Assembly (NCBI RefSeq): GCF_000314995.1
Contig: NZ_BAEO01000060.1
Location: forward strand, 1-64,000
From: Paraglaciecola arctica BSs20135
Lineage (GTDB): Bacteria; Pseudomonadota; Gammaproteobacteria; Enterobacterales; Alteromonadaceae
Length of the DNA stretch: 64,000 nt
Direction: 5' to 3'
The notes beneath the pieces are model-generated. The model was not told the DNA's origin. It did not search any database and was given only the letters and a program-made list of their open reading frames with translations. Shown one piece after another: positions 1 to 64,000 of this stretch; the first letter of the stretch is position 1, and the number at the start of each line of letters is the position of its first letter. Both the position numbers and the translations under genes were made by a program.

Positions 1-133
1 TACCATTCCGCATAAAGAAGTGCCCACTCAGAAATCACCAGCCATTTTTGCACAAGGCGTCACTATGCAGGAATGGCAAGCCCTTTCAAATAGTGAGAAC
101 GAAGTGCAAGAATGGCTGGTGCTTCCCCTTTAG
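1..133 (+). CDS. C-terminal end of an unrecognised protein (partial)
   Basis: An open frame enters from the left edge and stops at TAG 131-133, giving about 43 residues that end in QEWLVLPL. I do not recognise the family. The first 30 bases also form one arm of an inverted repeat matching 233-262, so the gene end overlaps or was overwritten by that element, and the first residues may be element-encoded. The composition looks protein-like, but this could be a chance open frame inside the element. Confidence 0.3.
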   Translation, partial: TIPHKEVPTQKSPAIFAQGVTMQEWQALSNSENEVQEWLVLPL

Positions 134-262
134 GGCGAGTTTTAAAAGGGCTTACTCTGCGTTGCTCGAATTCGCAATAGAATAACTATTACTTCATTCA
201 AGCGCCTTGATTAAGCCCTTTTAAAATCTCGCTGAGAGGTCACTTCTTTATGCGGATTGGTA
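1..262. repeat. Inverted-repeat (MITE/REP-like) element
   Basis: Bases 1-30 and the reverse complement of 233-262 agree at 27 of 30 positions; the core is CCGCATAAAGAAGTG. A second, inner inverted repeat joins 135-154 (GCGAGTTTTAAAAGGGCTTA) with 212-232. The right half is compact, with outer and inner arms adjacent, while the left arms are separated by about 100 bp that read as an open frame. This asymmetry suggests a palindromic mobile element with extra sequence in one half, or two truncated copies. No transposase is present, and I saw no other copy in the window. Confidence 0.6.
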
Positions 263-637
263 TTAAAGGTAGGTTTGTTGTGAATAGTGGTTCGCAGTTA
301 CTCATACTAGATAATGAATCATTAACGGGTAACTCATTTGTTTTCTTACTGCTTTGATAATTAATGTTCACAGCTTTTGATTCAAGCTGTTAGTAAAATA
401 ACAAATGGAAAAAGTGGGTTTGAAATCTACCTTGATGGATAGGCTACGTACGTAGTTTAAACTCAAAAAAGCACAAGGTTTGATTATAGAAAATCGTTTA
501 AAGAAGGTTGGTCACTTTAAGTCAGATGTTTTCTTATACATTGTTCAAGTTATATAACTAATTTGATTTTTTTATTGTTATGGGTTATTACAGCAGTACG
601 GTTTTTGTACTGTCCCAATAGCCGTATCACTAAAACC
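263..637. promoter_or_regulatory. Leader region of the TonB receptor gene
   Basis: This is AT-rich non-coding DNA upstream of the receptor gene. The one notable element is a perfect 12-bp palindrome, CTACGTACGTAG, at 444-455, about 185 bp before the chosen start. It could be an operator. No convincing -35/-10 pair stands out. Confidence 0.25.
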
Positions 638-3600
638 ATGGAGAACAACACATTGAAACTTAAAAATATAAAACTAAGAAATGCAATACGAAACGCACTT
701 GTGTTAGCTGTATCAGCAAATGTAATGTCAGCAGCAAATGCACAGGATAATGAAGATAAAGATAATCAAGAAAAGATAGTTATCACGGGTTCTCGTATAT
801 CAAATAACGAATTTGCATCACCATCACCCATTCAAATACTTAATGTTGATGATGCTAAACAAGCTGGTATTACGAGTGTAGCAGGCATGCTACAACGTCT
901 TTCTCTTGTTAACGGTACGCAGATTGATAATACAATTAATACTAACTCAGGAAACTCAAATGCCACAGAGGCCCCGCCGTCCGGTGGAGTTGGTTCCGTT
1001 AACGTTGGTCTACGTGGCTTAGGTGCTGAGAGAACGTTAATACTTCTCAACGGGAGTCGATTAGGTGCATCCGGTGTTCGTGGTGCTCCATCACAGCCTG
1101 ATTTAAGTTTGATACCATTAGATATGGTTGATCGAATCGAAGTGTTATCAGACTCTGCATCTGCTATTTATGGGGCTGACGCGGTGGCAGGCGTTATTAA
1201 CGTTATTTTGAAAAAATCATTTGATGGCGCTCAAATTAGCGCGAATATCACTTCGCCTTCTGATCCAGGTGGCCAAACAAAACAATTGTCGTTTGTGACA
1301 GGGGGGGAAGGTGAACGTTTCAAGTTTATCTTTGGTGGCGAATATTATGAGCGTGAACGAATTTCTTTAGGTGACCGAGTTGACTGTATTGAACGGAGAG
1401 AAATTAACGCCGCAACGGGTGAGGAATATAACTATTGCTGGAATGGTTTCCCAGACAATGCCGCACTAACAACTAATGACTCCTCCGGTAATATTTGGAA
1501 TTTTTATACTCCAGGGCAATCAAATCTAACGAATCCACTAACCGGACAGCCCGTTGCGAATTGGAGCAATCAAGCTAACATTCCTGACGTATGGAGTACT
1601 CAATATCCCTTTTTAGGTACTCAAACTGGTAATGATCGTTTTAATCTTAATCCTGATTACAGTGATTCACCGGATCGGTTACGGTCTGATCTTGTGTCGC
1701 CAGTAACTCGTTTTTCATTAATGACTAGTGGTAGTTATTTCCCTGAATGGGGTGAAAAGGAGAATATCGAGATATCATTTGCCACATCCTACTTTCACCG
1801 TCATCTAACTAATAGAGCGTCGACCGAGCAGGTATATATAGGTGTCCCAGCATTCATTCCTTATGAAAATGCGCAAGGTAATGTGGCGTTAAATGAAGAT
1901 GGTACTAGAGACTTAGTTCCTAACCCATTAAACCCATTTGGGACTGATGCTTTACCCATTATTACTATTGATAACCTTAAACAGGAACGTGACGTTGAAC
2001 TTGATCATTTTCGCTTTTCTACGGGTATCTCGGGTGATTTACCTGGCGAATGGGCTAAAGATAATGGTTGGACATTTGATGTTAGTATGAGTTATGACAG
2101 AGGTGATGGGGCTGCAAGTCAACCCTTAATGGATGAGAGAAACCTAATCTTTACTGTAGAAACTCTCCGTCTTGATTCAAATGGCGACTTAGCTTGCGGT
2201 GTCCCTATTTTAGCGAACAATACTTGGGGCGGTATCATTAGTGCTCAAGATTGTGTGCCTGTTGACTTTTTTAACACTGGACTTTATGGTAATTCCGGTG
2301 ACAGTACTGGCTCTCTCACTGCAGCAGAATCAGACTACCTAATTGGTGAACGTGTTAATAGAACTGTTGTGACACAGTCAATATTATCTGGTTATGCTAC
2401 TGGTGAGCTGTTCTCATTCGATAATGGTGGAACAGCAAGTTTAGTATTGGGTGTTGAAGCACGTCGAGATACTATCGACTCACAAGCTGATTTTAATGGC
2501 GCTAATGGTCTTCTAGTGGCAGAAAGCCCCGGAACTGAAGGTATTACAGCTGGTGCCCGTACAATCAGTGAAGTATTTGGTGAATTGAGTTTACCGATAC
2601 TTCGTGAAGTTGATGGAGCACACGAACTAACGGTTGATTTAGCCATGCGCTATACCGACGAGTCTAACTTTGGTGGCGAAAATACCGAACGTCTTCGTGT
2701 TACTTATGCTCCTGTAGATTGGGTGTCTATTAGTGCTGCTTATGGTACCTCTTTTCGTACACCAAATTTACGTGAGCAGTTCCTAGGTAATCAATTCACT
2801 GGTACTGGCGGTGGTAGTGATCCTTGTAATGCCGCTGCTTTTACTGATGGCTCTCCAGCGGTATATGACCCAAGTTTAGAAACGCGTACCCAGCAAACTT
2901 TGGATAACTGTGTATTAGATGGTGCTAATCCATTTGTTCTTGGTACTCAAGGCTCTACTACTATACCAGTAAGAGTGGGGGGGGCAGTTGATAACCTACT
3001 ACCGGAAACATCTGACCAGACAACATTTACGGTGAAAGCGCAGCCAATTGATAACGACGATATGAGCTTCGATTTCTCAATAACGTATTTTGATATAGAA
3101 ATTGAAAATACAATTCAATCTGTATCGGCTGGATTCATTTTAACCCGCTGTTTCGAAGATTTACCGGGGTTAGCAAGCCCGTTCTGTGATTTAGTTGGCC
3201 CTAGAAATCCAGAGCTTGGGGAAGCTTCTCGATTTGTTGCAGATGTCGATGCATCGTTTGTTAATATTGGTGCTGAAGTATCAACGGGTTATGACGTGAA
3301 TACACGTTTGGGACTAAACTATGAAGGTTTTGATATCGTTTGGACAGTACAAGCAACATTCCAGGACGAGAGAAGTCAAACTATTATCAAAGATGAATCG
3401 CTGGTAAATGGTGGTAAAGATGACTTTGTTGGCACTTTTGGAACGCCTGAAATACGACTAGTTACCCAGTTAATGTTCAATATGGGGGATTTCTCAATAG
3501 TCTATAGTGGCCGATTCATTGATGAAACGTCAGTCTTTATTCGTGATCCCTCGACTTCAGGAAGTTCATGTCTTAAAAGCAATGCAGGTGCAAGTGCTGC

Positions 3601-3847
3601 GACTATTACAGGTGACCCTGATGTATACAGAGATTGCGTCGCAGAAGCCGCATTTTACTCAGATTTATCTTTAACCTGGACGCCAAATGATACCTTTAGC
3701 ACGACAGTTGGCATTAGTAATATTACGGATGAGTCGCCTGCGCAAGTTTCTAGTGGTTTAGGAAACGATCGTGGTGGTCGTATGACTGGTTCTGGTTATG
3801 ACCAGGTTGGACAAAGCCTATTCTGGTTGGCTAAGTACAAATTCTAA
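638..3847 (+). CDS. TonB-dependent outer-membrane receptor
   Basis: This is a large receptor of about 1,069 residues that should import a substrate across the outer membrane using TonB energy. From ATG 638 the N-terminus has a basic region, a hydrophobic segment and an AxA cleavage site (MSAANAQ). A TonB-box-like IVITGSRI segment and a plug domain follow (GLGAERTLILLNGSRL, then IYGADAVAGVINVILK), then a long beta-barrel ending in an aromatic residue (WLAKYKF). The frame is open upstream to 563, but that extension would bury the signal peptide. The long loops and the neighbouring halogenase-like protein are typical of the carbohydrate/oligomer receptors of Alteromonadales; the substrate cannot be read from sequence. 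It ends just before a terminator shared with the convergent halogenase gene. Confidence 0.9.
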   Translation: MENNTLKLKNIKLRNAIRNALVLAVSANVMSAANAQDNEDKDNQEKIVITGSRISNNEFASPSPIQILNVDDAKQAGITSVAGMLQRLSLVNGTQIDNTINTNSGNSNATEAPPSGGVGSVNVGLRGLGAERTLILLNGSRLGASGVRGAPSQPDLSLIPLDMVDRIEVLSDSASAIYGADAVAGVINVILKKSFDGAQISANITSPSDPGGQTKQLSFVTGGEGERFKFIFGGEYYERERISLGDRVDCIERREINAATGEEYNYCWNGFPDNAALTTNDSSGNIWNFYTPGQSNLTNPLTGQPVANWSNQANIPDVWSTQYPFLGTQTGNDRFNLNPDYSDSPDRLRSDLVSPVTRFSLMTSGSYFPEWGEKENIEISFATSYFHRHLTNRASTEQVYIGVPAFIPYENAQGNVALNEDGTRDLVPNPLNPFGTDALPIITIDNLKQERDVELDHFRFSTGISGDLPGEWAKDNGWTFDVSMSYDRGDGAASQPLMDERNLIFTVETLRLDSNGDLACGVPILANNTWGGIISAQDCVPVDFFNTGLYGNSGDSTGSLTAAESDYLIGERVNRTVVTQSILSGYATGELFSFDNGGTASLVLGVEARRDTIDSQADFNGANGLLVAESPGTEGITAGARTISEVFGELSLPILREVDGAHELTVDLAMRYTDESNFGGENTERLRVTYAPVDWVSISAAYGTSFRTPNLREQFLGNQFTGTGGGSDPCNAAAFTDGSPAVYDPSLETRTQQTLDNCVLDGANPFVLGTQGSTTIPVRVGGAVDNLLPETSDQTTFTVKAQPIDNDDMSFDFSITYFDIEIENTIQSVSAGFILTRCFEDLPGLASPFCDLVGPRNPELGEASRFVADVDASFVNIGAEVSTGYDVNTRLGLNYEGFDIVWTVQATFQDERSQTIIKDESLVNGGKDDFVGTFGTPEIRLVTQLMFNMGDFSIVYSGRFIDETSVFIRDPSTSGSSCLKSNAGASAATITGDPDVYRDCVAEAAFYSDLSLTWTPNDTFSTTVGISNITDESPAQVSSGLGNDRGGRMTGSGYDQVGQSLFWLAKYKF

Positions 3848-3892
3848 TCAGGCATCAATGTAATAGCGGCTCATACTTAGTTTAGGAGCCAG

Positions 3893-3928
3893 AAAAACCC
3901 ACGTCTTCTTTGGATGTGGGTTTTTTTT
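3893..3928 (+). terminator. Rho-independent terminator
   Basis: The stem AACCCACGTC / GATGTGGGTT (one G-U pair) is followed by a run of eight T. It lies between the stops of the convergent receptor and halogenase genes. The A-run on the left side of the stem gives a U-tract in the other direction too, so it probably works on both strands. Confidence 0.85.
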
Positions 3929-3940
3929 GTGATTTTCTTA

Positions 3941-5467
3941 TTATTTAGCGAGTTGTTTAAGTGTGTTAAGTGATTCAAGGTGCGAACTATAATTGGATCC
4001 ACAGCGTTGAATGAAATTATCCAGTTCGTCCATATTAACAGATTGATTGCCTATATTTTGTGGCTTTACATTTTCAGGTGGTGGGAAAACGCCATATCCA
4101 GCAAATAATATTTGCCAAGAAGCTAGAGGAAAGAAACTGCCGGTATCATACTTTTTAATTTCATCAGCTAAGTTATTCTGTGACGCGCCTAACCAGCTTT
4201 GTACTATGGCCAAAAACGAAGGCGTTATGTTTTGATTTTCAGCATTATCACGCCAATAATCTGTATCACGTCTAGAGTTCATCCGATAATGGGCTAAAAT
4301 ATAATCGACTACACCGTCAAATGCGCGGTCATTGATTGAGTTATATTGTTGTTGATTTTGATTGCTGAAATTTCCACTCTCAAATTCAGTTATAAAGTGA
4401 CCAATGCTGTTGTAAACAAGGTGCAGCGCCATTGCCTCAATAGGCTCTATAAACCCTTGTGATAGTCCAATGGCTAGACAATTTTTACTCCAACTTTTTT
4501 CAAGTCTACCTTGCTTCCACTTTACTGTTCTAACGTTAACATCTGCATCCAATAGTCCTAAATGGGTCCTAAATTCAGTTTCAGCATCATTAACCGAACA
4601 GTACCTTGAACTAAACACGTAGCCATTACCGGTTCTATTGGTAAGTGGGATATCCCAAGCCCAACCATATTTTAAAGCGGTACTTTTAGTTTGTGAATTT
4701 AAGTCATCTTTATTTACGGGGGTGGCGACTACAACAGCGGTGTCATTGAACAACACTTTATCTAAATTGATAAAGGGTACTTTTAATGTCTTTTGTAATA
4801 AAAGACCTGCAAATCCCGTGCAATCAACGAAAAAATCGGCCTCTATTATTTCTCCCTCTCTAAATTTCAGACTGCTAATGTCCCCATTTTCTTTCTGAAT
4901 AACTCCGCTAACATGTCTTTGCAAATGCTCAACACCGCGTTGCTTAGCTTTCTTTCTTAAAAAACTTCCTAATAAATTTGAATCAAAATGATAGCCATTA
5001 GGGTGATCAAATGGAAAATTATGATTGGCTTTAGGACTTCTTTGGTTTTGTGATAGATAGGATCCGAGGAAAAAACGATCTGGATGCGCCTCCACATCAA
5101 AATTATGCCTTCTCAATTGACAATTGTTATCAAACTTTGGAAAAGTATGGATATCCATCTGTGATGGGAAAGGATGACAATATTTTTCAAATCCTGGAAT
5201 GGATGTCCAGCCCTCAAAGGTAATCCCATTTTTATATGTGGCATTACATTCGGGCATCCATTCTGATTCTTCTACGCCTATTTCATGAAAAAAGTTTTGC
5301 ATGGAAGGTGTCGAACCTTCACCAACACCGACAATACCTACGTCAGGCGATTCGATTAATGTAAAATGTATATTTCTATCTTTCCATCTAGCAGCCATTA
5401 GATTAGCAGTCATCCAACCTGCTGTGCCACCACCCAGAATGACTATTTTTAGCTTTTCATGATTCAT
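3941..5467 (-). CDS. Tryptophan 7-halogenase family flavoprotein
   Basis: The 508-residue protein belongs to the flavin-dependent halogenase family. The Rossmann FAD-binding motif GGGTAGW is at residues 12-18, and the family signature WxWxIP appears as WAWDIP near residue 270. The length is typical. In marine polysaccharide degraders such proteins commonly sit beside TonB receptors, as here, without any visible natural-product cluster, so the substrate may not be free tryptophan and halogenase activity is unproven. The gene converges on the TonB receptor and ends at the shared terminator. A GAGGTCA sequence precedes ATG 5467. Confidence 0.88.
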   Translation of the reverse strand: MNHEKLKIVILGGGTAGWMTANLMAARWKDRNIHFTLIESPDVGIVGVGEGSTPSMQNFFHEIGVEESEWMPECNATYKNGITFEGWTSIPGFEKYCHPFPSQMDIHTFPKFDNNCQLRRHNFDVEAHPDRFFLGSYLSQNQRSPKANHNFPFDHPNGYHFDSNLLGSFLRKKAKQRGVEHLQRHVSGVIQKENGDISSLKFREGEIIEADFFVDCTGFAGLLLQKTLKVPFINLDKVLFNDTAVVVATPVNKDDLNSQTKSTALKYGWAWDIPLTNRTGNGYVFSSRYCSVNDAETEFRTHLGLLDADVNVRTVKWKQGRLEKSWSKNCLAIGLSQGFIEPIEAMALHLVYNSIGHFITEFESGNFSNQNQQQYNSINDRAFDGVVDYILAHYRMNSRRDTDYWRDNAENQNITPSFLAIVQSWLGASQNNLADEIKKYDTGSFFPLASWQILFAGYGVFPPPENVKPQNIGNQSVNMDELDNFIQRCGSNYSSHLESLNTLKQLAK

Positions 5468-5683
5468 TATTGACCTCTAAATAGACGTTTTCCTTCACTG
5501 CTAAATACTATAGGTTACTGTCTTGAATTAACAGGTCACGAACTAACTTGTCAGCTAAGATAAATGTTGTTTTTACATGTCTTTTACTGGCTTAAATTGA
5601 GGTCGTGATGCTTATTAATCTTAGAAATAACATAGTCAGAGTCAGCATGATTTGTAATCTAGTGAAATATAATGGTTAGCTAA

Positions 5684-6051
5684 AACAATAAGAAGTCTGG
5701 GCATAGGCAAGATAAGCCTGAAGACACATCGCTAGGTATTAAACATATTCTTGAACTGCTAAAGAGTCAGTTACCTAACACAAAAGTTTAGTTGCTGGCT
5801 ATATTCCCCGTGGTGCTAATGTGGATTATCCGCTTCGTAAAATAAACAACGATATTAATGACATTATTAAAGATTATGGTGATGCCAAGCGTGTTTATTA
5901 TTTAGATATAAATCCTATATTTCTTGATGAGAATGGCAATTTAAGTCAATCGGTGATGCAGGATTTACTGCACCCCAATAAAGACCAATATAAGATTTGG
6001 GCTGATGCAATGGAGCCTAAAAATACTGCTTTAATGGCACAGAATGGTTAA
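5684..6051 (+). pseudogene. Decayed SGNH/GDSL hydrolase (C-terminal remnant)
   Basis: The last 76 codons (from 5821) read as the end of an SGNH hydrolase of the PAF-acetylhydrolase type, including YLDINPIFLDENG and the catalytic DLLHPN block with its Asp-x-x-His. The expected preceding segment is in another frame from 5684: NN, GHRQDKPEDT, then GIKHILELLKSQLPNTKV. That frame meets a TAG at 5789-5791 and must shift at the CCCC run (5806-5809) to join the distal part. The nucleophile-Ser N-terminal half is absent. One nonsense codon, one frameshift and 5' truncation make it a pseudogene. Confidence 0.75.
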
Positions 6052-6595
6052 CGAACCAACCACAATACAGCCTGTGGCTCATTGAATATTGCAGGGGGCG
6101 CGTTTTATCATGAAACTAATTTGCTCTACTTTTTCTAGCTGTAAGGAGTCATGTATTTCGGTGATTTGCATTAAGACTGCATAGCCATAATATTCTCTCA
6201 AATAAATAAGTTGATCAAAGTACTTAAAAGATTATGTCACAGCAAACTATTTAACTCATAGGCTTGCGGAGCCAAGCTCGCGCTTGCATCTTGGAAATTC
6301 ATAAACCTCCCCTGAGGTATTTAATTTTTATTTACTGATAACTTCGTCATCTAAGACCAAGTTAGATTCCTAGATCGTGGTCATATTCATACTGAATCGC
6401 TAATTCATCAAAAGGAAAATTTGACAAGTTATATTGATTCGGAGTTAATGATAGCCGAAGGGTAATTTAATTTATCGATTAACTGAATTTGCTGTGAAAA
6501 AATATTTTCTAAAATATAAATCTTCACAGCTTCTTCCTAAAATAAAGACACCGACTTGGTGCAAAGAGTGATTATTTAAGTAACTGGAGGTTAGA
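6052..6595. other. Intergenic region without a recognised gene
   Basis: These 544 bp hold no open frame I would call coding and no clear terminator. The last 60 bases carry the Shine-Dalgarno sequence CTGGAGG (6584-6590) for the GTG start at 6596. The region probably contains the promoter of the two-component genes and may include further debris of the decayed hydrolase. Confidence 0.5.
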
Positions 6596-8824
6596 GTGGC
6601 TCAATCAACTGAATCATATAAATTTTTAGAAGACTCTGCACAAACTCCAGAACCATCTCGAAGGCAGGTTAACCTTTGGAAAGTTCTCAGTGTTGAAGAT
6701 GATCTAGATTATCAAAGTGCCCTTGTTTCCAGCTTAGAATCATTAATTTTACCTAACCACTCCAAGCTGCAAATACTTACAGCCAATTCTGCTTTTGAAG
6801 CCTCAACGATCCTAAGTACTCATAAAGACATCGGTCTTATTTTATTAGATGTGGTGATGGAAGAAGACGATGCCGGACTGCGTTTAGTCAGTATTATCAG
6901 AGAAGAATTGGGCAACGCCCTTGTTAGAATTGTATTGCTAACGGGTCAACCTGGTTTTGCCCCAGAAAAAGAAGTGATGAGTGCCTTAGACATCGACGAA
7001 TATTGGAATAAAGCCGATTTAAAGTTGGATAAATTGCATTCTATAGTCGCCAGCAACATGCGCACATGGAATTACATGTCAGAACTTGCTGAAGCCAGTC
7101 AGGGGCTGCAAATAGTACTTGATGCCGCAAAAAGTATAAACAGTCGCTATGACCTAACCACCTTCACTCGTACAGTATTAGCTGAAATCGGCAATATTAT
7201 TGGTGTCAAAGAAGGCGGCTTATTTTGTATGGGAAATAGCATGAATCCATTTGACGATGCTATGGTATTAACTGCTACAGGCTGTTTTGCAGATCTGGAG
7301 GGACTCAAACTTGCCGACGTTCAACTTAGTGAACTGTTCGAGGATTTACAAGCGGCACTAAGTGAAAAACACCATGTCATTACGCCAAAACGCTCAGTAT
7401 TTTATTTTGAAACTAAAGACATCAACGAACAGTGCTATTTAATTGTGGTGAATTCCACTACGTCCGTAACAGAGGCTCATATTAACTTACTCAAGGTGTT
7501 TAGTGAAAATATCAGCAGTGGTTTTACCAACATAGCCCTACTTAATCGTGTTACCGAGCTTGCCTATACCCACAGTGATCTAAACATCCCAAACCGCAAC
7601 TGGTTAAAAAAAGAAATTCAGAGTATGTGCCGTTTGGAATGGCAACAAACTCGTTTATTAATGCTTGAAGTGAATTATTTTGATGAAATGAAGTTCACTT
7701 TTGGCTATGAGTTTACTCAAAACGTATTGATTTATATTTATCAAAATTTAGTGCAATTATTGCCGACGGGCTCACGGATATCATTATCTGGGCACAAGCA
7801 ATTTTCTATTTTGCTCGACAGTAATTTTGAGCTATCGCACGATTTGATTGATAAACTGACCTATAACGAAGTTAAAGTTGATGGCGTGGCACATGTATCA
7901 TCCTTTACTTTATTAGATATACGCTTTGATACACTTAAGCAAATTCCAGCCGAAAGAATAGTCAGTATGGCGGAATCGGAACTCAAACAGGCCTCTATCA
8001 ATAATATTAATTATCTGCAGCATTCACAGCAAGAAACTGACTTAATAGACCGCCGTTACCGCTTAATGGACGAATTACGCAACACTATTCGAGGGGGCAA
8101 ACTGAGCGTTATGCTGCAACCCAAAGTGTGCCTGTCAACTGGTAAAGTTGTCGGTTTTGAGTCTTTAGCTAGATGGCAGCGTGATGATGGTTGTTTTGTA
8201 CCACCGGATGAATTTATCGCTATTGCTGAAGCATCAGGACTGATTATTAAACTTGATTGCCTAATATTTGAAAAAACCATGGAAGCCTTAAAAACTTTGA
8301 TTAGTTTGGGTTACAGGATCCCTGTGGCTTTTAATGCTTCTTCATTTGATTTGTTACACCCTGACTATTTCAACTTTGTCGCAAACTGCCTTGTTAGCTT
8401 TGATATAGCTCCGGAGTTACTTGATTTAGAAGTCACAGAAACTCAGTCCATGTCAGACTACGAGAGAATTCAAAAATGCTTACAACGTTTTGTCGCCTTA
8501 GGCATAAAAATAAGTATTGATGACTTTGGCACTGGTTATTCATCCCTTGCCCATATATCGAATATCACCGCCAACAGCATCAAAATTGATCGCAGTTTTG
8601 TCAGTAAACTGGAAACGGATAAAAACAGTGAACATGTCATCAATATGATTTTAAAATTAGGTAAACAATTCGATTTCAGTATAGTGGCAGAGGGTATAGA
8701 AACTGAATATCAAAAGCAGTGGCTTAGCAATGCTGGCTGTGACATTGGTCAGGGGTATTTATTTGCTAGGCCTATGGGCATACACGATTTAATTGAGTGG
8801 TTAGCTGCAGATAAAAGACGATAG
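6596..8824 (+). CDS. Response regulator with DUF3369-like, degenerate GGDEF and EAL domains
   Basis: This 742-residue regulator is predicted to hydrolyse cyclic-di-GMP. The receiver domain (about 28-155) has the acidic pair in VEDD, phospho-acceptor Asp85 (LILLDVV), LLTG and the conserved Lys in NKAD. A DUF3369-like GAF region follows (about 170-310). The GGDEF-like region (about 330-460) starts at IPNRNW but carries SGHKQF where the GG[DE]EF loop belongs, so it should not synthesise c-di-GMP. The C-terminal EAL domain keeps the usual catalytic residues: ESLARW, FNAS, LEVTET, IDDFGTGYSS, IKIDRSF and EGIE. GTG is the start because of the strong upstream GGAGG. The gene is 12 bp from the histidine kinase gene, its likely partner. 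Confidence 0.88.
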   Translation: MAQSTESYKFLEDSAQTPEPSRRQVNLWKVLSVEDDLDYQSALVSSLESLILPNHSKLQILTANSAFEASTILSTHKDIGLILLDVVMEEDDAGLRLVSIIREELGNALVRIVLLTGQPGFAPEKEVMSALDIDEYWNKADLKLDKLHSIVASNMRTWNYMSELAEASQGLQIVLDAAKSINSRYDLTTFTRTVLAEIGNIIGVKEGGLFCMGNSMNPFDDAMVLTATGCFADLEGLKLADVQLSELFEDLQAALSEKHHVITPKRSVFYFETKDINEQCYLIVVNSTTSVTEAHINLLKVFSENISSGFTNIALLNRVTELAYTHSDLNIPNRNWLKKEIQSMCRLEWQQTRLLMLEVNYFDEMKFTFGYEFTQNVLIYIYQNLVQLLPTGSRISLSGHKQFSILLDSNFELSHDLIDKLTYNEVKVDGVAHVSSFTLLDIRFDTLKQIPAERIVSMAESELKQASINNINYLQHSQQETDLIDRRYRLMDELRNTIRGGKLSVMLQPKVCLSTGKVVGFESLARWQRDDGCFVPPDEFIAIAEASGLIIKLDCLIFEKTMEALKTLISLGYRIPVAFNASSFDLLHPDYFNFVANCLVSFDIAPELLDLEVTETQSMSDYERIQKCLQRFVALGIKISIDDFGTGYSSLAHISNITANSIKIDRSFVSKLETDKNSEHVINMILKLGKQFDFSIVAEGIETEYQKQWLSNAGCDIGQGYLFARPMGIHDLIEWLAADKRR

Positions 8825-8836
8825 TAGGCTATATTT

Positions 8837-10813
8837 ATGACTTCATCGACTCACTACCTAACGAAACTTAAACGCCGTGTGTTGATGAATTTTGCACTGG
8901 TGCTTATCCTTGCATTATCACTTTCTTGGTTAACTTATCAGCTTCTGTATATCAATAAAGTGGACGAACTAAAAAATATTCAGGGCCAAAAGTTGTTTAT
9001 TGCGACCAACTTGTTTAGTCGTGAGATAGGCAATTTAGGGGATTTATTGACTTTACTGGCAAATGGTCAAGCACTTTCTCATAAAAGTGATGAAACTAAG
9101 GGAACTCAAAACTTATCCCTAAAAGTACAACAACAGATCCAAGAGCATTTTATTGAATTTGGCCAAGCGTCATCTAAAATTGCGCAAATTCGCTGGCTTG
9201 ACCAAAACGGGCAAGAAGTGGTTCGAGTTGATTTTACTGGGGGTAAGGTTAAGGTGTCAGAGGCCAACAGCCTACAAAATAAACAAGCACGCTATTATTT
9301 TATTCAAGGCATGAAAGTAGCGGCGCCGAATAAGTATTTTTCTCCGATAGATCTAAATGTTGAACACGGTGAGGTAGTACAACCCTTTGAGCCTACCATC
9401 AGAGGTACGATTCAAACTTCATCTGGGACACATTTATTTCAAGGTTTGATTTTAGTGAATTATCGACTAGACAATTTACTGACAACTATTAGAGACCACA
9501 GTATTTCAGACGCCCAAATCTCTATCGTCAATCGAGATGGATATTGGTTGTTACACCCACAGCCAGAGAAAGAATGGGGCTTTATGCTCGATAAACCTCA
9601 ATTAAGTTTAAAAACGGAATTACCAAAATTATGGTTACACCAAACTAAGTACCCTGAGGGGGGCTATGAGATTACCAATAATTCACTTAGTAGTTTTATG
9701 CCACTAACGACTTTTACTGGTGCGGACTCAGGGGCAAATAGCAATCAACTATTTGTGTATGCGACCAGCAATCAAGTTTATTTAGCACTAGCAAGTAGAA
9801 GTGCATTGTACTTTGCGTTAGCGATCCTTTTGACTTTAACCTTAGGTGGTTCAATCATCATTTGGCGTGGATATCGTTATCACAGTAAGCTGATTGAGCT
9901 TTCCTTAAAGCTTCAGCATGAACACCAAAAGTTAGAACAAGCCAATGACGCCTTAGTTGAAAACATTGCCAGGCAACAGCTATTACAGGACGAGTTAGTG
10001 GAAGCTAATAAATTATCATCCTTAGGTTTAATGGTTGCAGGTGTAGCCCATGAACTTAACACGCCTATAGGCGGTGCAATTATATGTGTCTCTAATGCTG
10101 ATGATGCCAATAACAAATTAAAACTTGCCATGGTAAAGGGCATATCTAAAAGCCAATTTAGTGCTGGGGTTGATATAATCAACCGTAGTCTGCACTTAGC
10201 AATTATCAATTTGGATAAAGCAGTTAACCATATAAAACACTTTAAGCGCTTAGCTATTGACCGGGTAAATGAGGATTATCTAAATTGCTTACTAGGTGAC
10301 ATCGTCAGTGACCTGAGCATAAGTTTACGACCATTGTTTAAGAAAGGAAAAGTGTTGTTGGTTGAAAATATTGAGGCAAATTTGTCATTAGTAAGTCGCC
10401 CTGGCATTATTTCCCAAGTACTGGAAAATCTAATTGTGAACAGCTTAAACCATGGTTTTGAGCCTGGACAATCAGGTGTCATTGAAATCAAAGCACGTAG
10501 ACAGAGGGAAAATCAAATCTGTATTACAGTTTCAGACAACGGTTCGGGCATCTCATCAGCGATGCAAAGTAATTTATTTGACCCCTTTGTAACTAGCGGT
10601 AGAGGTAAGGGGAATATTGGGCTCGGCTTGTATATGGTCAATCAATGGGTAACTAAACTTTTGGCAGGCAAACTGAGCTTTATTTCTGAACCAAACTGCA
10701 ATAAGGAATTTGCCACTCAATTTACAGTTTTGCTGCCAATCAATTCGAGTGATTCCGAAACAAAAATACAAATTAGCAATGACAGAGATCCCATTGTAGC
10801 TATTGAAAAATGA
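8837..10813 (+). CDS. Membrane sensor histidine kinase
   Basis: A 658-residue kinase with a transmembrane segment near residues 15-35, a periplasmic sensor of about 280 residues (Cache/PAS-like, with a VNRDGYWLLHP segment typical of such domains) and a second membrane helix near 318-342. A coiled coil leads to the dimerisation helix with the phospho-acceptor His405 in HELNTPIGG. The ATPase domain shows the N box (VNSLNHGF), SDNGSGI and GLGLYMV. It immediately follows the receiver-EAL gene and should phosphorylate it, linking an external signal to c-di-GMP turnover. The ligand is unknown. Confidence 0.9.
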   Translation: MTSSTHYLTKLKRRVLMNFALVLILALSLSWLTYQLLYINKVDELKNIQGQKLFIATNLFSREIGNLGDLLTLLANGQALSHKSDETKGTQNLSLKVQQQIQEHFIEFGQASSKIAQIRWLDQNGQEVVRVDFTGGKVKVSEANSLQNKQARYYFIQGMKVAAPNKYFSPIDLNVEHGEVVQPFEPTIRGTIQTSSGTHLFQGLILVNYRLDNLLTTIRDHSISDAQISIVNRDGYWLLHPQPEKEWGFMLDKPQLSLKTELPKLWLHQTKYPEGGYEITNNSLSSFMPLTTFTGADSGANSNQLFVYATSNQVYLALASRSALYFALAILLTLTLGGSIIIWRGYRYHSKLIELSLKLQHEHQKLEQANDALVENIARQQLLQDELVEANKLSSLGLMVAGVAHELNTPIGGAIICVSNADDANNKLKLAMVKGISKSQFSAGVDIINRSLHLAIINLDKAVNHIKHFKRLAIDRVNEDYLNCLLGDIVSDLSISLRPLFKKGKVLLVENIEANLSLVSRPGIISQVLENLIVNSLNHGFEPGQSGVIEIKARRQRENQICITVSDNGSGISSAMQSNLFDPFVTSGRGKGNIGLGLYMVNQWVTKLLAGKLSFISEPNCNKEFATQFTVLLPINSSDSETKIQISNDRDPIVAIEK

Positions 10814-10864
10814 ATACCATGAAGATTGGAATTCGTGGGATCAGAATTACCGAAAGTTACTTTT

Positions 10865-10892
10865 TTCTCTGTATAGCGAAGCGCTCTGTGTT
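10865..10892. repeat. Dispersed CTCTGTGT-type repeat, copy 1
   Basis: This 28-bp segment (TTCTCTGTATAGCGAAGCGC, then TCTGTGTT) recurs with four differences at 14143-14170. Both copies lie in short intergenic regions just after a gene end. It looks like a dispersed intergenic repeat, not a coding or regulatory unit. Confidence 0.5.
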
Positions 10893-10976
10893 AAATCCCT
10901 TAGAAGTGAATAACAATCAAACATTTATTCGTTGATCTGTTTTTGGTAAGGCATCAAAAAAATAGATTGTGTAAAA

Positions 10977-11003
10977 ATGGGTATCATATTTAGACATACC
11001 CAT
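10977..11003. promoter_or_regulatory. Inverted repeat upstream of the S9 peptidase gene
   Basis: ATGGGTAT and ATACCCAT face each other across 11 bp, ending about 54 bp before the chosen start of the peptidase gene. It may be an operator or a leader hairpin. No T-run follows, so a terminator for the kinase gene is unlikely. Confidence 0.3.
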
Positions 11004-11056
11004 ACTTAATCTCTAAACTTCTTATTTATTCAATGAAATATGCAGGTTGCTTTAGA

Positions 11057-13057
11057 ATGAATGTGAAAATAATAATTTCAATCTTGTTAATTATTACTGT
11101 TTATTTAGTGTTTAAGCCGACCTCTGAGGCACCTCAATCTATGAATTACACCACTGCCGCTTACGGAGCTTGGCAATCACCTATTACTGCAGCGAGTATT
11201 TTTGAGGCGTCAGATAACGTTTCTTATCTTAGCGTTGAAAATAATCAACTCTATTTTGTAGAGTCAAAAGCATCCGCAAATGGCAAAAATGTTCTTTTCA
11301 AACTAAGTCCGCAAAATACAGCAGTTCAATTAACGTCAAATGAAGAAAGTGTTAGATCTCGAGTCCATGAGTATGGCGGACGTCCTTATTTAGTGGATGG
11401 AGACGACATTTATTATTCTCAATTCGCGGATCAAAAAATATACCGCATCTCACAAAACAGTACACCTGCAGCCATTACTGAGCAAAACCTGCGGTATATG
11501 GAATGTATTGCGGATCAAAAGAATAACCGTCTTATTTGTGTCAGAGAGGATCATCGAGGCATTGGAGAGCCAATTAATACTCTAGTGGCTATTAGTTTAA
11601 GTGACACAAACCAAGAAACCCTCTTATTTTCAGGAAGCGATTTTGTCAGCGCTCCGCATTTATCGCCAGATGGTAATTCAGTTGCTTTTATTACTTGGTC
11701 GCATCCGAACATGCCATGGGATGATACCCAATTACGGGTGATAAATTTTACTGAAGATGGTTCAGTAGCAAATATTGTTGAAGTCCCACAGAGTGGTAAT
11801 GTGTCAATAAGACTCCCTCATTATTCTGCAGATGGCACTCTTTATTTTGTCGCTGACTTTGAAAACTGGTGGACATTATATCGTGTCGATACATTATCTG
11901 GGAAACCACAAAAGGTGCTCGATAAAGAAATTGAAATTAACAGTTATGGCATAGAAGATAACAATAACGGCATTATCGCCTATTCAAAGGAGGGTGTTGA
12001 TCACATTGCTAGGGTTAACTTAGCTACAGCTGAAATGACCAATATCGGAAACACATTTTCATCAGCCGATTCAATTTCGGTGGCAAATGATAGAGTTTAT
12101 TTCAGAGCGTCAACACCTAGTTCTGGTAACGCCATTTATCAGTTAGTTGACAATAGTTATGAAAAAATTTATCAACCTAGTGGACCTGTTATAGAGAAAA
12201 ATTTCCTTTCTGTACCCCAGCCAATTGAATTTCCTACTGGAATCAATGAAATAGCCTATGGCTTCTTTTATCCTCCTCAAAATAATGATTTCACGGGCGC
12301 CAAAGATACTTTGCCACCCCTTATTGTTAAGGTACATGGGGGGCCTGTCGGTGCTACCGATTCGAGTCTCAATCCTGGTATTCAATTTTGGACCAGTCGC
12401 GGATTTGCTGTTTTTGATGTCAACCATAGAGGTAGCACTGGGTATGGTAGAGCGTTCAGGAAAAAACTCTATCCTAATTGGGGATTAGTAGATGTTGAAG
12501 ACGCTTCAAATGGCGTTAAATGGCTTGCTTCTGAAGGTTTTATAGATGCAGATAAAGTCGCTATTCGAGGCGGTAGTGCTGGTGGATATACCACCTTGGC
12601 AGCTTTGGCCTTTCAAAATGTTTTTAAGGCAGGTACTAGCTACTATGGCATCAGTGATTTAGGCGTTTTAGCCGGCGATACTCACAAGTTTGAGTCTCGG
12701 TATCTTGATCAACTTATTGGCCCTTACCCTGAGATGAAAAATATATACGATCAACGTTCGCCTATTAATAGTGTGCAAAATATAACGGCTCCCTTGCTTT
12801 TACTTCAAGGGCTGGATGATAAGGTTGTTCCTCCTAATCAATCTGAATTGATATTTAATGCCTTAAAAGAAAATTGCATTGATACCGCATACATTGCTTT
12901 TGAAGGAGAAGGACATGGCTTTAGGCAACCGGCGAATAATATTAAAGCTCTAAATTCTGAGTTAAGTTTCTATGGTCAAGTTTTTGGTTTTGTGGCTGCG
13001 GGGAATATTGAAGCTGTGCAATTGATAAGCTGCGATAGCAGTAAACTAGTTGACTAA
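11057..13057 (+). CDS. S9 family prolyl-oligopeptidase-like serine peptidase
   Basis: A 666-residue exported peptidase. An N-terminal hydrophobic segment (IIISILLIITVYLVF) acts as signal or anchor, a beta-propeller region follows, and the C-terminal third is an alpha/beta-hydrolase domain. The catalytic triad is readable: Ser507 in GGSAGGY, Asp588 in GLDDKVVP and His620 in GEGHGF. The S9 signature KVHGGP is present at about 428-433. An in-frame ATG at 11033 lacks a Shine-Dalgarno and would add eight residues before the hydrophobic stretch, so 11057 is preferred. The TPR gene overlaps its end. It probably degrades short peptides in the periplasm. Confidence 0.87.
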   Translation: MNVKIIISILLIITVYLVFKPTSEAPQSMNYTTAAYGAWQSPITAASIFEASDNVSYLSVENNQLYFVESKASANGKNVLFKLSPQNTAVQLTSNEESVRSRVHEYGGRPYLVDGDDIYYSQFADQKIYRISQNSTPAAITEQNLRYMECIADQKNNRLICVREDHRGIGEPINTLVAISLSDTNQETLLFSGSDFVSAPHLSPDGNSVAFITWSHPNMPWDDTQLRVINFTEDGSVANIVEVPQSGNVSIRLPHYSADGTLYFVADFENWWTLYRVDTLSGKPQKVLDKEIEINSYGIEDNNNGIIAYSKEGVDHIARVNLATAEMTNIGNTFSSADSISVANDRVYFRASTPSSGNAIYQLVDNSYEKIYQPSGPVIEKNFLSVPQPIEFPTGINEIAYGFFYPPQNNDFTGAKDTLPPLIVKVHGGPVGATDSSLNPGIQFWTSRGFAVFDVNHRGSTGYGRAFRKKLYPNWGLVDVEDASNGVKWLASEGFIDADKVAIRGGSAGGYTTLAALAFQNVFKAGTSYYGISDLGVLAGDTHKFESRYLDQLIGPYPEMKNIYDQRSPINSVQNITAPLLLLQGLDDKVVPPNQSELIFNALKENCIDTAYIAFEGEGHGFRQPANNIKALNSELSFYGQVFGFVAAGNIEAVQLISCDSSKLVD

Positions 13058-14039
13058 TATACGTCTATTAAGGAACTTGCCTAATAAAAAACTGAAAATC
13101 GGTTATTTATTGCTAATTGCTGGTTGTTGGCAATCGACTATCTTGTTAGCGCAAAACAATTCGATTAGTGCATGTGATATGCCATCTAAAAACTGCCTAA
13201 CTTGGGTAAGTACAGAATTGGGAAATGTTAAACCAAACTCAATGTATTGGTATAACCTGAAACTTATGCAGTTAGACTCCTTAATGATAATTAAAGAGTT
13301 CAAATTATTAAAACATGAACTCAGTGCATTTAATGACAAGGAAAATCTCAAACTCCCTGCGGTGTTTGCAACTCATCTGAATATATACTTAGCAAAATTA
13401 TATCTTATTGATGGAAATCGGGAGCAAGCAGTAATACTTTTGAAATTGTCTTTAGCAGACTTACAGCAATTAAATCAATCATTTTACAGTCCCATGCGTA
13501 TGATAAATATTGCAAACTTGATGCTTAATTTAAATCAATATGAGAAATCGTTAGCTTTATTGGAGCGAATAGAGACTGAGTTTGAAAACAGCAGGGACTT
13601 ATATTTAAAGTTAGAACTTCACGGTAATCTGGGGCATGCACATAGACTCCTAAAAAACTATAACAACGCATTAGTCCATTATAAAAAGTCATTACAATTT
13701 GCGATAAAATTAGGAGGTGAGCAACAAATTGCAAACTTACATAATCATGTAGGTAAAATGTATAAGGCGACCGATCAAATTGATCTGGCGGAATTAAGTT
13801 TTATCAATGCGCTTACTTATGCCGAAAAAGATGCTCGAGATTCAACCATTAACCAAGCAAAAATCAACTTAGCTTTTTTCTACTTCCAGCAATTGGAATT
13901 AGAAAAAGCACAAAAATTAATAAAAGGAATGGACGCTTCAAAAATAGAACCTCACCAACGAAAGAAGTGGAAAGCAATTCATAGAGCTCTAAATGCAGGT
14001 CAACAAATAGTAAGTGCTGGGTCTGATGAAGTTCAATGA
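13050..14039 (+). CDS. Exported TPR-repeat protein
   Basis: A 329-residue protein with an N-terminal hydrophobic segment (IGYLLLIAGCWQSTILLAQ) compatible with export. Helical tetratricopeptide-like repeats span about 95-300, for example LGHAHRLLKNYNNALVHYKK and VGKMYKATDQIDLAELSF. It starts at TTG 13050, eight bases inside the S9 peptidase gene, and no good in-frame ATG exists nearby, so translation is probably coupled. TPR proteins mediate protein-protein contacts; the partner is unknown, with the upstream peptidase an obvious candidate. Confidence 0.75.
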   Translation: MTNIRLLRNLPNKKLKIGYLLLIAGCWQSTILLAQNNSISACDMPSKNCLTWVSTELGNVKPNSMYWYNLKLMQLDSLMIIKEFKLLKHELSAFNDKENLKLPAVFATHLNIYLAKLYLIDGNREQAVILLKLSLADLQQLNQSFYSPMRMINIANLMLNLNQYEKSLALLERIETEFENSRDLYLKLELHGNLGHAHRLLKNYNNALVHYKKSLQFAIKLGGEQQIANLHNHVGKMYKATDQIDLAELSFINALTYAEKDARDSTINQAKINLAFFYFQQLELEKAQKLIKGMDASKIEPHQRKKWKAIHRALNAGQQIVSAGSDEVQ

Positions 14040-14142
14040 TAAATGTATAAAAAAAACAATAAGATAATTAGAATACAAAGTGAACATCCAGAACTGTAAA
14101 GTCATGCGGTATTTAATTGAATCTAGTCTCCGTCCTTTTGTT

Positions 14143-14170
14143 TTCTCTGTGTAGCGCAGCCCTCTGTGTT
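14143..14170. repeat. Dispersed CTCTGTGT-type repeat, copy 2
   Basis: This is the second copy of the 28-bp repeat at 10865-10892. It is followed by another CTCTGTAGT, as if the unit were partly tandem. It lies between the convergent TPR and DnaJ-related genes. Confidence 0.5.
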
Positions 14171-14221
14171 CTCTGTAGTAAATAGCTTTTGCTTTTATTC
14201 GTAAATATTTACTGCCTTGAT

Positions 14222-14836
14222 TTATCTACTAATATTTGTTTTTAATCGTTCATAAGCGTTGTGAAGTTGAACGGTTTGGCCGTTATTGCCTCCTTTGTCT
14301 GGGTGATGTTTGTGCAGCATTTTTCGGTACTGCTGTTTAAGTTGTTGTGGAGAATAGGGGGAGCTTAAGTTGAGTAATTCTAATGCTTGTTGCAGCGGCA
14401 TGTTGTTGACCTGAACTTGACTAGGCATGCCGGAAAAAGCTGACCAAAAGTTGTCTAGTAATGTTTCTACCTGAGATTGATCGGTGTCACTTAAGTTTGT
14501 CCAGTCAAGATAGTACTCACGAAGCTTGTCTTGTTTAATCACTCCTTTGTGCCCTACTTCCCAAGGATCACGGCGAATACAACTGCAGTGTATTTGCATT
14601 AGGGCTGTTTTATTTCCAAGCCAGGTGTCTCGTAACTGGTACAAGGCATTAAAGACGATAAAGTGGCTCTGGAATAACGACAAGGGGTCGCGCAAGGCAT
14701 CGCTGGGGAATAACTCATAGGGTGGAGATTTTAACAGGTTAAATAACTCAAACTCCGACAGACCATGGTTATGATTTAACAGAATATCGTGCAAAATAGC
14801 TTGCAGAGGCGCCCAACCGCTTGGAGTGTGTAACAT
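14222..14836 (-). CDS. DnaJ-related protein
   Basis: A 204-residue protein with an N-terminal DNA-J-related domain (about 1-130) and a C-terminal J domain (about 148-204). The J domain has the diagnostic HPD tripeptide in KHHPDKGG, preceded by the basic helix LKQQYRKMLHK. The HPD motif would stimulate the ATPase of a DnaK-type Hsp70. It lacks the Gly/Phe and zinc-finger regions of true DnaJ, as is normal for this family. The client is unknown. Confidence 0.88.
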   Translation of the reverse strand: MLHTPSGWAPLQAILHDILLNHNHGLSEFELFNLLKSPPYELFPSDALRDPLSLFQSHFIVFNALYQLRDTWLGNKTALMQIHCSCIRRDPWEVGHKGVIKQDKLREYYLDWTNLSDTDQSQVETLLDNFWSAFSGMPSQVQVNNMPLQQALELLNLSSPYSPQQLKQQYRKMLHKHHPDKGGNNGQTVQLHNAYERLKTNISR

Positions 14837-15126
14837 GCTACAAAATCATGCTGGTGACTTGCAAAGTCGCCACAGATGCAATTTGTTGTTCATTAAACTC
14901 TCACTCAATTTTAATCTCTGATGGTTAAGCTGCATTACACTCAATAAATTAACAGACACAACATAAAAATTAAAGGTTTGGCAGTACTGACTTAAATTAT
15001 TAGATGACTTGGTCTTCAATTAAGTTGCTTACGACCCCGATTAACTTTGAGTTAATAATATACAGTCTTTTGCTCTTGTATTTATTTTGGGGCAAGCTAT
15101 TATCAGTAACATATTTCGAGGAAATC

Positions 15127-15186
15127 ATGTTCATAAACAGCCATACCAACGTTATAAAGAGTAACTTACTCACCTTACCAAATTAA
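15127..15186 (+). CDS. Putative 19-residue leader peptide
   Basis: ATG 15127 is preceded at good spacing by CGAGGA and opens a 19-codon frame (MFINSHTNVIKSNLLTLPN) whose stop TAA touches the first base of a strong terminator. The frame is open upstream to 15004, but that longer version has no ribosome site. Mini-ORF, terminator and GreA-like gene recur in the same order 0.6 kb downstream, which suggests a leader/attenuator or a small expressed protein. No similarity is known to me. Confidence 0.4.
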   Translation: MFINSHTNVIKSNLLTLPN

Positions 15187-15217
15187 GCCGAGCGTAGTCC
15201 TTACGCTCGGCTATTTT
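15186..15217 (+). terminator. Rho-independent terminator or attenuator
   Basis: A perfect 11-bp stem AGCCGAGCGTA / TACGCTCGGCT closes a 5-base loop and is followed by ATTTT. It begins at the stop of the mini-ORF and lies 50 bp before the GTG of the first GreA-like gene, so it either ends a small transcript or attenuates the downstream gene. Confidence 0.8.
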
Positions 15218-15267
15218 CCCATGTTTTTTTATTTGTTTTAGTAAACTGTTCGGTTGGAGATTTAGCC

Positions 15268-15669
15268 GTGCTTAAGCGTATTTTTAGGTTTTGCAAAACC
15301 CTAATCTGTCCCTCTAATTCTATACTTCAAGAGGCCGGTTATAGGATTTTATTGAATCCTATTTCATTGTTTTTTTTACTGGATCGTCTTGAGTTTTGTA
15401 ATAGTCAAACCTCGCGTGTAGAGAATCGTATTCGTCTTGGAAGTACAGTTTTACTAAGAAACGAGTCTACACGCGAATATTTGACGTTACGCATAGTTAA
15501 AGATGAAAAAGCCTATCCATCTAAGGGCATTGTGTCATTCACCTCAGTCATTGGTGTTGCGCTATTAGGATTACGTTGTGGCGATGTGGCCCACATAAAA
15601 ACGTTTAAAGGTGAGTTTGATTGGCAAATTTTCACCGTAAGTCACAATGAGAAAAAGACAATTATTTAG
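15268..15669 (+). CDS. GreA/GreB C-terminal-domain (Rnk-like) protein
   Basis: A 133-residue protein whose second half carries the FKBP-like GreA/GreB C-terminal fold: IRLGSTVLLRNESTREYLTLRIV and later SFTSVIGVALLGLRCGDV, the usual signature of a conserved P/S-x-G-x-ALLG segment. The first half is not the coiled coil of a true Gre factor. Rnk-type proteins bind RNA polymerase and influence transcription or nucleotide pools. The start is GTG 15268 behind TTGGAGA. It is paralogous to the gene at 15919; the N-terminus is unusual (four Cys in the first 45 residues). Confidence 0.75.
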   Translation: MLKRIFRFCKTLICPSNSILQEAGYRILLNPISLFFLLDRLEFCNSQTSRVENRIRLGSTVLLRNESTREYLTLRIVKDEKAYPSKGIVSFTSVIGVALLGLRCGDVAHIKTFKGEFDWQIFTVSHNEKKTII

Positions 15670-15774
15670 AAAATTAGCAGTCAGTAAATGGAGGGTAGGG
15701 CCTTGAAGTAACCAATCTTTGAAAAAGTATTTATGCAGTTAAATATATTAAATTTTTTAGGTGAAGGTGAACTC

Positions 15775-15846
15775 ATGTACAGAGAAAAAGATAACAAAAG
15801 ACCACAAAATTCATTAAAAGAAAAATGCAGAAAACCTAAAGATTAA
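15775..15846 (+). CDS. Putative 23-residue basic leader peptide
   Basis: ATG 15775 follows AGGTGAAGGTGAA and opens a short, very basic frame (MYREKDNKRPQNSLKEKCRK then PKD). An in-frame ATG at 15733 would extend it by 14 residues but lacks a ribosome site. A terminator begins 22 bp after the stop, then the second GreA-like gene. The parallel with 15127-15217 is the main reason for listing it. Confidence 0.4.
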   Translation: MYREKDNKRPQNSLKEKCRKPKD

Positions 15847-15867
15847 CAAAAATAGCCAATTACATAG

Positions 15868-15894
15868 AGGGGCTCATTTGAGCCCCTTTTTTTT
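15868..15894 (+). terminator. Rho-independent terminator or attenuator
   Basis: A perfect 9-bp stem AGGGGCTCA / TGAGCCCCT with a 2-base loop is followed by eight T. It separates the second mini-ORF from the Rnk-like gene starting at 15919, leaving only about 25 bp for a separate promoter. The downstream gene may therefore depend on read-through. Confidence 0.88.
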
Positions 15895-15918
15895 ATATCA
15901 AAATGCGAGAGAGAAATT

Positions 15919-16305
15919 ATGGAAAAGCAACCCGATATTATTATTTCAACTGCTGATCTAGCAGAACTAGAATATCAACTTGAACGCTCTAAATTACCGC
16001 CAGAGTTTATTCGTGCGATTGAAAATGAGTTGGATAGAGCGACGGTAGTCGCTACTAAAGACCTGCCAGAAGATGTGGTCGCCATAGGCAGTCAGGTCAC
16101 ATTTAATATTTTGGATACCCAGAGAACCTTTACCAAAACCTTATGCTTGCCGGCTGACACCATCAAATCTGAAGACAGTATCTCAGTGTTTGCACCAATA
16201 GGCGCTGCGTTAATTGGATTAAGAACAGGTCAGTGTATTAAATGGCAAACCCAGCGTGGTCAACAATCAGTAGAAATAGTCAAAGTGAATGGTAAGACGC
16301 GGTAA
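15919..16305 (+). CDS. Rnk-like nucleoside diphosphate kinase regulator (GreA/GreB C-terminal domain)
   Basis: This 128-residue protein matches the Rnk layout. A short N-terminal helical hairpin (about 8-45, IISTADLAELEYQLERSK) precedes the GreA/GreB C-terminal domain, with VVAIGSQVTFNILDTQRTF and SISVFAPIGAALIGLRTGQ. Rnk binds RNA polymerase near the secondary channel without Gre cleavage activity. The start ATG 15919 has GAGAGAAATT upstream. It follows a strong terminator, and its paralogue is at 15268. Confidence 0.85.
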   Translation: MEKQPDIIISTADLAELEYQLERSKLPPEFIRAIENELDRATVVATKDLPEDVVAIGSQVTFNILDTQRTFTKTLCLPADTIKSEDSISVFAPIGAALIGLRTGQCIKWQTQRGQQSVEIVKVNGKTR

Positions 16306-16420
16306 TTTGCGGCAAACTAAAAAGTCGAATTTAACTGTACATGACATAAAAAATAAATAGTAAACGTGAGATTAGTGGATTTCTATTTAAGTATTTCTAA
16401 TAAAAACAAGGTTGTAATAG

Positions 16421-17773
<1,353 letters not shown>

Positions 17774-18030
17774 TCTAAACTCGAAATAATGAGTAATATG
17801 GTTTTTATATTATTTAAACAAAAGTGCCAGAATCGCGTTATTCGCTGTGGCTTTTAGCGAGTGGTGGTTAAACACTGGGGGTTGGCATTCCCTAAAAGCA
17901 GTTTGTTATTTGTTCAATCCAGCCTACTGATTCAAACCTCTGATACTTATCAATACATAAAGATGCTTGGTAGTTGTGGTCATTATTGGGTCTAATAATG
18001 GTTAATCCGAATTTAGGTTAGATAGGTGAT

Positions 18031-19089
18031 ATGGGAATAATTGAAGCAGAAAATATGCAAGTTACATTTATAGATACTCAAATACCAGAACCAGGCACTC
18101 TGCAAGAAGTGGCCTCTGGGATATTTTGGTTGCGTATGCCATTACCCTTTGACCTTGACCATATCAACTTATACTTGCTTGAAGATAATCAAAATGGCCA
18201 AGAAGGCTACGCACTAATTGATACTGGTATTGGTACCCGCAAAACAGAACAGTTATGGGATACCTTGCTCGATATCTTAGCTAAACCTATTACTAAAGTG
18301 ATAGTTACCCATTTGCATCCCGACCATATTGGTATGGCTGGGTATCTGGTTGATAAGTTTCGTGTTCCATTGTATATGAGTCAAGCTGAATATTTTACTG
18401 CTAGAGCTATATCAGCCGGTGCTTGCGGCGCGTCTGATTGGCAAGATGACCAGTATTTAGAGCGTTGTGGTTTGTCTGAAGAGTACGTGCACAATGCGCA
18501 ACAAAATAGAAAAGATAAAAAGGGTATGGGGTCAGTTATTCGGCCTATTCCGGTACAATTTTATCGTTTACAAGCGGGTGATACGCTGCGTATCGGGGAA
18601 CATAATTGGCAGGTATATATTGGTCGTGGTCATTCACCTGAACATGTTTGTTTATTTAATGCAGACACCAATATCTTGATTTCTGGAGATCATGTTTTGC
18701 CGGGTATTTCCCCGAATATCGGTGTGTATAGTACTGAGCCTGATGCTAATTCATTGAAGATGTATTTAGACACTCTGCCACAATTTACCCAGTTACCAGC
18801 AAATACCTTGGTTTTGCCTTCCCACAAACAGCCGTTTTATGGTTTACATACTAGAGTTAATGATCTGATTAGTCATCATCATGTGCATTTAGACAACCTT
18901 AGAGTTTTTTGTGAGCAGGGCAAAACTATTGAGCAATGTTTACCTGTGTTATTCAAGCGCAAACTATCTGCTCAGAATATATTTTTTGCTATTGCAGAAG
19001 CGTTTGCCCATCTCAATTATTTATACTTTGCTGGTGAGTTTAGTCGCGAACTTAATGCCAAGGGGCAGTTTATTTTCACTCTAAAATAA
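18031..19089 (+). CDS. Metallo-beta-lactamase-fold hydrolase
   Basis: A 352-residue protein with the zinc-binding motif HLHPDH (THLHPDHIGMAG, about 92-97), a later metal His in GRGHSPEH, the bridging Asp in ISGDHVLPG and a final His in LPSHKQP. These are the usual two-metal ligands of the fold. A C-terminal helical extension (about 270-352) resembles the LACTB2-like group. The substrate is not evident; glyoxalase-II-like thioester hydrolysis is one option. TAGGTGAT precedes ATG 18031. An in-frame ATG at 18055 is a possible alternative. Confidence 0.85.
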   Translation: MGIIEAENMQVTFIDTQIPEPGTLQEVASGIFWLRMPLPFDLDHINLYLLEDNQNGQEGYALIDTGIGTRKTEQLWDTLLDILAKPITKVIVTHLHPDHIGMAGYLVDKFRVPLYMSQAEYFTARAISAGACGASDWQDDQYLERCGLSEEYVHNAQQNRKDKKGMGSVIRPIPVQFYRLQAGDTLRIGEHNWQVYIGRGHSPEHVCLFNADTNILISGDHVLPGISPNIGVYSTEPDANSLKMYLDTLPQFTQLPANTLVLPSHKQPFYGLHTRVNDLISHHHVHLDNLRVFCEQGKTIEQCLPVLFKRKLSAQNIFFAIAEAFAHLNYLYFAGEFSRELNAKGQFIFTLK

Positions 19090-19281
19090 CCTGAGCTAGG
19101 GTTAAAAATTCCTATCAGTTATAGCCAAGTAATTAGATTTATCAATTAGCTACTGTATGCAGGGCAAACAGGGTATTTTACAGATTGGTTACTGAGTCTT
19201 ATTGCCGATCAGTGAATACCACTAAGGTAAATAAATGCAATGGTATAAGCACTAAGGAAGCTTGATTTTTATTACCGATAA

Positions 19282-19295
19282 TTGATCCAAGTCAA
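19282..19295 (+). promoter_or_regulatory. FNR/DNR-type binding site
   Basis: TTGAT-CCAA-GTCAA differs from the FNR/DNR/NnrR consensus TTGAT-N4-ATCAA at one position. It ends 51 bp before the nitroreductase-family start, a usual position for an activator. The same box, without mismatch, precedes nirK. Confidence 0.7.
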
Positions 19296-19346
19296 CACCA
19301 CAAGCTGTCATTGCATTAGGTTTCTTCATACTACAGATTTTTTGAG

Positions 19347-20384
19347 ATGGCTATGAAGGTCACAAATTTGGATCCACGCAAGGTTAGCTCCGGCGATTTT
19401 CCGTCAGCAGGGACGGCTAAAGCACAGCTTCATTTTTTACTCAACTATGCAGTGCTAGCACCATCAGGAAACAATGCGCAACCTTGGTTATTCCGGCTTA
19501 CTGAAGAGGGACTAGAGCTTGTTTTTAATCGAAGTCGAGCCTTATCGATTGTCGATCCTGACAATCGAGAAATGATAATCAGCTGCGGTGCCGCCTTGGG
19601 GAACTTAGAAGTTGCAGCACGCTATTTTGGCTATCAAGCAAATATTCAGTTGGGCAGTTTTTTAGGGAACTCCGACTCCTTAGCAAAAGTCACGCTTAGC
19701 AAAGGAAGTTTACCTACGGCACATGATATTTCACTGTTTAAGGTAATTGGAGTACGCCAAACGAATCGTAGCCCATTCACTTCTGAAAAAATATCTGAAG
19801 ATGTACTTATTCAATGTGTTGAACTTGCTGCCGCATTTACTGTGGAATTTTCTTATCATAGTGATGAGAAAACAAAATCGGAAATTGCAAAATTAACCAT
19901 GTTTGCAGATAAACATCAGTTTTCAAAGCCTTGGTTTAGAGTCGAACTTGCTTCCTGGATGCATTCAAATAAAACCGCTGGAAAAGATGGAATGTCAGCC
20001 TATCGTTTTGGTCTACCCGATGTTTTCACACCTATTGCTAGTTTTATGATTAGAACTTTTAATATTGGTAACCGAGTCGCACAAATTAATAAAAGAAAGA
20101 TTGAAGCTGGCTCGCCTGTTCTAGGGGTGTTCGCTACTCAATCAGATCAACAAAATGACTGGGTTAATACCGGAAGGGCCTTAGCTCATGTGTTATTGGT
20201 GTTAACCTCTGTGGGATTTAGTGCCTCTTATCTAAACCAATCCATTGAAATCGATTCTTTTCGAAGACGACTGCGCAAAGAGTTTAATGCCTTAGCCTAT
20301 CCACAAATCATGCTTAGAATTGGCCGCGCAGACCAGGCGGAGTTTTCCGTCAGGCGCTTGGTTGATGATTGTCTTATTGATTAA
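19347..20384 (+). CDS. Nitroreductase-family (Acg-like) protein
   Basis: This 345-residue protein begins with a region that fits the nitroreductase fold, with the FMN-site motif APSGNNAQPW at about 37-46. The middle section (RQTNRSPFT, then KPWFRVELASWM) matches the longer Acg-like proteins of the superfamily, which often keep only half of the usual flavin site. Enzymatic activity is unproven. The FNR/DNR-type box upstream and the adjacent nitrite reductase gene suggest induction under low oxygen or nitrogen oxides. The ATG pair at 19347 and 19353 makes the exact start uncertain by two codons. Confidence 0.75.
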   Translation: MAMKVTNLDPRKVSSGDFPSAGTAKAQLHFLLNYAVLAPSGNNAQPWLFRLTEEGLELVFNRSRALSIVDPDNREMIISCGAALGNLEVAARYFGYQANIQLGSFLGNSDSLAKVTLSKGSLPTAHDISLFKVIGVRQTNRSPFTSEKISEDVLIQCVELAAAFTVEFSYHSDEKTKSEIAKLTMFADKHQFSKPWFRVELASWMHSNKTAGKDGMSAYRFGLPDVFTPIASFMIRTFNIGNRVAQINKRKIEAGSPVLGVFATQSDQQNDWVNTGRALAHVLLVLTSVGFSASYLNQSIEIDSFRRRLRKEFNALAYPQIMLRIGRADQAEFSVRRLVDDCLID

Positions 20385-20405
20385 CCTAAGTTAAATGCCA
20401 GTTGC

Positions 20406-20419
20406 TTGATCCACATCAA
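20406..20419 (+). promoter_or_regulatory. FNR/DNR-type binding site before nirK
   Basis: TTGAT-CCAC-ATCAA is a perfect match to the FNR/DNR/NnrR half-sites, ending 67 bp before ATG 20487. It lies just after the nitroreductase stop, giving nirK its own anaerobic or nitric-oxide-responsive promoter. Confidence 0.85.
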
Positions 20420-20486
20420 TTCGCCGCAAACAGATCTCTTGATACTAACAATAGGAAGTTCCCTAAAAACAATAAAAGGTTACCCT

Positions 20487-21887
20487 ATGAAAAGATCACA
20501 GATAACAGTTACGTTTTGGTTATTACTACTGGCTGGGATTTCAAGTGTTTATGCACAGGATAAAAATTTAGTTACCGAACCGGCAATTTTAACCGCGCCC
20601 CCAATGGTGCCACCACCTATAACTAGAGATTACAGCGCAAAAGTTGTGATCAATCTGGAAACCAGAGAACAAGTAGGGTCCATTGCAGATGGCGTGGATT
20701 ATGTATTTTGGTCATTTGGGGAAACCGTTCCTGGCAGTTTTATTCGTGTTAGGAAAGGCGACGAAATTGAGTTTCATTTATCCAATCATCCCAATTCAAA
20801 AATGCCACATAATATCGATTTACATGCAGTAACTGGCCCAGGAGGTGGAGCCGTATCCTCATTTACTGCACCAGGACACACTTCTACCTTTAGCTTCACT
20901 GCTCTTAATCCGGGTTTATATATTTATCACTGTGCGACAGCCCCTGTGGGAATGCATATCGCCAATGGCATGTACGGCCTTATTTTGGTTGAACCTGAAG
21001 GTGGCCTGCCAAAAGTTGATCGAGAGTACTACGTAGTACAAGGTGATTTTTATACCAAAGGAGAATATGGAGAAGCCGGTCTACAACCTTTTGATATGGA
21101 AAAAGCCATTGATGAAGATGCCGATTACGTGGTGTTTAACGGTTCGGTTGGTAGTACCACTAATGAAAATTCTTTAACTGCCAATGTAGGTGAAACCGTG
21201 CGTTTATATGTTGGTAACGGCGGCCCGAATTTGGTTTCTTCTTTCCATGTGATTGGGGAGATATTCGACACAGTATATGTTGAGGGCGGCGACCTGAAAA
21301 ATCACAACGTACAAACCACGCTGATCCCTGCAGGCGGTGCCGCTATAGTGGAGTTTAAAGTGGACGTGCCGGGTACCTTTATTATTGTCGATCATTCAAT
21401 TTTTAGGGCCTTTAATAAAGGCGCCTTGGCGATGCTAAATGTAGAAGGGCCAGAAGAACCTGCCATTTATTCTGGCAAACAAGCTGACAATGTTTATTTA
21501 CCTGAAGGTTCGGCTATTCAAACCTTGGATGAAGACTACATTGTGGCCAAAGCTAATACAAAAGAAGAACAAATACGTTTTGGTCAACGGGTTTACGAAG
21601 CAAATTGCCTTGCTTGTCATCAATCCAACGGACAAGGTATTCCTTCTGCTTTCCCGCCATTAGCAAAATCTGATTATTTGAACGCTAATCCAATTTTAGG
21701 TGTTGACGCTATAATGAAAGGCTTGTCTGGTCCAATCAAAGTTAATGGCACTAATTACGACGGTGTAATGCCTGCCATGCGTCTAAGTGATCAAGACATT
21801 GCTAATGTTATTACTTTTGTTCTTAATAGCTGGGATAACAATGGTGGGCAAATGTCTGCTGCAGAAGTTGCTAGTAGACGCCATTGA
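20487..21887 (+). CDS. nirK: Copper nitrite reductase with C-terminal cytochrome c domain
   Basis: This exported enzyme of 466 residues reduces nitrite to nitric oxide. Two cupredoxin domains hold the type 2 copper ligands (His108 and His113 region MPHNIDLHA, plus His303 in VDHSIF) and type 1 ligands (His148-Cys149 in YHCA, His157 and Met162). A heme c domain follows, with CLACH at 374-378 and a likely axial Met in VMPAM. Copper-NirK proteins with a tethered cytochrome are known from Ralstonia pickettii and Pseudoalteromonas; the tether delivers electrons internally. ATG 20487 has AAAGG upstream and starts a clear signal peptide. The frame is open back to 20406 but would then include the FNR box. 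Confidence 0.93.
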
Positions 21888-21888
21888 T

Positions 21889-22653
21889 ATGATATTGACA
21901 TCCCTTATATTAGCGGGAGCATTAAACATGGTGGCTATCCCAGATGGGGATTACCGCCCTCTTTACATGAGTAAAGACAGTCCACAAACACAAGTGCGGG
22001 CTTTTACCATAGATGTAAGGCCTGTCACTAACCAGCAGTATTTGTTGTTTATCGATGCTAACCCGCGTTGGCAACCGTTGACCATAGCGCAAATATTCGC
22101 CGAGCCTCAATATCTGCAACATTGGAAGCATGAGGGTAAAAATATACTACCCACTGACGAGCAACTTAACAGCCCTGTTATCAATGTTTCATGGTTTGCA
22201 GCCCAAGCTTATTGCCGTTCACTGGACAAACGTTTGCCCACAGTTGCTGAGTGGGAACGGGTTGCTAGCGCCAGTGAAACACATGCCGATGGTAGTCAGG
22301 AAAAAGGCTATCATCAGCGTATTTTAGAATGGTATAGCCAACCTAGTCGCAAGCAATTAGCTGACGTTGGTGGTAATGCGCCTAACTTTTGGGGCGTACA
22401 AGACCTACATGGACTGATATGGGAATGGACTGAAGATTTTAATTCAGCTTTAGTCAGTGGAGAATCACGGGGCGATAGCAATATAGATCAAAGACTTTTT
22501 TGTGCTGCGGGATCTCAAGGTGCAGCCGACCCAAGCGACTACGCCGCGTTTATGCGTTTTGGTTTTCGCTCCAGTTTACAGGCAAAATTCACCCTACCAA
22601 ACCTAGGGTTTCGTTGTGCATCTTCACAGGAACAAACAAATGATAAAATTTAA
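21889..22653 (+). CDS. nirV: NirV-like formylglycine-generating-enzyme-family protein
   Basis: A 254-residue protein with an FGE-sulfatase (SUMF1) fold: FTIDVRPVTNQQYLLFI, SPVINVSWFAAQAYCRSLDKRLPT, LHGLIWEWTEDFN and a terminal GFRCA. Such proteins next to nirK are called NirV; their exact role in nitrite reductase maturation is unresolved. It starts one base after the nirK stop, and its end overlaps the SCO gene by 14 bp, so the three form an operon. The frame is open back into nirK (21787), but that start would duplicate nirK coding sequence. A role in maturing the distant sulfatase is conceivable but unsupported. Confidence 0.82.
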   Translation: MILTSLILAGALNMVAIPDGDYRPLYMSKDSPQTQVRAFTIDVRPVTNQQYLLFIDANPRWQPLTIAQIFAEPQYLQHWKHEGKNILPTDEQLNSPVINVSWFAAQAYCRSLDKRLPTVAEWERVASASETHADGSQEKGYHQRILEWYSQPSRKQLADVGGNAPNFWGVQDLHGLIWEWTEDFNSALVSGESRGDSNIDQRLFCAAGSQGAADPSDYAAFMRFGFRSSLQAKFTLPNLGFRCASSQEQTNDKI

Positions 22654-23212
22654 TCCAGTTATTCTAGGCAAATTAATAGGACTGGCATTGTTGCTAGTTG
22701 TTTCACAGGTAAACGCACAAACCGTGCCTCAGGATTCGATTTATCAACTTAACGGCATTTGGTTAGATCAAGACGGTAACGAGCGTTCACTCAGTAGTTT
22801 TAGCGGTAAAAAGCAGGTGCTAAGTATGATTTATACTCACTGCTTACATACCTGCCCAACTATTGTTTCTACCATGCAATCCATCGAAAATAAGCTTAGC
22901 GATGATGAAAAACAAAACGTTGGATTTATTCTGGTTTCATTAACCCCTGACACTGATACCCCTGAGGTTATGCGGGACTTTGCGCAAAAAAGAAAACTCA
23001 ATTTGGAAAATTGGAGTTTATTAACTGGCAGCGCCGAAGATGTGCGCAGCTTAGCCATGGCATTAGACGTCAAATATCAAAATGTTAAAGACAATGAGGT
23101 CAATCACTCCAACCTAATTACTGGGCTTGATAGTCAAGGTAGGATTAAATTTCAAGAAATAGGTGTGATGGATAATGCAGTAATGGCTGTGGAGAAACTT
23201 AAAACATTCTAA
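22640..23212 (+). CDS. SCO1/SenC family copper chaperone
   Basis: A 190-residue exported thioredoxin-fold protein. A signal peptide (IGLALLLVVSQVNAQ) precedes the copper-binding CxxxC motif in THCLHTCPT and the distal His in NHSNLITG. SCO proteins deliver copper to oxidases, or here plausibly to the NirK centres, given the operon position directly after nirV with a 14-bp overlap. CAGGA upstream of ATG 22640 supports this start. Confidence 0.9.
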   Translation: MIKFNPVILGKLIGLALLLVVSQVNAQTVPQDSIYQLNGIWLDQDGNERSLSSFSGKKQVLSMIYTHCLHTCPTIVSTMQSIENKLSDDEKQNVGFILVSLTPDTDTPEVMRDFAQKRKLNLENWSLLTGSAEDVRSLAMALDVKYQNVKDNEVNHSNLITGLDSQGRIKFQEIGVMDNAVMAVEKLKTF

Positions 23213-23301
23213 ATCAAGTCAAACTCGATTTATTAAAAACGCCAAATGAAAAAAGACCTAGGCAACTTTTTAAGTAACCTAGATCTATAAATATTCAAAT
23301 A

Positions 23302-24675
23302 TTAGTGGTTATGTTCTTCTTCAGCAACACCTAGCCAGGTAATGGCTTCAGGCGCAAAATCCAGTTCTATGTCACCTTCAATTTCCTTATCTTCCAAATG
23401 AATCTGCAGGACATGCTGAGCAATGGGATCCGCCACATACACATAATGGCCGTTTTGCGCCACAGTCATGCTGAATGACATGCCTTCAGGCATAGTTGCT
23501 ACATCTTCTTCAGTAATATCTAACTGACTTTCTAATTCCCAATGCATATGACCATCGTGTTCATGGGCACTAAGAATATTCAGGTAACCTGCGTCATCCA
23601 AAACCAGAAAATGTGCCCCATCATGCGAAAATGCGTAAGCAACCGGGCTGGCATCTGGTTGCCATTCCAGCGCTTCCATTTCATTTTCCTCAGGATTAAC
23701 ACTCAGCAAAATGGCTGGTCCACCACCGTGTCCTGAAGCTATACTGATAAAAGATTCACTCTCTTTATGGGCGTATAGTGTGCCGATGCGCAGCCCATCT
23801 AGGATGTCAATATTGGCAATTTTTTCTGCTTCGTATTCTTCGTCGTGTTGATTAGCAACTAACACGCCATCGCTACAGCCAAATACCACATATTCACTAT
23901 TTTGCGCAGCACCATGTAAATCTGGACAATTGATTTCTAATACCTGTTCCAGTTCATATTCATCATCATGTAGGTGATACACACCCACTTGATCAGGTAG
24001 TATTTTAGCTGTCGACGTGCTCTCGGCATCATCGCGGCGCACTGTAGACAACAAATACTCACCACGAGGTTTAGCGACGCCATGCATGTTCATGGTGTAG
24101 TCCAGAGTAGGCAGAACACTGGTTTGATTGCTAATGTCGGTATCTGAGAGAACCTGTACTGAAGCAGGGATCCCAGATTCGGCATCACCATCATAAAAAA
24201 TGGCCATCTGACCATCATGCTTGATGACGTGGGTTGGACGACTTGCGGCCAACTCATAGTCGCTCATCACTGGGGCTTGTTTATAATCATGTAGATGTTC
24301 ACCGTGATCTTCTCGCCAAAAGCCTCCATCAATAAAACCCACATAATCCTGAGCGCGACTGGAAATCACTGCAAAACGATAATCTGCTGATACGCTTAAA
24401 GCATTGGATTCATGTACCAAAGCAAAGGTATCTAGCGCGTCATTATCGTCTAAATCAAATACAGTCAAGTCGGCACTTTCAGCCGATAGTACTGCTAAGC
24501 GCCCCATAGACTCGATAGTATAACTGTCATATACATGGTCGTGATCATCATGATCGTCATCTGTTTCCTCAATAGGATCTTTTTCAATTATGGTTGTTTC
24601 TGCATCGCCACATGCAGTTAACATTAACGCACTGATCGTGACCGCCAGCAGGTTAAGTGGAAATGGTTTGAGCAT
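23302..24675 (-). CDS. AztD-like zinc-binding beta-propeller lipoprotein
   Basis: A 457-residue lipoprotein. The lipobox LTAC (Cys22) is followed by a linker rich in Asp and His (DDDHDDHDH), then a repetitive all-beta region readable as propeller blades. GFIDGGFWREDHGEHLHDY is reminiscent of the periplasmic zinc metallochaperone AztD. AztD normally serves the AztABC importer, which is absent here; instead the gene lies 35 bp downstream of the ZnuD-like receptor and should be co-transcribed from the Zur-box promoter. AAGGA precedes ATG 24675. It probably receives zinc from the receptor or buffers it. The family call is moderately sure; zinc binding follows from His content and context. Confidence 0.7.
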   Translation of the reverse strand: MLKPFPLNLLAVTISALMLTACGDAETTIIEKDPIEETDDDHDDHDHVYDSYTIESMGRLAVLSAESADLTVFDLDDNDALDTFALVHESNALSVSADYRFAVISSRAQDYVGFIDGGFWREDHGEHLHDYKQAPVMSDYELAASRPTHVIKHDGQMAIFYDGDAESGIPASVQVLSDTDISNQTSVLPTLDYTMNMHGVAKPRGEYLLSTVRRDDAESTSTAKILPDQVGVYHLHDDEYELEQVLEINCPDLHGAAQNSEYVVFGCSDGVLVANQHDEEYEAEKIANIDILDGLRIGTLYAHKESESFISIASGHGGGPAILLSVNPEENEMEALEWQPDASPVAYAFSHDGAHFLVLDDAGYLNILSAHEHDGHMHWELESQLDITEEDVATMPEGMSFSMTVAQNGHYVYVADPIAQHVLQIHLEDKEIEGDIELDFAPEAITWLGVAEEEHNH

Positions 24676-24710
24676 AGTATTTTCCTTATTATGTAAATGT
24701 AATTCTCAGA

Positions 24711-27149
24711 TTAGAAGTAGCCACGAATGCCCAAAGCAAAGCTGCGGCCCGGGCGTGGAGCAATATCTTTAATAAACGAGCTATGCACTCTTGCCTCGGT
24801 ATCCGTTAGGTTGCTGCCTTTGAGATAGATAGCCATATCCTGATTAAAGAGCGGTAGGTCGTAGGAAATACTGGCATCAACCAGCGTATATCCATTTGTT
24901 TGGGTTTCTTGGGCAGCAACACGGTCTTGCTTCTGATAGCGGGTAATATCCAGATGCGCACTTAATCGCTCGTTTTCATAGCTAAACTGGGTGCCAAAAC
25001 GCATGGGGGGGGTGCGAGGTAAATCACCACCGTCTTTTAAACGGGCTCTGACATAATCGGAAAACACTGCGGCTTTAAATTCATCGCTAGCCTGCCAAGC
25101 AAGCTGTGCCTCAAAACCATGGAGGATCACATCATCGGTTTTGAAAATGTATACAGGTAGTTCATCGGTATGTTCATCACTTTCTTCTTCATGATCATGT
25201 ACATCTTCTTCACCATGGTCATGACCACTTTCGGCAAATAGACCTGTATCAGTTTGATAGTAGTAATTGTCCACTTGGTTATAGAAGGTATTAAAAACAA
25301 AGCCGAGATCACCTTGTGTTTTCCGCAAAGTCAGGTCGATATTATTGGCGGTTTCAATATCAGTGTTTTCGTCGGTTAAATCAATATGGGTATCACCGTC
25401 ATCCTCATGCAAAGCGAACAAGGCGCCTACCTCATAAGAACTGGTACCAATATGCGGACCAAACGACATTAACTCAGATGCCGAAGGCGCACGCTCTGAG
25501 CGTGAGATTGAAATTCCTAGATTATAACCTGGGGTGAAATCCCAAACTAAACCTGCTGATAAGCTGACTGGAGTGAATTGATGTTTAACAGCAAATACAC
25601 GGGTGGTACTGGTTTCCACTTCATCTTCTTCATGATCATGCTCATGCTCATGCTCTTCTTCATCATGGTCGTGAGCTTCCAAAGTTGGCAGTAGCAGGTT
25701 GTTTGCCTCTAGGGTCACGCGCTCAATGCGGGCACCTAGCTGAAACAGTACCTCGCCAAAGTGCTTTTCTTCCATCATAGCCAATGCAATAGTTTGGGTT
25801 TCTGATGGGGGAGTAAAGGCTTCTTCTCCCTGGGCCGCCACTTCACTGCGTTTATAATGCAAGCTGAGGCCACCATTCCACTCTGAAAAAGGGTTATGAT
25901 GAATATCTACTTTGAGTTCTTGAGTTTCGTTTTCGAATAAAGTACCTGTTTCACCATTTTCAATTTCGGCATGTTCATATTCGGTAAAGCCACCTCGAAA
26001 ATTGACTTTATTAACCACCTTCCCGGCAAAATTATACTCACCCAATAATTGTACTCGGGTTTGTTCTAAGTCGGCGAAGACACTTTCTTCTTCTTCTTCG
26101 TCGTGATCGTGATCTTCTTCCTCTTCTGAGTGACTATGGCCAGGAATGCCGTATTCGCGGTTAAATTGCTCTACCGCAACACCAAAATAGCCTTCATCAA
26201 ATAAGTAACTTGCACCTAAAGTAATGCCATCGGATTTTTCACTGCTGTTTTCAACGACAAAATCATGGGCTCCATTTTCTTCATCGTGACCTAGCTCTGG
26301 TGCGATAGGCACCTCATAATCACTGGATTCTCGATAATAACCATCAGCATAAAAGGCAAACGAGTCCATACCTGTTGTTAAATTAAAGGAACCCAATTTT
26401 TGTTCATCAGCAGAGTTGCCTTCCAGTAACCATTCGCCTTGTGTAGTGTTATCGGTAGGCACACGCCCATCAACCACATTAACTACACCACCTATTGCGC
26501 CGCTACCATAAAAGAGTGTTGCTGGGCCACGTAACACTTCTATTTGTTGTGCCGTTGACGCTTCGGATGCAACTGAATGGTCTGGACCAACTCTAGACAC
26601 ATCGCTCACATCAAGCCCATTTTGTGCAATCAATACACGAGGGCCACTTAAGCCACGAATAATAGGGGTACTGGCCACATTGCCATGGAAGTTGGTATTC
26701 ACCCCTGGCAATTTTTCCAGACTATCACCCAATGTAGACGCTTGTTGGCGACGCAATGCTTCACCGGCCAAAACGCTTACCGGTGATGCAGACTCCATAA
26801 TTGACATATGTATAGGTGTGCCAACGATATCGACTACTTCAATGGGTGAGCGACTGAGAGACAAGGTTAAGGTTTTAACTTTGTCATCGGCCAACATTAT
26901 GTCTTGATGCAGGTGGGCATAATTTGCCGCAGAGATATGGATTTCATTTATGCCAGTACTTAATTTGTTGAAAATAAAGCGCCCTTTACTGTCTGTGATG
27001 GTTTGAGTATTTTCCCCATCCACTCGAACCGTCGCACCAGCAATCGCTTTACCATCACTATTTATTACTACCCCTTCTATTGATTGTGCCATGGCAACAA
27101 CAGGTAGCAGTGTACTTATAACAGCCGCAATCCGTGATATTTTGTACAT
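24711..27149 (-). CDS. ZnuD-like TonB-dependent zinc receptor with His-rich loops
   Basis: An 812-residue outer-membrane receptor. A signal peptide is followed by a carboxypeptidase-regulatory-like domain (about 23-100), the plug (LEKLPGVNTNFHGN, FYGSGAIGGVVNVVDGR) and a beta-barrel ending GIRGYF. At least three predicted loops are packed with His, Asp and Glu (near residues 345, 495 and 655), a hallmark of zinc-capturing ZnuD-type receptors. It is divergent from the ZrgA-zur operon, with two Zur-like boxes between, and is followed by the AztD-like gene. CTGGAG precedes ATG 27149. Uptake of zinc (or a zinc complex) is strongly suggested; other divalent metals are possible. Confidence 0.9.
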   Translation of the reverse strand: MYKISRIAAVISTLLPVVAMAQSIEGVVINSDGKAIAGATVRVDGENTQTITDSKGRFIFNKLSTGINEIHISAANYAHLHQDIMLADDKVKTLTLSLSRSPIEVVDIVGTPIHMSIMESASPVSVLAGEALRRQQASTLGDSLEKLPGVNTNFHGNVASTPIIRGLSGPRVLIAQNGLDVSDVSRVGPDHSVASEASTAQQIEVLRGPATLFYGSGAIGGVVNVVDGRVPTDNTTQGEWLLEGNSADEQKLGSFNLTTGMDSFAFYADGYYRESSDYEVPIAPELGHDEENGAHDFVVENSSEKSDGITLGASYLFDEGYFGVAVEQFNREYGIPGHSHSEEEEDHDHDEEEEESVFADLEQTRVQLLGEYNFAGKVVNKVNFRGGFTEYEHAEIENGETGTLFENETQELKVDIHHNPFSEWNGGLSLHYKRSEVAAQGEEAFTPPSETQTIALAMMEEKHFGEVLFQLGARIERVTLEANNLLLPTLEAHDHDEEEHEHEHDHEEDEVETSTTRVFAVKHQFTPVSLSAGLVWDFTPGYNLGISISRSERAPSASELMSFGPHIGTSSYEVGALFALHEDDGDTHIDLTDENTDIETANNIDLTLRKTQGDLGFVFNTFYNQVDNYYYQTDTGLFAESGHDHGEEDVHDHEEESDEHTDELPVYIFKTDDVILHGFEAQLAWQASDEFKAAVFSDYVRARLKDGGDLPRTPPMRFGTQFSYENERLSAHLDITRYQKQDRVAAQETQTNGYTLVDASISYDLPLFNQDMAIYLKGSNLTDTEARVHSSFIKDIAPRPGRSFALGIRGYF

Positions 27150-27163
27150 TTAAACTCCAGTGT

Positions 27164-27182
27164 AATGTTATACTATATCATT
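27164..27182. promoter_or_regulatory. Zur box 1
   Basis: AATGTTATA-C-TATATCATT is a 19-bp palindrome with one mismatched pair that matches the gammaproteobacterial Zur consensus (core TGTTATAnTATAACA). It starts 14 bp upstream of the receptor ATG, so bound Zur would block that promoter or its early transcript. Confidence 0.8.
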
Positions 27183-27192
27183 AGTTTGATGT

Positions 27193-27211
27193 TATGTTAT
27201 ATTGTATCAAA
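27193..27211. promoter_or_regulatory. Zur box 2 (weaker)
   Basis: TATGTTATA-T-TGTATCAAA keeps six of nine pairs of the Zur palindrome and lies 10 bp beyond box 1 toward the ZrgA-zur operon. Paired sites of unequal strength would let Zur control both divergent promoters. Confidence 0.55.
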
Positions 27212-27359
27212 ATGAAAATCAAACAGGTCTTCAATACCATATATGTTTCATATGATTATTTTTTTGCGTGGACTGCTGAAACGGTTATTTTCATCAGTCT
27301 GCGATGTATCGTTTTTAGTAGAGAGTCAATCTAGTAGCGGGGGAAACTTAGTTTTGTTT

Positions 27360-27881
27360 ATGAATAAGGTATGGGTTCGGCTGTCTCTTATATTCCTGTT
27401 CAGTATGGGATTTTCAGCCAACGCCCAGCAGCATACACATGGTCAAGGTCAGCTTTTGATATCCCAGGATGGAACAGAGTGGCATATGCAATTGATTTTA
27501 CCGGCCGCTGATAGCTTAGGGTTCGAGCATGTTCCAGAGACTCAAGCACAGAAAAATAAGATTGAGTCACTTGCTAAGAAATTACAAGAAAACGCAGCTG
27601 TTATTGAAGTTGATGGTCGGTGTGCCCTAATAAAAGCCGCACATTCCTTGGTAAACCAACATGGGGATGAGCTCCATAAAAATCATGAACATGATAACGA
27701 GCAAGATCACCATGATATAGAAGTTGAATATCAATTCAGCTGTAAAGATGCGATTACTCAGGTATATGTGAAAATCTTTGAAACTATGCCATCACTTAAT
27801 GCCATAGAGCTGCAGTGGCTGCTGGAAAATAGTCAGGGAATGCTGACTCTTACCCGCAGCCATCCCTATATAGAGTGGTAA
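27360..27881 (+). CDS. ZrgA/DUF2796-family periplasmic zinc-uptake protein
   Basis: A 173-residue exported protein. The signal peptide ends near FSANAQ, and the mature N-terminus begins QQHTHGQGQLLI, the typical His-Gly start of the DUF2796/ZrgA family. LPAADSLGFEH is the conserved family segment. A charged linker near residues 104-121 contains many His (HKNHEHDNEQDHHD). ZrgA-type proteins take part in high-affinity zinc uptake in Vibrio. The open frame extends to 27243, but ATG 27360 gives the signal peptide. It is first in an operon with zur, and the Zur boxes lie 150-200 bp upstream. Confidence 0.85.
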   Translation: MNKVWVRLSLIFLFSMGFSANAQQHTHGQGQLLISQDGTEWHMQLILPAADSLGFEHVPETQAQKNKIESLAKKLQENAAVIEVDGRCALIKAAHSLVNQHGDELHKNHEHDNEQDHHDIEVEYQFSCKDAITQVYVKIFETMPSLNAIELQWLLENSQGMLTLTRSHPYIEW

Positions 27882-27883
27882 TT

Positions 27884-28396
27884 ATGAATACTATGGACGC
27901 TAGGGATTTTATCCAGATTGCCAAGAATATTTGTGAAAAGACGGGGTCTAGACTCACGGAAACACGTCAACATATGTTGGAAGTGTTATTCACAGTAGAA
28001 ACACCAAAATCAGCCTATGAGCTAACAGATGATTATAACCGGCTAGTTAACTCACCCATTATGGCGATGTCGGTTTACCGGATCCTAAATTTTTTGGCAT
28101 CTATTAGACTAGTTCATCACCTTCATTCAATAAATAAATACATTATTTGTAAACATCCCATTGGGAGAAGTGAAGACCAAGTACCGCTGTTTCTGATTTG
28201 TACTTCGTGCCAACAGATAGAAGAAGTTGCCATAGCGGCAGATCTTATTTATGCATTATCAGACCATGCTGAAAGCCGCGGATTTATCAGTGCGGGTTCA
28301 CAAATTGAGCTCAATAGCTTATGCAAAAAATGCCAATCAAATATTCATCAACACTCACCAGGAGACTTTAATGGTCAAAATCCAACAAATAAGTGA
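27884..28396 (+). CDS. zur: Zinc uptake regulator Zur (Fur family)
   Basis: A 170-residue Fur-family repressor that binds DNA when zinc is sufficient. The winged-helix region (about 10-80) includes SVYRILNFL. The structural zinc site is formed by C106xxC109 (CTSC) and C147xxC150 (CKKC). Typical Fur iron-site His clusters are sparse, and the zinc-related operon and boxes point to Zur. ATG 27884 starts two bases after the upstream stop; a GTG at 27875 or ATG at 27893 are alternatives. It overlaps the MerC-like gene by 26 bp. The boxes upstream of its operon imply autoregulation. Confidence 0.88.
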   Translation: MNTMDARDFIQIAKNICEKTGSRLTETRQHMLEVLFTVETPKSAYELTDDYNRLVNSPIMAMSVYRILNFLASIRLVHHLHSINKYIICKHPIGRSEDQVPLFLICTSCQQIEEVAIAADLIYALSDHAESRGFISAGSQIELNSLCKKCQSNIHQHSPGDFNGQNPTNK

Positions 28397-28775
28397 CAAA
28401 GCAGCAGTGGGGTTATCACTATTATGTGTGGTTCACTGTCTTTTTTTACCTATTCTTCTAATTCTAATCCCGTCATTATCCGGTGTATTTGCCTTTAACG
28501 ATGAGCTATTCCATACATGGTTGCTATACGCAGTTGTCCCAATTAGTTCGATTGCCATGCTAATGGGATATCTACATCACCGCAGTCATCGGGTTTTTTT
28601 AATTGGCGCCTTGGGGTTAATAATGCTTATTTTGACTGCTTTCTGGGGGCATGAACTTTTTGGTGAATTCGGTGAAGTGGCTTTTACTGTATTGGGTTCA
28701 AGCATCATTGCCTACAGCCATATTCGTAACTATCAACTGCGCTCACAAAACAAGCGTCCAGAACCTCATCATTAG
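28371..28775 (+). CDS. MerC-domain membrane protein
   Basis: A 134-residue protein with four predicted membrane helices and a metal-binding CVVHC motif in the first helix, as in MerC-type transporters. Classical MerC moves mercury, but zur-linked MerC-domain proteins are common in marine gammaproteobacteria, and the context argues for zinc or another divalent metal. ATG 28371 is preceded by CCAGGAGA and overlaps zur by 26 bp; longer in-frame starts inside zur lack ribosome sites. Substrate and direction of transport are inferred only. Confidence 0.82.
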   Translation: MVKIQQISDKAAVGLSLLCVVHCLFLPILLILIPSLSGVFAFNDELFHTWLLYAVVPISSIAMLMGYLHHRSHRVFLIGALGLIMLILTAFWGHELFGEFGEVAFTVLGSSIIAYSHIRNYQLRSQNKRPEPHH

Positions 28776-28787
28776 GAGTCAAAAAAT

Positions 28788-29993
28788 ATGCAACAACCTA
28801 AACTGCCGGTCACTGTCCTATCAGGATTTCTCGGTGCGGGAAAAACAACGGTACTTAGCCATATATTGAACAACCGTCAAGGCAAAAAGGTTGCCGTCAT
28901 TGTGAATGATATGAGTGAGATCAACGTAGATGCATCAATCCTAAAAAATGAAGTCACTTTAAATCAAAGTGAAGAGAAGTTAGTTGAAATGAGCAATGGC
29001 TGTATTTGTTGCACGTTACGGGAAGATTTATTGTTAGAGGTGGGCAAGTTGGCAGCAACGGGAAAGTTTGACTATTTGGTTATCGAATCGACAGGTATAT
29101 CGGAACCTCTTCCGGTAGCTGAAACCTTTACTTTTGCGGATGAAAACGGTATCTCGTTATCCGACGTTGCAGATCTGGATACCATGGTCACAGTGGTCGA
29201 TGCCCTTAATTTTCTCAACGATTATGATGAAGCAAAGTACTTACAAGAAACAGCTGAACATCTTGGTGAAGAAGACGAGCGCAGTGTCACAGACTTACTG
29301 GTAGATCAGGTCGAATTTGCCGATGTTATTTTAGTTAGTAAAACCGATCTGGTGGGAATTACAGAGCTTAATCGATTAATCAGCATCTTAAAAAATCTGA
29401 ATTCGCAGGCGCGTATTATTCCAATAAGTCATGGACAAATTAATGTGGAAGAGGTGCTTGGTACTGGGCTTTTTGATTTTGACAAAGCGCAACAAGCCCC
29501 CGGATGGTTGCAAGAATTACGTGGTGAGCATACACCTGAGACCGAAGAGTATGGCATTGCGAGTTTCAGCTATTTAGCCCGTCGGCCTTTCCATCCTGAA
29601 AAATTTCATGAGTTTCTGCACGGCACAGATAAATTCGGTAAGTTAATTCGTTCTAAAGGGTATTTTTGGTTAGCTTCGCGCCCAGAGTTTGCTGGTCAAT
29701 GGAATCAGGCTGGTGGTATTGCCCACTATGGGTTTGGCGGTATGTTCTGGAAAGCAGTGCCCAAATCTGAATGGCCTAGCGACGCAGATTCTTTGGCATC
29801 CATAGAAAAACTATGGGAAGAACCTTTTGGTGATATGCGACAAGAATTGGTGTTTATCGGACAAAATTTAGATCAGGAGGCTGTTACTGATGCATTGAAT
29901 CATTGCCTGTTGTCAGATGAGGAGCTTTTGCAAGGAAAATGCCACTGGAAAACCTTAGCCGATCCTTTTCCTGAATGGGAGAGCGAAGCATGA
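28788..29993 (+). CDS. zigA: COG0523-family zinc metallochaperone GTPase (ZigA-type)
   Basis: A 401-residue G3E GTPase. Walker A GFLGAGKT is at 13-20, the metal-binding CxCC motif C72-I-C74-C75 follows, then the switch/Walker B ESTGISEP and the base-recognition SKTD. The long C-terminal CobW domain (about 255-401) matches the ZigA/YciC subgroup induced by zinc starvation, thought to direct zinc to essential client proteins. It is 12 bp after the MerC gene, and its TGA overlaps the DUF1826 ATG (ATGA). Confidence 0.9.
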
Positions 29994-30664
29994 ACAATAC
30001 ATCAGTCTTGACGGAAATAGCGCAACCTCCAGAAAAAGTAAGGAGGTCCTCGGAGTCACACAGTCCCGCTGTTTTGACCGATATTTATGCCCAAGACATC
30101 AACATGTGCATCTGGAAACGGGAGTTGTCAGCAGAGCTGCTCACAGATATTGAACAATATCTGCAGGGCAAACCAAACTTGAGTATCACCAAAATCATTA
30201 AGTCTGATGCAATTAATCAGGAGCTGAATGAAATTCTGAAGGATTTTCCAAACCTTGCTGCCCTGCGGGACAACATCGCCGAATTAATCGACATGTTTTC
30301 TTGTCTTTTTGACCTGAAACAAGTCGGTTTTCGCCTTAACGTTCTCGAACATGCTATGTGTCCGCGTTTTCATGTAGACAAAATTCCCTGCCGTTTAATT
30401 ACCACATACAGTGGCAACGGCACACAATGGCTTTCCCATGACCGAGTCAACCGCGACAAACTGGGATTTAAAAGTCAGGGGCTTGGTGATGAACAGTCTG
30501 GATTCTATTTGAACGCCGATGATATTCAAATTGTGACGACGGGACATGTCGCCTTACTTAAAGGGGAGTTATGGCAAGGCAACGAAGAGGCAGGGTTAGT
30601 GCATCGTTCCCCTCCTGCAAGCTCTGATGAAAAACGGCTAGTGATGACATTGGACTTTGTTTAG
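29990..30664 (+). CDS. DUF1826 family protein
   Basis: A 224-residue cytosolic protein of the DUF1826 family, which often occurs beside COG0523 GTPases in Zur regulons. Visible features are a conserved block with Cys and His ([17 protein letters not shown]) and [20 protein letters not shown] near the end, reminiscent of His-dependent metal sites. ATG 29990 overlaps the zigA stop by four bases, so translation is coupled. A GTG/ATG at 29975 inside zigA is open but unneeded. The function is unknown; a client or partner of ZigA is plausible. Confidence 0.82.
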
Positions 30665-30674
30665 TAAGTGATAC

Positions 30675-30842
30675 ATGAGCACTCAGTTAAGTAAAAATGC
30701 CTTGTTGACCAATAATAATTTCATTGTGGCTGGACTCCTGTTGCAGGTACTCAAGTTTCAGCAAAAACATGACGAAACTGGGTTAACGGTTAGGAGGGGA
30801 CGGGCAAAACTAGCAAATATTATCGAACTAAATCGGCTGTAA
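30675..30842 (+). CDS. Possible 55-residue protein
   Basis: Ten bases after the DUF1826 stop, an ATG opens a 55-codon frame that starts [20 protein letters not shown] and ends in a basic region ([18 protein letters not shown]). It sits between operon members in the same direction. Its ribosome site is weak, and I recognise no family. It could be a genuine small operon gene or a remnant. Confidence 0.35.
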
Positions 30843-30888
30843 TACCTGGTCATTACTCACAAATAACATTCAAGGAATTGGACTATCC

Positions 30889-31074
30889 ATGACTAAAAAT
30901 AATCAAATGCCTGCTTCTGAGTCAGAAATCAACCAAGCATCCTGCTGCAGTCGCTCTAGTTGCTGCGCCCCTCCAAATCCTGTTGTTCGCGTCGAGCCCA
31001 AAGTGGGTCGTAACGACCCTTGCCCTTGCGGCAATGGTCGCAAGTTTAAAAAGTGTTGCGGCAAAAATAGATAA
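30889..31074 (+). CDS. Cys-rich SEC-C zinc-ribbon mini-protein
   Basis: A 61-residue protein. The C-terminus is a SEC-C motif ([20 protein letters not shown]), the zinc-binding tail also found at the end of SecA. The N-terminal half carries two further Cys clusters ([10 protein letters not shown]). Eight Cys in 61 residues, within a zinc-starvation operon, suggest a zinc-binding, storage or sensing role. CAAGGAA precedes ATG 30889. Free-standing SEC-C proteins are known; their role here is inference. Confidence 0.8.
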
Positions 31075-31347
31075 ACTCTGAATTGGCATCTTAAGGGCAA
31101 GGATAGCCTATTCAACCAACCGCTATCTGAGTACTGTCATTGTTGCAGCTTTGTGAGTAAATTAATAAATATTTCAAAAACCTAAAAAGGGATAGGTTGA
31201 ATGTTAAATTGAGTTTATATCTTATTAAGAAATTATACTCATCATTCTAAAATACCTAATAGGGAAACATGCTTTGCAGTGGGCCTTGTAGCGTTATGCA
31301 ATAGTCAGTTATACCTCTTACATATAACGAAAATATAACGAGCGAAA

Positions 31348-32358
31348 ATGAACACTGAACACTTAGCTATTCGATCTGTTCCCACCAACATCATTAGCGG
31401 ATTTTTAGGTGTGGGGAAAACGTCTGCAATTTTGCAGCTACTCAAACATAAACCAAAGGGGGAGCGCTGGGCAGTGCTGATCAATGAATTTGGTGAGATT
31501 GGTGTGGATGGAAGTTTGCTTGAAGGCCAATACACGCATGCTGAGGGTATTTTCATTCGTGAAGTGCCGGGTGGCTGTATGTGTTGCGCCGCGGGTCTGC
31601 CTATGCATATTGCATTAAACCAATTGTTGGCCAAAGCCAAGCCCGATCGCTTACTCATCGAACCCACAGGTCTCGGGCATCCCAAAGAAGTGTTACAGAC
31701 ACTCTCAGCAGAACATTATCAGGATGTATTATCATTGCATAAAACACTTACTCTGGTAGATGCAAGAAAACTCTCTGACCAGAGATATACTAGTCACGAT
31801 ACATTTAATCAGCAGATCGCCATTGCAGATGTTGTTATTGGTAATAAATTGGATCTCTATAAAGAGGAGGAACAGTCAAGGTTAATCGCTTATGTCAAAC
31901 AGCACGGGCAAACTCACGCTGAGGTAATATTTACTCAATATGGGGAGATCCCATTATCAGCATTGCAAGGTTTAACCACAACCACCCCTATACCAATACA
32001 TCATCACCATCACAAAACTCAAACAAAACCACTGGTTTCAGAGCTAGCGATACCAGCATGCGGTTTTGTAAAAGCGATGAACGAGGGAGAGGGGTTTAGT
32101 AGTATTGGTTGGCGATTTTCACCCAAAAAAGTTTTCAATCATAAATTGCTGTTTTCATTTTTAGCAGGTCTACGGGTTGAACGAATGAAGGCCGTCTTCA
32201 TTACGGATGCAGGTGTGGTTGGCTATAACCTGACTGGTGATGCGCTAACTGAGATCCCGCTAGATGATTGCCTAGAAAGTAAAATAGAAATTATATCGAA
32301 TGGGATAGATGACACATGGGAGTTGGCATTAATGCAATGTTTGCAAAATCCAGAGTAG
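31348..32358 (+). CDS. Second COG0523-family GTPase (CobW/P47K-like)
   Basis: A 336-residue G3E GTPase from a different subgroup than zigA. It has Walker A GFLGVGKT (18-25), INEFGE, metal motif C77-M-C79-C80, IEPTGLGHP and GNKLDL. A run of five His near residue 218 probably adds metal binding. The C-terminal domain is shorter than in ZigA. It stands 273 bp after the SEC-C gene, so it may have its own promoter: ATATAACGA is repeated at 31322-31338, just before the start, a possible degenerate Zur half-site pair. Two distinct COG0523 proteins in one island suggest different client proteins. Confidence 0.85.
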   Translation: MNTEHLAIRSVPTNIISGFLGVGKTSAILQLLKHKPKGERWAVLINEFGEIGVDGSLLEGQYTHAEGIFIREVPGGCMCCAAGLPMHIALNQLLAKAKPDRLLIEPTGLGHPKEVLQTLSAEHYQDVLSLHKTLTLVDARKLSDQRYTSHDTFNQQIAIADVVIGNKLDLYKEEEQSRLIAYVKQHGQTHAEVIFTQYGEIPLSALQGLTTTTPIPIHHHHHKTQTKPLVSELAIPACGFVKAMNEGEGFSSIGWRFSPKKVFNHKLLFSFLAGLRVERMKAVFITDAGVVGYNLTGDALTEIPLDDCLESKIEIISNGIDDTWELALMQCLQNPE

Positions 32359-32462
32359 CTTCTTATTTAAAAAAATACGCCTAAGCCTAATAGTTATTGC
32401 ACACTTTATACATCAAAACGACCGATAATCCTAAGTATTGAATTCCTCCCGAAACGGGCACG

Positions 32463-33161
32463 TCAGTGTTGGCGTAAGTCGTCAGGTTGCCCTTGATAGG
32501 GTTTGATATTAACTAAATTTAATCGATAGGCCGAGGTTCCTAACGGATCCTCGAATAGACCCTGACTCAAAATACCTGACAAGGTAAAGGCCTTATGTAA
32601 TTCAATGTTTTTAAATCCATCTATGAGCTGCACAAAAATCATCTGATTAGGCGGTGGTGGCGGATAATGAATACAGGCACCGAAATAAGGCACCAGAAAA
32701 AAGCTTTTAATACTCCTGTCGGCACTGACGTCAATGGGCAGGATAAATCCAGAAATAGACACCGCTTGCTCAAGTGTTTCATTGACTGTATTCGTTGAAT
32801 ACAAGGCTGAATTATAAGCTGGATCACTGCTTGCTTGCAGTGACAGAGCTAACTGCTTACTAAAGTCGTTTTCAGTTGTTTGATAATGAGCGAGTACCTC
32901 CTTTTCTGCCACGGGGATTAGCGCCTCCCATCCCAAGAGCGATATTTGCTGAGTGTTAAACGCTTTTAGCAATGCTTGGTCGGGCGTGGCGTACCACACT
33001 TTTTCGGCATTCCAAAAGGCGCTTATCGCTGGGCTGACTTTCTGAAAAAACATAGTCAATAGTATGCCAGCTACAAAGAACAAACCTAGAAAAGCCACAA
33101 ACTTTAATCTGTTATTGAGCATTGGTTTTGACAACTTCTCATGGCAAGGCGCTGCAAACAT
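32463..33161 (-). CDS. DUF3299 family membrane-anchored protein (paralogue 1)
   Basis: A 232-residue protein with one N-terminal membrane helix (FVAFLGLFFVAGILLTMFF, about 22-40) and a periplasmic DUF3299 domain at the C-terminus. Family signatures are SGFILPID, FFLVPYFGACIHYPPPPPNQ and, near the end, AYRLNLVNI. ATG 33122 (residue 14) is an alternative start that places the helix closer to the N-terminus; neither has a strong ribosome site. It follows the other DUF3299 gene by 28 bp. In Pseudomonas a DUF3299 protein accompanies a Zur-controlled MacB-like ABC transporter, the same association as here. The function is unknown. Confidence 0.82.
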   Translation of the reverse strand: MFAAPCHEKLSKPMLNNRLKFVAFLGLFFVAGILLTMFFQKVSPAISAFWNAEKVWYATPDQALLKAFNTQQISLLGWEALIPVAEKEVLAHYQTTENDFSKQLALSLQASSDPAYNSALYSTNTVNETLEQAVSISGFILPIDVSADRSIKSFFLVPYFGACIHYPPPPPNQMIFVQLIDGFKNIELHKAFTLSGILSQGLFEDPLGTSAYRLNLVNIKPYQGQPDDLRQH

Positions 33162-33189
33162 AGGGAATAAAGAGTTTACAAAATTTCAT

Positions 33190-33771
33190 TCATTCGGGAT
33201 AAGGAATAACATTATCGAGCCGCATTCGGTAAGCGGATGCACCCAAATCATTCTGTATAATCTCAGTGGATAACACGCCTTCAAACCAAAAAGCATCATA
33301 TAAATTATCCAGTGCAAAACCTTTTTCTAGCTCTGCATAAATAATTTGGTTGGGAGGAGGTGGAGGCATATGCAGACAGGCTCCAAAATAAGGCACAATA
33401 AAAAATTCAGTGACCAATTGCGCTTCATTTGTTTGCAGGGGTACGATAAACCCCGGCAAGCGGATCGCCATATTATCATAAGTATCAATGACTTGTGTTG
33501 AGCGTAAGGCTTGCTGAAAACGTTGGGTTTTCAGATCATCTGGCGATATTTCACCAAAAGTTTCCATAGAGTCCTGTTCAGAGCCATCTTGAATATCTAA
33601 CAAAAAATCCGGTGGATCCATCAGTGCATCAAGGTCGTCCTGTGGCATGAGTGCGATCCATTCTAGTGTCTCGTATTTTTGTACTTGTTGCGGCCCCGCC
33701 ACAGAAAATCCTGGCAAGACACTCAATATTAAAGCCATAAACCCCATTGTGATGTGCTGAAAACTGAGCAT
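33190..33771 (-). CDS. DUF3299 family exported protein (paralogue 2)
   Basis: A 193-residue exported protein. A signal peptide ends near FSVAGPQ and the DUF3299 domain follows: IRLPGFIVPL, EFFIVPYFGACLHMPPPPPN and AYRMRLDNVIPY. It shares the FIxPxxxx...VPYFGAC core with the downstream paralogue, so the two arose by duplication. It is the first gene of a leftward pair reading from the Zur-like palindrome at 33812-33827, opposite the ABC transporter genes. It may be the periplasmic partner of that transporter. Confidence 0.85.
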   Translation of the reverse strand: MLSFQHITMGFMALILSVLPGFSVAGPQQVQKYETLEWIALMPQDDLDALMDPPDFLLDIQDGSEQDSMETFGEISPDDLKTQRFQQALRSTQVIDTYDNMAIRLPGFIVPLQTNEAQLVTEFFIVPYFGACLHMPPPPPNQIIYAELEKGFALDNLYDAFWFEGVLSTEIIQNDLGASAYRMRLDNVIPYPE

Positions 33772-33811
33772 GTTACCTCTGTAAAAAGAATAGATTAGCT
33801 AAGTGTGATTA

Positions 33812-33827
33812 ATATGTTATAACATAT
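33812..33827. promoter_or_regulatory. Zur-type palindrome in divergent promoter
   Basis: ATATGTTATAACATAT is a perfect 16-bp palindrome carrying the GTTATAAC core of many Zur boxes. It lies 41 bp from the DUF3299 start on one side and 56 bp from the ABC ATPase start on the other, so one Zur dimer could repress both operons. Confidence 0.75.
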
Positions 33828-33882
33828 CATCTATGGGGTGTATATCCACAACAAATAACAAGAGTACGGCTCGGGAATTAAA

Positions 33883-34599
33883 TTGATATCAAGTGCTTTA
33901 AAAATTAAAGAGTCTCTGGCGATTGACGTTAAAGGTGTATACCACCGCTACTCAAAGACTAAATATGCCGTAGGAATATTCATTCCCCGATGGACCCTAA
34001 AGCGTGGAGAACGAGTCTTTTTGCATGGCGCATCCGGCTCTGGTAAAACCACCTTGCTGAATCTTCTTGCGGGCGTGCTAAGTCCGACTCAGGGTGGAAT
34101 ACAACTGCTAGAACAAGAATTTTCTAGTCTTTATTCCCGTCGCAAAGATAAGTTTCGGGCACAACATATAGGCGTGGTATTTCAGCAATTTAATTTAATA
34201 TCGTACTTAAGTGTGCTCAAAAACATTCAGCTTGCAGCCTATTTTGGTGGTAATGCAAAAAGTAAGGTTGAACAGAAAGCCAGTGAAATGCTAAGGAAAC
34301 TCAAGCTCGACCCAGATGTGTTGCAACGACCCGCAGGCTCTTTAAGTGTCGGACAACAGCAACGTGTTGCCATTGCTCGGGCTCTCATTAATGCGCCTGA
34401 AATATTGCTAGTGGATGAGCCGACTTCTGCGTTAGATGCCGCTGCTCGGGATGCTTTTATGGAAATCTTGATTGAGATCTGCCAACTCACTACCACTACT
34501 CTGGTTTTTGTCAGCCACGACATGTATTTACGGCGTTTTTTTGACGCGAGTGTTGAAATATCATCACTGCTAAAACCAGTGGAGACTGTAGAATGTTAG
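33883..34599 (+). CDS. ABC transporter ATP-binding protein (LolD/MacB type)
   Basis: A 238-residue ATPase with Walker A GASGSGKTT (about 49-57), a Q-loop (VVFQQFN), signature LSVGQQQRV, Walker B ILLVDEPTSALD and the H-loop SHD. It follows the LolD/MacB export group. The start is TTG 33883; GTG/ATG alternatives are not close. It overlaps the permease gene by seven bases. With the permease and the DUF3299 proteins it resembles the zinc-regulated PA4063-PA4066-type system of Pseudomonas. MacB-like transporters transmit force across the membrane and need not import metal; the cargo is unknown. Confidence 0.9.
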   Translation: MISSALKIKESLAIDVKGVYHRYSKTKYAVGIFIPRWTLKRGERVFLHGASGSGKTTLLNLLAGVLSPTQGGIQLLEQEFSSLYSRRKDKFRAQHIGVVFQQFNLISYLSVLKNIQLAAYFGGNAKSKVEQKASEMLRKLKLDPDVLQRPAGSLSVGQQQRVAIARALINAPEILLVDEPTSALDAAARDAFMEILIEICQLTTTTLVFVSHDMYLRRFFDASVEISSLLKPVETVEC

Positions 34600-35831
34600 T
34601 ATCTGTTGCGTGGAGTAGTTTAAGAAGCCGCCGTAAATCGGTTATTTTGACGTTTTTTTCCTTGTTGATTAGCATCAGCGTATTACTCAGTGTTGAACAT
34701 ATTCGTCAAAATGCCAAAGAAAGTTTCAATAGAACAATATCCGCTGTGGATATTATTGTAGGCGCACCTAGTGGCCAGTTAAATTTGTTGTTGTACTCAG
34801 TATTCAGAATGGGAAACCCCACCAATAATATAGCTTATGAGAGTTTTGAAACCCTGAGTAAAAACCAACACGTCGCTTGGACTATTCCAATTTTATTAGG
34901 TGACTCTCATCGTGGATCCCGAGTGATGGGGACCAATGAAAATTATTTTGCACATTTCAAATATGCTAACAAGCAAGCACTTGAGTTTGCTGCCGGCGTG
35001 CCATTTTCCAAGCTATTTCAGGCTGTTATAGGTGCAGATGTTGCGAAACAATTAAAATACCAAGTCGGTGATGAAATAGTCATAGCCCATGGTATAGGGA
35101 ATGTTAGTTTTGCCAAGCATGACAATACACCTTTTGTCATAAGCGGCATTCTCAAAGCAACCGGTACACCAGTTGATAAAACAATTCACGTAAGCTTAAA
35201 CGCGATAGAAGCCATTCATTTGTCGCCATCTCAACAAAAGAAACTGCTAAGTGACCCCACCTCAGTTAACTTAACCCCCGAAAGTATGACAGCGGTAATG
35301 TTAGGTTTGAAGTCACTAATGGCTACTTTCAAACTGCAACGGGAAATCAACAATTACCAAAAAGATCAGTTAATGGCTATTCTGCCTGGTGTGGCGATGA
35401 CTGAGTTATGGCAAATGATGGCGACAGTTGAAAACCTGTTACTGGTGATCAGCATCTTGGTGTTAATTTCTTCACTTTTTGGCTTGTCTACTATGTTGCT
35501 GGCATCCATGCAGCAACGGAAAAATGAAATTGCAGTGTTGCGAGTGTTAGGTGCAAGCCCAAGCGTTATTTTTGCATTGGTACTGATAGAAGCTCTGCTC
35601 TTAATTGTTCTAGTCATAGTGGCTGCAATAGGGCTTATCAGTTTAACCTTAACCTTGTCGAGTGATTGGTTGGCATCCGAATATGGCTTGTTTTTGAGTG
35701 GCAACCTATTGTCAATAGACTCTCTCAAGGTAGTCGCTGTTATTGTGGTTACCTCTATTATAACCTCGCTGCTTCCCGCTATTGAAGCCTATAAAAATGC
35801 CTTAAATGTGGGGTTGTCATCAAGGTGTTAA
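34593..35831 (+). CDS. FtsX/MacB-type ABC transporter permease
   Basis: A 412-residue permease with the MacB topology: one membrane helix near 18-38, a large periplasmic domain (about 45-270), then three helices near 275-300, 325-355 and 370-400. The periplasmic part starts with SAVDIIVGAPSGQLNLLLYS, typical of this permease group. It overlaps the ATPase gene and shares its Zur-type promoter. It lacks a LolE-like lipoprotein hook that I can recognise. The likely role is a periplasmic lipoprotein or peptide function under zinc limitation. Confidence 0.87.
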   Translation: MLVSVAWSSLRSRRKSVILTFFSLLISISVLLSVEHIRQNAKESFNRTISAVDIIVGAPSGQLNLLLYSVFRMGNPTNNIAYESFETLSKNQHVAWTIPILLGDSHRGSRVMGTNENYFAHFKYANKQALEFAAGVPFSKLFQAVIGADVAKQLKYQVGDEIVIAHGIGNVSFAKHDNTPFVISGILKATGTPVDKTIHVSLNAIEAIHLSPSQQKKLLSDPTSVNLTPESMTAVMLGLKSLMATFKLQREINNYQKDQLMAILPGVAMTELWQMMATVENLLLVISILVLISSLFGLSTMLLASMQQRKNEIAVLRVLGASPSVIFALVLIEALLLIVLVIVAAIGLISLTLTLSSDWLASEYGLFLSGNLLSIDSLKVVAVIVVTSIITSLLPAIEAYKNALNVGLSSRC

Positions 35832-35894
35832 TTATCATCATTAATATTGGTGTTATGTCTGTGTATAACTGTAAACATTAGAAAAAGGACAATT

Positions 35895-37247
35895 ATGATT
35901 ACTCGTCGGAAGTTTAATTTAGGAGTGGTTTCCCTGGCTTTTTCAGGACTTGCAAAAAGCGCATTGGGCAACAATCTCAACGTGGAAAAAGCAACTTTGG
36001 GCTATGGACCTTTGATTGTCGACGATAAAGGTTTATTGGATCTACCTGCAGGTTTTAGCTATAGGATTATTTCGACCTTAGGAGAAAAAATGTCGGATGG
36101 TTTGGACGTGCCAGATAGGGCTGACGGCATGGGTTGCCTGCCGCTAGATGGGGAGCGCGTGGCATTGATCCGTAATCATGAATTACACCCTGACCATATC
36201 GCTAAGTTACCACAATCCCTGCAAAACCATAAAAGTAACTTTTCCTATGATACTTATTCTAATGGGGTCGCTTTACCTGGGGGGACTAGCACTATTGTTT
36301 ACAATCTAGGTACTGGCAAAAAAGAACAGGAATTTCTCAGCCTGATTGGCACAATTCGTAATTGTGCTGGTGGTGTCACGCCTTGGGGGACTTGGCTAAG
36401 CTGTGAAGAATCGGTCGATATACCTAATGGCACTATTAGTCAGGAACACGGATATATTTTTGAAGTACCGGCAACGGCCAAAGGACCGGTTGAACCCATC
36501 CCACTTAAAAAAATGGGCCGCTTCAACCATGAAGCAGCTGCTGTGGATCCAGCCTCTGGTATTGTTTATTTAACTGAGGATCGCGGTGACAGCCTTTTTT
36601 ATCGTTTTATTCCAAATGCTTATGGAGATCTCGCCAAAGGGGGGAAATTACAAGCTCTGGTAATAAAAAGCAAAGCTCAATACGATACACGCAACTGGAC
36701 CGGCATCACCATGAATAAGGGCCAATGGTTAGATATCGAGTGGATTACCCTCACTAACCCTGAAAGTCCAGAAGATGATTTGCGTTTGCAAGGTTATTCA
36801 AAAGGGGCTGCGTTGTTTGCCCGTGGTGAAGGGATCCATTGGGGAGAAAAGGAATTGTATTTTTGTTGTACTAATGGTGGCTTAGAGCAATTAGGACAAA
36901 TCATGCAATATGTTCCTTCACCCTATGAAGGAACAGATAAAGAGGATCTTCAGCCAGGAAAAATACAATTATTTGTAGAGAGTGAAGATAAGTCTTTATA
37001 TAACTTTGGAGACAATTTGACCGTGATGCCAAATGGACATTTATTAGTCTGCGAAGACCAATACACAGAGGTAGTAGACAATCATCTTCGTGGCGTGAGC
37101 GAAAACGGCGAATTATATGCCTTTGCCAAATTGCGTGAACAAACCGAACTTGCCGGAGCATGTTTTTCTCCTGACACTAAAACCCTATTTGTTAATGTCT
37201 ATTCCCCAACCAAAACTCTTGCAATACAAGGCCCTTGGACGTGGTAG
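35895..37247 (+). CDS. PhoX-like DUF839 family exported protein
   Basis: A 450-residue protein of the PhoX/DUF839 family. The N-terminus (MITRRKFNLG) carries a Tat-like twin Arg, a hydrophobic stretch and AxS/ALG cleavage. Family motifs include RNHELHPDH, GGTSTIVYN, CAGGVTPWGTWLSCEE, GRFNHEAAAVDP, YLTEDRGDSLFYRFIP and a late CEDQY. True PhoX is a phosphatase using iron and calcium, not zinc, so placement after the Zur-controlled transporter fits a zinc-sparing phosphatase, but activity is not shown. ATG 35895 has AAAAGGA upstream and lies 63 bp after the permease stop. Confidence 0.82.
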   Translation: MITRRKFNLGVVSLAFSGLAKSALGNNLNVEKATLGYGPLIVDDKGLLDLPAGFSYRIISTLGEKMSDGLDVPDRADGMGCLPLDGERVALIRNHELHPDHIAKLPQSLQNHKSNFSYDTYSNGVALPGGTSTIVYNLGTGKKEQEFLSLIGTIRNCAGGVTPWGTWLSCEESVDIPNGTISQEHGYIFEVPATAKGPVEPIPLKKMGRFNHEAAAVDPASGIVYLTEDRGDSLFYRFIPNAYGDLAKGGKLQALVIKSKAQYDTRNWTGITMNKGQWLDIEWITLTNPESPEDDLRLQGYSKGAALFARGEGIHWGEKELYFCCTNGGLEQLGQIMQYVPSPYEGTDKEDLQPGKIQLFVESEDKSLYNFGDNLTVMPNGHLLVCEDQYTEVVDNHLRGVSENGELYAFAKLREQTELAGACFSPDTKTLFVNVYSPTKTLAIQGPWTW

Positions 37248-37271
37248 CGCTAGCTAGCGCTTTAGTTTTTT
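37246..37271 (+). terminator. Terminator built on a 16-bp palindrome
   Basis: AGCGCTAGCTAGCGCT is a perfect palindrome overlapping the TAG stop of the DUF839 gene by two bases and is followed by TTAGTTTTTT. As RNA it folds into a 6-bp stem with an AGCT loop and a U-tract, closing the zinc island. Confidence 0.7.
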
Positions 37272-37337
37272 AAATTAATAGTCTGAGTGTTTAAATATCA
37301 ATAGTGGATATTGAAGCTACAGTGTAAGAAGATTTTG

Positions 37338-37357
37338 CCTCGCCATTTAAGGCGAGG
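37338..37357. terminator. Hairpin between convergent genes
   Basis: CCTCGCC and GGCGAGG pair across a 6-base ATTTAA loop, flanked by TTTT-G before and TTTAAA after. It lies between the DUF839 gene and the leftward hydrolase gene and could end transcription from either side. The T-runs are short. Confidence 0.5.
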
Positions 37358-37500
37358 TTTAAAGCTCTCAAATAAATTGTTTAATGCCGAGTTGTGTAAG
37401 TATCGTAGCGTTAATGGGAGCAATTAATAAAATTACCGACTTAAAAAGCAAAAATTTCGAGCAATGTAAACCAAAGCGTACTATTTACATAACTATTAAG

Positions 37501-38610
37501 TTAAGGGTGTTGCATTAATTGTTTTTCGAAAAAAGAAAGCATCTCTTGGGTATATTCCGCCGCCTGATTGCCAGTTGAGCCAATATGCACGCCTTTTTTC
37601 ATAAATCCGCCTGTGGCAGCATAAGTAAATAATTCTTTTGCTGTTAAGGATGGGTCCATTTTTCCACTTCTTGGATCGAAATATTGACCATGATTGTTGA
37701 TATATAAAATATGAAAATTTACCACTGATGTTGCGTGAGCAATTTCAGTCGGCGGTACTCCTTCTCTGTCGAAAGCATGTCGCGCGTCTGGAAACATCAT
37801 TATCTGGGCATCATTGCCACCAGACTGCAGTGCCTGCACTGCGCCTTGGCATTTTATAGGTGAAACCCAATCATCAGCATCACCGTGCAAAACAAGGAGG
37901 GATGCTCCTTTGGCTAGTTGCGGGCGGTTGAATTGCACGCCGCACCAAGGATAACCAGCCATAACAGCTCGAATGGCTTTGTCCTCACCGAATACTACTT
38001 CGCTAAGTGGCGCTGCTATGGCCATCATCACTGCGGTACCGCCTCTGCTTCCTCCGGTTGCACCTATACGTGTTGAGTCTATCCCGGGAGAGTGACGTAG
38101 CTTTTCTACGGCTGCAAGCACATCATAAGTACTAGCGGCAAAACTCATTTGACCTTGGTCGCTAATAGTATCGGTTATGCCTCGGCCATAAAAAGGGTCG
38201 ATCACTAACGCGGCAATCCCAGCTGAGCTGAGTGTAACCGCTTGATGAATATGATGAGGGCCAATATTTCCACTACCGGGGTTGATAATTACCGCTGGCA
38301 CTGACGAGGATTTGGTGTTGTTGGGCATAAATAACTGCGCGCTTAATTCTACCGCTGGACCAAGATTACCATTAATAATATTGGCGTAATCAGCAGGGGA
38401 GTGGCTGCTAAATGTAACCAGAGTGCCACTTATTCCATTGGCTAATTTAAGAGGCTCAGTAGCAAAGGTTTTACTATCCACTTGTGGCACTTTTAACGTT
38501 TCAGCGAAAATCGTGCAACTGCTAGTCAAAAGTATAAACAACAAACCAAACTGTCGTAACAATGGTTTAAATATGAGTGTGTTCTGATTGAACAATGTAC
38601 GGTGTTTCAT
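37501..38610 (-). CDS. Exported alpha/beta hydrolase (dienelactone hydrolase-like)
   Basis: A 369-residue protein with a signal sequence around residues 17-36 (FGLLFILLTSSCTIFAE) and an alpha/beta-hydrolase domain. The triad is readable as Ser188 in GGSRGG, Asp246/247 in HGDADDW and His278 in DARHAF. An oxyanion-like NPGSGN is near 110. It follows the sulfatase gene in the same direction, separated by 86 bp, and both lie opposite a LacI regulator, so a role in breaking down a sulfated, esterified glycan or aromatic compound is plausible. The Cys in the signal end (SSC) might be a lipobox. Confidence 0.75.
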   Translation of the reverse strand: MKHRTLFNQNTLIFKPLLRQFGLLFILLTSSCTIFAETLKVPQVDSKTFATEPLKLANGISGTLVTFSSHSPADYANIINGNLGPAVELSAQLFMPNNTKSSSVPAVIINPGSGNIGPHHIHQAVTLSSAGIAALVIDPFYGRGITDTISDQGQMSFAASTYDVLAAVEKLRHSPGIDSTRIGATGGSRGGTAVMMAIAAPLSEVVFGEDKAIRAVMAGYPWCGVQFNRPQLAKGASLLVLHGDADDWVSPIKCQGAVQALQSGGNDAQIMMFPDARHAFDREGVPPTEIAHATSVVNFHILYINNHGQYFDPRSGKMDPSLTAKELFTYAATGGFMKKGVHIGSTGNQAAEYTQEMLSFFEKQLMQHP

Positions 38611-38696
38611 AATCTTTTTTCCTACTGTTAAATTCTATTTATTAGCTGAAGTCGCTAGTAAACTTAGCGAGTGTTTATCGAGCATGAAATCCTGCT

Positions 38697-40169
38697 TTAT
38701 GGGCAGAATCGTGAGCCTTTTTTGCAACGGATAAGTTGGTTCACTACAGGTTTTACACTGGCTATCTGTTCAGCTCGCATTTTTTGTAGTGCTGTTACCA
38801 CTTCAGGATGGTTTTTTGCAATGTCATACTTCTCGCCCGGATCAGCATTTAAATCGTAAAGTATGGGCTGTTGGTACTCGATAACCTCTGGATTGCCGTA
38901 TGCTTCTTTAAACAAGAAATGGGCTTTATATTGGCCTTTACGGACAGCATAAATTTGATCACCTCGATAATAAAAATATTCATTTCGAATGCCAGTTTTT
39001 CCTTGCAACAAGGTATCTGATAAATCATAGGCATCGGAATTTTCTGGGGCTTTTCCACCGGCTACACTCACAAGTGTGGGTAATAAGTCGATTGTTGAAC
39101 CTATGTCATGTACCAATTCAGGTTTGATATGTCCCGGCCACCAGAAGAATCCAGGGACCCGCAGGCCGCCTTCTAAAGTTTCATTTTTCCCGCCACGAAA
39201 AGGTCCAGCACTACCACCCATAGTTTCAAACAATAACCACGGACCATTGTCTGAACTGAATACCACTAAAGTATTTTCTGCAATGCCTTGCTCACGGAGA
39301 GTTTGTAAGACTTGGCCAACTGACCAATCAAGCTCTTCCATCACATCACCGTATAATCCTTGGGTACTACGGCCAGTAAACTCTTCAGAAGCAAAAAGTG
39401 GCACGTGAGGCATGGCATGAGCTAAATAAAGAAAAAAGGGTTGTTGTTTATTTTCCTTGATAAAGGCTGTTGCCTTGTCAGTATAACGTTTTGTTAACTC
39501 ATGCTGATTGGGTCCATATTCCAGTACTTTTTCATCCTGCATCAAGGGTACTTTGAAATACTCTGGTTTGGGATGAGTCCATTGCTTGCCTTTACTCCAG
39601 TTAGCTAAACTCCAATCGTCACCATTTAGCTTTTTGATCAAACCCCAATCTTGGTTCATATCATTGGAATAAGGAACGCCGAACCAACTATCAAAACCGT
39701 GATGTGTAGGCAGTGCCTCAGGCATATGTCCTAAATGCCATTTACCTACCATGGCAGTTTTATAACCTTGGGCTTTTAACGCTTCGGCAATTGTCAGTTC
39801 GCTATCTGGTATTCCGCCAAGTGAATCTTCACGGAAAACGTTTCGATACGGAGCTGAAGACGCCAAACCAGCCCTGACAGGATATTTACCCAACATTAAC
39901 CCCGCACGGCTAGGTGTACAAACTGGCGCTGCAACATAAAAATTAGTCCACTTCTGACCTTCAGCCGCCATTTTGTCGAGGTTAGGGGTTTTAAGTGTTG
40001 GGTGCCCATTGTTGCTCATGTCCCCGTATCCCATATCATCTGCAAATATGATGATGATATTGGGCGGTGTCACCTTGTCGAGATCTGCTGCATAAATGTT
40101 CGTAGAATATATACTTGCGAACCACAGTATTGCGTTACAAATTAGGGGTGATTTTACTTTCTTCATCAT
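38697..40169 (-). CDS. Type I sulfatase (arylsulfatase family), exported
   Basis: A 490-residue exported sulfatase with a signal peptide ending near IYAAD. The metal-binding ADDMGYGD is at about 43-50, and the formylglycine signature C84-T-P-S-R is intact, so the enzyme needs conversion of Cys84 by a maturase. Further conserved blocks are KWHLGH and SSDNGPW. It belongs to the large S1 family used on sulfated polysaccharides. The TonB receptor and SGNH remnant nearby fit a glycan-degrading lifestyle, but the substrate is unknown. Divergent from a LacI-family gene, it is probably controlled by it. Confidence 0.92.
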   Translation of the reverse strand: MMKKVKSPLICNAILWFASIYSTNIYAADLDKVTPPNIIIIFADDMGYGDMSNNGHPTLKTPNLDKMAAEGQKWTNFYVAAPVCTPSRAGLMLGKYPVRAGLASSAPYRNVFREDSLGGIPDSELTIAEALKAQGYKTAMVGKWHLGHMPEALPTHHGFDSWFGVPYSNDMNQDWGLIKKLNGDDWSLANWSKGKQWTHPKPEYFKVPLMQDEKVLEYGPNQHELTKRYTDKATAFIKENKQQPFFLYLAHAMPHVPLFASEEFTGRSTQGLYGDVMEELDWSVGQVLQTLREQGIAENTLVVFSSDNGPWLLFETMGGSAGPFRGGKNETLEGGLRVPGFFWWPGHIKPELVHDIGSTIDLLPTLVSVAGGKAPENSDAYDLSDTLLQGKTGIRNEYFYYRGDQIYAVRKGQYKAHFLFKEAYGNPEVIEYQQPILYDLNADPGEKYDIAKNHPEVVTALQKMRAEQIASVKPVVNQLIRCKKGSRFCP

Positions 40170-40497
40170 GATAGATCCCAGTTACTTATACTAAATACAG
40201 CTTCGGTATTGCTTGATCGGTTTGGTTTTTCATTATTTTAACCACTTATTAACAATAGCAGTATGGCTCTTAAGTTACAATCGTTGTCTTTTGGGGTTTC
40301 AATAATGGGTATATAATAAATTTATTTTAAATCAGTAGTTTAATATATGTCTCTGTATAATAATTGGTTATGTATATTAATAAGTAGTAACGTTGTCTTT
40401 TGTTTTTCTTGAGACAAAAACATACTTAATAGGTTAAAATGCAGTAACAATAGCTGGCTTTAATTAGCGCTAAACGGAAAGTAACGGTAAATGGAAC
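40170..40497. promoter_or_regulatory. Divergent promoter region with LacI-type operator
   Basis: These 328 bp separate the sulfatase and LacI genes. TTAGCGCTAA at 40464-40473 is a perfect palindrome with the central CG of LacI/GalR operators, about 25 bp before the LacI start. CGTTGTCTTTTG occurs twice in the same orientation (40280-40291 and 40389-40400), with unknown meaning. Confidence 0.55.
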
Positions 40498-41523
40498 ATG
40501 AAAGAAGCAAAAAATAATACTATTCATGATGTAGCCAGAGTGGCTAAGGTTTCAATTAAAACAGTGTCCAGAATACTGAATAACGACCCGCGCGTTCGAG
40601 AAGCAAATGTAGTCAAAGTAAAGAAAGCGATCATCGAACTTAATTATAAAATGGATTTTAATGCGCGGCGTTTGCGTACAAAACAATCATACCTTATTGC
40701 CGTGCTTTACTTTGATTATCGAGGGAACTTCTACGCAAATATGGTAATAGGCGGGGCTATAAGTGCCTGTGATGAACTCGGGTATGACGTCCTGATCCGT
40801 CCTATCAAATATAGCGGAGAGAACCTTATGTCCAGTGTTATGCATATGATAGAGCGTTCTAATCCAGATGGTTTCATATTACCCCCTCCACTATGCGAGA
40901 ATCAGTTACTCTTGGAGCTTTTAAATAAGAAAAATATTCCATTAGTGCGCATTTCTCCTTGTGACATTAATGGTAACGACTTGGTTTATTGTGATGAGGT
41001 GTCTGCAACGCAGAAAGCTATTCAACATTTAATTTCACTTGGGCATACTGAAATTGGTTTTATTAATTATTTGGTAGGTCACGCCGCAGGGAATTGGCGA
41101 TACGAGGGTTATAAAAAAGCCTTAGCCGAAGCTGACATTAAGGAAAGACCAGAACTAGTTGAGCAGCATGAGTATCAAGCCAATATTGTTGAACATGCAG
41201 CACGTCGATTATTGAAATTGCCAAATCCACCAACAGCTATATTCACTACTAATGATGCTAGTGCCTCAATTATTTATCGCGTGGCTTCACAGCTCAATAA
41301 AAAAATCCCTTATGACCTGTCTGTGATGGGGTTTGATGACGACCCAGTAGTCGAATACCTGTGGCCACCCTTGTCGACTGTAAGGCAACCAGTAACAGAA
41401 TTAGGCTATGAAGCTGCAAAACTACTCATTAGGAAATTCATTCAAAAAGAGGATGTTACTGAGATAGTTAATCCTAAATGCGAATTGTTAATTAGAAACT
41501 CATGTGGACCGTTAATTTCCTAA
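40498..41523 (+). CDS. LacI-family transcriptional regulator
   Basis: A 341-residue regulator. The N-terminal helix-turn-helix has the LacI form TIHDVARVAKVSIKTVSRIL, followed by the hinge region ending with NARRLRTKQSY. The effector domain (about 62-335) is periplasmic-binding-protein-like, with typical SVMGFDDDPV near residue 280. The effector is probably a sugar or oligosaccharide, and the target probably the divergent sulfatase-hydrolase operon through TTAGCGCTAA. Usual length for the family. Confidence 0.92.
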   Translation: MKEAKNNTIHDVARVAKVSIKTVSRILNNDPRVREANVVKVKKAIIELNYKMDFNARRLRTKQSYLIAVLYFDYRGNFYANMVIGGAISACDELGYDVLIRPIKYSGENLMSSVMHMIERSNPDGFILPPPLCENQLLLELLNKKNIPLVRISPCDINGNDLVYCDEVSATQKAIQHLISLGHTEIGFINYLVGHAAGNWRYEGYKKALAEADIKERPELVEQHEYQANIVEHAARRLLKLPNPPTAIFTTNDASASIIYRVASQLNKKIPYDLSVMGFDDDPVVEYLWPPLSTVRQPVTELGYEAAKLLIRKFIQKEDVTEIVNPKCELLIRNSCGPLIS

Positions 41524-41579
41524 AAACCGATACAGGAATCGATTTCCGGCCCAGTAATCTTAATGTGGTTTTTAATACC

Positions 41580-42512
41580 TTAGCCTCTAATGCTAGGCAC
41601 CGCATGTTTTGTTTGGCGCTCAATCTTAATGAAATACTCTTTTAAATAATCGAGTAACAGTCGTAGCTTTTTGGAGGTAGCGCTGCCAGGTGGGAAAACG
41701 CCATATATGTTGATGTCTTTTAGCTGGTAATCATCTAATACTGATTCTAACTTACCCGCTTGGATCTTGGGCCATGCGTCATATACTGGCACCCTGCCTA
41801 TGCCATGCCCCCCTTCAAGAAAAGCAGTACGTGCAGCAGCATTATTGGTACTGATCCCGCCTTTTACTGCAACGCTGTATGAAAGATTGTCTTTACTTAG
41901 CTCAATGGTTCCCGCGGTCAATTTATACACAACCCACTGGTGTTGTTGTAAATCAGTGGGAACCTTTGGCCGACCTCGCTTTTTGAAATAATCTGGCGAT
42001 CCGCATAAGCAGGTCTGTAGTGTAGAAAGCTTACTTGCTTGTAAACCCGAATCAAGCAATGGAGCACCTCGGATAGCCAGGTCGATGCCTTCTTGCATGA
42101 TATTCACCACCTCATCAGTGAGCATTACATCTAAGTCAATTTTGGGATACAAATCGCGAAAGTTATTCAGTGCGGGTACTACCATTTGCAAACCCACGTT
42201 GACAGGGCAGGTTATTTTTAACAAGCCTTCGGGTTCGTTTTTAAGATTCTCTATTTGTTGGTTAGCAGTGGTGGCCCGCTCGGCGATGATTCGGCATGAC
42301 TGGTAATACTCAGCACCAGCTTCAGTTAATGAAATTGATCGCGTAGTACGGTTGAGTAGTTTCACCCCAAGCTGTGATTCCAGCTTTTTAATGTGATAAC
42401 TGACCACAGCTCGGGATAAACCTATATGTTTGGCAGCCGCCGTGAGATTACCTTGCTCAATAACTTGAGCAAATACCACCATGCTTTTGAGTTGTTCAAA
42501 ATATAAGTTCAT
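41580..42512 (-). CDS. LysR-family transcriptional regulator
   Basis: A 310-residue regulator of the CrgA/AaeR-like branch: winged-helix LTAAAKHIGLSRAVVSYHIKK with the LNRTTR motif near residue 55, then a substrate-binding-like domain. It is divergent from the DJ-1/PfpI and alcohol dehydrogenase genes, and a perfect 14-bp palindrome lies in the shared control region. In this branch such regulators often respond to quinones, aldehydes or aromatic acids, consistent with the neighbouring detoxification genes; the effector here is unknown. Confidence 0.9.
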   Translation of the reverse strand: MNLYFEQLKSMVVFAQVIEQGNLTAAAKHIGLSRAVVSYHIKKLESQLGVKLLNRTTRSISLTEAGAEYYQSCRIIAERATTANQQIENLKNEPEGLLKITCPVNVGLQMVVPALNNFRDLYPKIDLDVMLTDEVVNIMQEGIDLAIRGAPLLDSGLQASKLSTLQTCLCGSPDYFKKRGRPKVPTDLQQHQWVVYKLTAGTIELSKDNLSYSVAVKGGISTNNAAARTAFLEGGHGIGRVPVYDAWPKIQAGKLESVLDDYQLKDINIYGVFPPGSATSKKLRLLLDYLKEYFIKIERQTKHAVPSIRG

Positions 42513-42537
42513 GTGCCATTATAGCAATATTGTATCA

Positions 42538-42551
42538 ATTGTTCGAACAAT
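42538..42551. promoter_or_regulatory. 14-bp palindrome, likely LysR operator
   Basis: ATTGTTCGAACAAT is a perfect palindrome 26 bp upstream of the LysR start and 80 bp upstream of the DJ-1-like gene. It contains the T-N11-A pattern of LysR boxes. The position fits autoregulation and control of the divergent operon. Confidence 0.7.
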
Positions 42552-42631
42552 GTTGTCTAATTTCTCTGTATTGTTAGAAGTTTGATAGAGGTTTAAACTT
42601 GTTTCAAATTCAAGACAGATGAGAAAAGATA

Positions 42632-43330
42632 ATGAAAACACAACAAACAGCTAAGCACATCTTAATGGTGTTAACTTCACATGCTGAGCTAGGTAATAGT
42701 GGTGAAAAGACGGGATTCTGGATAGAAGAATTTGCCGCCCCTTATTATGCTTTTATCGATGCAGGTATAAAAGTGAGTATTGCTTCTGTAGCTGGCGGCC
42801 AGCCACCTATTGATCCTAAGAGTGAATTGGAAGATTTTCAAACGCCAGCAACCAAGCGTTATGATGAGGATAGCGAAGTACAAAAATTAATGGCTAATAC
42901 TGCAAAATTACTTGATGTTGACGCTGCTGACTATGACGCAGTGTTCTATCCAGGTGGTCACGGACCATTATGGGATCTTACCGAAAACGTAACATCAATT
43001 TCTTTAATTGAAAACTTCCTAGCTGCCAACAAGCCAGTAGCCGCAGTATGTCATGCAACTGCTGCATTTTTGAATGTTAAAGATGCTAATGGTGAATATG
43101 TGGTTAAAGGCAAAACGGTAACGGGTTTTACTAATAGTGAAGAAGAGGCAGTACAATTAACCGAAATTGTGCCTTTTTTACTAGAAGATGAATTGATTAA
43201 GCGCGGCGGTAAATATCAAAAGGTTGCTGACTGGAGTGCATTTGCAATACGGGATGGTCTATTAATTACCGGCCAGAATCCAGCAAGCTCAGAATTAGCC
43301 GCAGAAAAATTATTGGCAATTTTAGCTTAG
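42632..43330 (+). CDS. DJ-1/PfpI-family protein (type 1 glutamine amidotransferase-like)
   Basis: A 232-residue protein of the Hsp31/HchA-like branch. The nucleophile elbow is AVCHATAA (Cys about 138), GGHGPLWD is the conserved acidic/His region, and ALAGGGQPPIDP-like sequence near 50 is typical of the group. Family members act as glyoxalases/deglycases or stress chaperones against reactive carbonyls. It is 45 bp from the alcohol dehydrogenase gene, so the pair probably detoxifies aldehydes. GAGAAAAGATA precedes the ATG. Confidence 0.85.
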   Translation: MKTQQTAKHILMVLTSHAELGNSGEKTGFWIEEFAAPYYAFIDAGIKVSIASVAGGQPPIDPKSELEDFQTPATKRYDEDSEVQKLMANTAKLLDVDAADYDAVFYPGGHGPLWDLTENVTSISLIENFLAANKPVAAVCHATAAFLNVKDANGEYVVKGKTVTGFTNSEEEAVQLTEIVPFLLEDELIKRGGKYQKVADWSAFAIRDGLLITGQNPASSELAAEKLLAILA

Positions 43331-43375
43331 GCTTTAAGTGCTGAAAAATATTAGAAATAGTGAGGAATATTATTC

Positions 43376-44533
43376 ATGTTAAATTTTAGTTTTCAAAATA
43401 CTACCCAAATTCGTTTTGGTGAAGGTCAAATCGCTTCATTAAGTAAACAGATCCCTAGTGATGCCAAAATATTGGTGACTTATGGTGGTGGCTCCATCAA
43501 AAGCAACGGCGTTTATGATCAAGTTGCAGCAGCATTAGCTAATCATACTTGGTTTGAATTTTCGGGCATCGAGCCAAACCCAAGTTACGACACGTTAATG
43601 AAGGCTCAAGATATTATTAAAGAGAATAATATCAATTTTATTCTAGCGGTCGGTGGCGGTTCGGTGGTTGATGGTTCTAAATTTATCGCAGCTGCAGCTT
43701 TATTCGAAGGTGATGATCCTTGGGAAATAGTGAGCAAACAGACACGTATTAAAAAAGCATTACCTCTTGCTTGTGTACTGACTCTACCTGCAACTGGATC
43801 TGAGTCGAATACAGGTGCGGTAGTAACTCGTGATGGTAATAAACTGCCTTTCAACAGCCCGTTGGTTCGTCCTATATTTGCAGTGCTTGATCCTGCGGTA
43901 ACTCTGTCATTGTCGGATCGTCAGGTAGGCAATGGTGTTGTGGATGCGTTTGTACACACTATGGAGCAATATCTAACTTATAGCGTCAACGCTAAAGTAC
44001 AAGACCGTTTTGCTGAAGGACTTTTGCTAACCTTAATTGAAGAAGGGCCAAAAGCACTGGCGCCTGAAACGTCCAAAGATTTAGATATTCGTGGAAATAT
44101 TATGTGGGCGGCAACTATGGCGCTTAATGGTTTGATCGGAGCAGGTGTGCCGCAAGATTGGACAACACACATGATTGGACACGAATTAACAGGTACTCAC
44201 GGCATCGACCACGCACGTACGTTATCAATAGTATTACCTGCTGTGATGAAAGTATGTAAAGAGGCGAAACGTGAAAAATTATTACAGTATGCTGAGCGTA
44301 TCTGGAATTTGACTGAAGGTGATGAAGATTCACGTATTAATGGTGCAATTGAACATACCGAGCAGTTTTTTGAAAAGATGCAGGTGCCAACACGTTTATC
44401 TCAGGTTGATTTAGGTGAAGCGGATATAGATTTATTAATCGAAAAATTGACGCGACACGGTATGCTGAAGTTGGGTGAACATAGCGCAGTAACACCTGAG
44501 ATTAGCCGTGAAATATTAGTCACTGCACTTTAA
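43376..44533 (+). CDS. Iron-containing alcohol dehydrogenase (YqhD-like)
   Basis: A 385-residue protein of the type III alcohol dehydrogenase family, closest by appearance to YqhD, an NADPH-dependent aldehyde reductase. The dinucleotide-binding GGGSVVDGSKF is near 95-105. The metal ligands are the Asp and three His within DAFVHTMEQ, MIGHELTGTHGIDHA and the following block. Co-transcription with the DJ-1-like gene and a LysR regulator suggests removal of short-chain aldehydes. GAGGAATATT precedes ATG 43376. It ends at a strong bidirectional terminator. Confidence 0.92.
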   Translation: MLNFSFQNTTQIRFGEGQIASLSKQIPSDAKILVTYGGGSIKSNGVYDQVAAALANHTWFEFSGIEPNPSYDTLMKAQDIIKENNINFILAVGGGSVVDGSKFIAAAALFEGDDPWEIVSKQTRIKKALPLACVLTLPATGSESNTGAVVTRDGNKLPFNSPLVRPIFAVLDPAVTLSLSDRQVGNGVVDAFVHTMEQYLTYSVNAKVQDRFAEGLLLTLIEEGPKALAPETSKDLDIRGNIMWAATMALNGLIGAGVPQDWTTHMIGHELTGTHGIDHARTLSIVLPAVMKVCKEAKREKLLQYAERIWNLTEGDEDSRINGAIEHTEQFFEKMQVPTRLSQVDLGEADIDLLIEKLTRHGMLKLGEHSAVTPEISREILVTAL

Positions 44534-44557
44534 TTTTTAGTTATTCGAATAGTAAAT

Positions 44558-44582
44558 AAAAGGGGCGCTTGCGCCCCTTTTG
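44558..44582. terminator. Bidirectional Rho-independent terminator
   Basis: AAAAGGGGCGC and GCGCCCCTTTT pair across two bases, giving U-tracts on both strands between the convergent dehydrogenase and pullulanase genes. A second perfect hairpin, ATGACTGAG / CTCAGTCAT, lies at 44588-44608 without a T-run. Confidence 0.88.
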
Positions 44583-44616
44583 ATGTAATGACTGAGTAAC
44601 TCAGTCATTTGTTTGA

Positions 44617-47600
44617 TTACTCTAGTTGCTCAGTCACAGTCAATGTTGGACTGCCTAAATTACTGGCATCTAACTCGAAAATTAGATCTGCAGTGTTTTG
44701 TATATTGATATGCAAATTATCGTTTGAACCAGGGTACAGGGTGACGACTGTATGCAATTCAACATCAGTATTGGCTCCCAGATTTAAACCACCACTTCCG
44801 CCCCAGTCTTGATCGGCAATTTTGAAGTTATAGCTGCCTGCGCCGATATTAAATACTCCTCGATAAATACCGTTACCCTCGTAACTTAGAGGTGAAGTAG
44901 TGCCCCAGCCATTCATGTCGCCCCGTAACAAAGGCACATGGTTCCCATAAGGCGCAGGAATGGCATTAGGGTCCTCCGGAATGATGGTTAAGGTTGGGTT
45001 GTTGCCATTGGCAGCATCTAATACAAACTTATAGTTGCCATCAGCAATCAAACTCAAGCTTAAATTGTTGGCTCCATTGGTAAGGGTTGCCGGGGAACCC
45101 ACTGGCATAGTGAATTGACCACCTATGTTGACCGCAGCAAAATCTTGATCGGCAATTTTGAACTGATAATCACCTTGCAATAGGGCTGCATCTAATGCGT
45201 AGCTGTCGTTACCTTGGTAGCTAAAGGGCAATGACGTGTCCCACGAATTAAAATCACCACGTAAATAGATACTTTGTTCACCATAAGGGGGCAGGGCCGA
45301 TAGTCCATAACCTTGTGAACCATCTTGTGGTTTAACAAACACCGCAGTGGTTAACGGGGGTACGGTAAAAGTACCGCTGTTGAAAGTAGCTGTTTGAACT
45401 ATTGGGTCGGCTGATTGTTGCTGACTTTGATGTAATACAAAAGCATTGGCGTTATTCACCTCGACAGATTGTGTTGAGGCACTGCCATTGATAATCACGA
45501 CTATCGCGTCATTATTGTCATCTATATCCGCCAAGCCAATACCATCGTCAAGACTCATCACTATCAGGCCTTGAACTTGCTGACTTCCAGTGTTGTAGAA
45601 CTTAATACGCTGGGCAATATCCTCGGCGCTATTTAAGCGGAATAACTTACTGTCGCTGCGGATCTGTAAAAACTCTTTAAACACAGTCGCTGAAAGCTGC
45701 ACATCAGTGGTCGTAAAGTCAGAATTGGAATTAGCGCTAATTGGACTGATGTTACCCCAATTGTTTTGGTTATCTTGAGCCAGAGGCAAACCTATATTCC
45801 AGTTGTTACTGGCATGGGTAAAATCAACACGATTGAACCAGTCACCAGCATCATAAGTATTTCTGTCCATAGACTTAGAGCGAATTAAATCTGAACCCAT
45901 ATGTAAAAAAGGAATACCTTGGCTTAATAAGGGTATAGATAGCGCCACATTCTGAATACGTACTCTGTCTTGTACGCCTAAATTGGCAGGCAAAGCGTAT
46001 TGCAGTTTGTCCCACAAGGTTTCGTTATCATGTTTAGATATGTAGTTAATAGTATCGGCAGGATCAATGCTGTAGCCTGCTGGCTGACCATTCCACTGGT
46101 AATCGTAAGTTGATATATAAGCATCGCTAGCTGCAACAAATTGATAGCTGCCAACATTACCCACCAGACCAACACGGATCACGTCTTGCTCGCTAATGCT
46201 GCCGCCGGTAAACATAGCGCCGTCGCGCACTGCATCACGCTGGCGATCAGAATAAGTGCCTATTTCAGTGCCGGCCATATTTAATTGTGAGGCTTGCTCA
46301 AAACGGCGGTTATTTGCCACTTCTCCAAAGTTCCAGCCTTCACCATAAAAGTAGGTATCGACATCGACAGTGCGTACCGCTTCACGTGCATCTACAATAG
46401 CCTGTTTGGGAATATGCCCCATTAAGTCGAAACGAAAGCCGTCAAAGCCAAAATGTTCGGCAAAACTCACCAATGAATCATTCATTAATTTGGCCATCAT
46501 TTTGTGTTCTGTGGCGGTGTTTTCACAACAGGTGGAATTTTCAATTTGGCCACTGGTTTCGTTCAGGCGGTGATAGTATCCAGGCACCACTTTATCCAAT
46601 ACCGAGTTATCGTATAGGCCAGATGATGCCGCATGGTTATACACCACATCCAATATCACCCGTAGGCCTATTTGATGTAAAGATTGGTTCATGGCGCGCA
46701 TTTCTAGAATACGGCTGACTCCATCAGCATCTGTTGCATAACTACCCTCTGGGGCGGCAAAATGTTGCGGATCGTAACCCCAGTTAAATCCATCAAAGGC
46801 ACGCATAGACTCAACCAATGCTTGTGCATCTGTGGTGGAGGGATCGTAACTTTCCAATACCTGTAATAAAGTTAATTGATTATTTTCTACTCCACAAACC
46901 GGTGCCGTGTTATTCAGTTGGCAAAGTTTGGCAACGGTATCGGTTACATCCACTCGTTGGCTGGTATCTTCTTGGATTGAGGCAATATCGTTGGCCGGTA
47001 ATAGGTGAAAGTGAGTTAACCCTGCTTGCTGCAAACCTTGTAAATGCTGCATAGGCGCAGAGTTGAGTTCGGTAAAGGCCATGTATTTGCCACGATGGGC
47101 CACACTGGTACTTTGATCCAGAATACTGAAGTCACGGATATGCCCTTCGTAGATCACCGCATCTTCGGCGTCTATGATGGTGGGCACAACGTGATCATCC
47201 CAATTAGCCGGCTTTAAGTCCGCATCTTGAAGACTGACAAACTGACTGTAACGTCCATTGGTCGCCAAGCTAACAGAGTAGGGATCAGTAGTGGTTAATT
47301 GTTCAATTTGTTCAGTAAGCGGATGGTATACAGTGACATCGTAGCGATAAAACTGCCTATCTAAGTCTGCTTTTGCCCCACTGTAAGACCAAATCCCGGT
47401 TGTATCATCCAAAGTCATAGCATGGTTGGAAAGGGCTTGTTTATTGCTGTTAAACACCGCGATATTTACTGCTTGAGCAGTAGGTGCCCAAAGATTAGCC
47501 GTAATACTGTCATTGCTGTACGAGACTCCTAATTGGGCTTCATCGGCATCGCTCGCAGCGCTGGTATATAAATTATCTAAGAGTCTGGGAAGTTGTACTC

Positions 47601-48681
47601 GGGTGGCTTCTATTAGTTCGCCTTGGGCGTCGAGTGCCACAGCAAGTAATTGCTGTTTGGCCCATTGTTTTGCCTGTTCTGCGCTGAGGTTCATGGTAAA
47701 CCCACTAAAGCCATTAAGTTGTGGATCTTGGGCATACACAGCTGGGTCGACAATAGCCATAGTTAATGGGGTAAAGCTGGCAGCATCTAACGTTTCATCA
47801 TTAACCTGAGACAAACTGGCATCGGCAGATGTGTATAAACGATATTCAACTGCATTGCCTGTAGTTAACCACACCAAAGTATTGGTATTTATCCAGTGAG
47901 CTTTGGCACCATCAACAGTAAAAGGGCGAGAGACAAGGGGTTCATACCATAACTCTGGGTAGCCATGAAAAGTAAAAGCTTGCTGGCCATTGGCGGGTTC
48001 AAATCGACTGTTATCATTGCCAAGGGCTTTGTTATCGCCGTTGTGCATAATGAAGTTGTAACAAGATGCCCCAGGAATAATGGTTAAAATATAATAAGCG
48101 CCATACACAGGGTGTTCGCCATCAGCAGGGTAAGGATCGCCCCAGTTGCCAAAATGGGTACTGTCACTAGTGGGCGCTGCATAGTCACCGCAGTCTTCGC
48201 CGTTCCATAAATGTAAGCCCCAGCCTTGATAGTTAGCGTCTTCTCGTTGATAAAATAAAGCGATTTGATTTTCTTCAAGTTGCAAACCAGTTCCTGGCGC
48301 ACCTACAGGAACAAGATCGGCCTGTAGACGCATTTGCATGGATAACGCTGCACGGGTCAAACTCAACTTAACAGTGAACTTATGTGTCGCACCCGCTGCT
48401 AGTTCATTGATGTTTAAGGTAATAAAAGGTAGATCGTTTTCAGCACCTTGGCTGTTCATAATTTGAAGACTGCTGGCATCAAACAGTACCCGCATAGGCG
48501 CGCTGATATCACTACCTGTGTTGGTGAGAGTGACTATTGAACTGTACTGACGATTGACCCGATCAAAAATTGGCCGCGACGAATAGCTAAACTCTGCATT
48601 TTCAGCATCTTGCCAGGTTGCATGGGCGAAAGGCGTCAATAGCAACATCAGTAGCATATTTATGTAAATAAATGATTTCAT
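44617..48681 (-). CDS. Secreted pullulanase-type alpha-1,6-glucosidase (GH13)
   Basis: This 1,354-residue debranching enzyme hydrolyses alpha-1,6 links in pullulan, starch or glycogen. Order: signal peptide (MLLMLLLTPFAHA), N-terminal beta domain, CBM41 (about 145-240, WGLHLWNGEDCGDY), a further beta domain, CBM48-like domain (about 395-480) and the GH13 barrel. Catalytic residues are Asp752 (DGFRFDLMGH), Glu781 (YGEGWNFG) and Asp885 (KHDNET). The C-terminus has two tandem starch-binding-like modules, each with a LRGDxNxW start and YxFKIADQD (about 1125-1220 and 1240-1350). ATG 48681 follows AGGACTC; the frame continues upstream into the neighbouring gene, but that start lacks the signal. It begins two bases after the PEP-CTERM gene stop. 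Confidence 0.93.
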   Translation of the reverse strand: MKSFIYINMLLMLLLTPFAHATWQDAENAEFSYSSRPIFDRVNRQYSSIVTLTNTGSDISAPMRVLFDASSLQIMNSQGAENDLPFITLNINELAAGATHKFTVKLSLTRAALSMQMRLQADLVPVGAPGTGLQLEENQIALFYQREDANYQGWGLHLWNGEDCGDYAAPTSDSTHFGNWGDPYPADGEHPVYGAYYILTIIPGASCYNFIMHNGDNKALGNDNSRFEPANGQQAFTFHGYPELWYEPLVSRPFTVDGAKAHWINTNTLVWLTTGNAVEYRLYTSADASLSQVNDETLDAASFTPLTMAIVDPAVYAQDPQLNGFSGFTMNLSAEQAKQWAKQQLLAVALDAQGELIEATRVQLPRLLDNLYTSAASDADEAQLGVSYSNDSITANLWAPTAQAVNIAVFNSNKQALSNHAMTLDDTTGIWSYSGAKADLDRQFYRYDVTVYHPLTEQIEQLTTTDPYSVSLATNGRYSQFVSLQDADLKPANWDDHVVPTIIDAEDAVIYEGHIRDFSILDQSTSVAHRGKYMAFTELNSAPMQHLQGLQQAGLTHFHLLPANDIASIQEDTSQRVDVTDTVAKLCQLNNTAPVCGVENNQLTLLQVLESYDPSTTDAQALVESMRAFDGFNWGYDPQHFAAPEGSYATDADGVSRILEMRAMNQSLHQIGLRVILDVVYNHAASSGLYDNSVLDKVVPGYYHRLNETSGQIENSTCCENTATEHKMMAKLMNDSLVSFAEHFGFDGFRFDLMGHIPKQAIVDAREAVRTVDVDTYFYGEGWNFGEVANNRRFEQASQLNMAGTEIGTYSDRQRDAVRDGAMFTGGSISEQDVIRVGLVGNVGSYQFVAASDAYISTYDYQWNGQPAGYSIDPADTINYISKHDNETLWDKLQYALPANLGVQDRVRIQNVALSIPLLSQGIPFLHMGSDLIRSKSMDRNTYDAGDWFNRVDFTHASNNWNIGLPLAQDNQNNWGNISPISANSNSDFTTTDVQLSATVFKEFLQIRSDSKLFRLNSAEDIAQRIKFYNTGSQQVQGLIVMSLDDGIGLADIDDNNDAIVVIINGSASTQSVEVNNANAFVLHQSQQQSADPIVQTATFNSGTFTVPPLTTAVFVKPQDGSQGYGLSALPPYGEQSIYLRGDFNSWDTSLPFSYQGNDSYALDAALLQGDYQFKIADQDFAAVNIGGQFTMPVGSPATLTNGANNLSLSLIADGNYKFVLDAANGNNPTLTIIPEDPNAIPAPYGNHVPLLRGDMNGWGTTSPLSYEGNGIYRGVFNIGAGSYNFKIADQDWGGSGGLNLGANTDVELHTVVTLYPGSNDNLHINIQNTADLIFELDASNLGSPTLTVTEQLE

Positions 48682-48682
48682 A

Positions 48683-49357
48683 TTAACGAGTCCTGTTGGA
48701 TTGTTTGCGTCGCGAAAATAGGGCCGCACTACCAAGCAGTAACAAGGCTGTCATCGGAGGCGCTGGCACTTCTGTGGGTATGGCTAAAAGTGTCACATTG
48801 TCGATTAACAAAGTTGAGGAATATGAATCAGGGGTATAACCAGCTTCTAAGTTAAAATCCAAAAACCAGCCCGGTTGATTATTAAAACTGCTATCAAGCA
48901 TCATAGAGAAAGTGCCAGAACCGTATGCACTAGTCGGGTCAATTAAGAAGCCGAGAGAGCCATCAGCACCTGTAATATTGCCGAGATCATCAATAAAATT
49001 GACAAAAAATACATCGGCGAATTCACTACCATCGTCAAATCCAGAAAAATCCCAGTCAAAACTTAGCCATAATTGCGAATTAGCCGCGACACTTAAATCA
49101 AGTTCAGTGGACAGGGTGTTGGCATAAAGCGCGGTAGTACCGTTATTAAGATCAATATTGATCTCGGCCTGACAGTCGCCAGCATTATTAATTATATTAA
49201 AATCGCCGCTTTGCACGGTATTTACGTCACTGTCAGTGTAGGTATCCCAACCGTTAAAGTTACAACTTTCGAATCCACCATTGGCAATTAAATTGGCATG
49301 AGCGCCAGATGCGAACAGTAAGCATAATAATGTCAATATTTTTGGTGCAGTTTTCAC
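48683..49357 (-). CDS. PEP-CTERM sorted secreted protein
   Basis: A 224-residue exported protein. The N-terminal signal peptide ends GAHANLIANGGFE, a frequent start for PEP-CTERM proteins. The central region is a beta-sandwich-like domain rich in Asp and Asn. The C-terminus has the sorting signal VPAPPMTALLLLGSAALF followed by SRRKQ: a proline motif, membrane helix and basic tail recognised by exosortase. The motif is VPAPP, not the classical VPEP. It is two bases upstream of the pullulanase gene in the same operon, so it may be a surface-attached accessory or glycan-binding protein. Confidence 0.85.
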   Translation of the reverse strand: MKTAPKILTLLCLLFASGAHANLIANGGFESCNFNGWDTYTDSDVNTVQSGDFNIINNAGDCQAEINIDLNNGTTALYANTLSTELDLSVAANSQLWLSFDWDFSGFDDGSEFADVFFVNFIDDLGNITGADGSLGFLIDPTSAYGSGTFSMMLDSSFNNQPGWFLDFNLEAGYTPDSYSSTLLIDNVTLLAIPTEVPAPPMTALLLLGSAALFSRRKQSNRTR

Positions 49358-49717
49358 GATTAAAGCCTTTGTTGTTAGATGCTAAATACACTTGCGCAAC
49401 AGTTTGTTGACAAGTTGTTTACAGAAAACTCTAATCGAAAAAAAAACATTCAACCATTAAATTTACCGCAAAAAGCCATGAATACGTATGCAGCAAAAAC
49501 ATCAAGATGGCTTAAAAATTTAAAATAGCAGTGATTTTTTTGTTTCACACTTTGGCTGATAATTGTGCAATTTGGTCAATTGCCTTACTTGTATTTGTGA
49601 TGCTTTTATTTGCAAGAAATCTTGGCTGAAGATGTAGGTTTTAGAGTATTATCTCGGTGCATGTTCGTACACAAAATTGGAACATTTTTTGTACTTAAAA
49701 TAATTTAGAGGTTATGG
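49358..49717. promoter_or_regulatory. Divergent promoter region, pullulanase operon and PhyH gene
   Basis: These 360 bp hold no coding frame. Near the right end GTTC and GAAC half-sites lie about 13 bp apart (49665-49685 region), the only repeat I see. Promoters for both flanking genes must lie here, but no strong -35/-10 pair is obvious. Confidence 0.4.
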
Positions 49718-50515
49718 GTGTTAATGCTAGAAGAGCGAAGTCAATTGAATCGTCATTATGACTCACAAGGTTATTTTGTGCTTAAGGATTATTTTACCGA
49801 GTTTGAAATTTTATCACTTAGAAAAGTCATCTTAAAATTTCATGAATTATGGAAACAAGACCATGCAGAATTCTATCAGCAAGAAGCTTTCAACTCTTCA
49901 TTAATTACTGGAAGCCAGTATTTGGCGTGTGACGATCGGATTAAGCTGTTTAATTTTATCAGTTCAAAAAAAATAATGGATGTTGTCGAATCGGTTCTAG
50001 CAACTTCTCCTGCGTTTATGAATACCCAATTATTTTTTAACCCCGTTAATCCACAACAAAAAGATTTTTGGCATCGAGATTGCCAATATGATCATGATGT
50101 TGCAGGGCAAAAAATAGCCATTCAGGAAACACAAGTTGTACACCTTCGAGTGCCTTTATTTGATGAACTTGGCATGGAGTTAGTACCTGGAACCCATAAG
50201 CGTTGGGATAATGATGAAGAATTTAATGTGCGACAAGAAGAAAAGGGCAGAGTGAGTAGTGAAGATCTCTCTAGCGGCAAAAAAATTCAGTTAGCTGCGG
50301 GCGACTTGTTAGTTTTTTCGGCTGATATGATCCACCGAGGTTTATACGGATTAGACAGGTTAGCCTTGGATATTTTAGTTTTTGATCCGTCGGCTGATTT
50401 TATTGATTACGTCGACGACGATTGTTTGCCGATTGATTCCATGCTGGATAAAATTGATGACCCAAGGTTATTTATCAATACTATGCAGCTAAAATCAAAA
50501 CAGCAGTGTGAGTGA
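49718..50515 (+). CDS. Phytanoyl-CoA dioxygenase (PhyH) family protein
   Basis: A 265-residue Fe(II)/2-oxoglutarate-dependent oxygenase. The iron site is His119-x-Asp in FWHRDCQYD and the distal His in MIHRGLYG; LVPGTHKRWD is the conserved family block. Members hydroxylate varied substrates (fatty acyl-CoA, osmolytes, antibiotics), so the reaction here is open. GTG 49718 lies 6 bp behind AGAGG; ATG 49724, two codons later, is nearly as good. It stands alone, divergent from the PEP-CTERM/pullulanase operon. Confidence 0.83.
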   Translation: MLMLEERSQLNRHYDSQGYFVLKDYFTEFEILSLRKVILKFHELWKQDHAEFYQQEAFNSSLITGSQYLACDDRIKLFNFISSKKIMDVVESVLATSPAFMNTQLFFNPVNPQQKDFWHRDCQYDHDVAGQKIAIQETQVVHLRVPLFDELGMELVPGTHKRWDNDEEFNVRQEEKGRVSSEDLSSGKKIQLAAGDLLVFSADMIHRGLYGLDRLALDILVFDPSADFIDYVDDDCLPIDSMLDKIDDPRLFINTMQLKSKQQCE

Positions 50516-50738
50516 TTGTGTATTCCTCTTAAAAGGCTCATAAAGAAAAGCGTTTTAGCACTTTTGAGTAATCATAGATAACCATTAGTTTTTCTAATCA
50601 TAGATGCCCATAAAATGTACGTTGCATGTTACTTGTAGTATTACTAGAATCCACGCCTTGTTAATCACCATAGAATATGCAGGTGGCTTTTTTTAGAGCT
50701 ACTAGTATTACGTTAATTATTGAAGTTGTAGTAAAAAA

Positions 50739-51965
50739 ATGGACAAGTTAGAGTTTATTCAAATCCGTCGTTTTATCCTTAATCTGGGTAAAATGTTACA
50801 CAAATATGGTTCACCATCGTTTCGTTTGGAAGCCTATTTAACAGAGATTGCGACGCATTTTGGGCTGCATGCCTCTTTTAACTCTACACCTACCACTTTA
50901 ACTATAGTGCTGTGGAGTGATCATCACGAAGATGAATATAACCACTCTGCGCGCATGCAGCCGGGTGAGTTAGACATGAATTCCTTGTCTCGAACTGATG
51001 AATTAGCCCATGAGTTGTTGTCTGGTCAAATCTCACTTACGGAAGCCAATAAACAACTGGCTGAGATTGACGCTATGCCTAGCCCTTATGGTAAAAGCCT
51101 AACGGGTGTCGCCTTTGGTATGTCTACCAGTGCATTTTCAATGTTGATGGGAGCCGGTTGGTCAGAAATTATTTATTCTGGTTTGTTGGGCCTGATGGTT
51201 TACTTCTGGACTCTTTGGGCACTTCGTTCGAAACGAGTTAACTTGATGTTGGAACCTGTGGCTTCTTTTACAGTGGGCTTTGCGGCCTGTGCTATTAACC
51301 ATTATTCATCATCAGGCCTTAATATCTGGCTGGTCATTCTTTCCTCTTTAATCATTTTAGTACCGGGTTTGTCATTGACCATGGGGCTAGCTGAATTATC
51401 CTCACGCAACATGGTATCTGGAACCTCTAGAGTCATGGATGCCACCATGCAGCTATTCAAACTGTATTTTGGTGCTTTTTTGGGGGTGAGTCTGGGTTAC
51501 CAATTATTTGGGCAACAAGAACTGGCAATGGCAGCTACCTTACCTTTTTGGGTCAACTGGCTGGGTGTACTAATGCTTAGTGTGGGTCTGGTCGCCATAT
51601 TTCGCACCCGTATGAAACATGTTCCTTGGGCAATAGCATCTACTTTTATTGCTTATGGGGCATCTACTTGGAGTTCTGGGTTTCTTGAAAATGGACTTGG
51701 CGCCTTTGTGGGCGCATTTGCACTGGGTGTGTTTGCCAATCTGTTTTCACGTATTGCTAATGCCCCGTCTACCATAGTTGCTATGCATGGTTTAATTGTA
51801 TTGGTACCAGGGTCAAAAACCTATATTGGGCTTAATTCGTTTATCTCTGGCCAAGATATTATTAAGATAGATCATATTGGCCAGGAAACCTTCTTGATCT
51901 TGATGTCGCTGGTGGCAGGGTTAATATTTGCAAACGTGGTGATGCCGACTAGAAAGGCGCTGTGA
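50739..51965 (+). CDS. ThrE-family threonine/serine exporter
   Basis: A 408-residue inner-membrane protein with an N-terminal cytosolic ThrE domain (about 1-125: LNLGKMLHKYGSPSFRLE, FNSTPTTLTIVL) and about ten hydrophobic helices from residue 130 onward. Both halves of the ThrE family are fused in one chain, as in the Corynebacterium exporter. Late motifs IVLVPGSKTY and ISGQDI fit. The DUF3859 gene starts four bases after its stop. Export of threonine/serine is the family function; the true substrate is untested. Confidence 0.88.
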   Translation: MDKLEFIQIRRFILNLGKMLHKYGSPSFRLEAYLTEIATHFGLHASFNSTPTTLTIVLWSDHHEDEYNHSARMQPGELDMNSLSRTDELAHELLSGQISLTEANKQLAEIDAMPSPYGKSLTGVAFGMSTSAFSMLMGAGWSEIIYSGLLGLMVYFWTLWALRSKRVNLMLEPVASFTVGFAACAINHYSSSGLNIWLVILSSLIILVPGLSLTMGLAELSSRNMVSGTSRVMDATMQLFKLYFGAFLGVSLGYQLFGQQELAMAATLPFWVNWLGVLMLSVGLVAIFRTRMKHVPWAIASTFIAYGASTWSSGFLENGLGAFVGAFALGVFANLFSRIANAPSTIVAMHGLIVLVPGSKTYIGLNSFISGQDIIKIDHIGQETFLILMSLVAGLIFANVVMPTRKAL

Positions 51966-51968
51966 CAA

Positions 51969-52400
51969 TTGTCTAAATTACGTACCTATTTTGAAATTAG
52001 CAGTTACGGTATTTATCAATCTTGGGATGAAAAAAGTAAAAGCCTTCCAAAAATCAAAGCTCTTGCTACTAAAATTCCTGCTGAATTGGAAATTGAATTT
52101 GGTTTTATCCTTAGCGCTAAAAAAGCCAAAGGAAAAAAACTAGATTGGACTATTTTTCATCCCGATGTTCTGGATGAAAATGGACTTGTCATGCCTCCAT
52201 TTGAGGGCGTGGTGTACGTTCGAAATAATGATTGGGAGTTTTATTTAGGCGATACAGTTTGGGCGCCCATTCACGATAAGCTTGGGGATTGGCTTATGGT
52301 GATAGAGTGTGATGGAAAAGTTATTGCTCAGAAAACTTTTAGTTTATTGGTTGAACATGGCGATGCTGAGCTGCAATTTTGGAAAAAAAGGGGCTATTAA
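51969..52400 (+). CDS. DUF3859 family protein
   Basis: A 143-residue protein that looks like a single beta-rich domain of the DUF3859 type: FEISSYGIYQSWDEKSKSLP at the start and LGDWLMVIECDGKVIAQKTF near the end, suggesting an immunoglobulin-like sandwich. There is no signal peptide or membrane helix. It starts at TTG 51969, four bases after the ThrE stop, probably by coupled translation. The function is unknown. Confidence 0.72.
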   Translation: MSKLRTYFEISSYGIYQSWDEKSKSLPKIKALATKIPAELEIEFGFILSAKKAKGKKLDWTIFHPDVLDENGLVMPPFEGVVYVRNNDWEFYLGDTVWAPIHDKLGDWLMVIECDGKVIAQKTFSLLVEHGDAELQFWKKRGY

Positions 52401-52410
52401 GACGCTACTT

Positions 52411-52454
52411 GGTCGATCAGCGAAGTCTATTTAACTCCCCTAATCGACCTTTTA
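52411..52454. terminator. Weak terminator-like hairpin
   Basis: GGTCGAT and ATCGACC face each other across 25 bases, followed by TTTTA. It lies between the convergent DUF3859 and DUF1338 genes. The large loop makes it a modest candidate. Confidence 0.35.
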
Positions 52455-52484
52455 TAGATACCCGATAACACTATTACATGTTTG

Positions 52485-53288
52485 TTAACTAGCGTTTGTA
52501 CTCTCAAATATTTTATCCGCAGATCCAGTAATAAATCCGCTAAATAGAGAGCCGTCAGGTTTTGCATAGCGACGAGCAAATTCGTAAAAACAGCTTGGGA
52601 TTTCTTGAACACCATCACTAAATTTAACCGGATGACGGTCGGCCATAGTAGAAGATTGTTCCAACATTTGCTGCGGAGTCCCTTTTATTTCTCCACCAGA
52701 GGTATTTAAAGCAATACCCGCTTTTTTTACTGCTTCGTTTATTTGTTGAATTGAGTCGAAATTTAATAGCGAATTGTTACTAACCGTAAAGTGGTTTGCT
52801 CGAAATCCCCATGCCGCTACCCATGCTGCAAACTCTGATTCTTCAAGCAGCTTTTGGTATGTTGAAAAATCAATATCCCAATGGGTTCCAGAGTACAGGA
52901 AGTTAGCGGCTGAAGTTGTAGCTACATCTATATTGGCTGTCATACCTTTTACAATTGCTTGTAATTCTGGTGAGAACTGTTCAGTTAACAACTCTGAAAT
53001 AAATACTTTGGGGTGGGCCGGATTGGGATGCTCAAAGTGTTTCGAATAAAGTTTTTTGGCTACAAAATGATATTCACCACATTCTTGGTAACCCAAATTT
53101 AAAAAATGAGCTGCCAGTACGTCTAAGCAAACATTACTGATATTAAATGTTCGCAAGGCGATATGATCATTGACCACATCTTTTTGCTGAGTAGAGCCTA
53201 ATAACGAATGGATTATTTTTGCAGAACGTGTGACATCCACATAACTGTTCCACAAATTTTCAAATAATTCATCGATCTTGGTGCGCAT
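52485..53288 (-). CDS. DUF1338 family protein (2-oxoadipate dioxygenase/decarboxylase-like)
   Basis: A 267-residue protein of the DUF1338 family, whose larger member HglS/YdcJ converts 2-oxoadipate to 2-hydroxyglutarate with an iron centre. Visible landmarks are DHIALRTFN (likely metal His about 41), AHPKVFISEL and CFYEFARRY (Glu). This short form is commonly found beside astD in gammaproteobacteria. It lies 38 bp downstream of astD in the same direction, so it belongs to the arginine operon, but its reaction there is not established. Confidence 0.8.
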   Translation of the reverse strand: MRTKIDELFENLWNSYVDVTRSAKIIHSLLGSTQQKDVVNDHIALRTFNISNVCLDVLAAHFLNLGYQECGEYHFVAKKLYSKHFEHPNPAHPKVFISELLTEQFSPELQAIVKGMTANIDVATTSAANFLYSGTHWDIDFSTYQKLLEESEFAAWVAAWGFRANHFTVSNNSLLNFDSIQQINEAVKKAGIALNTSGGEIKGTPQQMLEQSSTMADRHPVKFSDGVQEIPSCFYEFARRYAKPDGSLFSGFITGSADKIFESTNAS

Positions 53289-53326
53289 ATAGTTTTAATC
53301 CTAAATAAGTGAGTAAATAATAACGT

Positions 53327-54790
53327 CTAGATAACCAGACCAGGTGAAAGTGTTGCCGGCAGGCTGACGTTTGTAGCTTCAATTGAAGCCACTGGGTAGG
53401 CGCAGTAATCGGCGGCATAGTAGGCACTTGCTCTATGGTTTCCACTGGCACCAATTCCACCGAAAGGTGCGGCACTGGAAGCCCCAGTAGTGGGTTTGTT
53501 CCAGTTAACAATACCGGCTTGAATATGAGTAAAGAAGAACTGATAGTCGGCATTATCGTCAGCCAAAAGACCGGCAGATAAACCAAAAGAGGTATTATTA
53601 GCTTCTTTGATGGCGACGTTAAAGTCACTGTAGCGATAAATTTTTAATAAGGGCCCAAAGTGCTCTTCGTCAGGTATTGGCGCAGCATCGGTAACATCAA
53701 TAATGCCTGGCGATACAAAACCTGTAGCTGCTGTCAGATGTTTAAGTTCTACCAAAACCTTGCCACCTAAAGCTTTAATTTGTTCTTGTACTTTAACCAT
53801 ATGTTCAGCCGCAGCAGCAGATATCATTGAGGCGATAAATGGCTGTTCCTGATTAAAAGGATCGTTAACCTGAATGTTAGCTGTGACCTCAATTAATTTA
53901 CTGAGGATGGCATCACCATTTGGGGTGTTTTCAATAAACACCCGACGAGCGCATGTGCAGCGCTGACCTGAGGTAATAAAGGCAGACTGAACAATATCAT
54001 GGACTGCGGCATTGATATTTTGCACGTCTTTGACAATAAGTGGATTGTTGCCACCCATTTCCAGCGCCAGTATTTTATCTGCTTGCCCGGCAAATTGTTT
54101 ATGTAGTAATTGGCCTGTTGATGAACTGCCAGTAAAAAATAAACCATTAATATCAGGATGGGCCGCAAGGGATTTCCCAGTTTCTACCTTGCCTTGCACT
54201 AAATTTAATACCCCTTCAGGCAAACCTGCTTGTTGCCACAATTGCAGCATATATTCAGCTACTTTTGGGGTTAAATCCGAAGGTTTGAATACTATGGTAT
54301 TGCCGGCGATTAACGCTGGCACAATATGCCCGTTTGGCAAATGCCCTGGGAAATTATAGGGACCAAATACAGCAACCACACCATGGGGTTTATGACGAAC
54401 AAAGGCCGTCGCACCTGGTAGTGCATTTTCTTTGGTGCCGGTGCGAACATTGTGTGCATCTATGGATATTGCCGATTTTCCTGCCATTGCAGCAACTTCA
54501 GTACGAGATTCCCACAAGGCTTTACCTGTTTCCTTGGCTATTGTGATGGCCATTTCTTCACTGTTTTCTTTTAATAACTGAGCAAAAGACTCAACTATTT
54601 CAATTCGTTTTTCCAGACTGGAATACCCCCAAGTATTAAATGCCTGACGGGCCGCTGCAACGGCTTGGTCAACTTGTTCAGCGTTGGCACATTCACCTTG
54701 CCATATTGTTTCGCCATTGGCTGGGTTAATCGATTTGAAACTTAAGTTATCGTCAGCCAGTTGATGATTGCTGTTGGTTTGAATATTCAT
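53327..54790 (-). CDS. astD: N-succinylglutamate 5-semialdehyde dehydrogenase
   Basis: A 487-residue aldehyde dehydrogenase, the fourth step of the arginine succinyltransferase pathway (succinylglutamate semialdehyde to succinylglutamate, with NAD). Catalytic Cys lies in [10 protein letters not shown] (about residue 284) and Glu in LEMGGNNP (about 248); [13 protein letters not shown] and FTGSSSTG are family motifs, and length matches AstD. The gene lies nine bases after astA. The product would need AstE, which is not in this window. Confidence 0.95.
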
Positions 54791-54799
54791 ATTAGATCC

Positions 54800-55819
54800 T
54801 TAAAGGCATAAAAAGCGGACGTTATCGCCGGTTTTGAGCAGTAATGCTGTGGCAATATTGGGACTCAGCGTTAATGTATTGCTATCAATATCGTAGCTCG
54901 CTTGGGCTGTTGACATAGCTCGAAAATCCTTGACTAGGTCATTACATATAAAGAAAGACTGCTCACCGCTGGCTTCTGCAATCTTGACTTTACAACTTTT
55001 GCTTTGGCTGACAGAGCGGATATTATTCAGGGATATTTCTACTGTTGGACCGGCATCAAACAAGTCGACATAACCTCTAAATTGAAACCCTTCCTTTTCC
55101 AGAAGCCGTAATGCGGGTGCTGTTTTGTTATGAACTTGGCCAATAACTGCCTGAGCATCTTGGCTGAGTAAACTCACATAAATGGGATGTTTAGGCATTA
55201 ATTCCGAGATAAAAGTCTTGTCACCAATCCCTACAAGATAATCGGCAGTGGGAAAGTCGATACCAAAAAAATGCTCTTCAAGCCATGCCCAAAAAGGAGA
55301 ACGCCCTTGTGCATCTGATACGCCGCGCATTTCAGCAATAACAGTATTTGAGAAACGTTCAGGATGATTAGCCATAAACAGAAATCGAACCCGAGACATC
55401 AATTGCCCAGCGTTGCCTTTGCGGTATTTTTCCCGTACAAACAGGGTACAGACTTCGGTAGCACCGGTGTAATCGTTACAAAATGTCAGAGTCTGAATGG
55501 ATTTGTTTACGTCCAAACTGGGTGAGTGATTTTTAATTGTACCCAGATGGTAATGATGCAGCGGTACAGACATACCTACAGCAGCTTCAATACCTGCAAT
55601 ACCAACAACTTGATTGGTTTCAGTATCTTCGAGAACAAAAAGATAACTTTGATTACCTGGCGCACTTACATCAGCCGAGAAACTGGCCTCGGCTTTTTCA
55701 ATTTTGCCTAGTAATAACTCATCGTTGTTAGGCAAGGAGGTAAATCCATGCCCAGACTCGACGGCAATTTGTTTAAGCGCGCTAAAATCAGAGGCTACAA
55801 TTGGACGAATTAACAACAT
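54800..55819 (-). CDS. astA: Arginine N-succinyltransferase
   Basis: A 339-residue enzyme that transfers succinyl from succinyl-CoA to arginine, starting the AST pathway. The sequence begins LLIRPIVASDFSALKQIA, with SGHGFTSLP near 22-30; VGIAGIEAAVG and YRKGNAGQLMSRVRFLF contain the CoA-binding signature of the GNAT-like fold. One AstA subunit type is present, unlike the AruF/AruG pair of Pseudomonas. It lies between astC and astD, with 24- and 9-bp gaps. Confidence 0.94.
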   Translation of the reverse strand: MLLIRPIVASDFSALKQIAVESGHGFTSLPNNDELLLGKIEKAEASFSADVSAPGNQSYLFVLEDTETNQVVGIAGIEAAVGMSVPLHHYHLGTIKNHSPSLDVNKSIQTLTFCNDYTGATEVCTLFVREKYRKGNAGQLMSRVRFLFMANHPERFSNTVIAEMRGVSDAQGRSPFWAWLEEHFFGIDFPTADYLVGIGDKTFISELMPKHPIYVSLLSQDAQAVIGQVHNKTAPALRLLEKEGFQFRGYVDLFDAGPTVEISLNNIRSVSQSKSCKVKIAEASGEQSFFICNDLVKDFRAMSTAQASYDIDSNTLTLSPNIATALLLKTGDNVRFLCL

Positions 55820-55843
55820 AATGGCTTAGATCCTGTGCTTAAT

Positions 55844-57061
<1,218 letters not shown>

Positions 57062-57242
57062 TTAAGTCGATATGATGTTAAAAAGTGAAAGATGCAAAAA
57101 GACGCCAATAAACGCGAAAAATTGTATAAACATCATTGATTTATAATGGGGGCTATTATGGTAAAACTAACTTTAAATGTGCAGTGTCATTATGATTAAT
57201 ATGAGCCTATAATTTAGCAAAATAATCATATGAATTATCAAA

Positions 57243-57671
57243 TTGCTAACAAAACAAGAACAACAACTACTTTCTATATTGCGCTCCAATGCACGAGCAA
57301 GTATTTCGGATTTGGCGCGAGTGCTGAATCTTTCCCGTTCGACCATACAAAAACGCATTACTAAGCTGGAAGAATCGGGAGTCATTAGTGGTTATGTTGT
57401 TCAATATGGCAGCGAGTACCAAAATAATTTGGTGTCGTCCCATGTATCTATCAAGGTGAAACAAAAGCTTACAGCTCGTACCAATGTAGAATTAAGGCAG
57501 ATCAGCGAAATTTCTGAGTTATACGCTATTAGTGGTGAATATGACTTAATCGCTATAGTGCAAGCTCAAAGCCTTGAGCAATTAAGTCATATTTTGGATG
57601 GCATAGGTAATCTAGATGGTGTTGATAGAACCAATTCCGCTGTGGTGCTGGAAACCAAATTTAAACGCTAA
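57243..57671 (+). CDS. Lrp/AsnC-family transcriptional regulator
   Basis: A 142-residue regulator: N-terminal helix-turn-helix (about 5-50, ARASISDLARVLNLSRSTIQ) and a C-terminal RAM ligand-binding domain (about 65-140) with AISGEYDLIAIVQ. Lrp/AsnC proteins sense amino acids. The divergent ast operon 193 bp away suggests arginine-related sensing. The start is TTG 57243, supported by alignment to the family. Upstream AATAATCATATGAATTAT (57220-57237) is an imperfect palindrome and may be its own site. Confidence 0.9.
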   Translation: MLTKQEQQLLSILRSNARASISDLARVLNLSRSTIQKRITKLEESGVISGYVVQYGSEYQNNLVSSHVSIKVKQKLTARTNVELRQISEISELYAISGEYDLIAIVQAQSLEQLSHILDGIGNLDGVDRTNSAVVLETKFKR

Positions 57672-57790
57672 AGCAGTTAATCATACTAAATTTGAGCCCA
57701 TGGACTTGCCATGACACTATTTGTTGAAGGGCAGAACAGACTTAGGGTGTGAATATTCTGCTCTTCCCATAACAACCCGTTAAATTGTTT

Positions 57791-58795
57791 CTAACTTTTT
57801 AGATTGACCAAATACCGGCCCACAACCTTAGACTGCATAAAACGTTGCAGATATTCTGGGGTTTGTTCTAAGGTGATTTCTTCACATAGACTTTGCAGAT
57901 TAGGGAGTTTCATATCACTAGCCACGCGTTGCCAAATATGTTGTTTATCACTAAGAGGGATATAAACCGAATCCACGCCCAGTAAAGACACGCCACGTAT
58001 AATAAAAGGATATACAGAAGAAGAAAATGAATCAGAAGCTGCCAATCCACAGGCTGATACGCCGCCACCTGATTTAATTTGTTTTAATAGGTTACTCAGG
58101 TAGTCACCACCTAAGGTATCTATTCCATGAGCCCATCTTTCTTTACCCATTGGTAGATCAGCCACTTCATTGAGCACATCACGATGTAATACTTCATCAG
58201 CCCCCATTGCCTTTAAATGCTCAGTTTGTTCAGGTTTACCCGAAAAGGCCACCACGCTATAACCTAACTGCTTGAGCAGGGCAATACTGGTACTGCCGAC
58301 TCCCCCAGTTGAACCCGTAACAGCAACAGGGCCATCTTCTGGACGTGCGCCCATCTTTTCCAGTTTTTGGATGCAAAGGGCCGCCGTTAAACCGCCAGTT
58401 CCATAGCTCATTGCTTCTTTTAGAGATAGGTTTTCTGGACGTTTTACTGCCCAGTTAGCGGGAATAGAAATCATCTGTCCTAAACCGCCAGGAGTATTCA
58501 TGCCTAAATCATAACCAAAGATCACCACTTCATCTCCAGGGGAAAAAGTGCCGGATTTATCCCGCACAACCACGCCTGCAGCATCTATACCTGGAGTATG
58601 TGGAAAATGACTGCTAACCCGTTTATTGCCGCTAGCAGATAATGCATCTTTATAATTTAAGGATGAATAGTGAACGTTAACGAGTAAGTCATTGTCAGGT
58701 AAGTCACTTACCGAGCGATTGGCTATATTCAAGGTAAATTGTTTGTTTGCTGTTTCTTCAACTAGTAATGCTTTAAAAGTATTTTGCTCAGACAT
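57791..58795 (-). CDS. acuI: AcuI/YhdH-type NADPH:quinone reductase family (acrylyl-CoA reductase)
   Basis: A 334-residue medium-chain dehydrogenase/reductase. The family opening FKALLVEE and NYKDALSASG, then PHTPGIDAAG, GLAALCIQKL-like TAALCIQKLE, and nucleotide-binding TGSTGGVGSTSIALLKQLGY are AcuI/YhdH hallmarks. AcuI reduces acryloyl-CoA to propionyl-CoA and is used by marine bacteria to detoxify DMSP breakdown products. No dmd or ddd genes are nearby, so the physiological role here is inferred from family only. Confidence 0.88.
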   Translation of the reverse strand: MSEQNTFKALLVEETANKQFTLNIANRSVSDLPDNDLLVNVHYSSLNYKDALSASGNKRVSSHFPHTPGIDAAGVVVRDKSGTFSPGDEVVIFGYDLGMNTPGGLGQMISIPANWAVKRPENLSLKEAMSYGTGGLTAALCIQKLEKMGARPEDGPVAVTGSTGGVGSTSIALLKQLGYSVVAFSGKPEQTEHLKAMGADEVLHRDVLNEVADLPMGKERWAHGIDTLGGDYLSNLLKQIKSGGGVSACGLAASDSFSSSVYPFIIRGVSLLGVDSVYIPLSDKQHIWQRVASDMKLPNLQSLCEEITLEQTPEYLQRFMQSKVVGRYLVNLKS

Positions 58796-59003
58796 AGTTG
58801 CAAGTTTCCATGATTATTCGTATGTGTCATAACCTTAACAAATGGGGATTGTTACGGCCAGAATAGTTGAAGGGGCCTTTTACATAGGAGGTGTAGCTGA
58901 TAGTTGACTCCGATACAGGATCCACAATGCCAAGGTGTTGAAAAAATCTAAGAGCAAAAGCTGATTTGAGCATGTAAAAGAAGGTTGTTACTCGCCTAAA
59001 TCC

Positions 59004-60332
59004 TCAAATTGACTCAGGCTCATGTCGCTCACCACTAAGTTCTTCTGATGTAAGCGGAACTTCATCAGAAGTAGGGTGTACATCCAAAACCTCTTCAGAT
59101 TCTGGATGCATAGGTAATACATTTTGCGATGTGCGTACCATGGCAACGTAATGACTTTCATGGTCGTCTGGTATCTCAACAATGCGCGAGCGAATTAGCT
59201 GCATGATGAGAACCAAGCTAGAGGTTGCCAAAACAACCAGATAATAGGCGGGTAGGGCGCTGGCCCCCATATGTTCCAGTGCAAATCCAGCAATAGTTGG
59301 TCCAACAAAAGATCCCAAACCGTAAATCATTAAAAGACTACTGGAACCTGCAACTAGATTATCTTTGCTTATACGATCCACTAGATGCACCACTGAAATA
59401 GGGTATATCGCCAGCACTATTCCGCAAAATATTGTTGATAGGGCTGTAATTAATCCTCGCTCAACGGGGTAGTATTTAGCGCATATAGCCATAGCGAATG
59501 CCAGTAAACTACTCAGTATAAAAGTAACTAAAATAACCCGTCGACGATCCATGCGATCAGACCAGCGGCCTACCGGATATTGGATGAAAGCACCGCCTAG
59601 TATAGAGAGCGAAATAAAGGTGGCCAGCTGATTTTCTGTATAACCTAAATCGTTTACAAACAAAGGCGTTAGCCCCCAAAATGGTCCCATGATTAATCCA
59701 GATACTAAGCAGCCTGTAACCGCTACTGGAGCTGCATCAAACACCTTCAAAATACTCATTGATGGCATATCAACATTCACATTGGGCTGTTGCAGTCTAG
59801 TCCAAGAAATTGGCATGATCGCAGCTGTGACAAGTAAACTGGCTATTATAAATAGGGTATAACCAGTGGCACTGTCGATAAGCAGAAGTTGTTGCGAAGC
59901 CGCAACGGCTAATAAGTTAATCAGGGTATATATGGAGAACACCCGGCTTCTATAGGCATCTTGTGTTTGACCATTTAGCCAACTTTCGACCACTGTATAC
60001 ATAGCAAAAACGCCAAAACCAGTCACAAAGCGAATGATTAGCCAAGCGTAGGGTGATATAGCCAATGTATAAGCAAGAGTGCAACAGCCGAGCAAGGCAG
60101 TACAAAAAGTAAAACAGCGGATGTGGCCCATGCGTTTGATCATTCTCGAAGCTAGCAGCGTGGCGACGAAGGCACCCAAAAAATAAACCGAAGTGAGTAT
60201 ACCTAAAAACTTACCTGAAAACCCCTCTGCAACCCCGCGTAAGATCAGTAATGTACTGAGTAAACTGTTGCCTAATAACAACAAAAAAATAGCCAAAAAT
60301 AAGGCCGTAATAGAAACAAGAATTGAACGCAT
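59004..60332 (-). CDS. MFS transporter (YcaD/UMF2-like)
   Basis: A 442-residue major facilitator with 12 hydrophobic helices and the short loop motif GRWSDRMDRRR between helices 8 and 9. The sequence FGVFAMYTVVESWLNGQT is typical of the YcaD group of unknown substrate. The hydrophilic C-terminal tail (about 395-442) is acidic. ATG 60332 is preceded by GCTGGAAA; an open extension to 60422 adds an unlikely 30 residues before helix 1. It is monocistronic as far as I can see. Confidence 0.88.
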   Translation of the reverse strand: MRSILVSITALFLAIFLLLLGNSLLSTLLILRGVAEGFSGKFLGILTSVYFLGAFVATLLASRMIKRMGHIRCFTFCTALLGCCTLAYTLAISPYAWLIIRFVTGFGVFAMYTVVESWLNGQTQDAYRSRVFSIYTLINLLAVAASQQLLLIDSATGYTLFIIASLLVTAAIMPISWTRLQQPNVNVDMPSMSILKVFDAAPVAVTGCLVSGLIMGPFWGLTPLFVNDLGYTENQLATFISLSILGGAFIQYPVGRWSDRMDRRRVILVTFILSSLLAFAMAICAKYYPVERGLITALSTIFCGIVLAIYPISVVHLVDRISKDNLVAGSSSLLMIYGLGSFVGPTIAGFALEHMGASALPAYYLVVLATSSLVLIMQLIRSRIVEIPDDHESHYVAMVRTSQNVLPMHPESEEVLDVHPTSDEVPLTSEELSGERHEPESI

Positions 60333-60489
60333 GGCGTTTCCAGCAATAAATGGGTTAAATGGGTAAAGTTGGCGGAATGGAGTATGCCATGGGAGCAATC
60401 TAACACAATGGATGATAACCACAAAGGTCCTAATGCGCTAGGCAAACAGCATCCGTTTTGTGCAAAAATCGCCTAGTCTTTGCTCGGCA

Positions 60490-60522
60490 AGTATAAAGGT
60501 TTGAGCGCTCAACCTTTATACT
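60490..60522. repeat. Long inverted repeat (hairpin)
   Basis: AGTATAAAGGTTTGAGC faces GCTCAACCTTTATACT with one extra T on the left arm and no loop beyond the central GAGCGCTC. It is about 16 bp of near-perfect stem, stable as RNA or cruciform. It lies about 160 bp before the MFS start (leftward) and has no T-run on either side, so a terminator is less likely than a regulatory site or small-RNA element. Confidence 0.7.
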
Positions 60523-60547
60523 GCGCTGCTAGTCAGCCTAACACTCT

Positions 60548-60585
60548 AGTAACGCAAATGTGTTGAAGTAACGCATATGTGTTGA
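60548..60585. repeat. 19-bp tandem duplication
   Basis: AGTAACGCAAATGTGTTGA is followed directly by AGTAACGCATATGTGTTGA, differing at one base. It may be twin binding sites or a recent slippage duplication. Confidence 0.8.
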
Positions 60586-60763
60586 GGAAAACGCAGAATA
60601 TACAATGTTGCACTTTAAATTTCAGTAAACTGCAGAAAAACAATGTACCCATGAATCGATCTCTGACTTTAATTCCAACCTGTAAGCAGTAATTAAGCAT
60701 TGCAATCATAGGCTCAATATCTTTTTTGTATAACTGTTAAACGCTGTTAATAATTACCAGGCT

Positions 60764-61123
60764 TCATGTATCAGTGCGCTGCTCAGGAGTAAACATTGCA
60801 AGGAAATCTTGCGGTAATCTCGGCTCTGGTAATGCAAGGATATAGACTACGCGATCTTTAATCGCGCCTTCTGCATGAAGCTCTCCCATAGGCACAATAA
60901 TTTTGTCCCCAGCACAGACCATTGTCTTTTTGTTGGTTTCAGCATCTAAAAAATCTGTTTCTCCTTGCATGATATATGCGTGTACTTCATCTTTATGCCA
61001 ATGTACTGGCGCAGCTTCTGTGGCGCCTGATACAAAGGTGGTTGGCCAAGTATTATTTTTTTCTATATCTGCTAAAACTTCAGCCTTTGTTGTGAAAAAC
61101 TGCTTATAAAACTTTAATCCCAT
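60764..61123 (-). CDS. Small cupin-domain protein
   Basis: A 119-residue single-domain cupin. Metal-ligand motifs are HWHKDEVHAYIMQGE and, later, PMGELHAEG, fitting the two cupin boxes. Members of this size can be isomerases, dioxygenases or sugar-binding proteins. ATG 61123 is preceded by TGGAG; a longer open frame to 61204 would run into the control region of the divergent LysR gene. The LysR neighbour 113 bp away is the likely regulator. Confidence 0.8.
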   Translation of the reverse strand: MGLKFYKQFFTTKAEVLADIEKNNTWPTTFVSGATEAAPVHWHKDEVHAYIMQGETDFLDAETNKKTMVCAGDKIIVPMGELHAEGAIKDRVVYILALPEPRLPQDFLAMFTPEQRTDT

Positions 61124-61211
61124 TTGAAATACTCCATTTTCTAAGTTTGAGTTACTAACACCTTGCAAAGAATACAGCTGGTTACTTGCGCAGTAAATAG
61201 GCATATAATCA

Positions 61212-61225
61212 TTGCATTAATGTAA
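61212..61225. promoter_or_regulatory. Imperfect palindrome before LysR
   Basis: TTGCATTAATGTAA is a 14-bp palindrome with one mismatched pair and the T-N11-A layout, immediately before the LysR Shine-Dalgarno AAGGAG. It is a candidate LysR site controlling itself and the cupin gene. Confidence 0.45.
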
Positions 61226-61236
61226 GGAGTGCACGA

Positions 61237-62139
61237 ATGGATTTGAACAATATCCAGTTATTTGTTGAAGTAGTGAAGCGAAACAGCTTTGCCGAGGTGG
61301 CGAGAATCCGAAATATTGACCCTTCATCAGTATCGCGGTCTATTCGGAAACTTGAAAATTCATTAGGTTTTCGACTGTTTCAGCGAACGACACGAAAGTT
61401 ATCACCAACTGAGTCAGGAAAAGCCTATTTTAGGCAAGTAGAAGGACTGGTCGCCACATTTATACAAGCAGGAGAACGGGCTTTAGATCTATCCAATGAG
61501 CCTATCGGCAATCTCAGAGTGGCGGCTTGTACCTCTTTTGGACAAAAAAAGTTAGTTCCTTTATTGCCAGTAATGCGGAAAAAATATCCCAAATTGGCCA
61601 TCGAATTGGTGCTGTCGGACAACCAAATAGATATTGTAGAGCAACAAATTGATGCCGCTATTCGTTTTGGAAAAAAACCTACTGATGATTTTATTTGTAA
61701 AGAGTTAGCACCCAGAAAATTTGTTGTTTGTGCCAGCCCCTCTTTTATCAAATCTAATTCTATTACAAAGAGTCCCCTATGTTTAAGTGAATTAGAATGT
61801 CTTAGGTTTTCAATTCCTGGATATCGAGAAGCTTGGAAGTTTCGGCAAGCTAATAAAAAAGAACTAGTTGTTCCCGTGACAGGACATTTACTGATCTCCC
61901 ATGGCATGACTATGACAGCTAGTGCTGTTGCTGGCCTAGGCATAGCATTACTTCCTGATTGGTTGTGTCGAGATGAATTGGCCGATGGTAGCTTGGTGGA
62001 TCTGTTCCCAGATTATGAATGTGCTGCAGCAGATTTTGGTACTTCTACCTGGTTAGTTTACCCTAGCAGAGATTACATGCCGTTAAAACTCAGTGCGTTT
62101 ATCGATTGTTTGAAAAGTGAAATCCCAGAATTTGCTTAA
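61237..62139 (+). CDS. LysR-family transcriptional regulator
   Basis: A 300-residue regulator: winged-helix MDLNNIQLFVEVVKRNSFAE, DPSSVSRSIRKLE and LFQRTTRKLSPTESG, followed by an effector domain with MTMTASAVAGLGIALLPDW. It belongs to the CrgA/DsdC-like branch by appearance. AAGGAG precedes ATG 61237. It is divergent from the cupin gene and probably controls it. The effector is unknown. Confidence 0.92.
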   Translation: MDLNNIQLFVEVVKRNSFAEVARIRNIDPSSVSRSIRKLENSLGFRLFQRTTRKLSPTESGKAYFRQVEGLVATFIQAGERALDLSNEPIGNLRVAACTSFGQKKLVPLLPVMRKKYPKLAIELVLSDNQIDIVEQQIDAAIRFGKKPTDDFICKELAPRKFVVCASPSFIKSNSITKSPLCLSELECLRFSIPGYREAWKFRQANKKELVVPVTGHLLISHGMTMTASAVAGLGIALLPDWLCRDELADGSLVDLFPDYECAAADFGTSTWLVYPSRDYMPLKLSAFIDCLKSEIPEFA

Positions 62140-62292
62140 ACCAGTAAAAAAATTCTGGATCACCAGTACTTCTTTGAAAAAATGTACTAGGTATTACCTG
62201 ATAGATAACTGCTCTCGGGTTCAGGTTAATTAATCCCATCTCGTTACTAAACTGCTAATATTCCAGCTACGTTTTAATATGTAAATTCAAAA

Positions 62293-62607
62293 ATGAAAAA
62301 TAAAGTATCACCTGAAGTTGAAATACAAGCGATGAAAATAGCTAAAGGCACCCAAAAAATGGGGCAAACTAAAGAGCAAACCAAGTTGATTGCTCAAGGT
62401 ATTGAAAAGGGCATCGCTGAATTTAAAAAACAGCAAGGTAAAAAGTTACGAGAAATAGATAAACAGCGTAAACAAAAGATAAAACAACGAGAGCAAAAAG
62501 ATACCGAAACAGTAGAAGAGGAATCGGTTAATAATCCTATGCCATACCTACCATGGATATTGCTGTTGTTAAGCTGGATAGGTTTTGTTGTTTTTATTGC
62601 CCTGTAA
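62293..62607 (+). CDS. DUF2956 family protein
   Basis: A 104-residue protein matching the DUF2956 layout: VSPEVEIQAMKIAKGTQK and QTKEQTKLIAQGIEKGIAEF, then a Lys/Arg/Gln-rich coil (about 50-75) and a C-terminal membrane helix (LPWILLLLSWIGFVVFIAL). It is probably tail-anchored in the inner membrane with a cytosolic coil. Widespread in gammaproteobacteria; the function is unknown. Confidence 0.83.
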   Translation: MKNKVSPEVEIQAMKIAKGTQKMGQTKEQTKLIAQGIEKGIAEFKKQQGKKLREIDKQRKQKIKQREQKDTETVEEESVNNPMPYLPWILLLLSWIGFVVFIAL

Positions 62608-62773
62608 TCTTTGGGCAAGGTACAAATAAATGTAGCGCGTAACTGGCCTTGAAACAAAAGGTTATATTTTCAACGGAATTTGACAGTGTTTATATTTTCG
62701 TATATTGTTTGTATATACGTTGCATAACATGTTGAGTGTTCCTAAATCTCTTCCTATCAAGCATATAAATTAA

Positions 62774-62950
62774 ATGATTAAAAAACAGCGGAATAAGTTA
62801 GGAAAAAAAGATAGCCAATTGGTTATCCGTATCAATGGCGAAGAAAGAGACGAGTTTGTATCACTTTGTGAAGACTTGGACACTAGCGCTGCACGAGAAT
62901 TAAGAAAATTTATTCGTCGCTTTGTGGCTGAACATAAAGCGGTAAGTTGA
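62774..62950 (+). CDS. 58-residue ribbon-helix-helix-like protein
   Basis: ATG 62774 opens a 58-codon frame. After a basic tail (MIKKQRNKLGKK), DSQLVIRINGEERDEFVSLC reads as a short beta strand (QLVIRI) followed by two helices ending REL-RKFIRRFVAEHK, the RHH/Arc layout of small DNA-binding proteins. A promoter-like TTGACA at 62680 with TATATT/TATTGT about 15-17 bp later lies upstream. The size, strand-helix-helix pattern and basic surface support a real gene; the target is unknown. Confidence 0.65.
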   Translation: MIKKQRNKLGKKDSQLVIRINGEERDEFVSLCEDLDTSAARELRKFIRRFVAEHKAVS

Positions 62951-62998
62951 ACAGTGCAACTATGCAATAATGCAGTTGCGCGCTTAGGAGAAAGTAAA

Positions 62999-63121
62999 AT
63001 GGCTAAAGCATCAAAAAAAGTGACTAAAATCAAAGATGAAATCAAAGTAAGAAAATTGAAAATGAAAAAACAGGAAAGTAAAATTAAAAAACTTAAAAAG
63101 GCCTTAAAAAAGACTTCTTAA
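62999..63121 (+). CDS. 40-residue Lys-rich coiled protein
   Basis: ATG 62999 has a strong TAGGAG site 8 bp before it and opens a 40-codon frame with about 18 Lys (MAKASKKVTKIKDEIKVRKL, then KMKKQESKIKKLKKALKKTS). It would form one highly basic helix. A good ribosome site and the terminator after it (63149-63185) argue for expression, perhaps as a nucleic-acid or ribosome-associated peptide. It lies 48 bp after the RHH-like gene. Confidence 0.6.
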   Translation: MAKASKKVTKIKDEIKVRKLKMKKQESKIKKLKKALKKTS

Positions 63122-63148
63122 GTTTGTATTTTCTTAACTAACGATAAG

Positions 63149-63185
63149 GCAGAGTATCTCAGTATTTTTGTGACTCTGCTTTTTT
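63149..63185 (+). terminator. Rho-independent terminator
   Basis: GCAGAGT pairs with ACTCTGC across 17 bases, followed by TTTTTT. It ends the transcript of the two small genes, 27 bp after the Lys-rich frame stops. Confidence 0.75.
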
Positions 63186-63217
63186 GTTAATCCCTCATGC
63201 CTATTGAGAGCTTTGTA

Positions 63218-63814
63218 ATGTCTAAAAAAACATCAAAAAAAGAAGCAAAAAAAACGTTTAAGAAATCCATAAGTGACGCGGCGTTAAAGAAGATTAACCG
63301 CAAACTTATTTCCACCAAAAATGCCCTAGAAAATCAAGTTGAAGATCTAAGTCTTCAAGTTAAAAAACTTGGCAAAAAATCAGGTAAAAAAGCATTAAAA
63401 TTGTTTAATGAGTTAGACGCCAACTACCACAGAAAATTAGTTGATTTGCAGGATGAATTCGAGGAACGCTTAGCGTCATTATCTAGTATGCAAGACAAAG
63501 TAGTTGAACTTATGACTGAAAAAGTGACAACAACTAAAAGTGCAACTGCCAAATTATCTAAACCCGTAAAACCAACAAAGACTAAGCCTAAGTCAACACC
63601 TCAACCCAAAGCAGCTATTAAAACTGCAACTATTGCATCAATAAATAGTATTGGGCCAGTGATGCAAAAAAAGTTAGCTGAAAAAGGCATCACTACCCTT
63701 GATGATATTGCTAATACTCCAAAAGACAAAATTCAGATATTAAAGCAGTTTGAAAATGAACGAGGGTTTAGTACCTGGGAAGGACAAGCGAAAACACTTT
63801 TAGCTGATAGTTAA
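63218..63814 (+). CDS. Lys-rich coiled-coil protein with helix-hairpin-helix domain
   Basis: A 198-residue protein with three parts: a very basic coiled coil (about 1-100, start MSKKTSKKEAKKTFKKS), a Pro/Lys/Thr linker (about 105-140) and a C-terminal helix-hairpin-helix of the HhH_5 kind (SINSIGPVMQKKLAEKGITT, then LDDIANTPKDKIQIL). Such C-terminal HhH domains in Lys-rich proteins suggest nucleoid or DNA association. GAGAG precedes ATG 63218; an ATG at 63197 adds seven residues without a better ribosome site. The function is unknown. Confidence 0.72.
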   Translation: MSKKTSKKEAKKTFKKSISDAALKKINRKLISTKNALENQVEDLSLQVKKLGKKSGKKALKLFNELDANYHRKLVDLQDEFEERLASLSSMQDKVVELMTEKVTTTKSATAKLSKPVKPTKTKPKSTPQPKAAIKTATIASINSIGPVMQKKLAEKGITTLDDIANTPKDKIQILKQFENERGFSTWEGQAKTLLADS

Positions 63815-63834
63815 ATTTGTAAAATGAATCGTTG

Positions 63835-63880
63835 CGGAGCTTATGGATTTTTGGGATAAACCCATAAGCAACAGTCTCCG
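63835..63880 (+). promoter_or_regulatory. Structured leader before the cold-shock gene
   Basis: GCTTATGG (63839-63846) pairs with CCATAAGC (63862-63869), extended by CGGA / TCCG on the outside with a bulge. No T-run follows. It could be a folded 5' leader of the downstream cold-shock-domain gene, where leaders often regulate translation, or a weak terminator of the preceding gene. Confidence 0.4.
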
Positions 63881-63911
63881 GCTTTTAGGGAGCTAGTCTA
63901 TTGAGATATAA

Positions 63912-64000
63912 ATGAAAACTAATAAAATGGCATGTTGATAAAGCCTTCGGTTTTATTCAGCCAAACGAAGGTGGCGCAGATGTTTTTATGCATAAAACCG
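63912..64000 (+). pseudogene. Cold-shock-domain gene, 5' end only, apparently frameshifted
   Basis: From 63925 one frame reads KWHVDKAFGFIQPNEGGADV then FMHKT, a clear cold-shock domain (RNP1-like FGFI, VFMH RNP2). But the frame has a TGA at 63913 and no ATG, GTG or TTG between that and the domain. The ATG at 63912 is in another frame that stops at TGA 63936. Deleting one A near 63921 would join them as MKTIKWHVDKAFGFI. So either a one-base insertion, a non-standard start (ATA 63922) or a sequencing error. The gene runs off the window edge, and the rest may include a DUF1294-type membrane part. Confidence 0.55.

Follow-up and report, generated by a model that had tools for sequence, protein, structure and literature searches.

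Accounts of zinc uptake by Gram-negative bacteria usually centre on ZnuABC and ZIP. Two reports (PMC9820375, PMC9817125) describe a further ABC system, Zrg, for which a role in zinc uptake was shown genetically in Vibrio; deletion of zrgD alone had no effect. Homologues of ZrgA and ZrgE are found in Pseudomonas aeruginosa (PA4063 and PA4066, respectively). Other related systems are AztABCD of Paracoccus and the Zur regulons with COG0523/DUF1826 clusters, the latter as presented by Haas et al. 2009 (PMC2770081). MerC has been described from mer operons: PMC9412105 gives a second-hand account of its energy-dependent import of Hg(II), and a title cited there has Cd transport as its subject.

Components of the locus and the Zrg transporter

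The cluster studied here occupies positions 23302-37247 of a 64-kb stretch of DNA (the window) from Paraglaciecola arctica BSs20135, a genome whose completeness is rated 100%. Every family named in a sequence-only reading of the cluster was recovered there by HMM searches. Three starts were revised: MerC begins at 28371, Zur at 27884 and ZrgA more likely at 27360, a position chosen by signal peptide within a frame that is open from 27243. The features are as follows.

23302..24675, minus strand: AztD-like lipoprotein (periplasmic zinc chaperone-like); NF038015 E 2.9e-33, 115 bits of a cut-off of 400, a relative only
24711..27149, minus strand: His-rich ZnuD-like TonB-dependent receptor; NF038289 E 5.8e-102, 342 bits of a cut-off of 950, a relative only
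27167..27179, no strand: Zur-like box 1, 1 mismatch, in the znuD-zrgA divergent region; among the genome's places with at most 1 mismatch
27196..27208, no strand: Zur-like box 2, 2 mismatches, in the znuD-zrgA divergent region
27360..27881, plus strand: ZrgA-type periplasmic zinc-binding protein; PF10986 E 1.8e-39, 135.7 bits, above cut-off
27884..28396, plus strand: local Zur paralogue; PF01475 29.1 bits (cut-off 23.1), NF008646 66.7 of 167 bits
28371..28775, plus strand: MerC-family membrane protein, island-type, motif CVVHC; PF03203 E 1.2e-29, 103.5 bits (cut-off 27.6)
28788..29993, plus strand: ZigA zinc metallochaperone GTPase (first COG0523 protein); NF038288 681.1 bits, above the equivalog cut-off of 600
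29975..30664, plus strand: DUF1826 protein; PF08856 E 7.9e-61
30889..31074, plus strand: Cys-rich SEC-C mini-protein, 61 aa; PF02810 E 2.1e-7
31348..32358, plus strand: second COG0523 GTPase, His-rich stretch HHHHH; PF02492 E 1.7e-45
32463..33161, minus strand: DUF3299 protein a (ZrgE-like); PF11736 E 7.7e-36
33190..33771, minus strand: DUF3299 protein b (ZrgE-like); PF11736 E 2.1e-42, phmmer to the solved structure 4hsp E 7e-32
33816..33828, no strand: Zur-like box 3, 2 mismatches, between DUF3299 protein b and zrgC
33883..34599, plus strand: ZrgC-type ABC ATPase (LolD-like); PF00005 E 1.7e-34, best NCBIfam model LolD at 163 of 308 bits
34593..35831, plus strand: ZrgB-type permease (FtsX/MacB type); PF02687 and PF12704 above cut-off
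35847..37247, plus strand: PhoX-like protein (formerly DUF839); PF05787 E 1e-79

The AztD-like lipoprotein has a lipobox (LTAC) and a His-rich stretch, as read from the sequence, and is matched by phmmer to 6ck1 (E 3e-16) and to AztD 6cmk (E 8e-12). The locus shares an AztD-like protein with AztABCD of Paracoccus, but AztA, AztB and AztC were not found here. In the ZnuD-like receptor both the TonB barrel and the plug exceed their Pfam cut-offs. The second COG0523 GTPase lies under the cut-offs of all four NCBIfam models that it matched, and a figure legend of PMC2770081 that deals with Zur-regulated COG0523 clusters names DUF1826. In the PhoX-like protein, NCAGGVTPWGTWLSCEE aligns with NCANGKTPWGTYLTCEE of PhoX 4amf; its gene is present at 6/48 of the island-type MerC loci described below, and among the papers listed by an open-access literature search none dealt with a link between PhoX and Zur.

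Taken by families, the gene content supports the zinc-starvation locus that the sequence-only reading had proposed, extending from capture at the outer membrane to intracellular allocation. That reading had also left the inner-membrane step to MerC or to an importer elsewhere. This part is not supported, in view of the Zrg components: the island contains a further inner-membrane candidate because its "MacB-like ABC transporter", DUF3299 proteins and ZrgA belong to Zrg, a zinc transporter known from Vibrio. All four kinds of component (ZrgA, MacB-like permease, LolD-like ATPase and DUF3299 protein) are present in the window, with a direct comparison to Vibrio sequences for ZrgA only. The window ZrgA matches 8ezw, a "zinc-binding protein" (phmmer E 2e-12), and PA4063 (7ahw, E 1.3e-9), and scores 83 of the 185 bits of the NCBIfam ZrgA equivalog cut-off. 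Neighbour order around the ATPase matches that of a Catenovulum plasmid cluster and of a Phaeobacter cassette (Fur-DUF2796-ATPase-permease-DUF3299), and the permease shares 46.8% identity, over 78%, with its counterpart in the latter.

The likeness to ZrgABCDE of Vibrio cholerae and V. parahaemolyticus, which extends to the Zur-like boxes, is accompanied by several differences. The window ZrgA is encoded in a separate operon with Zur, MerC and ZigA, the two DUF3299 genes are divergent from zrgCB, and no Pfam match to ZrgD (DUF2607) was found among the 20 window proteins scanned. In addition, both Vibrio species have ZnuABC, whereas none was found in this genome: the absence of ZnuABC and AztABC genes noted earlier for the window holds for the genome as far as the searches reach. 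A profile search for ZnuA, which matches 11 of 14 control genomes, gave 0 places in the genome, as did that for ZIP. Two places just above the ABC-3 cut-off are both FecCD-family permeases (PF01032, approximately 295 bits each), leaving no ZnuB-type permease among the matches. This importer search covered ZnuA, ZIP and ABC-3.

Zur and Zur-like boxes of the genome

Zur-like palindromes were scored as GTTATANTATAAC with up to 2 mismatches, a motif that corresponds to the DNase-footprinted gamma-proteobacterial Zur box (PMC2706843). There are 5 such places in the 64-kb window against 4.33 expected, which is chance level; 3 of the 5 fall inside the two divergent control regions, which together span 321 bp (Poisson P 1.7e-6 with the revised ZrgA start), in agreement with the earlier report of palindromes in both. 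These three boxes are imperfect (1, 2 and 2 mismatches). The genome has two perfect boxes. One precedes the gene for a second His-rich ZnuD-like receptor by approximately 30 bp; the other lies approximately 30 bp before a second MerC gene, which is of the stand-alone type and follows it directly.

When the window Zur is aligned to 7dh7 and 4mtd, site A is intact (both CxxC pairs); in site B the equivalents of E. coli Zur His77, Cys88 and Glu111 are kept and His96 is aligned with Asp. The genome encodes a second Zur, an orphan copy on another contig that is also below the NF008646 cut-off (152.6 of 167 bits). The motifs suggest that the locus belongs to a Zur regulon, with Zur binding and zinc induction likewise predicted.

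MerC genes and their neighbourhoods

The window MerC shares PF03203 and the CxxHC motif in helix 1 with MerC of mer operons, and differs in its surroundings: MerC here has a Zur box or zinc-gene neighbours, and the 20 window proteins scanned include no other mer gene (regulator, reductase or others). Asp9, Cys19, His22, Cys23, His69, Glu102, His117 and Asn120 are invariant in the window protein and 54 stand-alone MerC proteins. Its AlphaFold model, based on an alignment with the 54 stand-alone relatives (23-33% identity), has four long helices and a pLDDT of 73.4; the value for a stand-alone MerC is 75.5. Foldseek found no match of the stand-alone model in the PDB at E of 0.001 or less, and no solved structure is a sequence relative of MerC (best E 0.95).

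The association of genes recurs among relatives, as the sequence-only reading had supposed: at 43/48 island-type MerC loci at least one window zinc gene lies within approximately 5 kb, and at the remaining five a box with no more than 2 mismatches is present. Order and content of these genes differ among genomes, which bears out the description of the assembly as modular. ZrgBC stands beside MerC in a relative negative for ZrgA (locus L064) and in the Catenovulum plasmid cluster, which has no ZrgA; because of these two cases, absence of ZrgA is no proof of absence of ZrgBC. For stand-alone MerC, a window zinc gene was nearby at 0/53 loci at the thresholds applied. The 100 family MerC loci are the best-scoring places and not a random draw, and because they were searched with a stand-alone MerC query only, weak island-type copies may have been missed.

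Stand-alone MerC genes are closely associated with the Zur box. In a first set, which includes the window genome's own gene, 51/53 loci have a box with at most 1 mismatch (43 perfect), compared to 1/374 upstream regions of other open reading frames of at least 200 aa at the same loci. In a second set (the best 80 of 114) the box is present at 79/79 scoreable loci, 71 of them perfect, and in 0.16% of 300-bp windows; one of the 80 loci (L197) has no scoreable motif. The sets share 35 loci, giving 95 of 97 distinct scoreable stand-alone loci with a box of at most 1 mismatch. Outside the family, zinc-gene neighbours or a box with no more than 2 mismatches accompany MerC at 25/40 loci (picked by eye), and 15/40 show no zinc link.

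The Zur regulons of Haas et al. 2009 resemble the locus in their Zur boxes, COG0523 GTPases, DUF1826 and outer-membrane receptor (PMC2770081); MerC, by contrast, is a recurrent member here. In that paper and in a review (PMC6103462), as far as their main texts go, the string matches only the author name Merchant. Among the papers listed by searches of open-access literature, judged by title and beginning of abstract, none connected MerC with Zur or with zinc uptake, and RegPrecise may carry such a listing.

MerC was found in 284/295 Alteromonadaceae genomes and above cut-off in 0/14 control genomes; ZnuA was found in 38/295. Of 81 family genomes with none of ZnuA, ZIP and ZrgA, 75 have MerC, among them three from the genus of the window genome, in which MerC has a perfect Zur box. 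The other six have none of the four, so that some other route must exist there.

ZnuA and MerC are anticorrelated, in comparisons that are uncorrected for relatedness throughout. Within the family, ZnuA is present in 5/11 MerC-negative and 32/284 MerC-positive genomes (P 0.006); at class level it is present in 16/40 MerC-positive genomes versus 228/330 (P 0.0006), and the former becomes 16/37 without the family (P 0.003). Stand-alone MerC (at least 140 bits) is found in 18/37 ZnuA-positive and 31/32 ZnuA-negative genomes chosen one per genus (P 8e-6), and 16 of the 19 ZnuA-positive genomes without it belong to one genus. The positive control failed: in the 350 bp preceding the matched domain, 0/20 of the family's ZnuA-type genes (20 of 37 loci) have a box with no more than 2 mismatches. 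For genes inside apparent clusters the scan covered roughly the 130-190 bp next to the cluster. Two of the ZnuA loci (L249 and L250) have a 2-mismatch box further up, approximately 230-250 bp before the frame. Two of the ZnuA-family proteins were scanned; neither reaches any NCBIfam cut-off, and their best models are AztC and a Mn/Fe-type binding protein. The ZnuA-type genes inspected are thus probably not classical Zur-controlled znuA. Because this control failed, the anticorrelation is not readable as simple replacement, and with relatedness uncorrected and Zur boxes absent beside the 20 genes, it was set aside as support.

Routes for zinc across the inner membrane

Comparative genomics favours MerC for the inner-membrane step, a role already suggested for it from the window sequence, and makes it a strong candidate for the missing zinc importer. 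The earlier interpretation therefore stands as to type of locus, recurrent association and candidacy of MerC, and falls as to the absence of an importer inside the island. We favour, with moderate confidence, a Zur-type zinc-scavenging locus in which ZrgBC and MerC perform the inner-membrane steps and MerC acts as a zinc importer, not in mercury resistance. When zinc is scarce, Zur would leave both divergent control regions. Zinc would enter through the His-rich ZnuD-like receptor, be bound in the periplasm by AztD, ZrgA and the DUF3299 proteins, and cross the inner membrane via the ZrgBC ABC transporter and the small, four-helix MerC. In the cytoplasm ZigA and the second COG0523 GTPase would allocate it, probably together with DUF1826 and SEC-C. 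The stand-alone MerC behind a perfect Zur box would provide this function in the form that the family conserves as its core. The roles given to the binding proteins, like zinc import by MerC, are those that we infer from these comparisons.

The genetic evidence for Zrg in Vibrio also accommodates another scheme, which we consider rather unlikely, in which ZrgBC with ZrgA and DUF3299 performs all inner-membrane zinc import and MerC is an accessory or buffer and no transporter itself. MerC adjoins ZrgBC at several loci, even where ZrgA is missing, as would fit such a scheme; however, the 53 stand-alone loci without a nearby window zinc gene at the thresholds applied argue against it, as do the perfect-box MerC genes of the three same-genus genomes mentioned above, searched for ZrgA, ZnuA and ZIP. 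That some unrelated or unrecognised protein encoded at another place in the genome is instead the true high-affinity importer seems decidedly improbable: the six family genomes without ZnuA, ZIP, ZrgA and MerC, and transporter families beyond those searched, such as NRAMP, P-type ATPases, Pit and CorA, leave room for it, but it would leave the conserved Zur box of MerC genes unexplained. Mercury resistance, or low-specificity handling of heavy metals in metal clusters by chance, accords with the Pfam family name and with Hg(II) transport by mer-operon MerC, but was rejected as the leading reading of the window MerC and is very improbable given the Zur box before nearly all stand-alone genes examined, the zinc-gene neighbours, the prevalence in the family and the lack of other mer genes among the proteins scanned.

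Returning to zinc import by MerC, we give about even chances to its extension to the whole family: MerC proteins would be Zur-controlled, ABC-independent inner-membrane zinc importers, forming in Alteromonadaceae a conserved gate that replaces ZnuABC under Zur control. MerC of mer operons would then be a relative that had been recruited. In this large, mostly marine family ZnuA is rare and has no adjoining Zur box in the 20 loci inspected, and MerC occurs with conserved boxes. If MerC imports zinc, this would explain zinc uptake in Alteromonadaceae, assign a physiological role to the MerC family and hint at the origin of mercury transporters.

Island layout and candidate Zrg transporter

The island (window positions 23302-37247) is organised by two divergent control regions:

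27150-27359: control region 1, divergent; to the left znuD-aztD, to the right zrgA-zur-merC-zigA-DUF1826-(SEC-C)-COG0523
33772-33882: control region 2, divergent; to the left two DUF3299 genes, to the right zrgC-zrgB-phoX-like

All of the families listed in the sequence-only reading are present as HMM matches, and the parts of the island are of known kinds. ZigA is the only zinc-protein NCBIfam model matched over its cut-off in the window; the AztD, ZnuD, ZrgA and Zur proteins are relatives, each scoring under its own cut-off. The palindromic Zur-like box shares its consensus with the Zur box of gamma-proteobacteria, for which a footprint with Yersinia Zur is available (PMC2706843). With two or fewer mismatches, it occurs in the window five times versus 4.33 expected, no more than by chance. 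Three of these five matches, all imperfect, lie in the control regions (P 1.7e-6), bearing out the palindromes claimed for both. Adjoining the island (20406-23212) are genes for a multicopper oxidase/cytochrome c fusion (nitrite-reductase-like), a sulfatase-modifying-factor-like protein and a SCO1-like protein. At 35847-37247, a PhoX-like protein carries the PhoX motif NCAxGxTPWGTxLxCEE; such a gene is found in 6 of 48 island-type MerC loci (those with MerC of the window kind). PhoX phosphatase uses Ca/Fe rather than zinc; inside a zinc island, the PhoX-like protein may take the place of PhoA to spare zinc.

By type, ZrgBC is a MacB/LolCDE transporter, and the well-known members of that group do not import. 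In Vibrio, zrgABCDE is a zinc uptake system under Zur control, comprising among others ZrgB (a predicted four-helix permease with a MacB-like periplasmic domain), the ATPase ZrgC and the DUF3299 protein ZrgE; without znuA, normal growth in low zinc requires zrgA (PMC9820375, PMC9817125). ZrgA, the MacB-like permease, the ATPase and the DUF3299 protein all have window counterparts. Window ZrgA matches solved structures 8ezw and 7ahw, and the second DUF3299 protein (DUF3299b) matches 4hsp. Across 78% of its length, the permease shares 46.8% identity with its counterpart in a Phaeobacter cassette ordered Fur-type regulator, DUF2796, ATPase, permease, DUF3299. Judged by sequence, the island holds a candidate ABC importer. 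Because these Zrg parts lie inside it, the earlier statement that the inner-membrane step was left to MerC or an importer elsewhere is not right. MerC adjoins ZrgBC also in clusters without ZrgA (locus L064 and a Catenovulum plasmid), which leaves room for MerC and ZrgBC as a joint machine.

Zinc importers, Zur copies and perfect boxes in the genome

The absence of ZnuABC from the window extends to the genome as far as the searches reach. No place in the genome (rated 100% complete, 72 contigs) matches ZnuA or ZIP, for which the same searches are positive in 11 and 8 of 14 control genomes, respectively. ABC-3 matches just two places, both FecCD-family permeases adjoining ATPases, with BtuC as their best NCBIfam model, under cut-off. 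The genome thus appears to lack the usual zinc importers, as searched with ZnuA, ZIP and ABC-3.

Five places encode Fur-family proteins. An orphan Zur on contig C29 scores 152.6 of 167 bits to NF008646, and the window Zur (27884-28396) is therefore a second copy. Aligned to Zur proteins of known structure, the latter retains both CxxC pairs and, in site B, three of four ligands, while the fourth, His96 of E. coli Zur, aligns with an Asp; it is possibly a sensor with a different zinc affinity.

The box GTTATANTATAAC has two perfect occurrences in the 5.96 Mb genome. One (G000:C43:16152; L124:8153) lies between a UPF0149 (YecA-like) gene and the gene of a second His-rich ZnuD-like receptor, approximately 30 bp ahead of the latter; immediately after the other comes a MerC gene of the stand-alone kind, outside the island. 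PF03203 identifies three MerC places in this genome.

MerC and Zur boxes in Alteromonadaceae and beyond

MerC is present in 284 of 295 family genomes and ZnuA in 38 (37 over cut-off), these and the box counts being raw, with kinship between genomes ignored. ZIP is found in 138 (110 over cut-off) and ZrgA in 113 (110 over cut-off). In 81 genomes, neither ZnuA nor ZrgA reaches its cut-off and ZIP is not matched at all; MerC is present in 75 of them. Six nearly complete genomes (G005, G018, G022, G061, G238 and G260) have none of ZnuA, ZIP, ZrgA and MerC, including by the stand-alone MerC model.

We took 100 family MerC loci from the best places among those listed, obtaining 53 stand-alone genes (the window genome's own included) and 50 island-type genes in 48 loci, and scored the box from 200 bp upstream to 30 bp downstream of the chosen MerC start. 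Allowing one mismatch, 51 of the 53 stand-alone genes have a box in this interval (43 perfect), compared with 1 of 374 other ORFs of at least 200 aa in the same loci. Zinc genes of the window were found near none of the 53, and at least one is near MerC in 43 of the 48 island-type loci; the remaining five have a box with two or fewer mismatches. In a named set (the best 80 of 114 MerC loci, from Paraglaciecola, Glaciecola, Alteromonas, Aliiglaciecola, Bowmanella, Lacimicrobium and others), every one of the 79 scoreable loci has the box with no more than one mismatch, and in 71 it is perfect; the corresponding rate among 300-bp windows of these loci is 0.16%. As 35 loci are common to both stand-alone sets, 95 of 97 distinct loci carry it. 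The closest named relatives of stand-alone MerC, among the matches listed, are from Paraglaciecola.

ZnuA-family genes of relatives were the intended positive control for the motif. None of 20 such loci (L248-L267) has a box with two or fewer mismatches in the 350 bp before the matched domain; in two, a 2-mismatch box lies slightly beyond. Most are in a three-gene cluster (a protein of approximately 420 aa, the binding protein and a permease of approximately 257 aa), of which the scan covered only the near upstream; in L263, Pfam matches nothing in the first protein and identifies the last as ABC-3. The motif is therefore checked only against ZnuD-type genes, MerC genes and the literature.

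Across the Gammaproteobacteria, the stand-alone MerC model matches 40 of 370 genomes and ZnuA 244. In 40 MerC loci from 37 genomes outside the family, a box with two or fewer mismatches is present in 12. The number rises to 25, picked by eye, once loci with a zinc gene near MerC (Zur, ZrgA, ZrgB, DUF3299, ZigA, DUF1826, ZnuD or AztD) are included. Neither box nor neighbour was found in the other 15, seven of which (L133, L140, L145, L149, L154, L159 and L165) come from genomes of 1.0 to 1.3 Mb, where MerC is kept despite the absence of both. L143, from a 1.2-Mb genome, combines a perfect box with a Zur neighbour.

Putative role of MerC

In the open-access literature, judged by title and the start of the abstract, we found neither MerC as a Zur-controlled gene (which a curated regulon database may list) nor a report of the near-absence of ZnuA in Alteromonadaceae. 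Weighing against a Zur-controlled MerC zinc importer are the imperfect window boxes, the ZnuA-family genes without a nearby box, the six family genomes in which all four families were missing, and the 15 distant loci lacking both box and neighbour. The predicted structures of MerC consist of four long helices, at moderate model confidence. Invariant across the window protein and 54 stand-alone MerC proteins are the CxxHC motif of helix 1 and, besides it, two His, an Asp, a Glu and an Asn; these residues plausibly form a path for a soft divalent cation. MerC of mer operons is reported to import Hg(II) in an energy-dependent manner (PMC9412105); by analogy, import of zinc by Zur-controlled MerC would be a short step.
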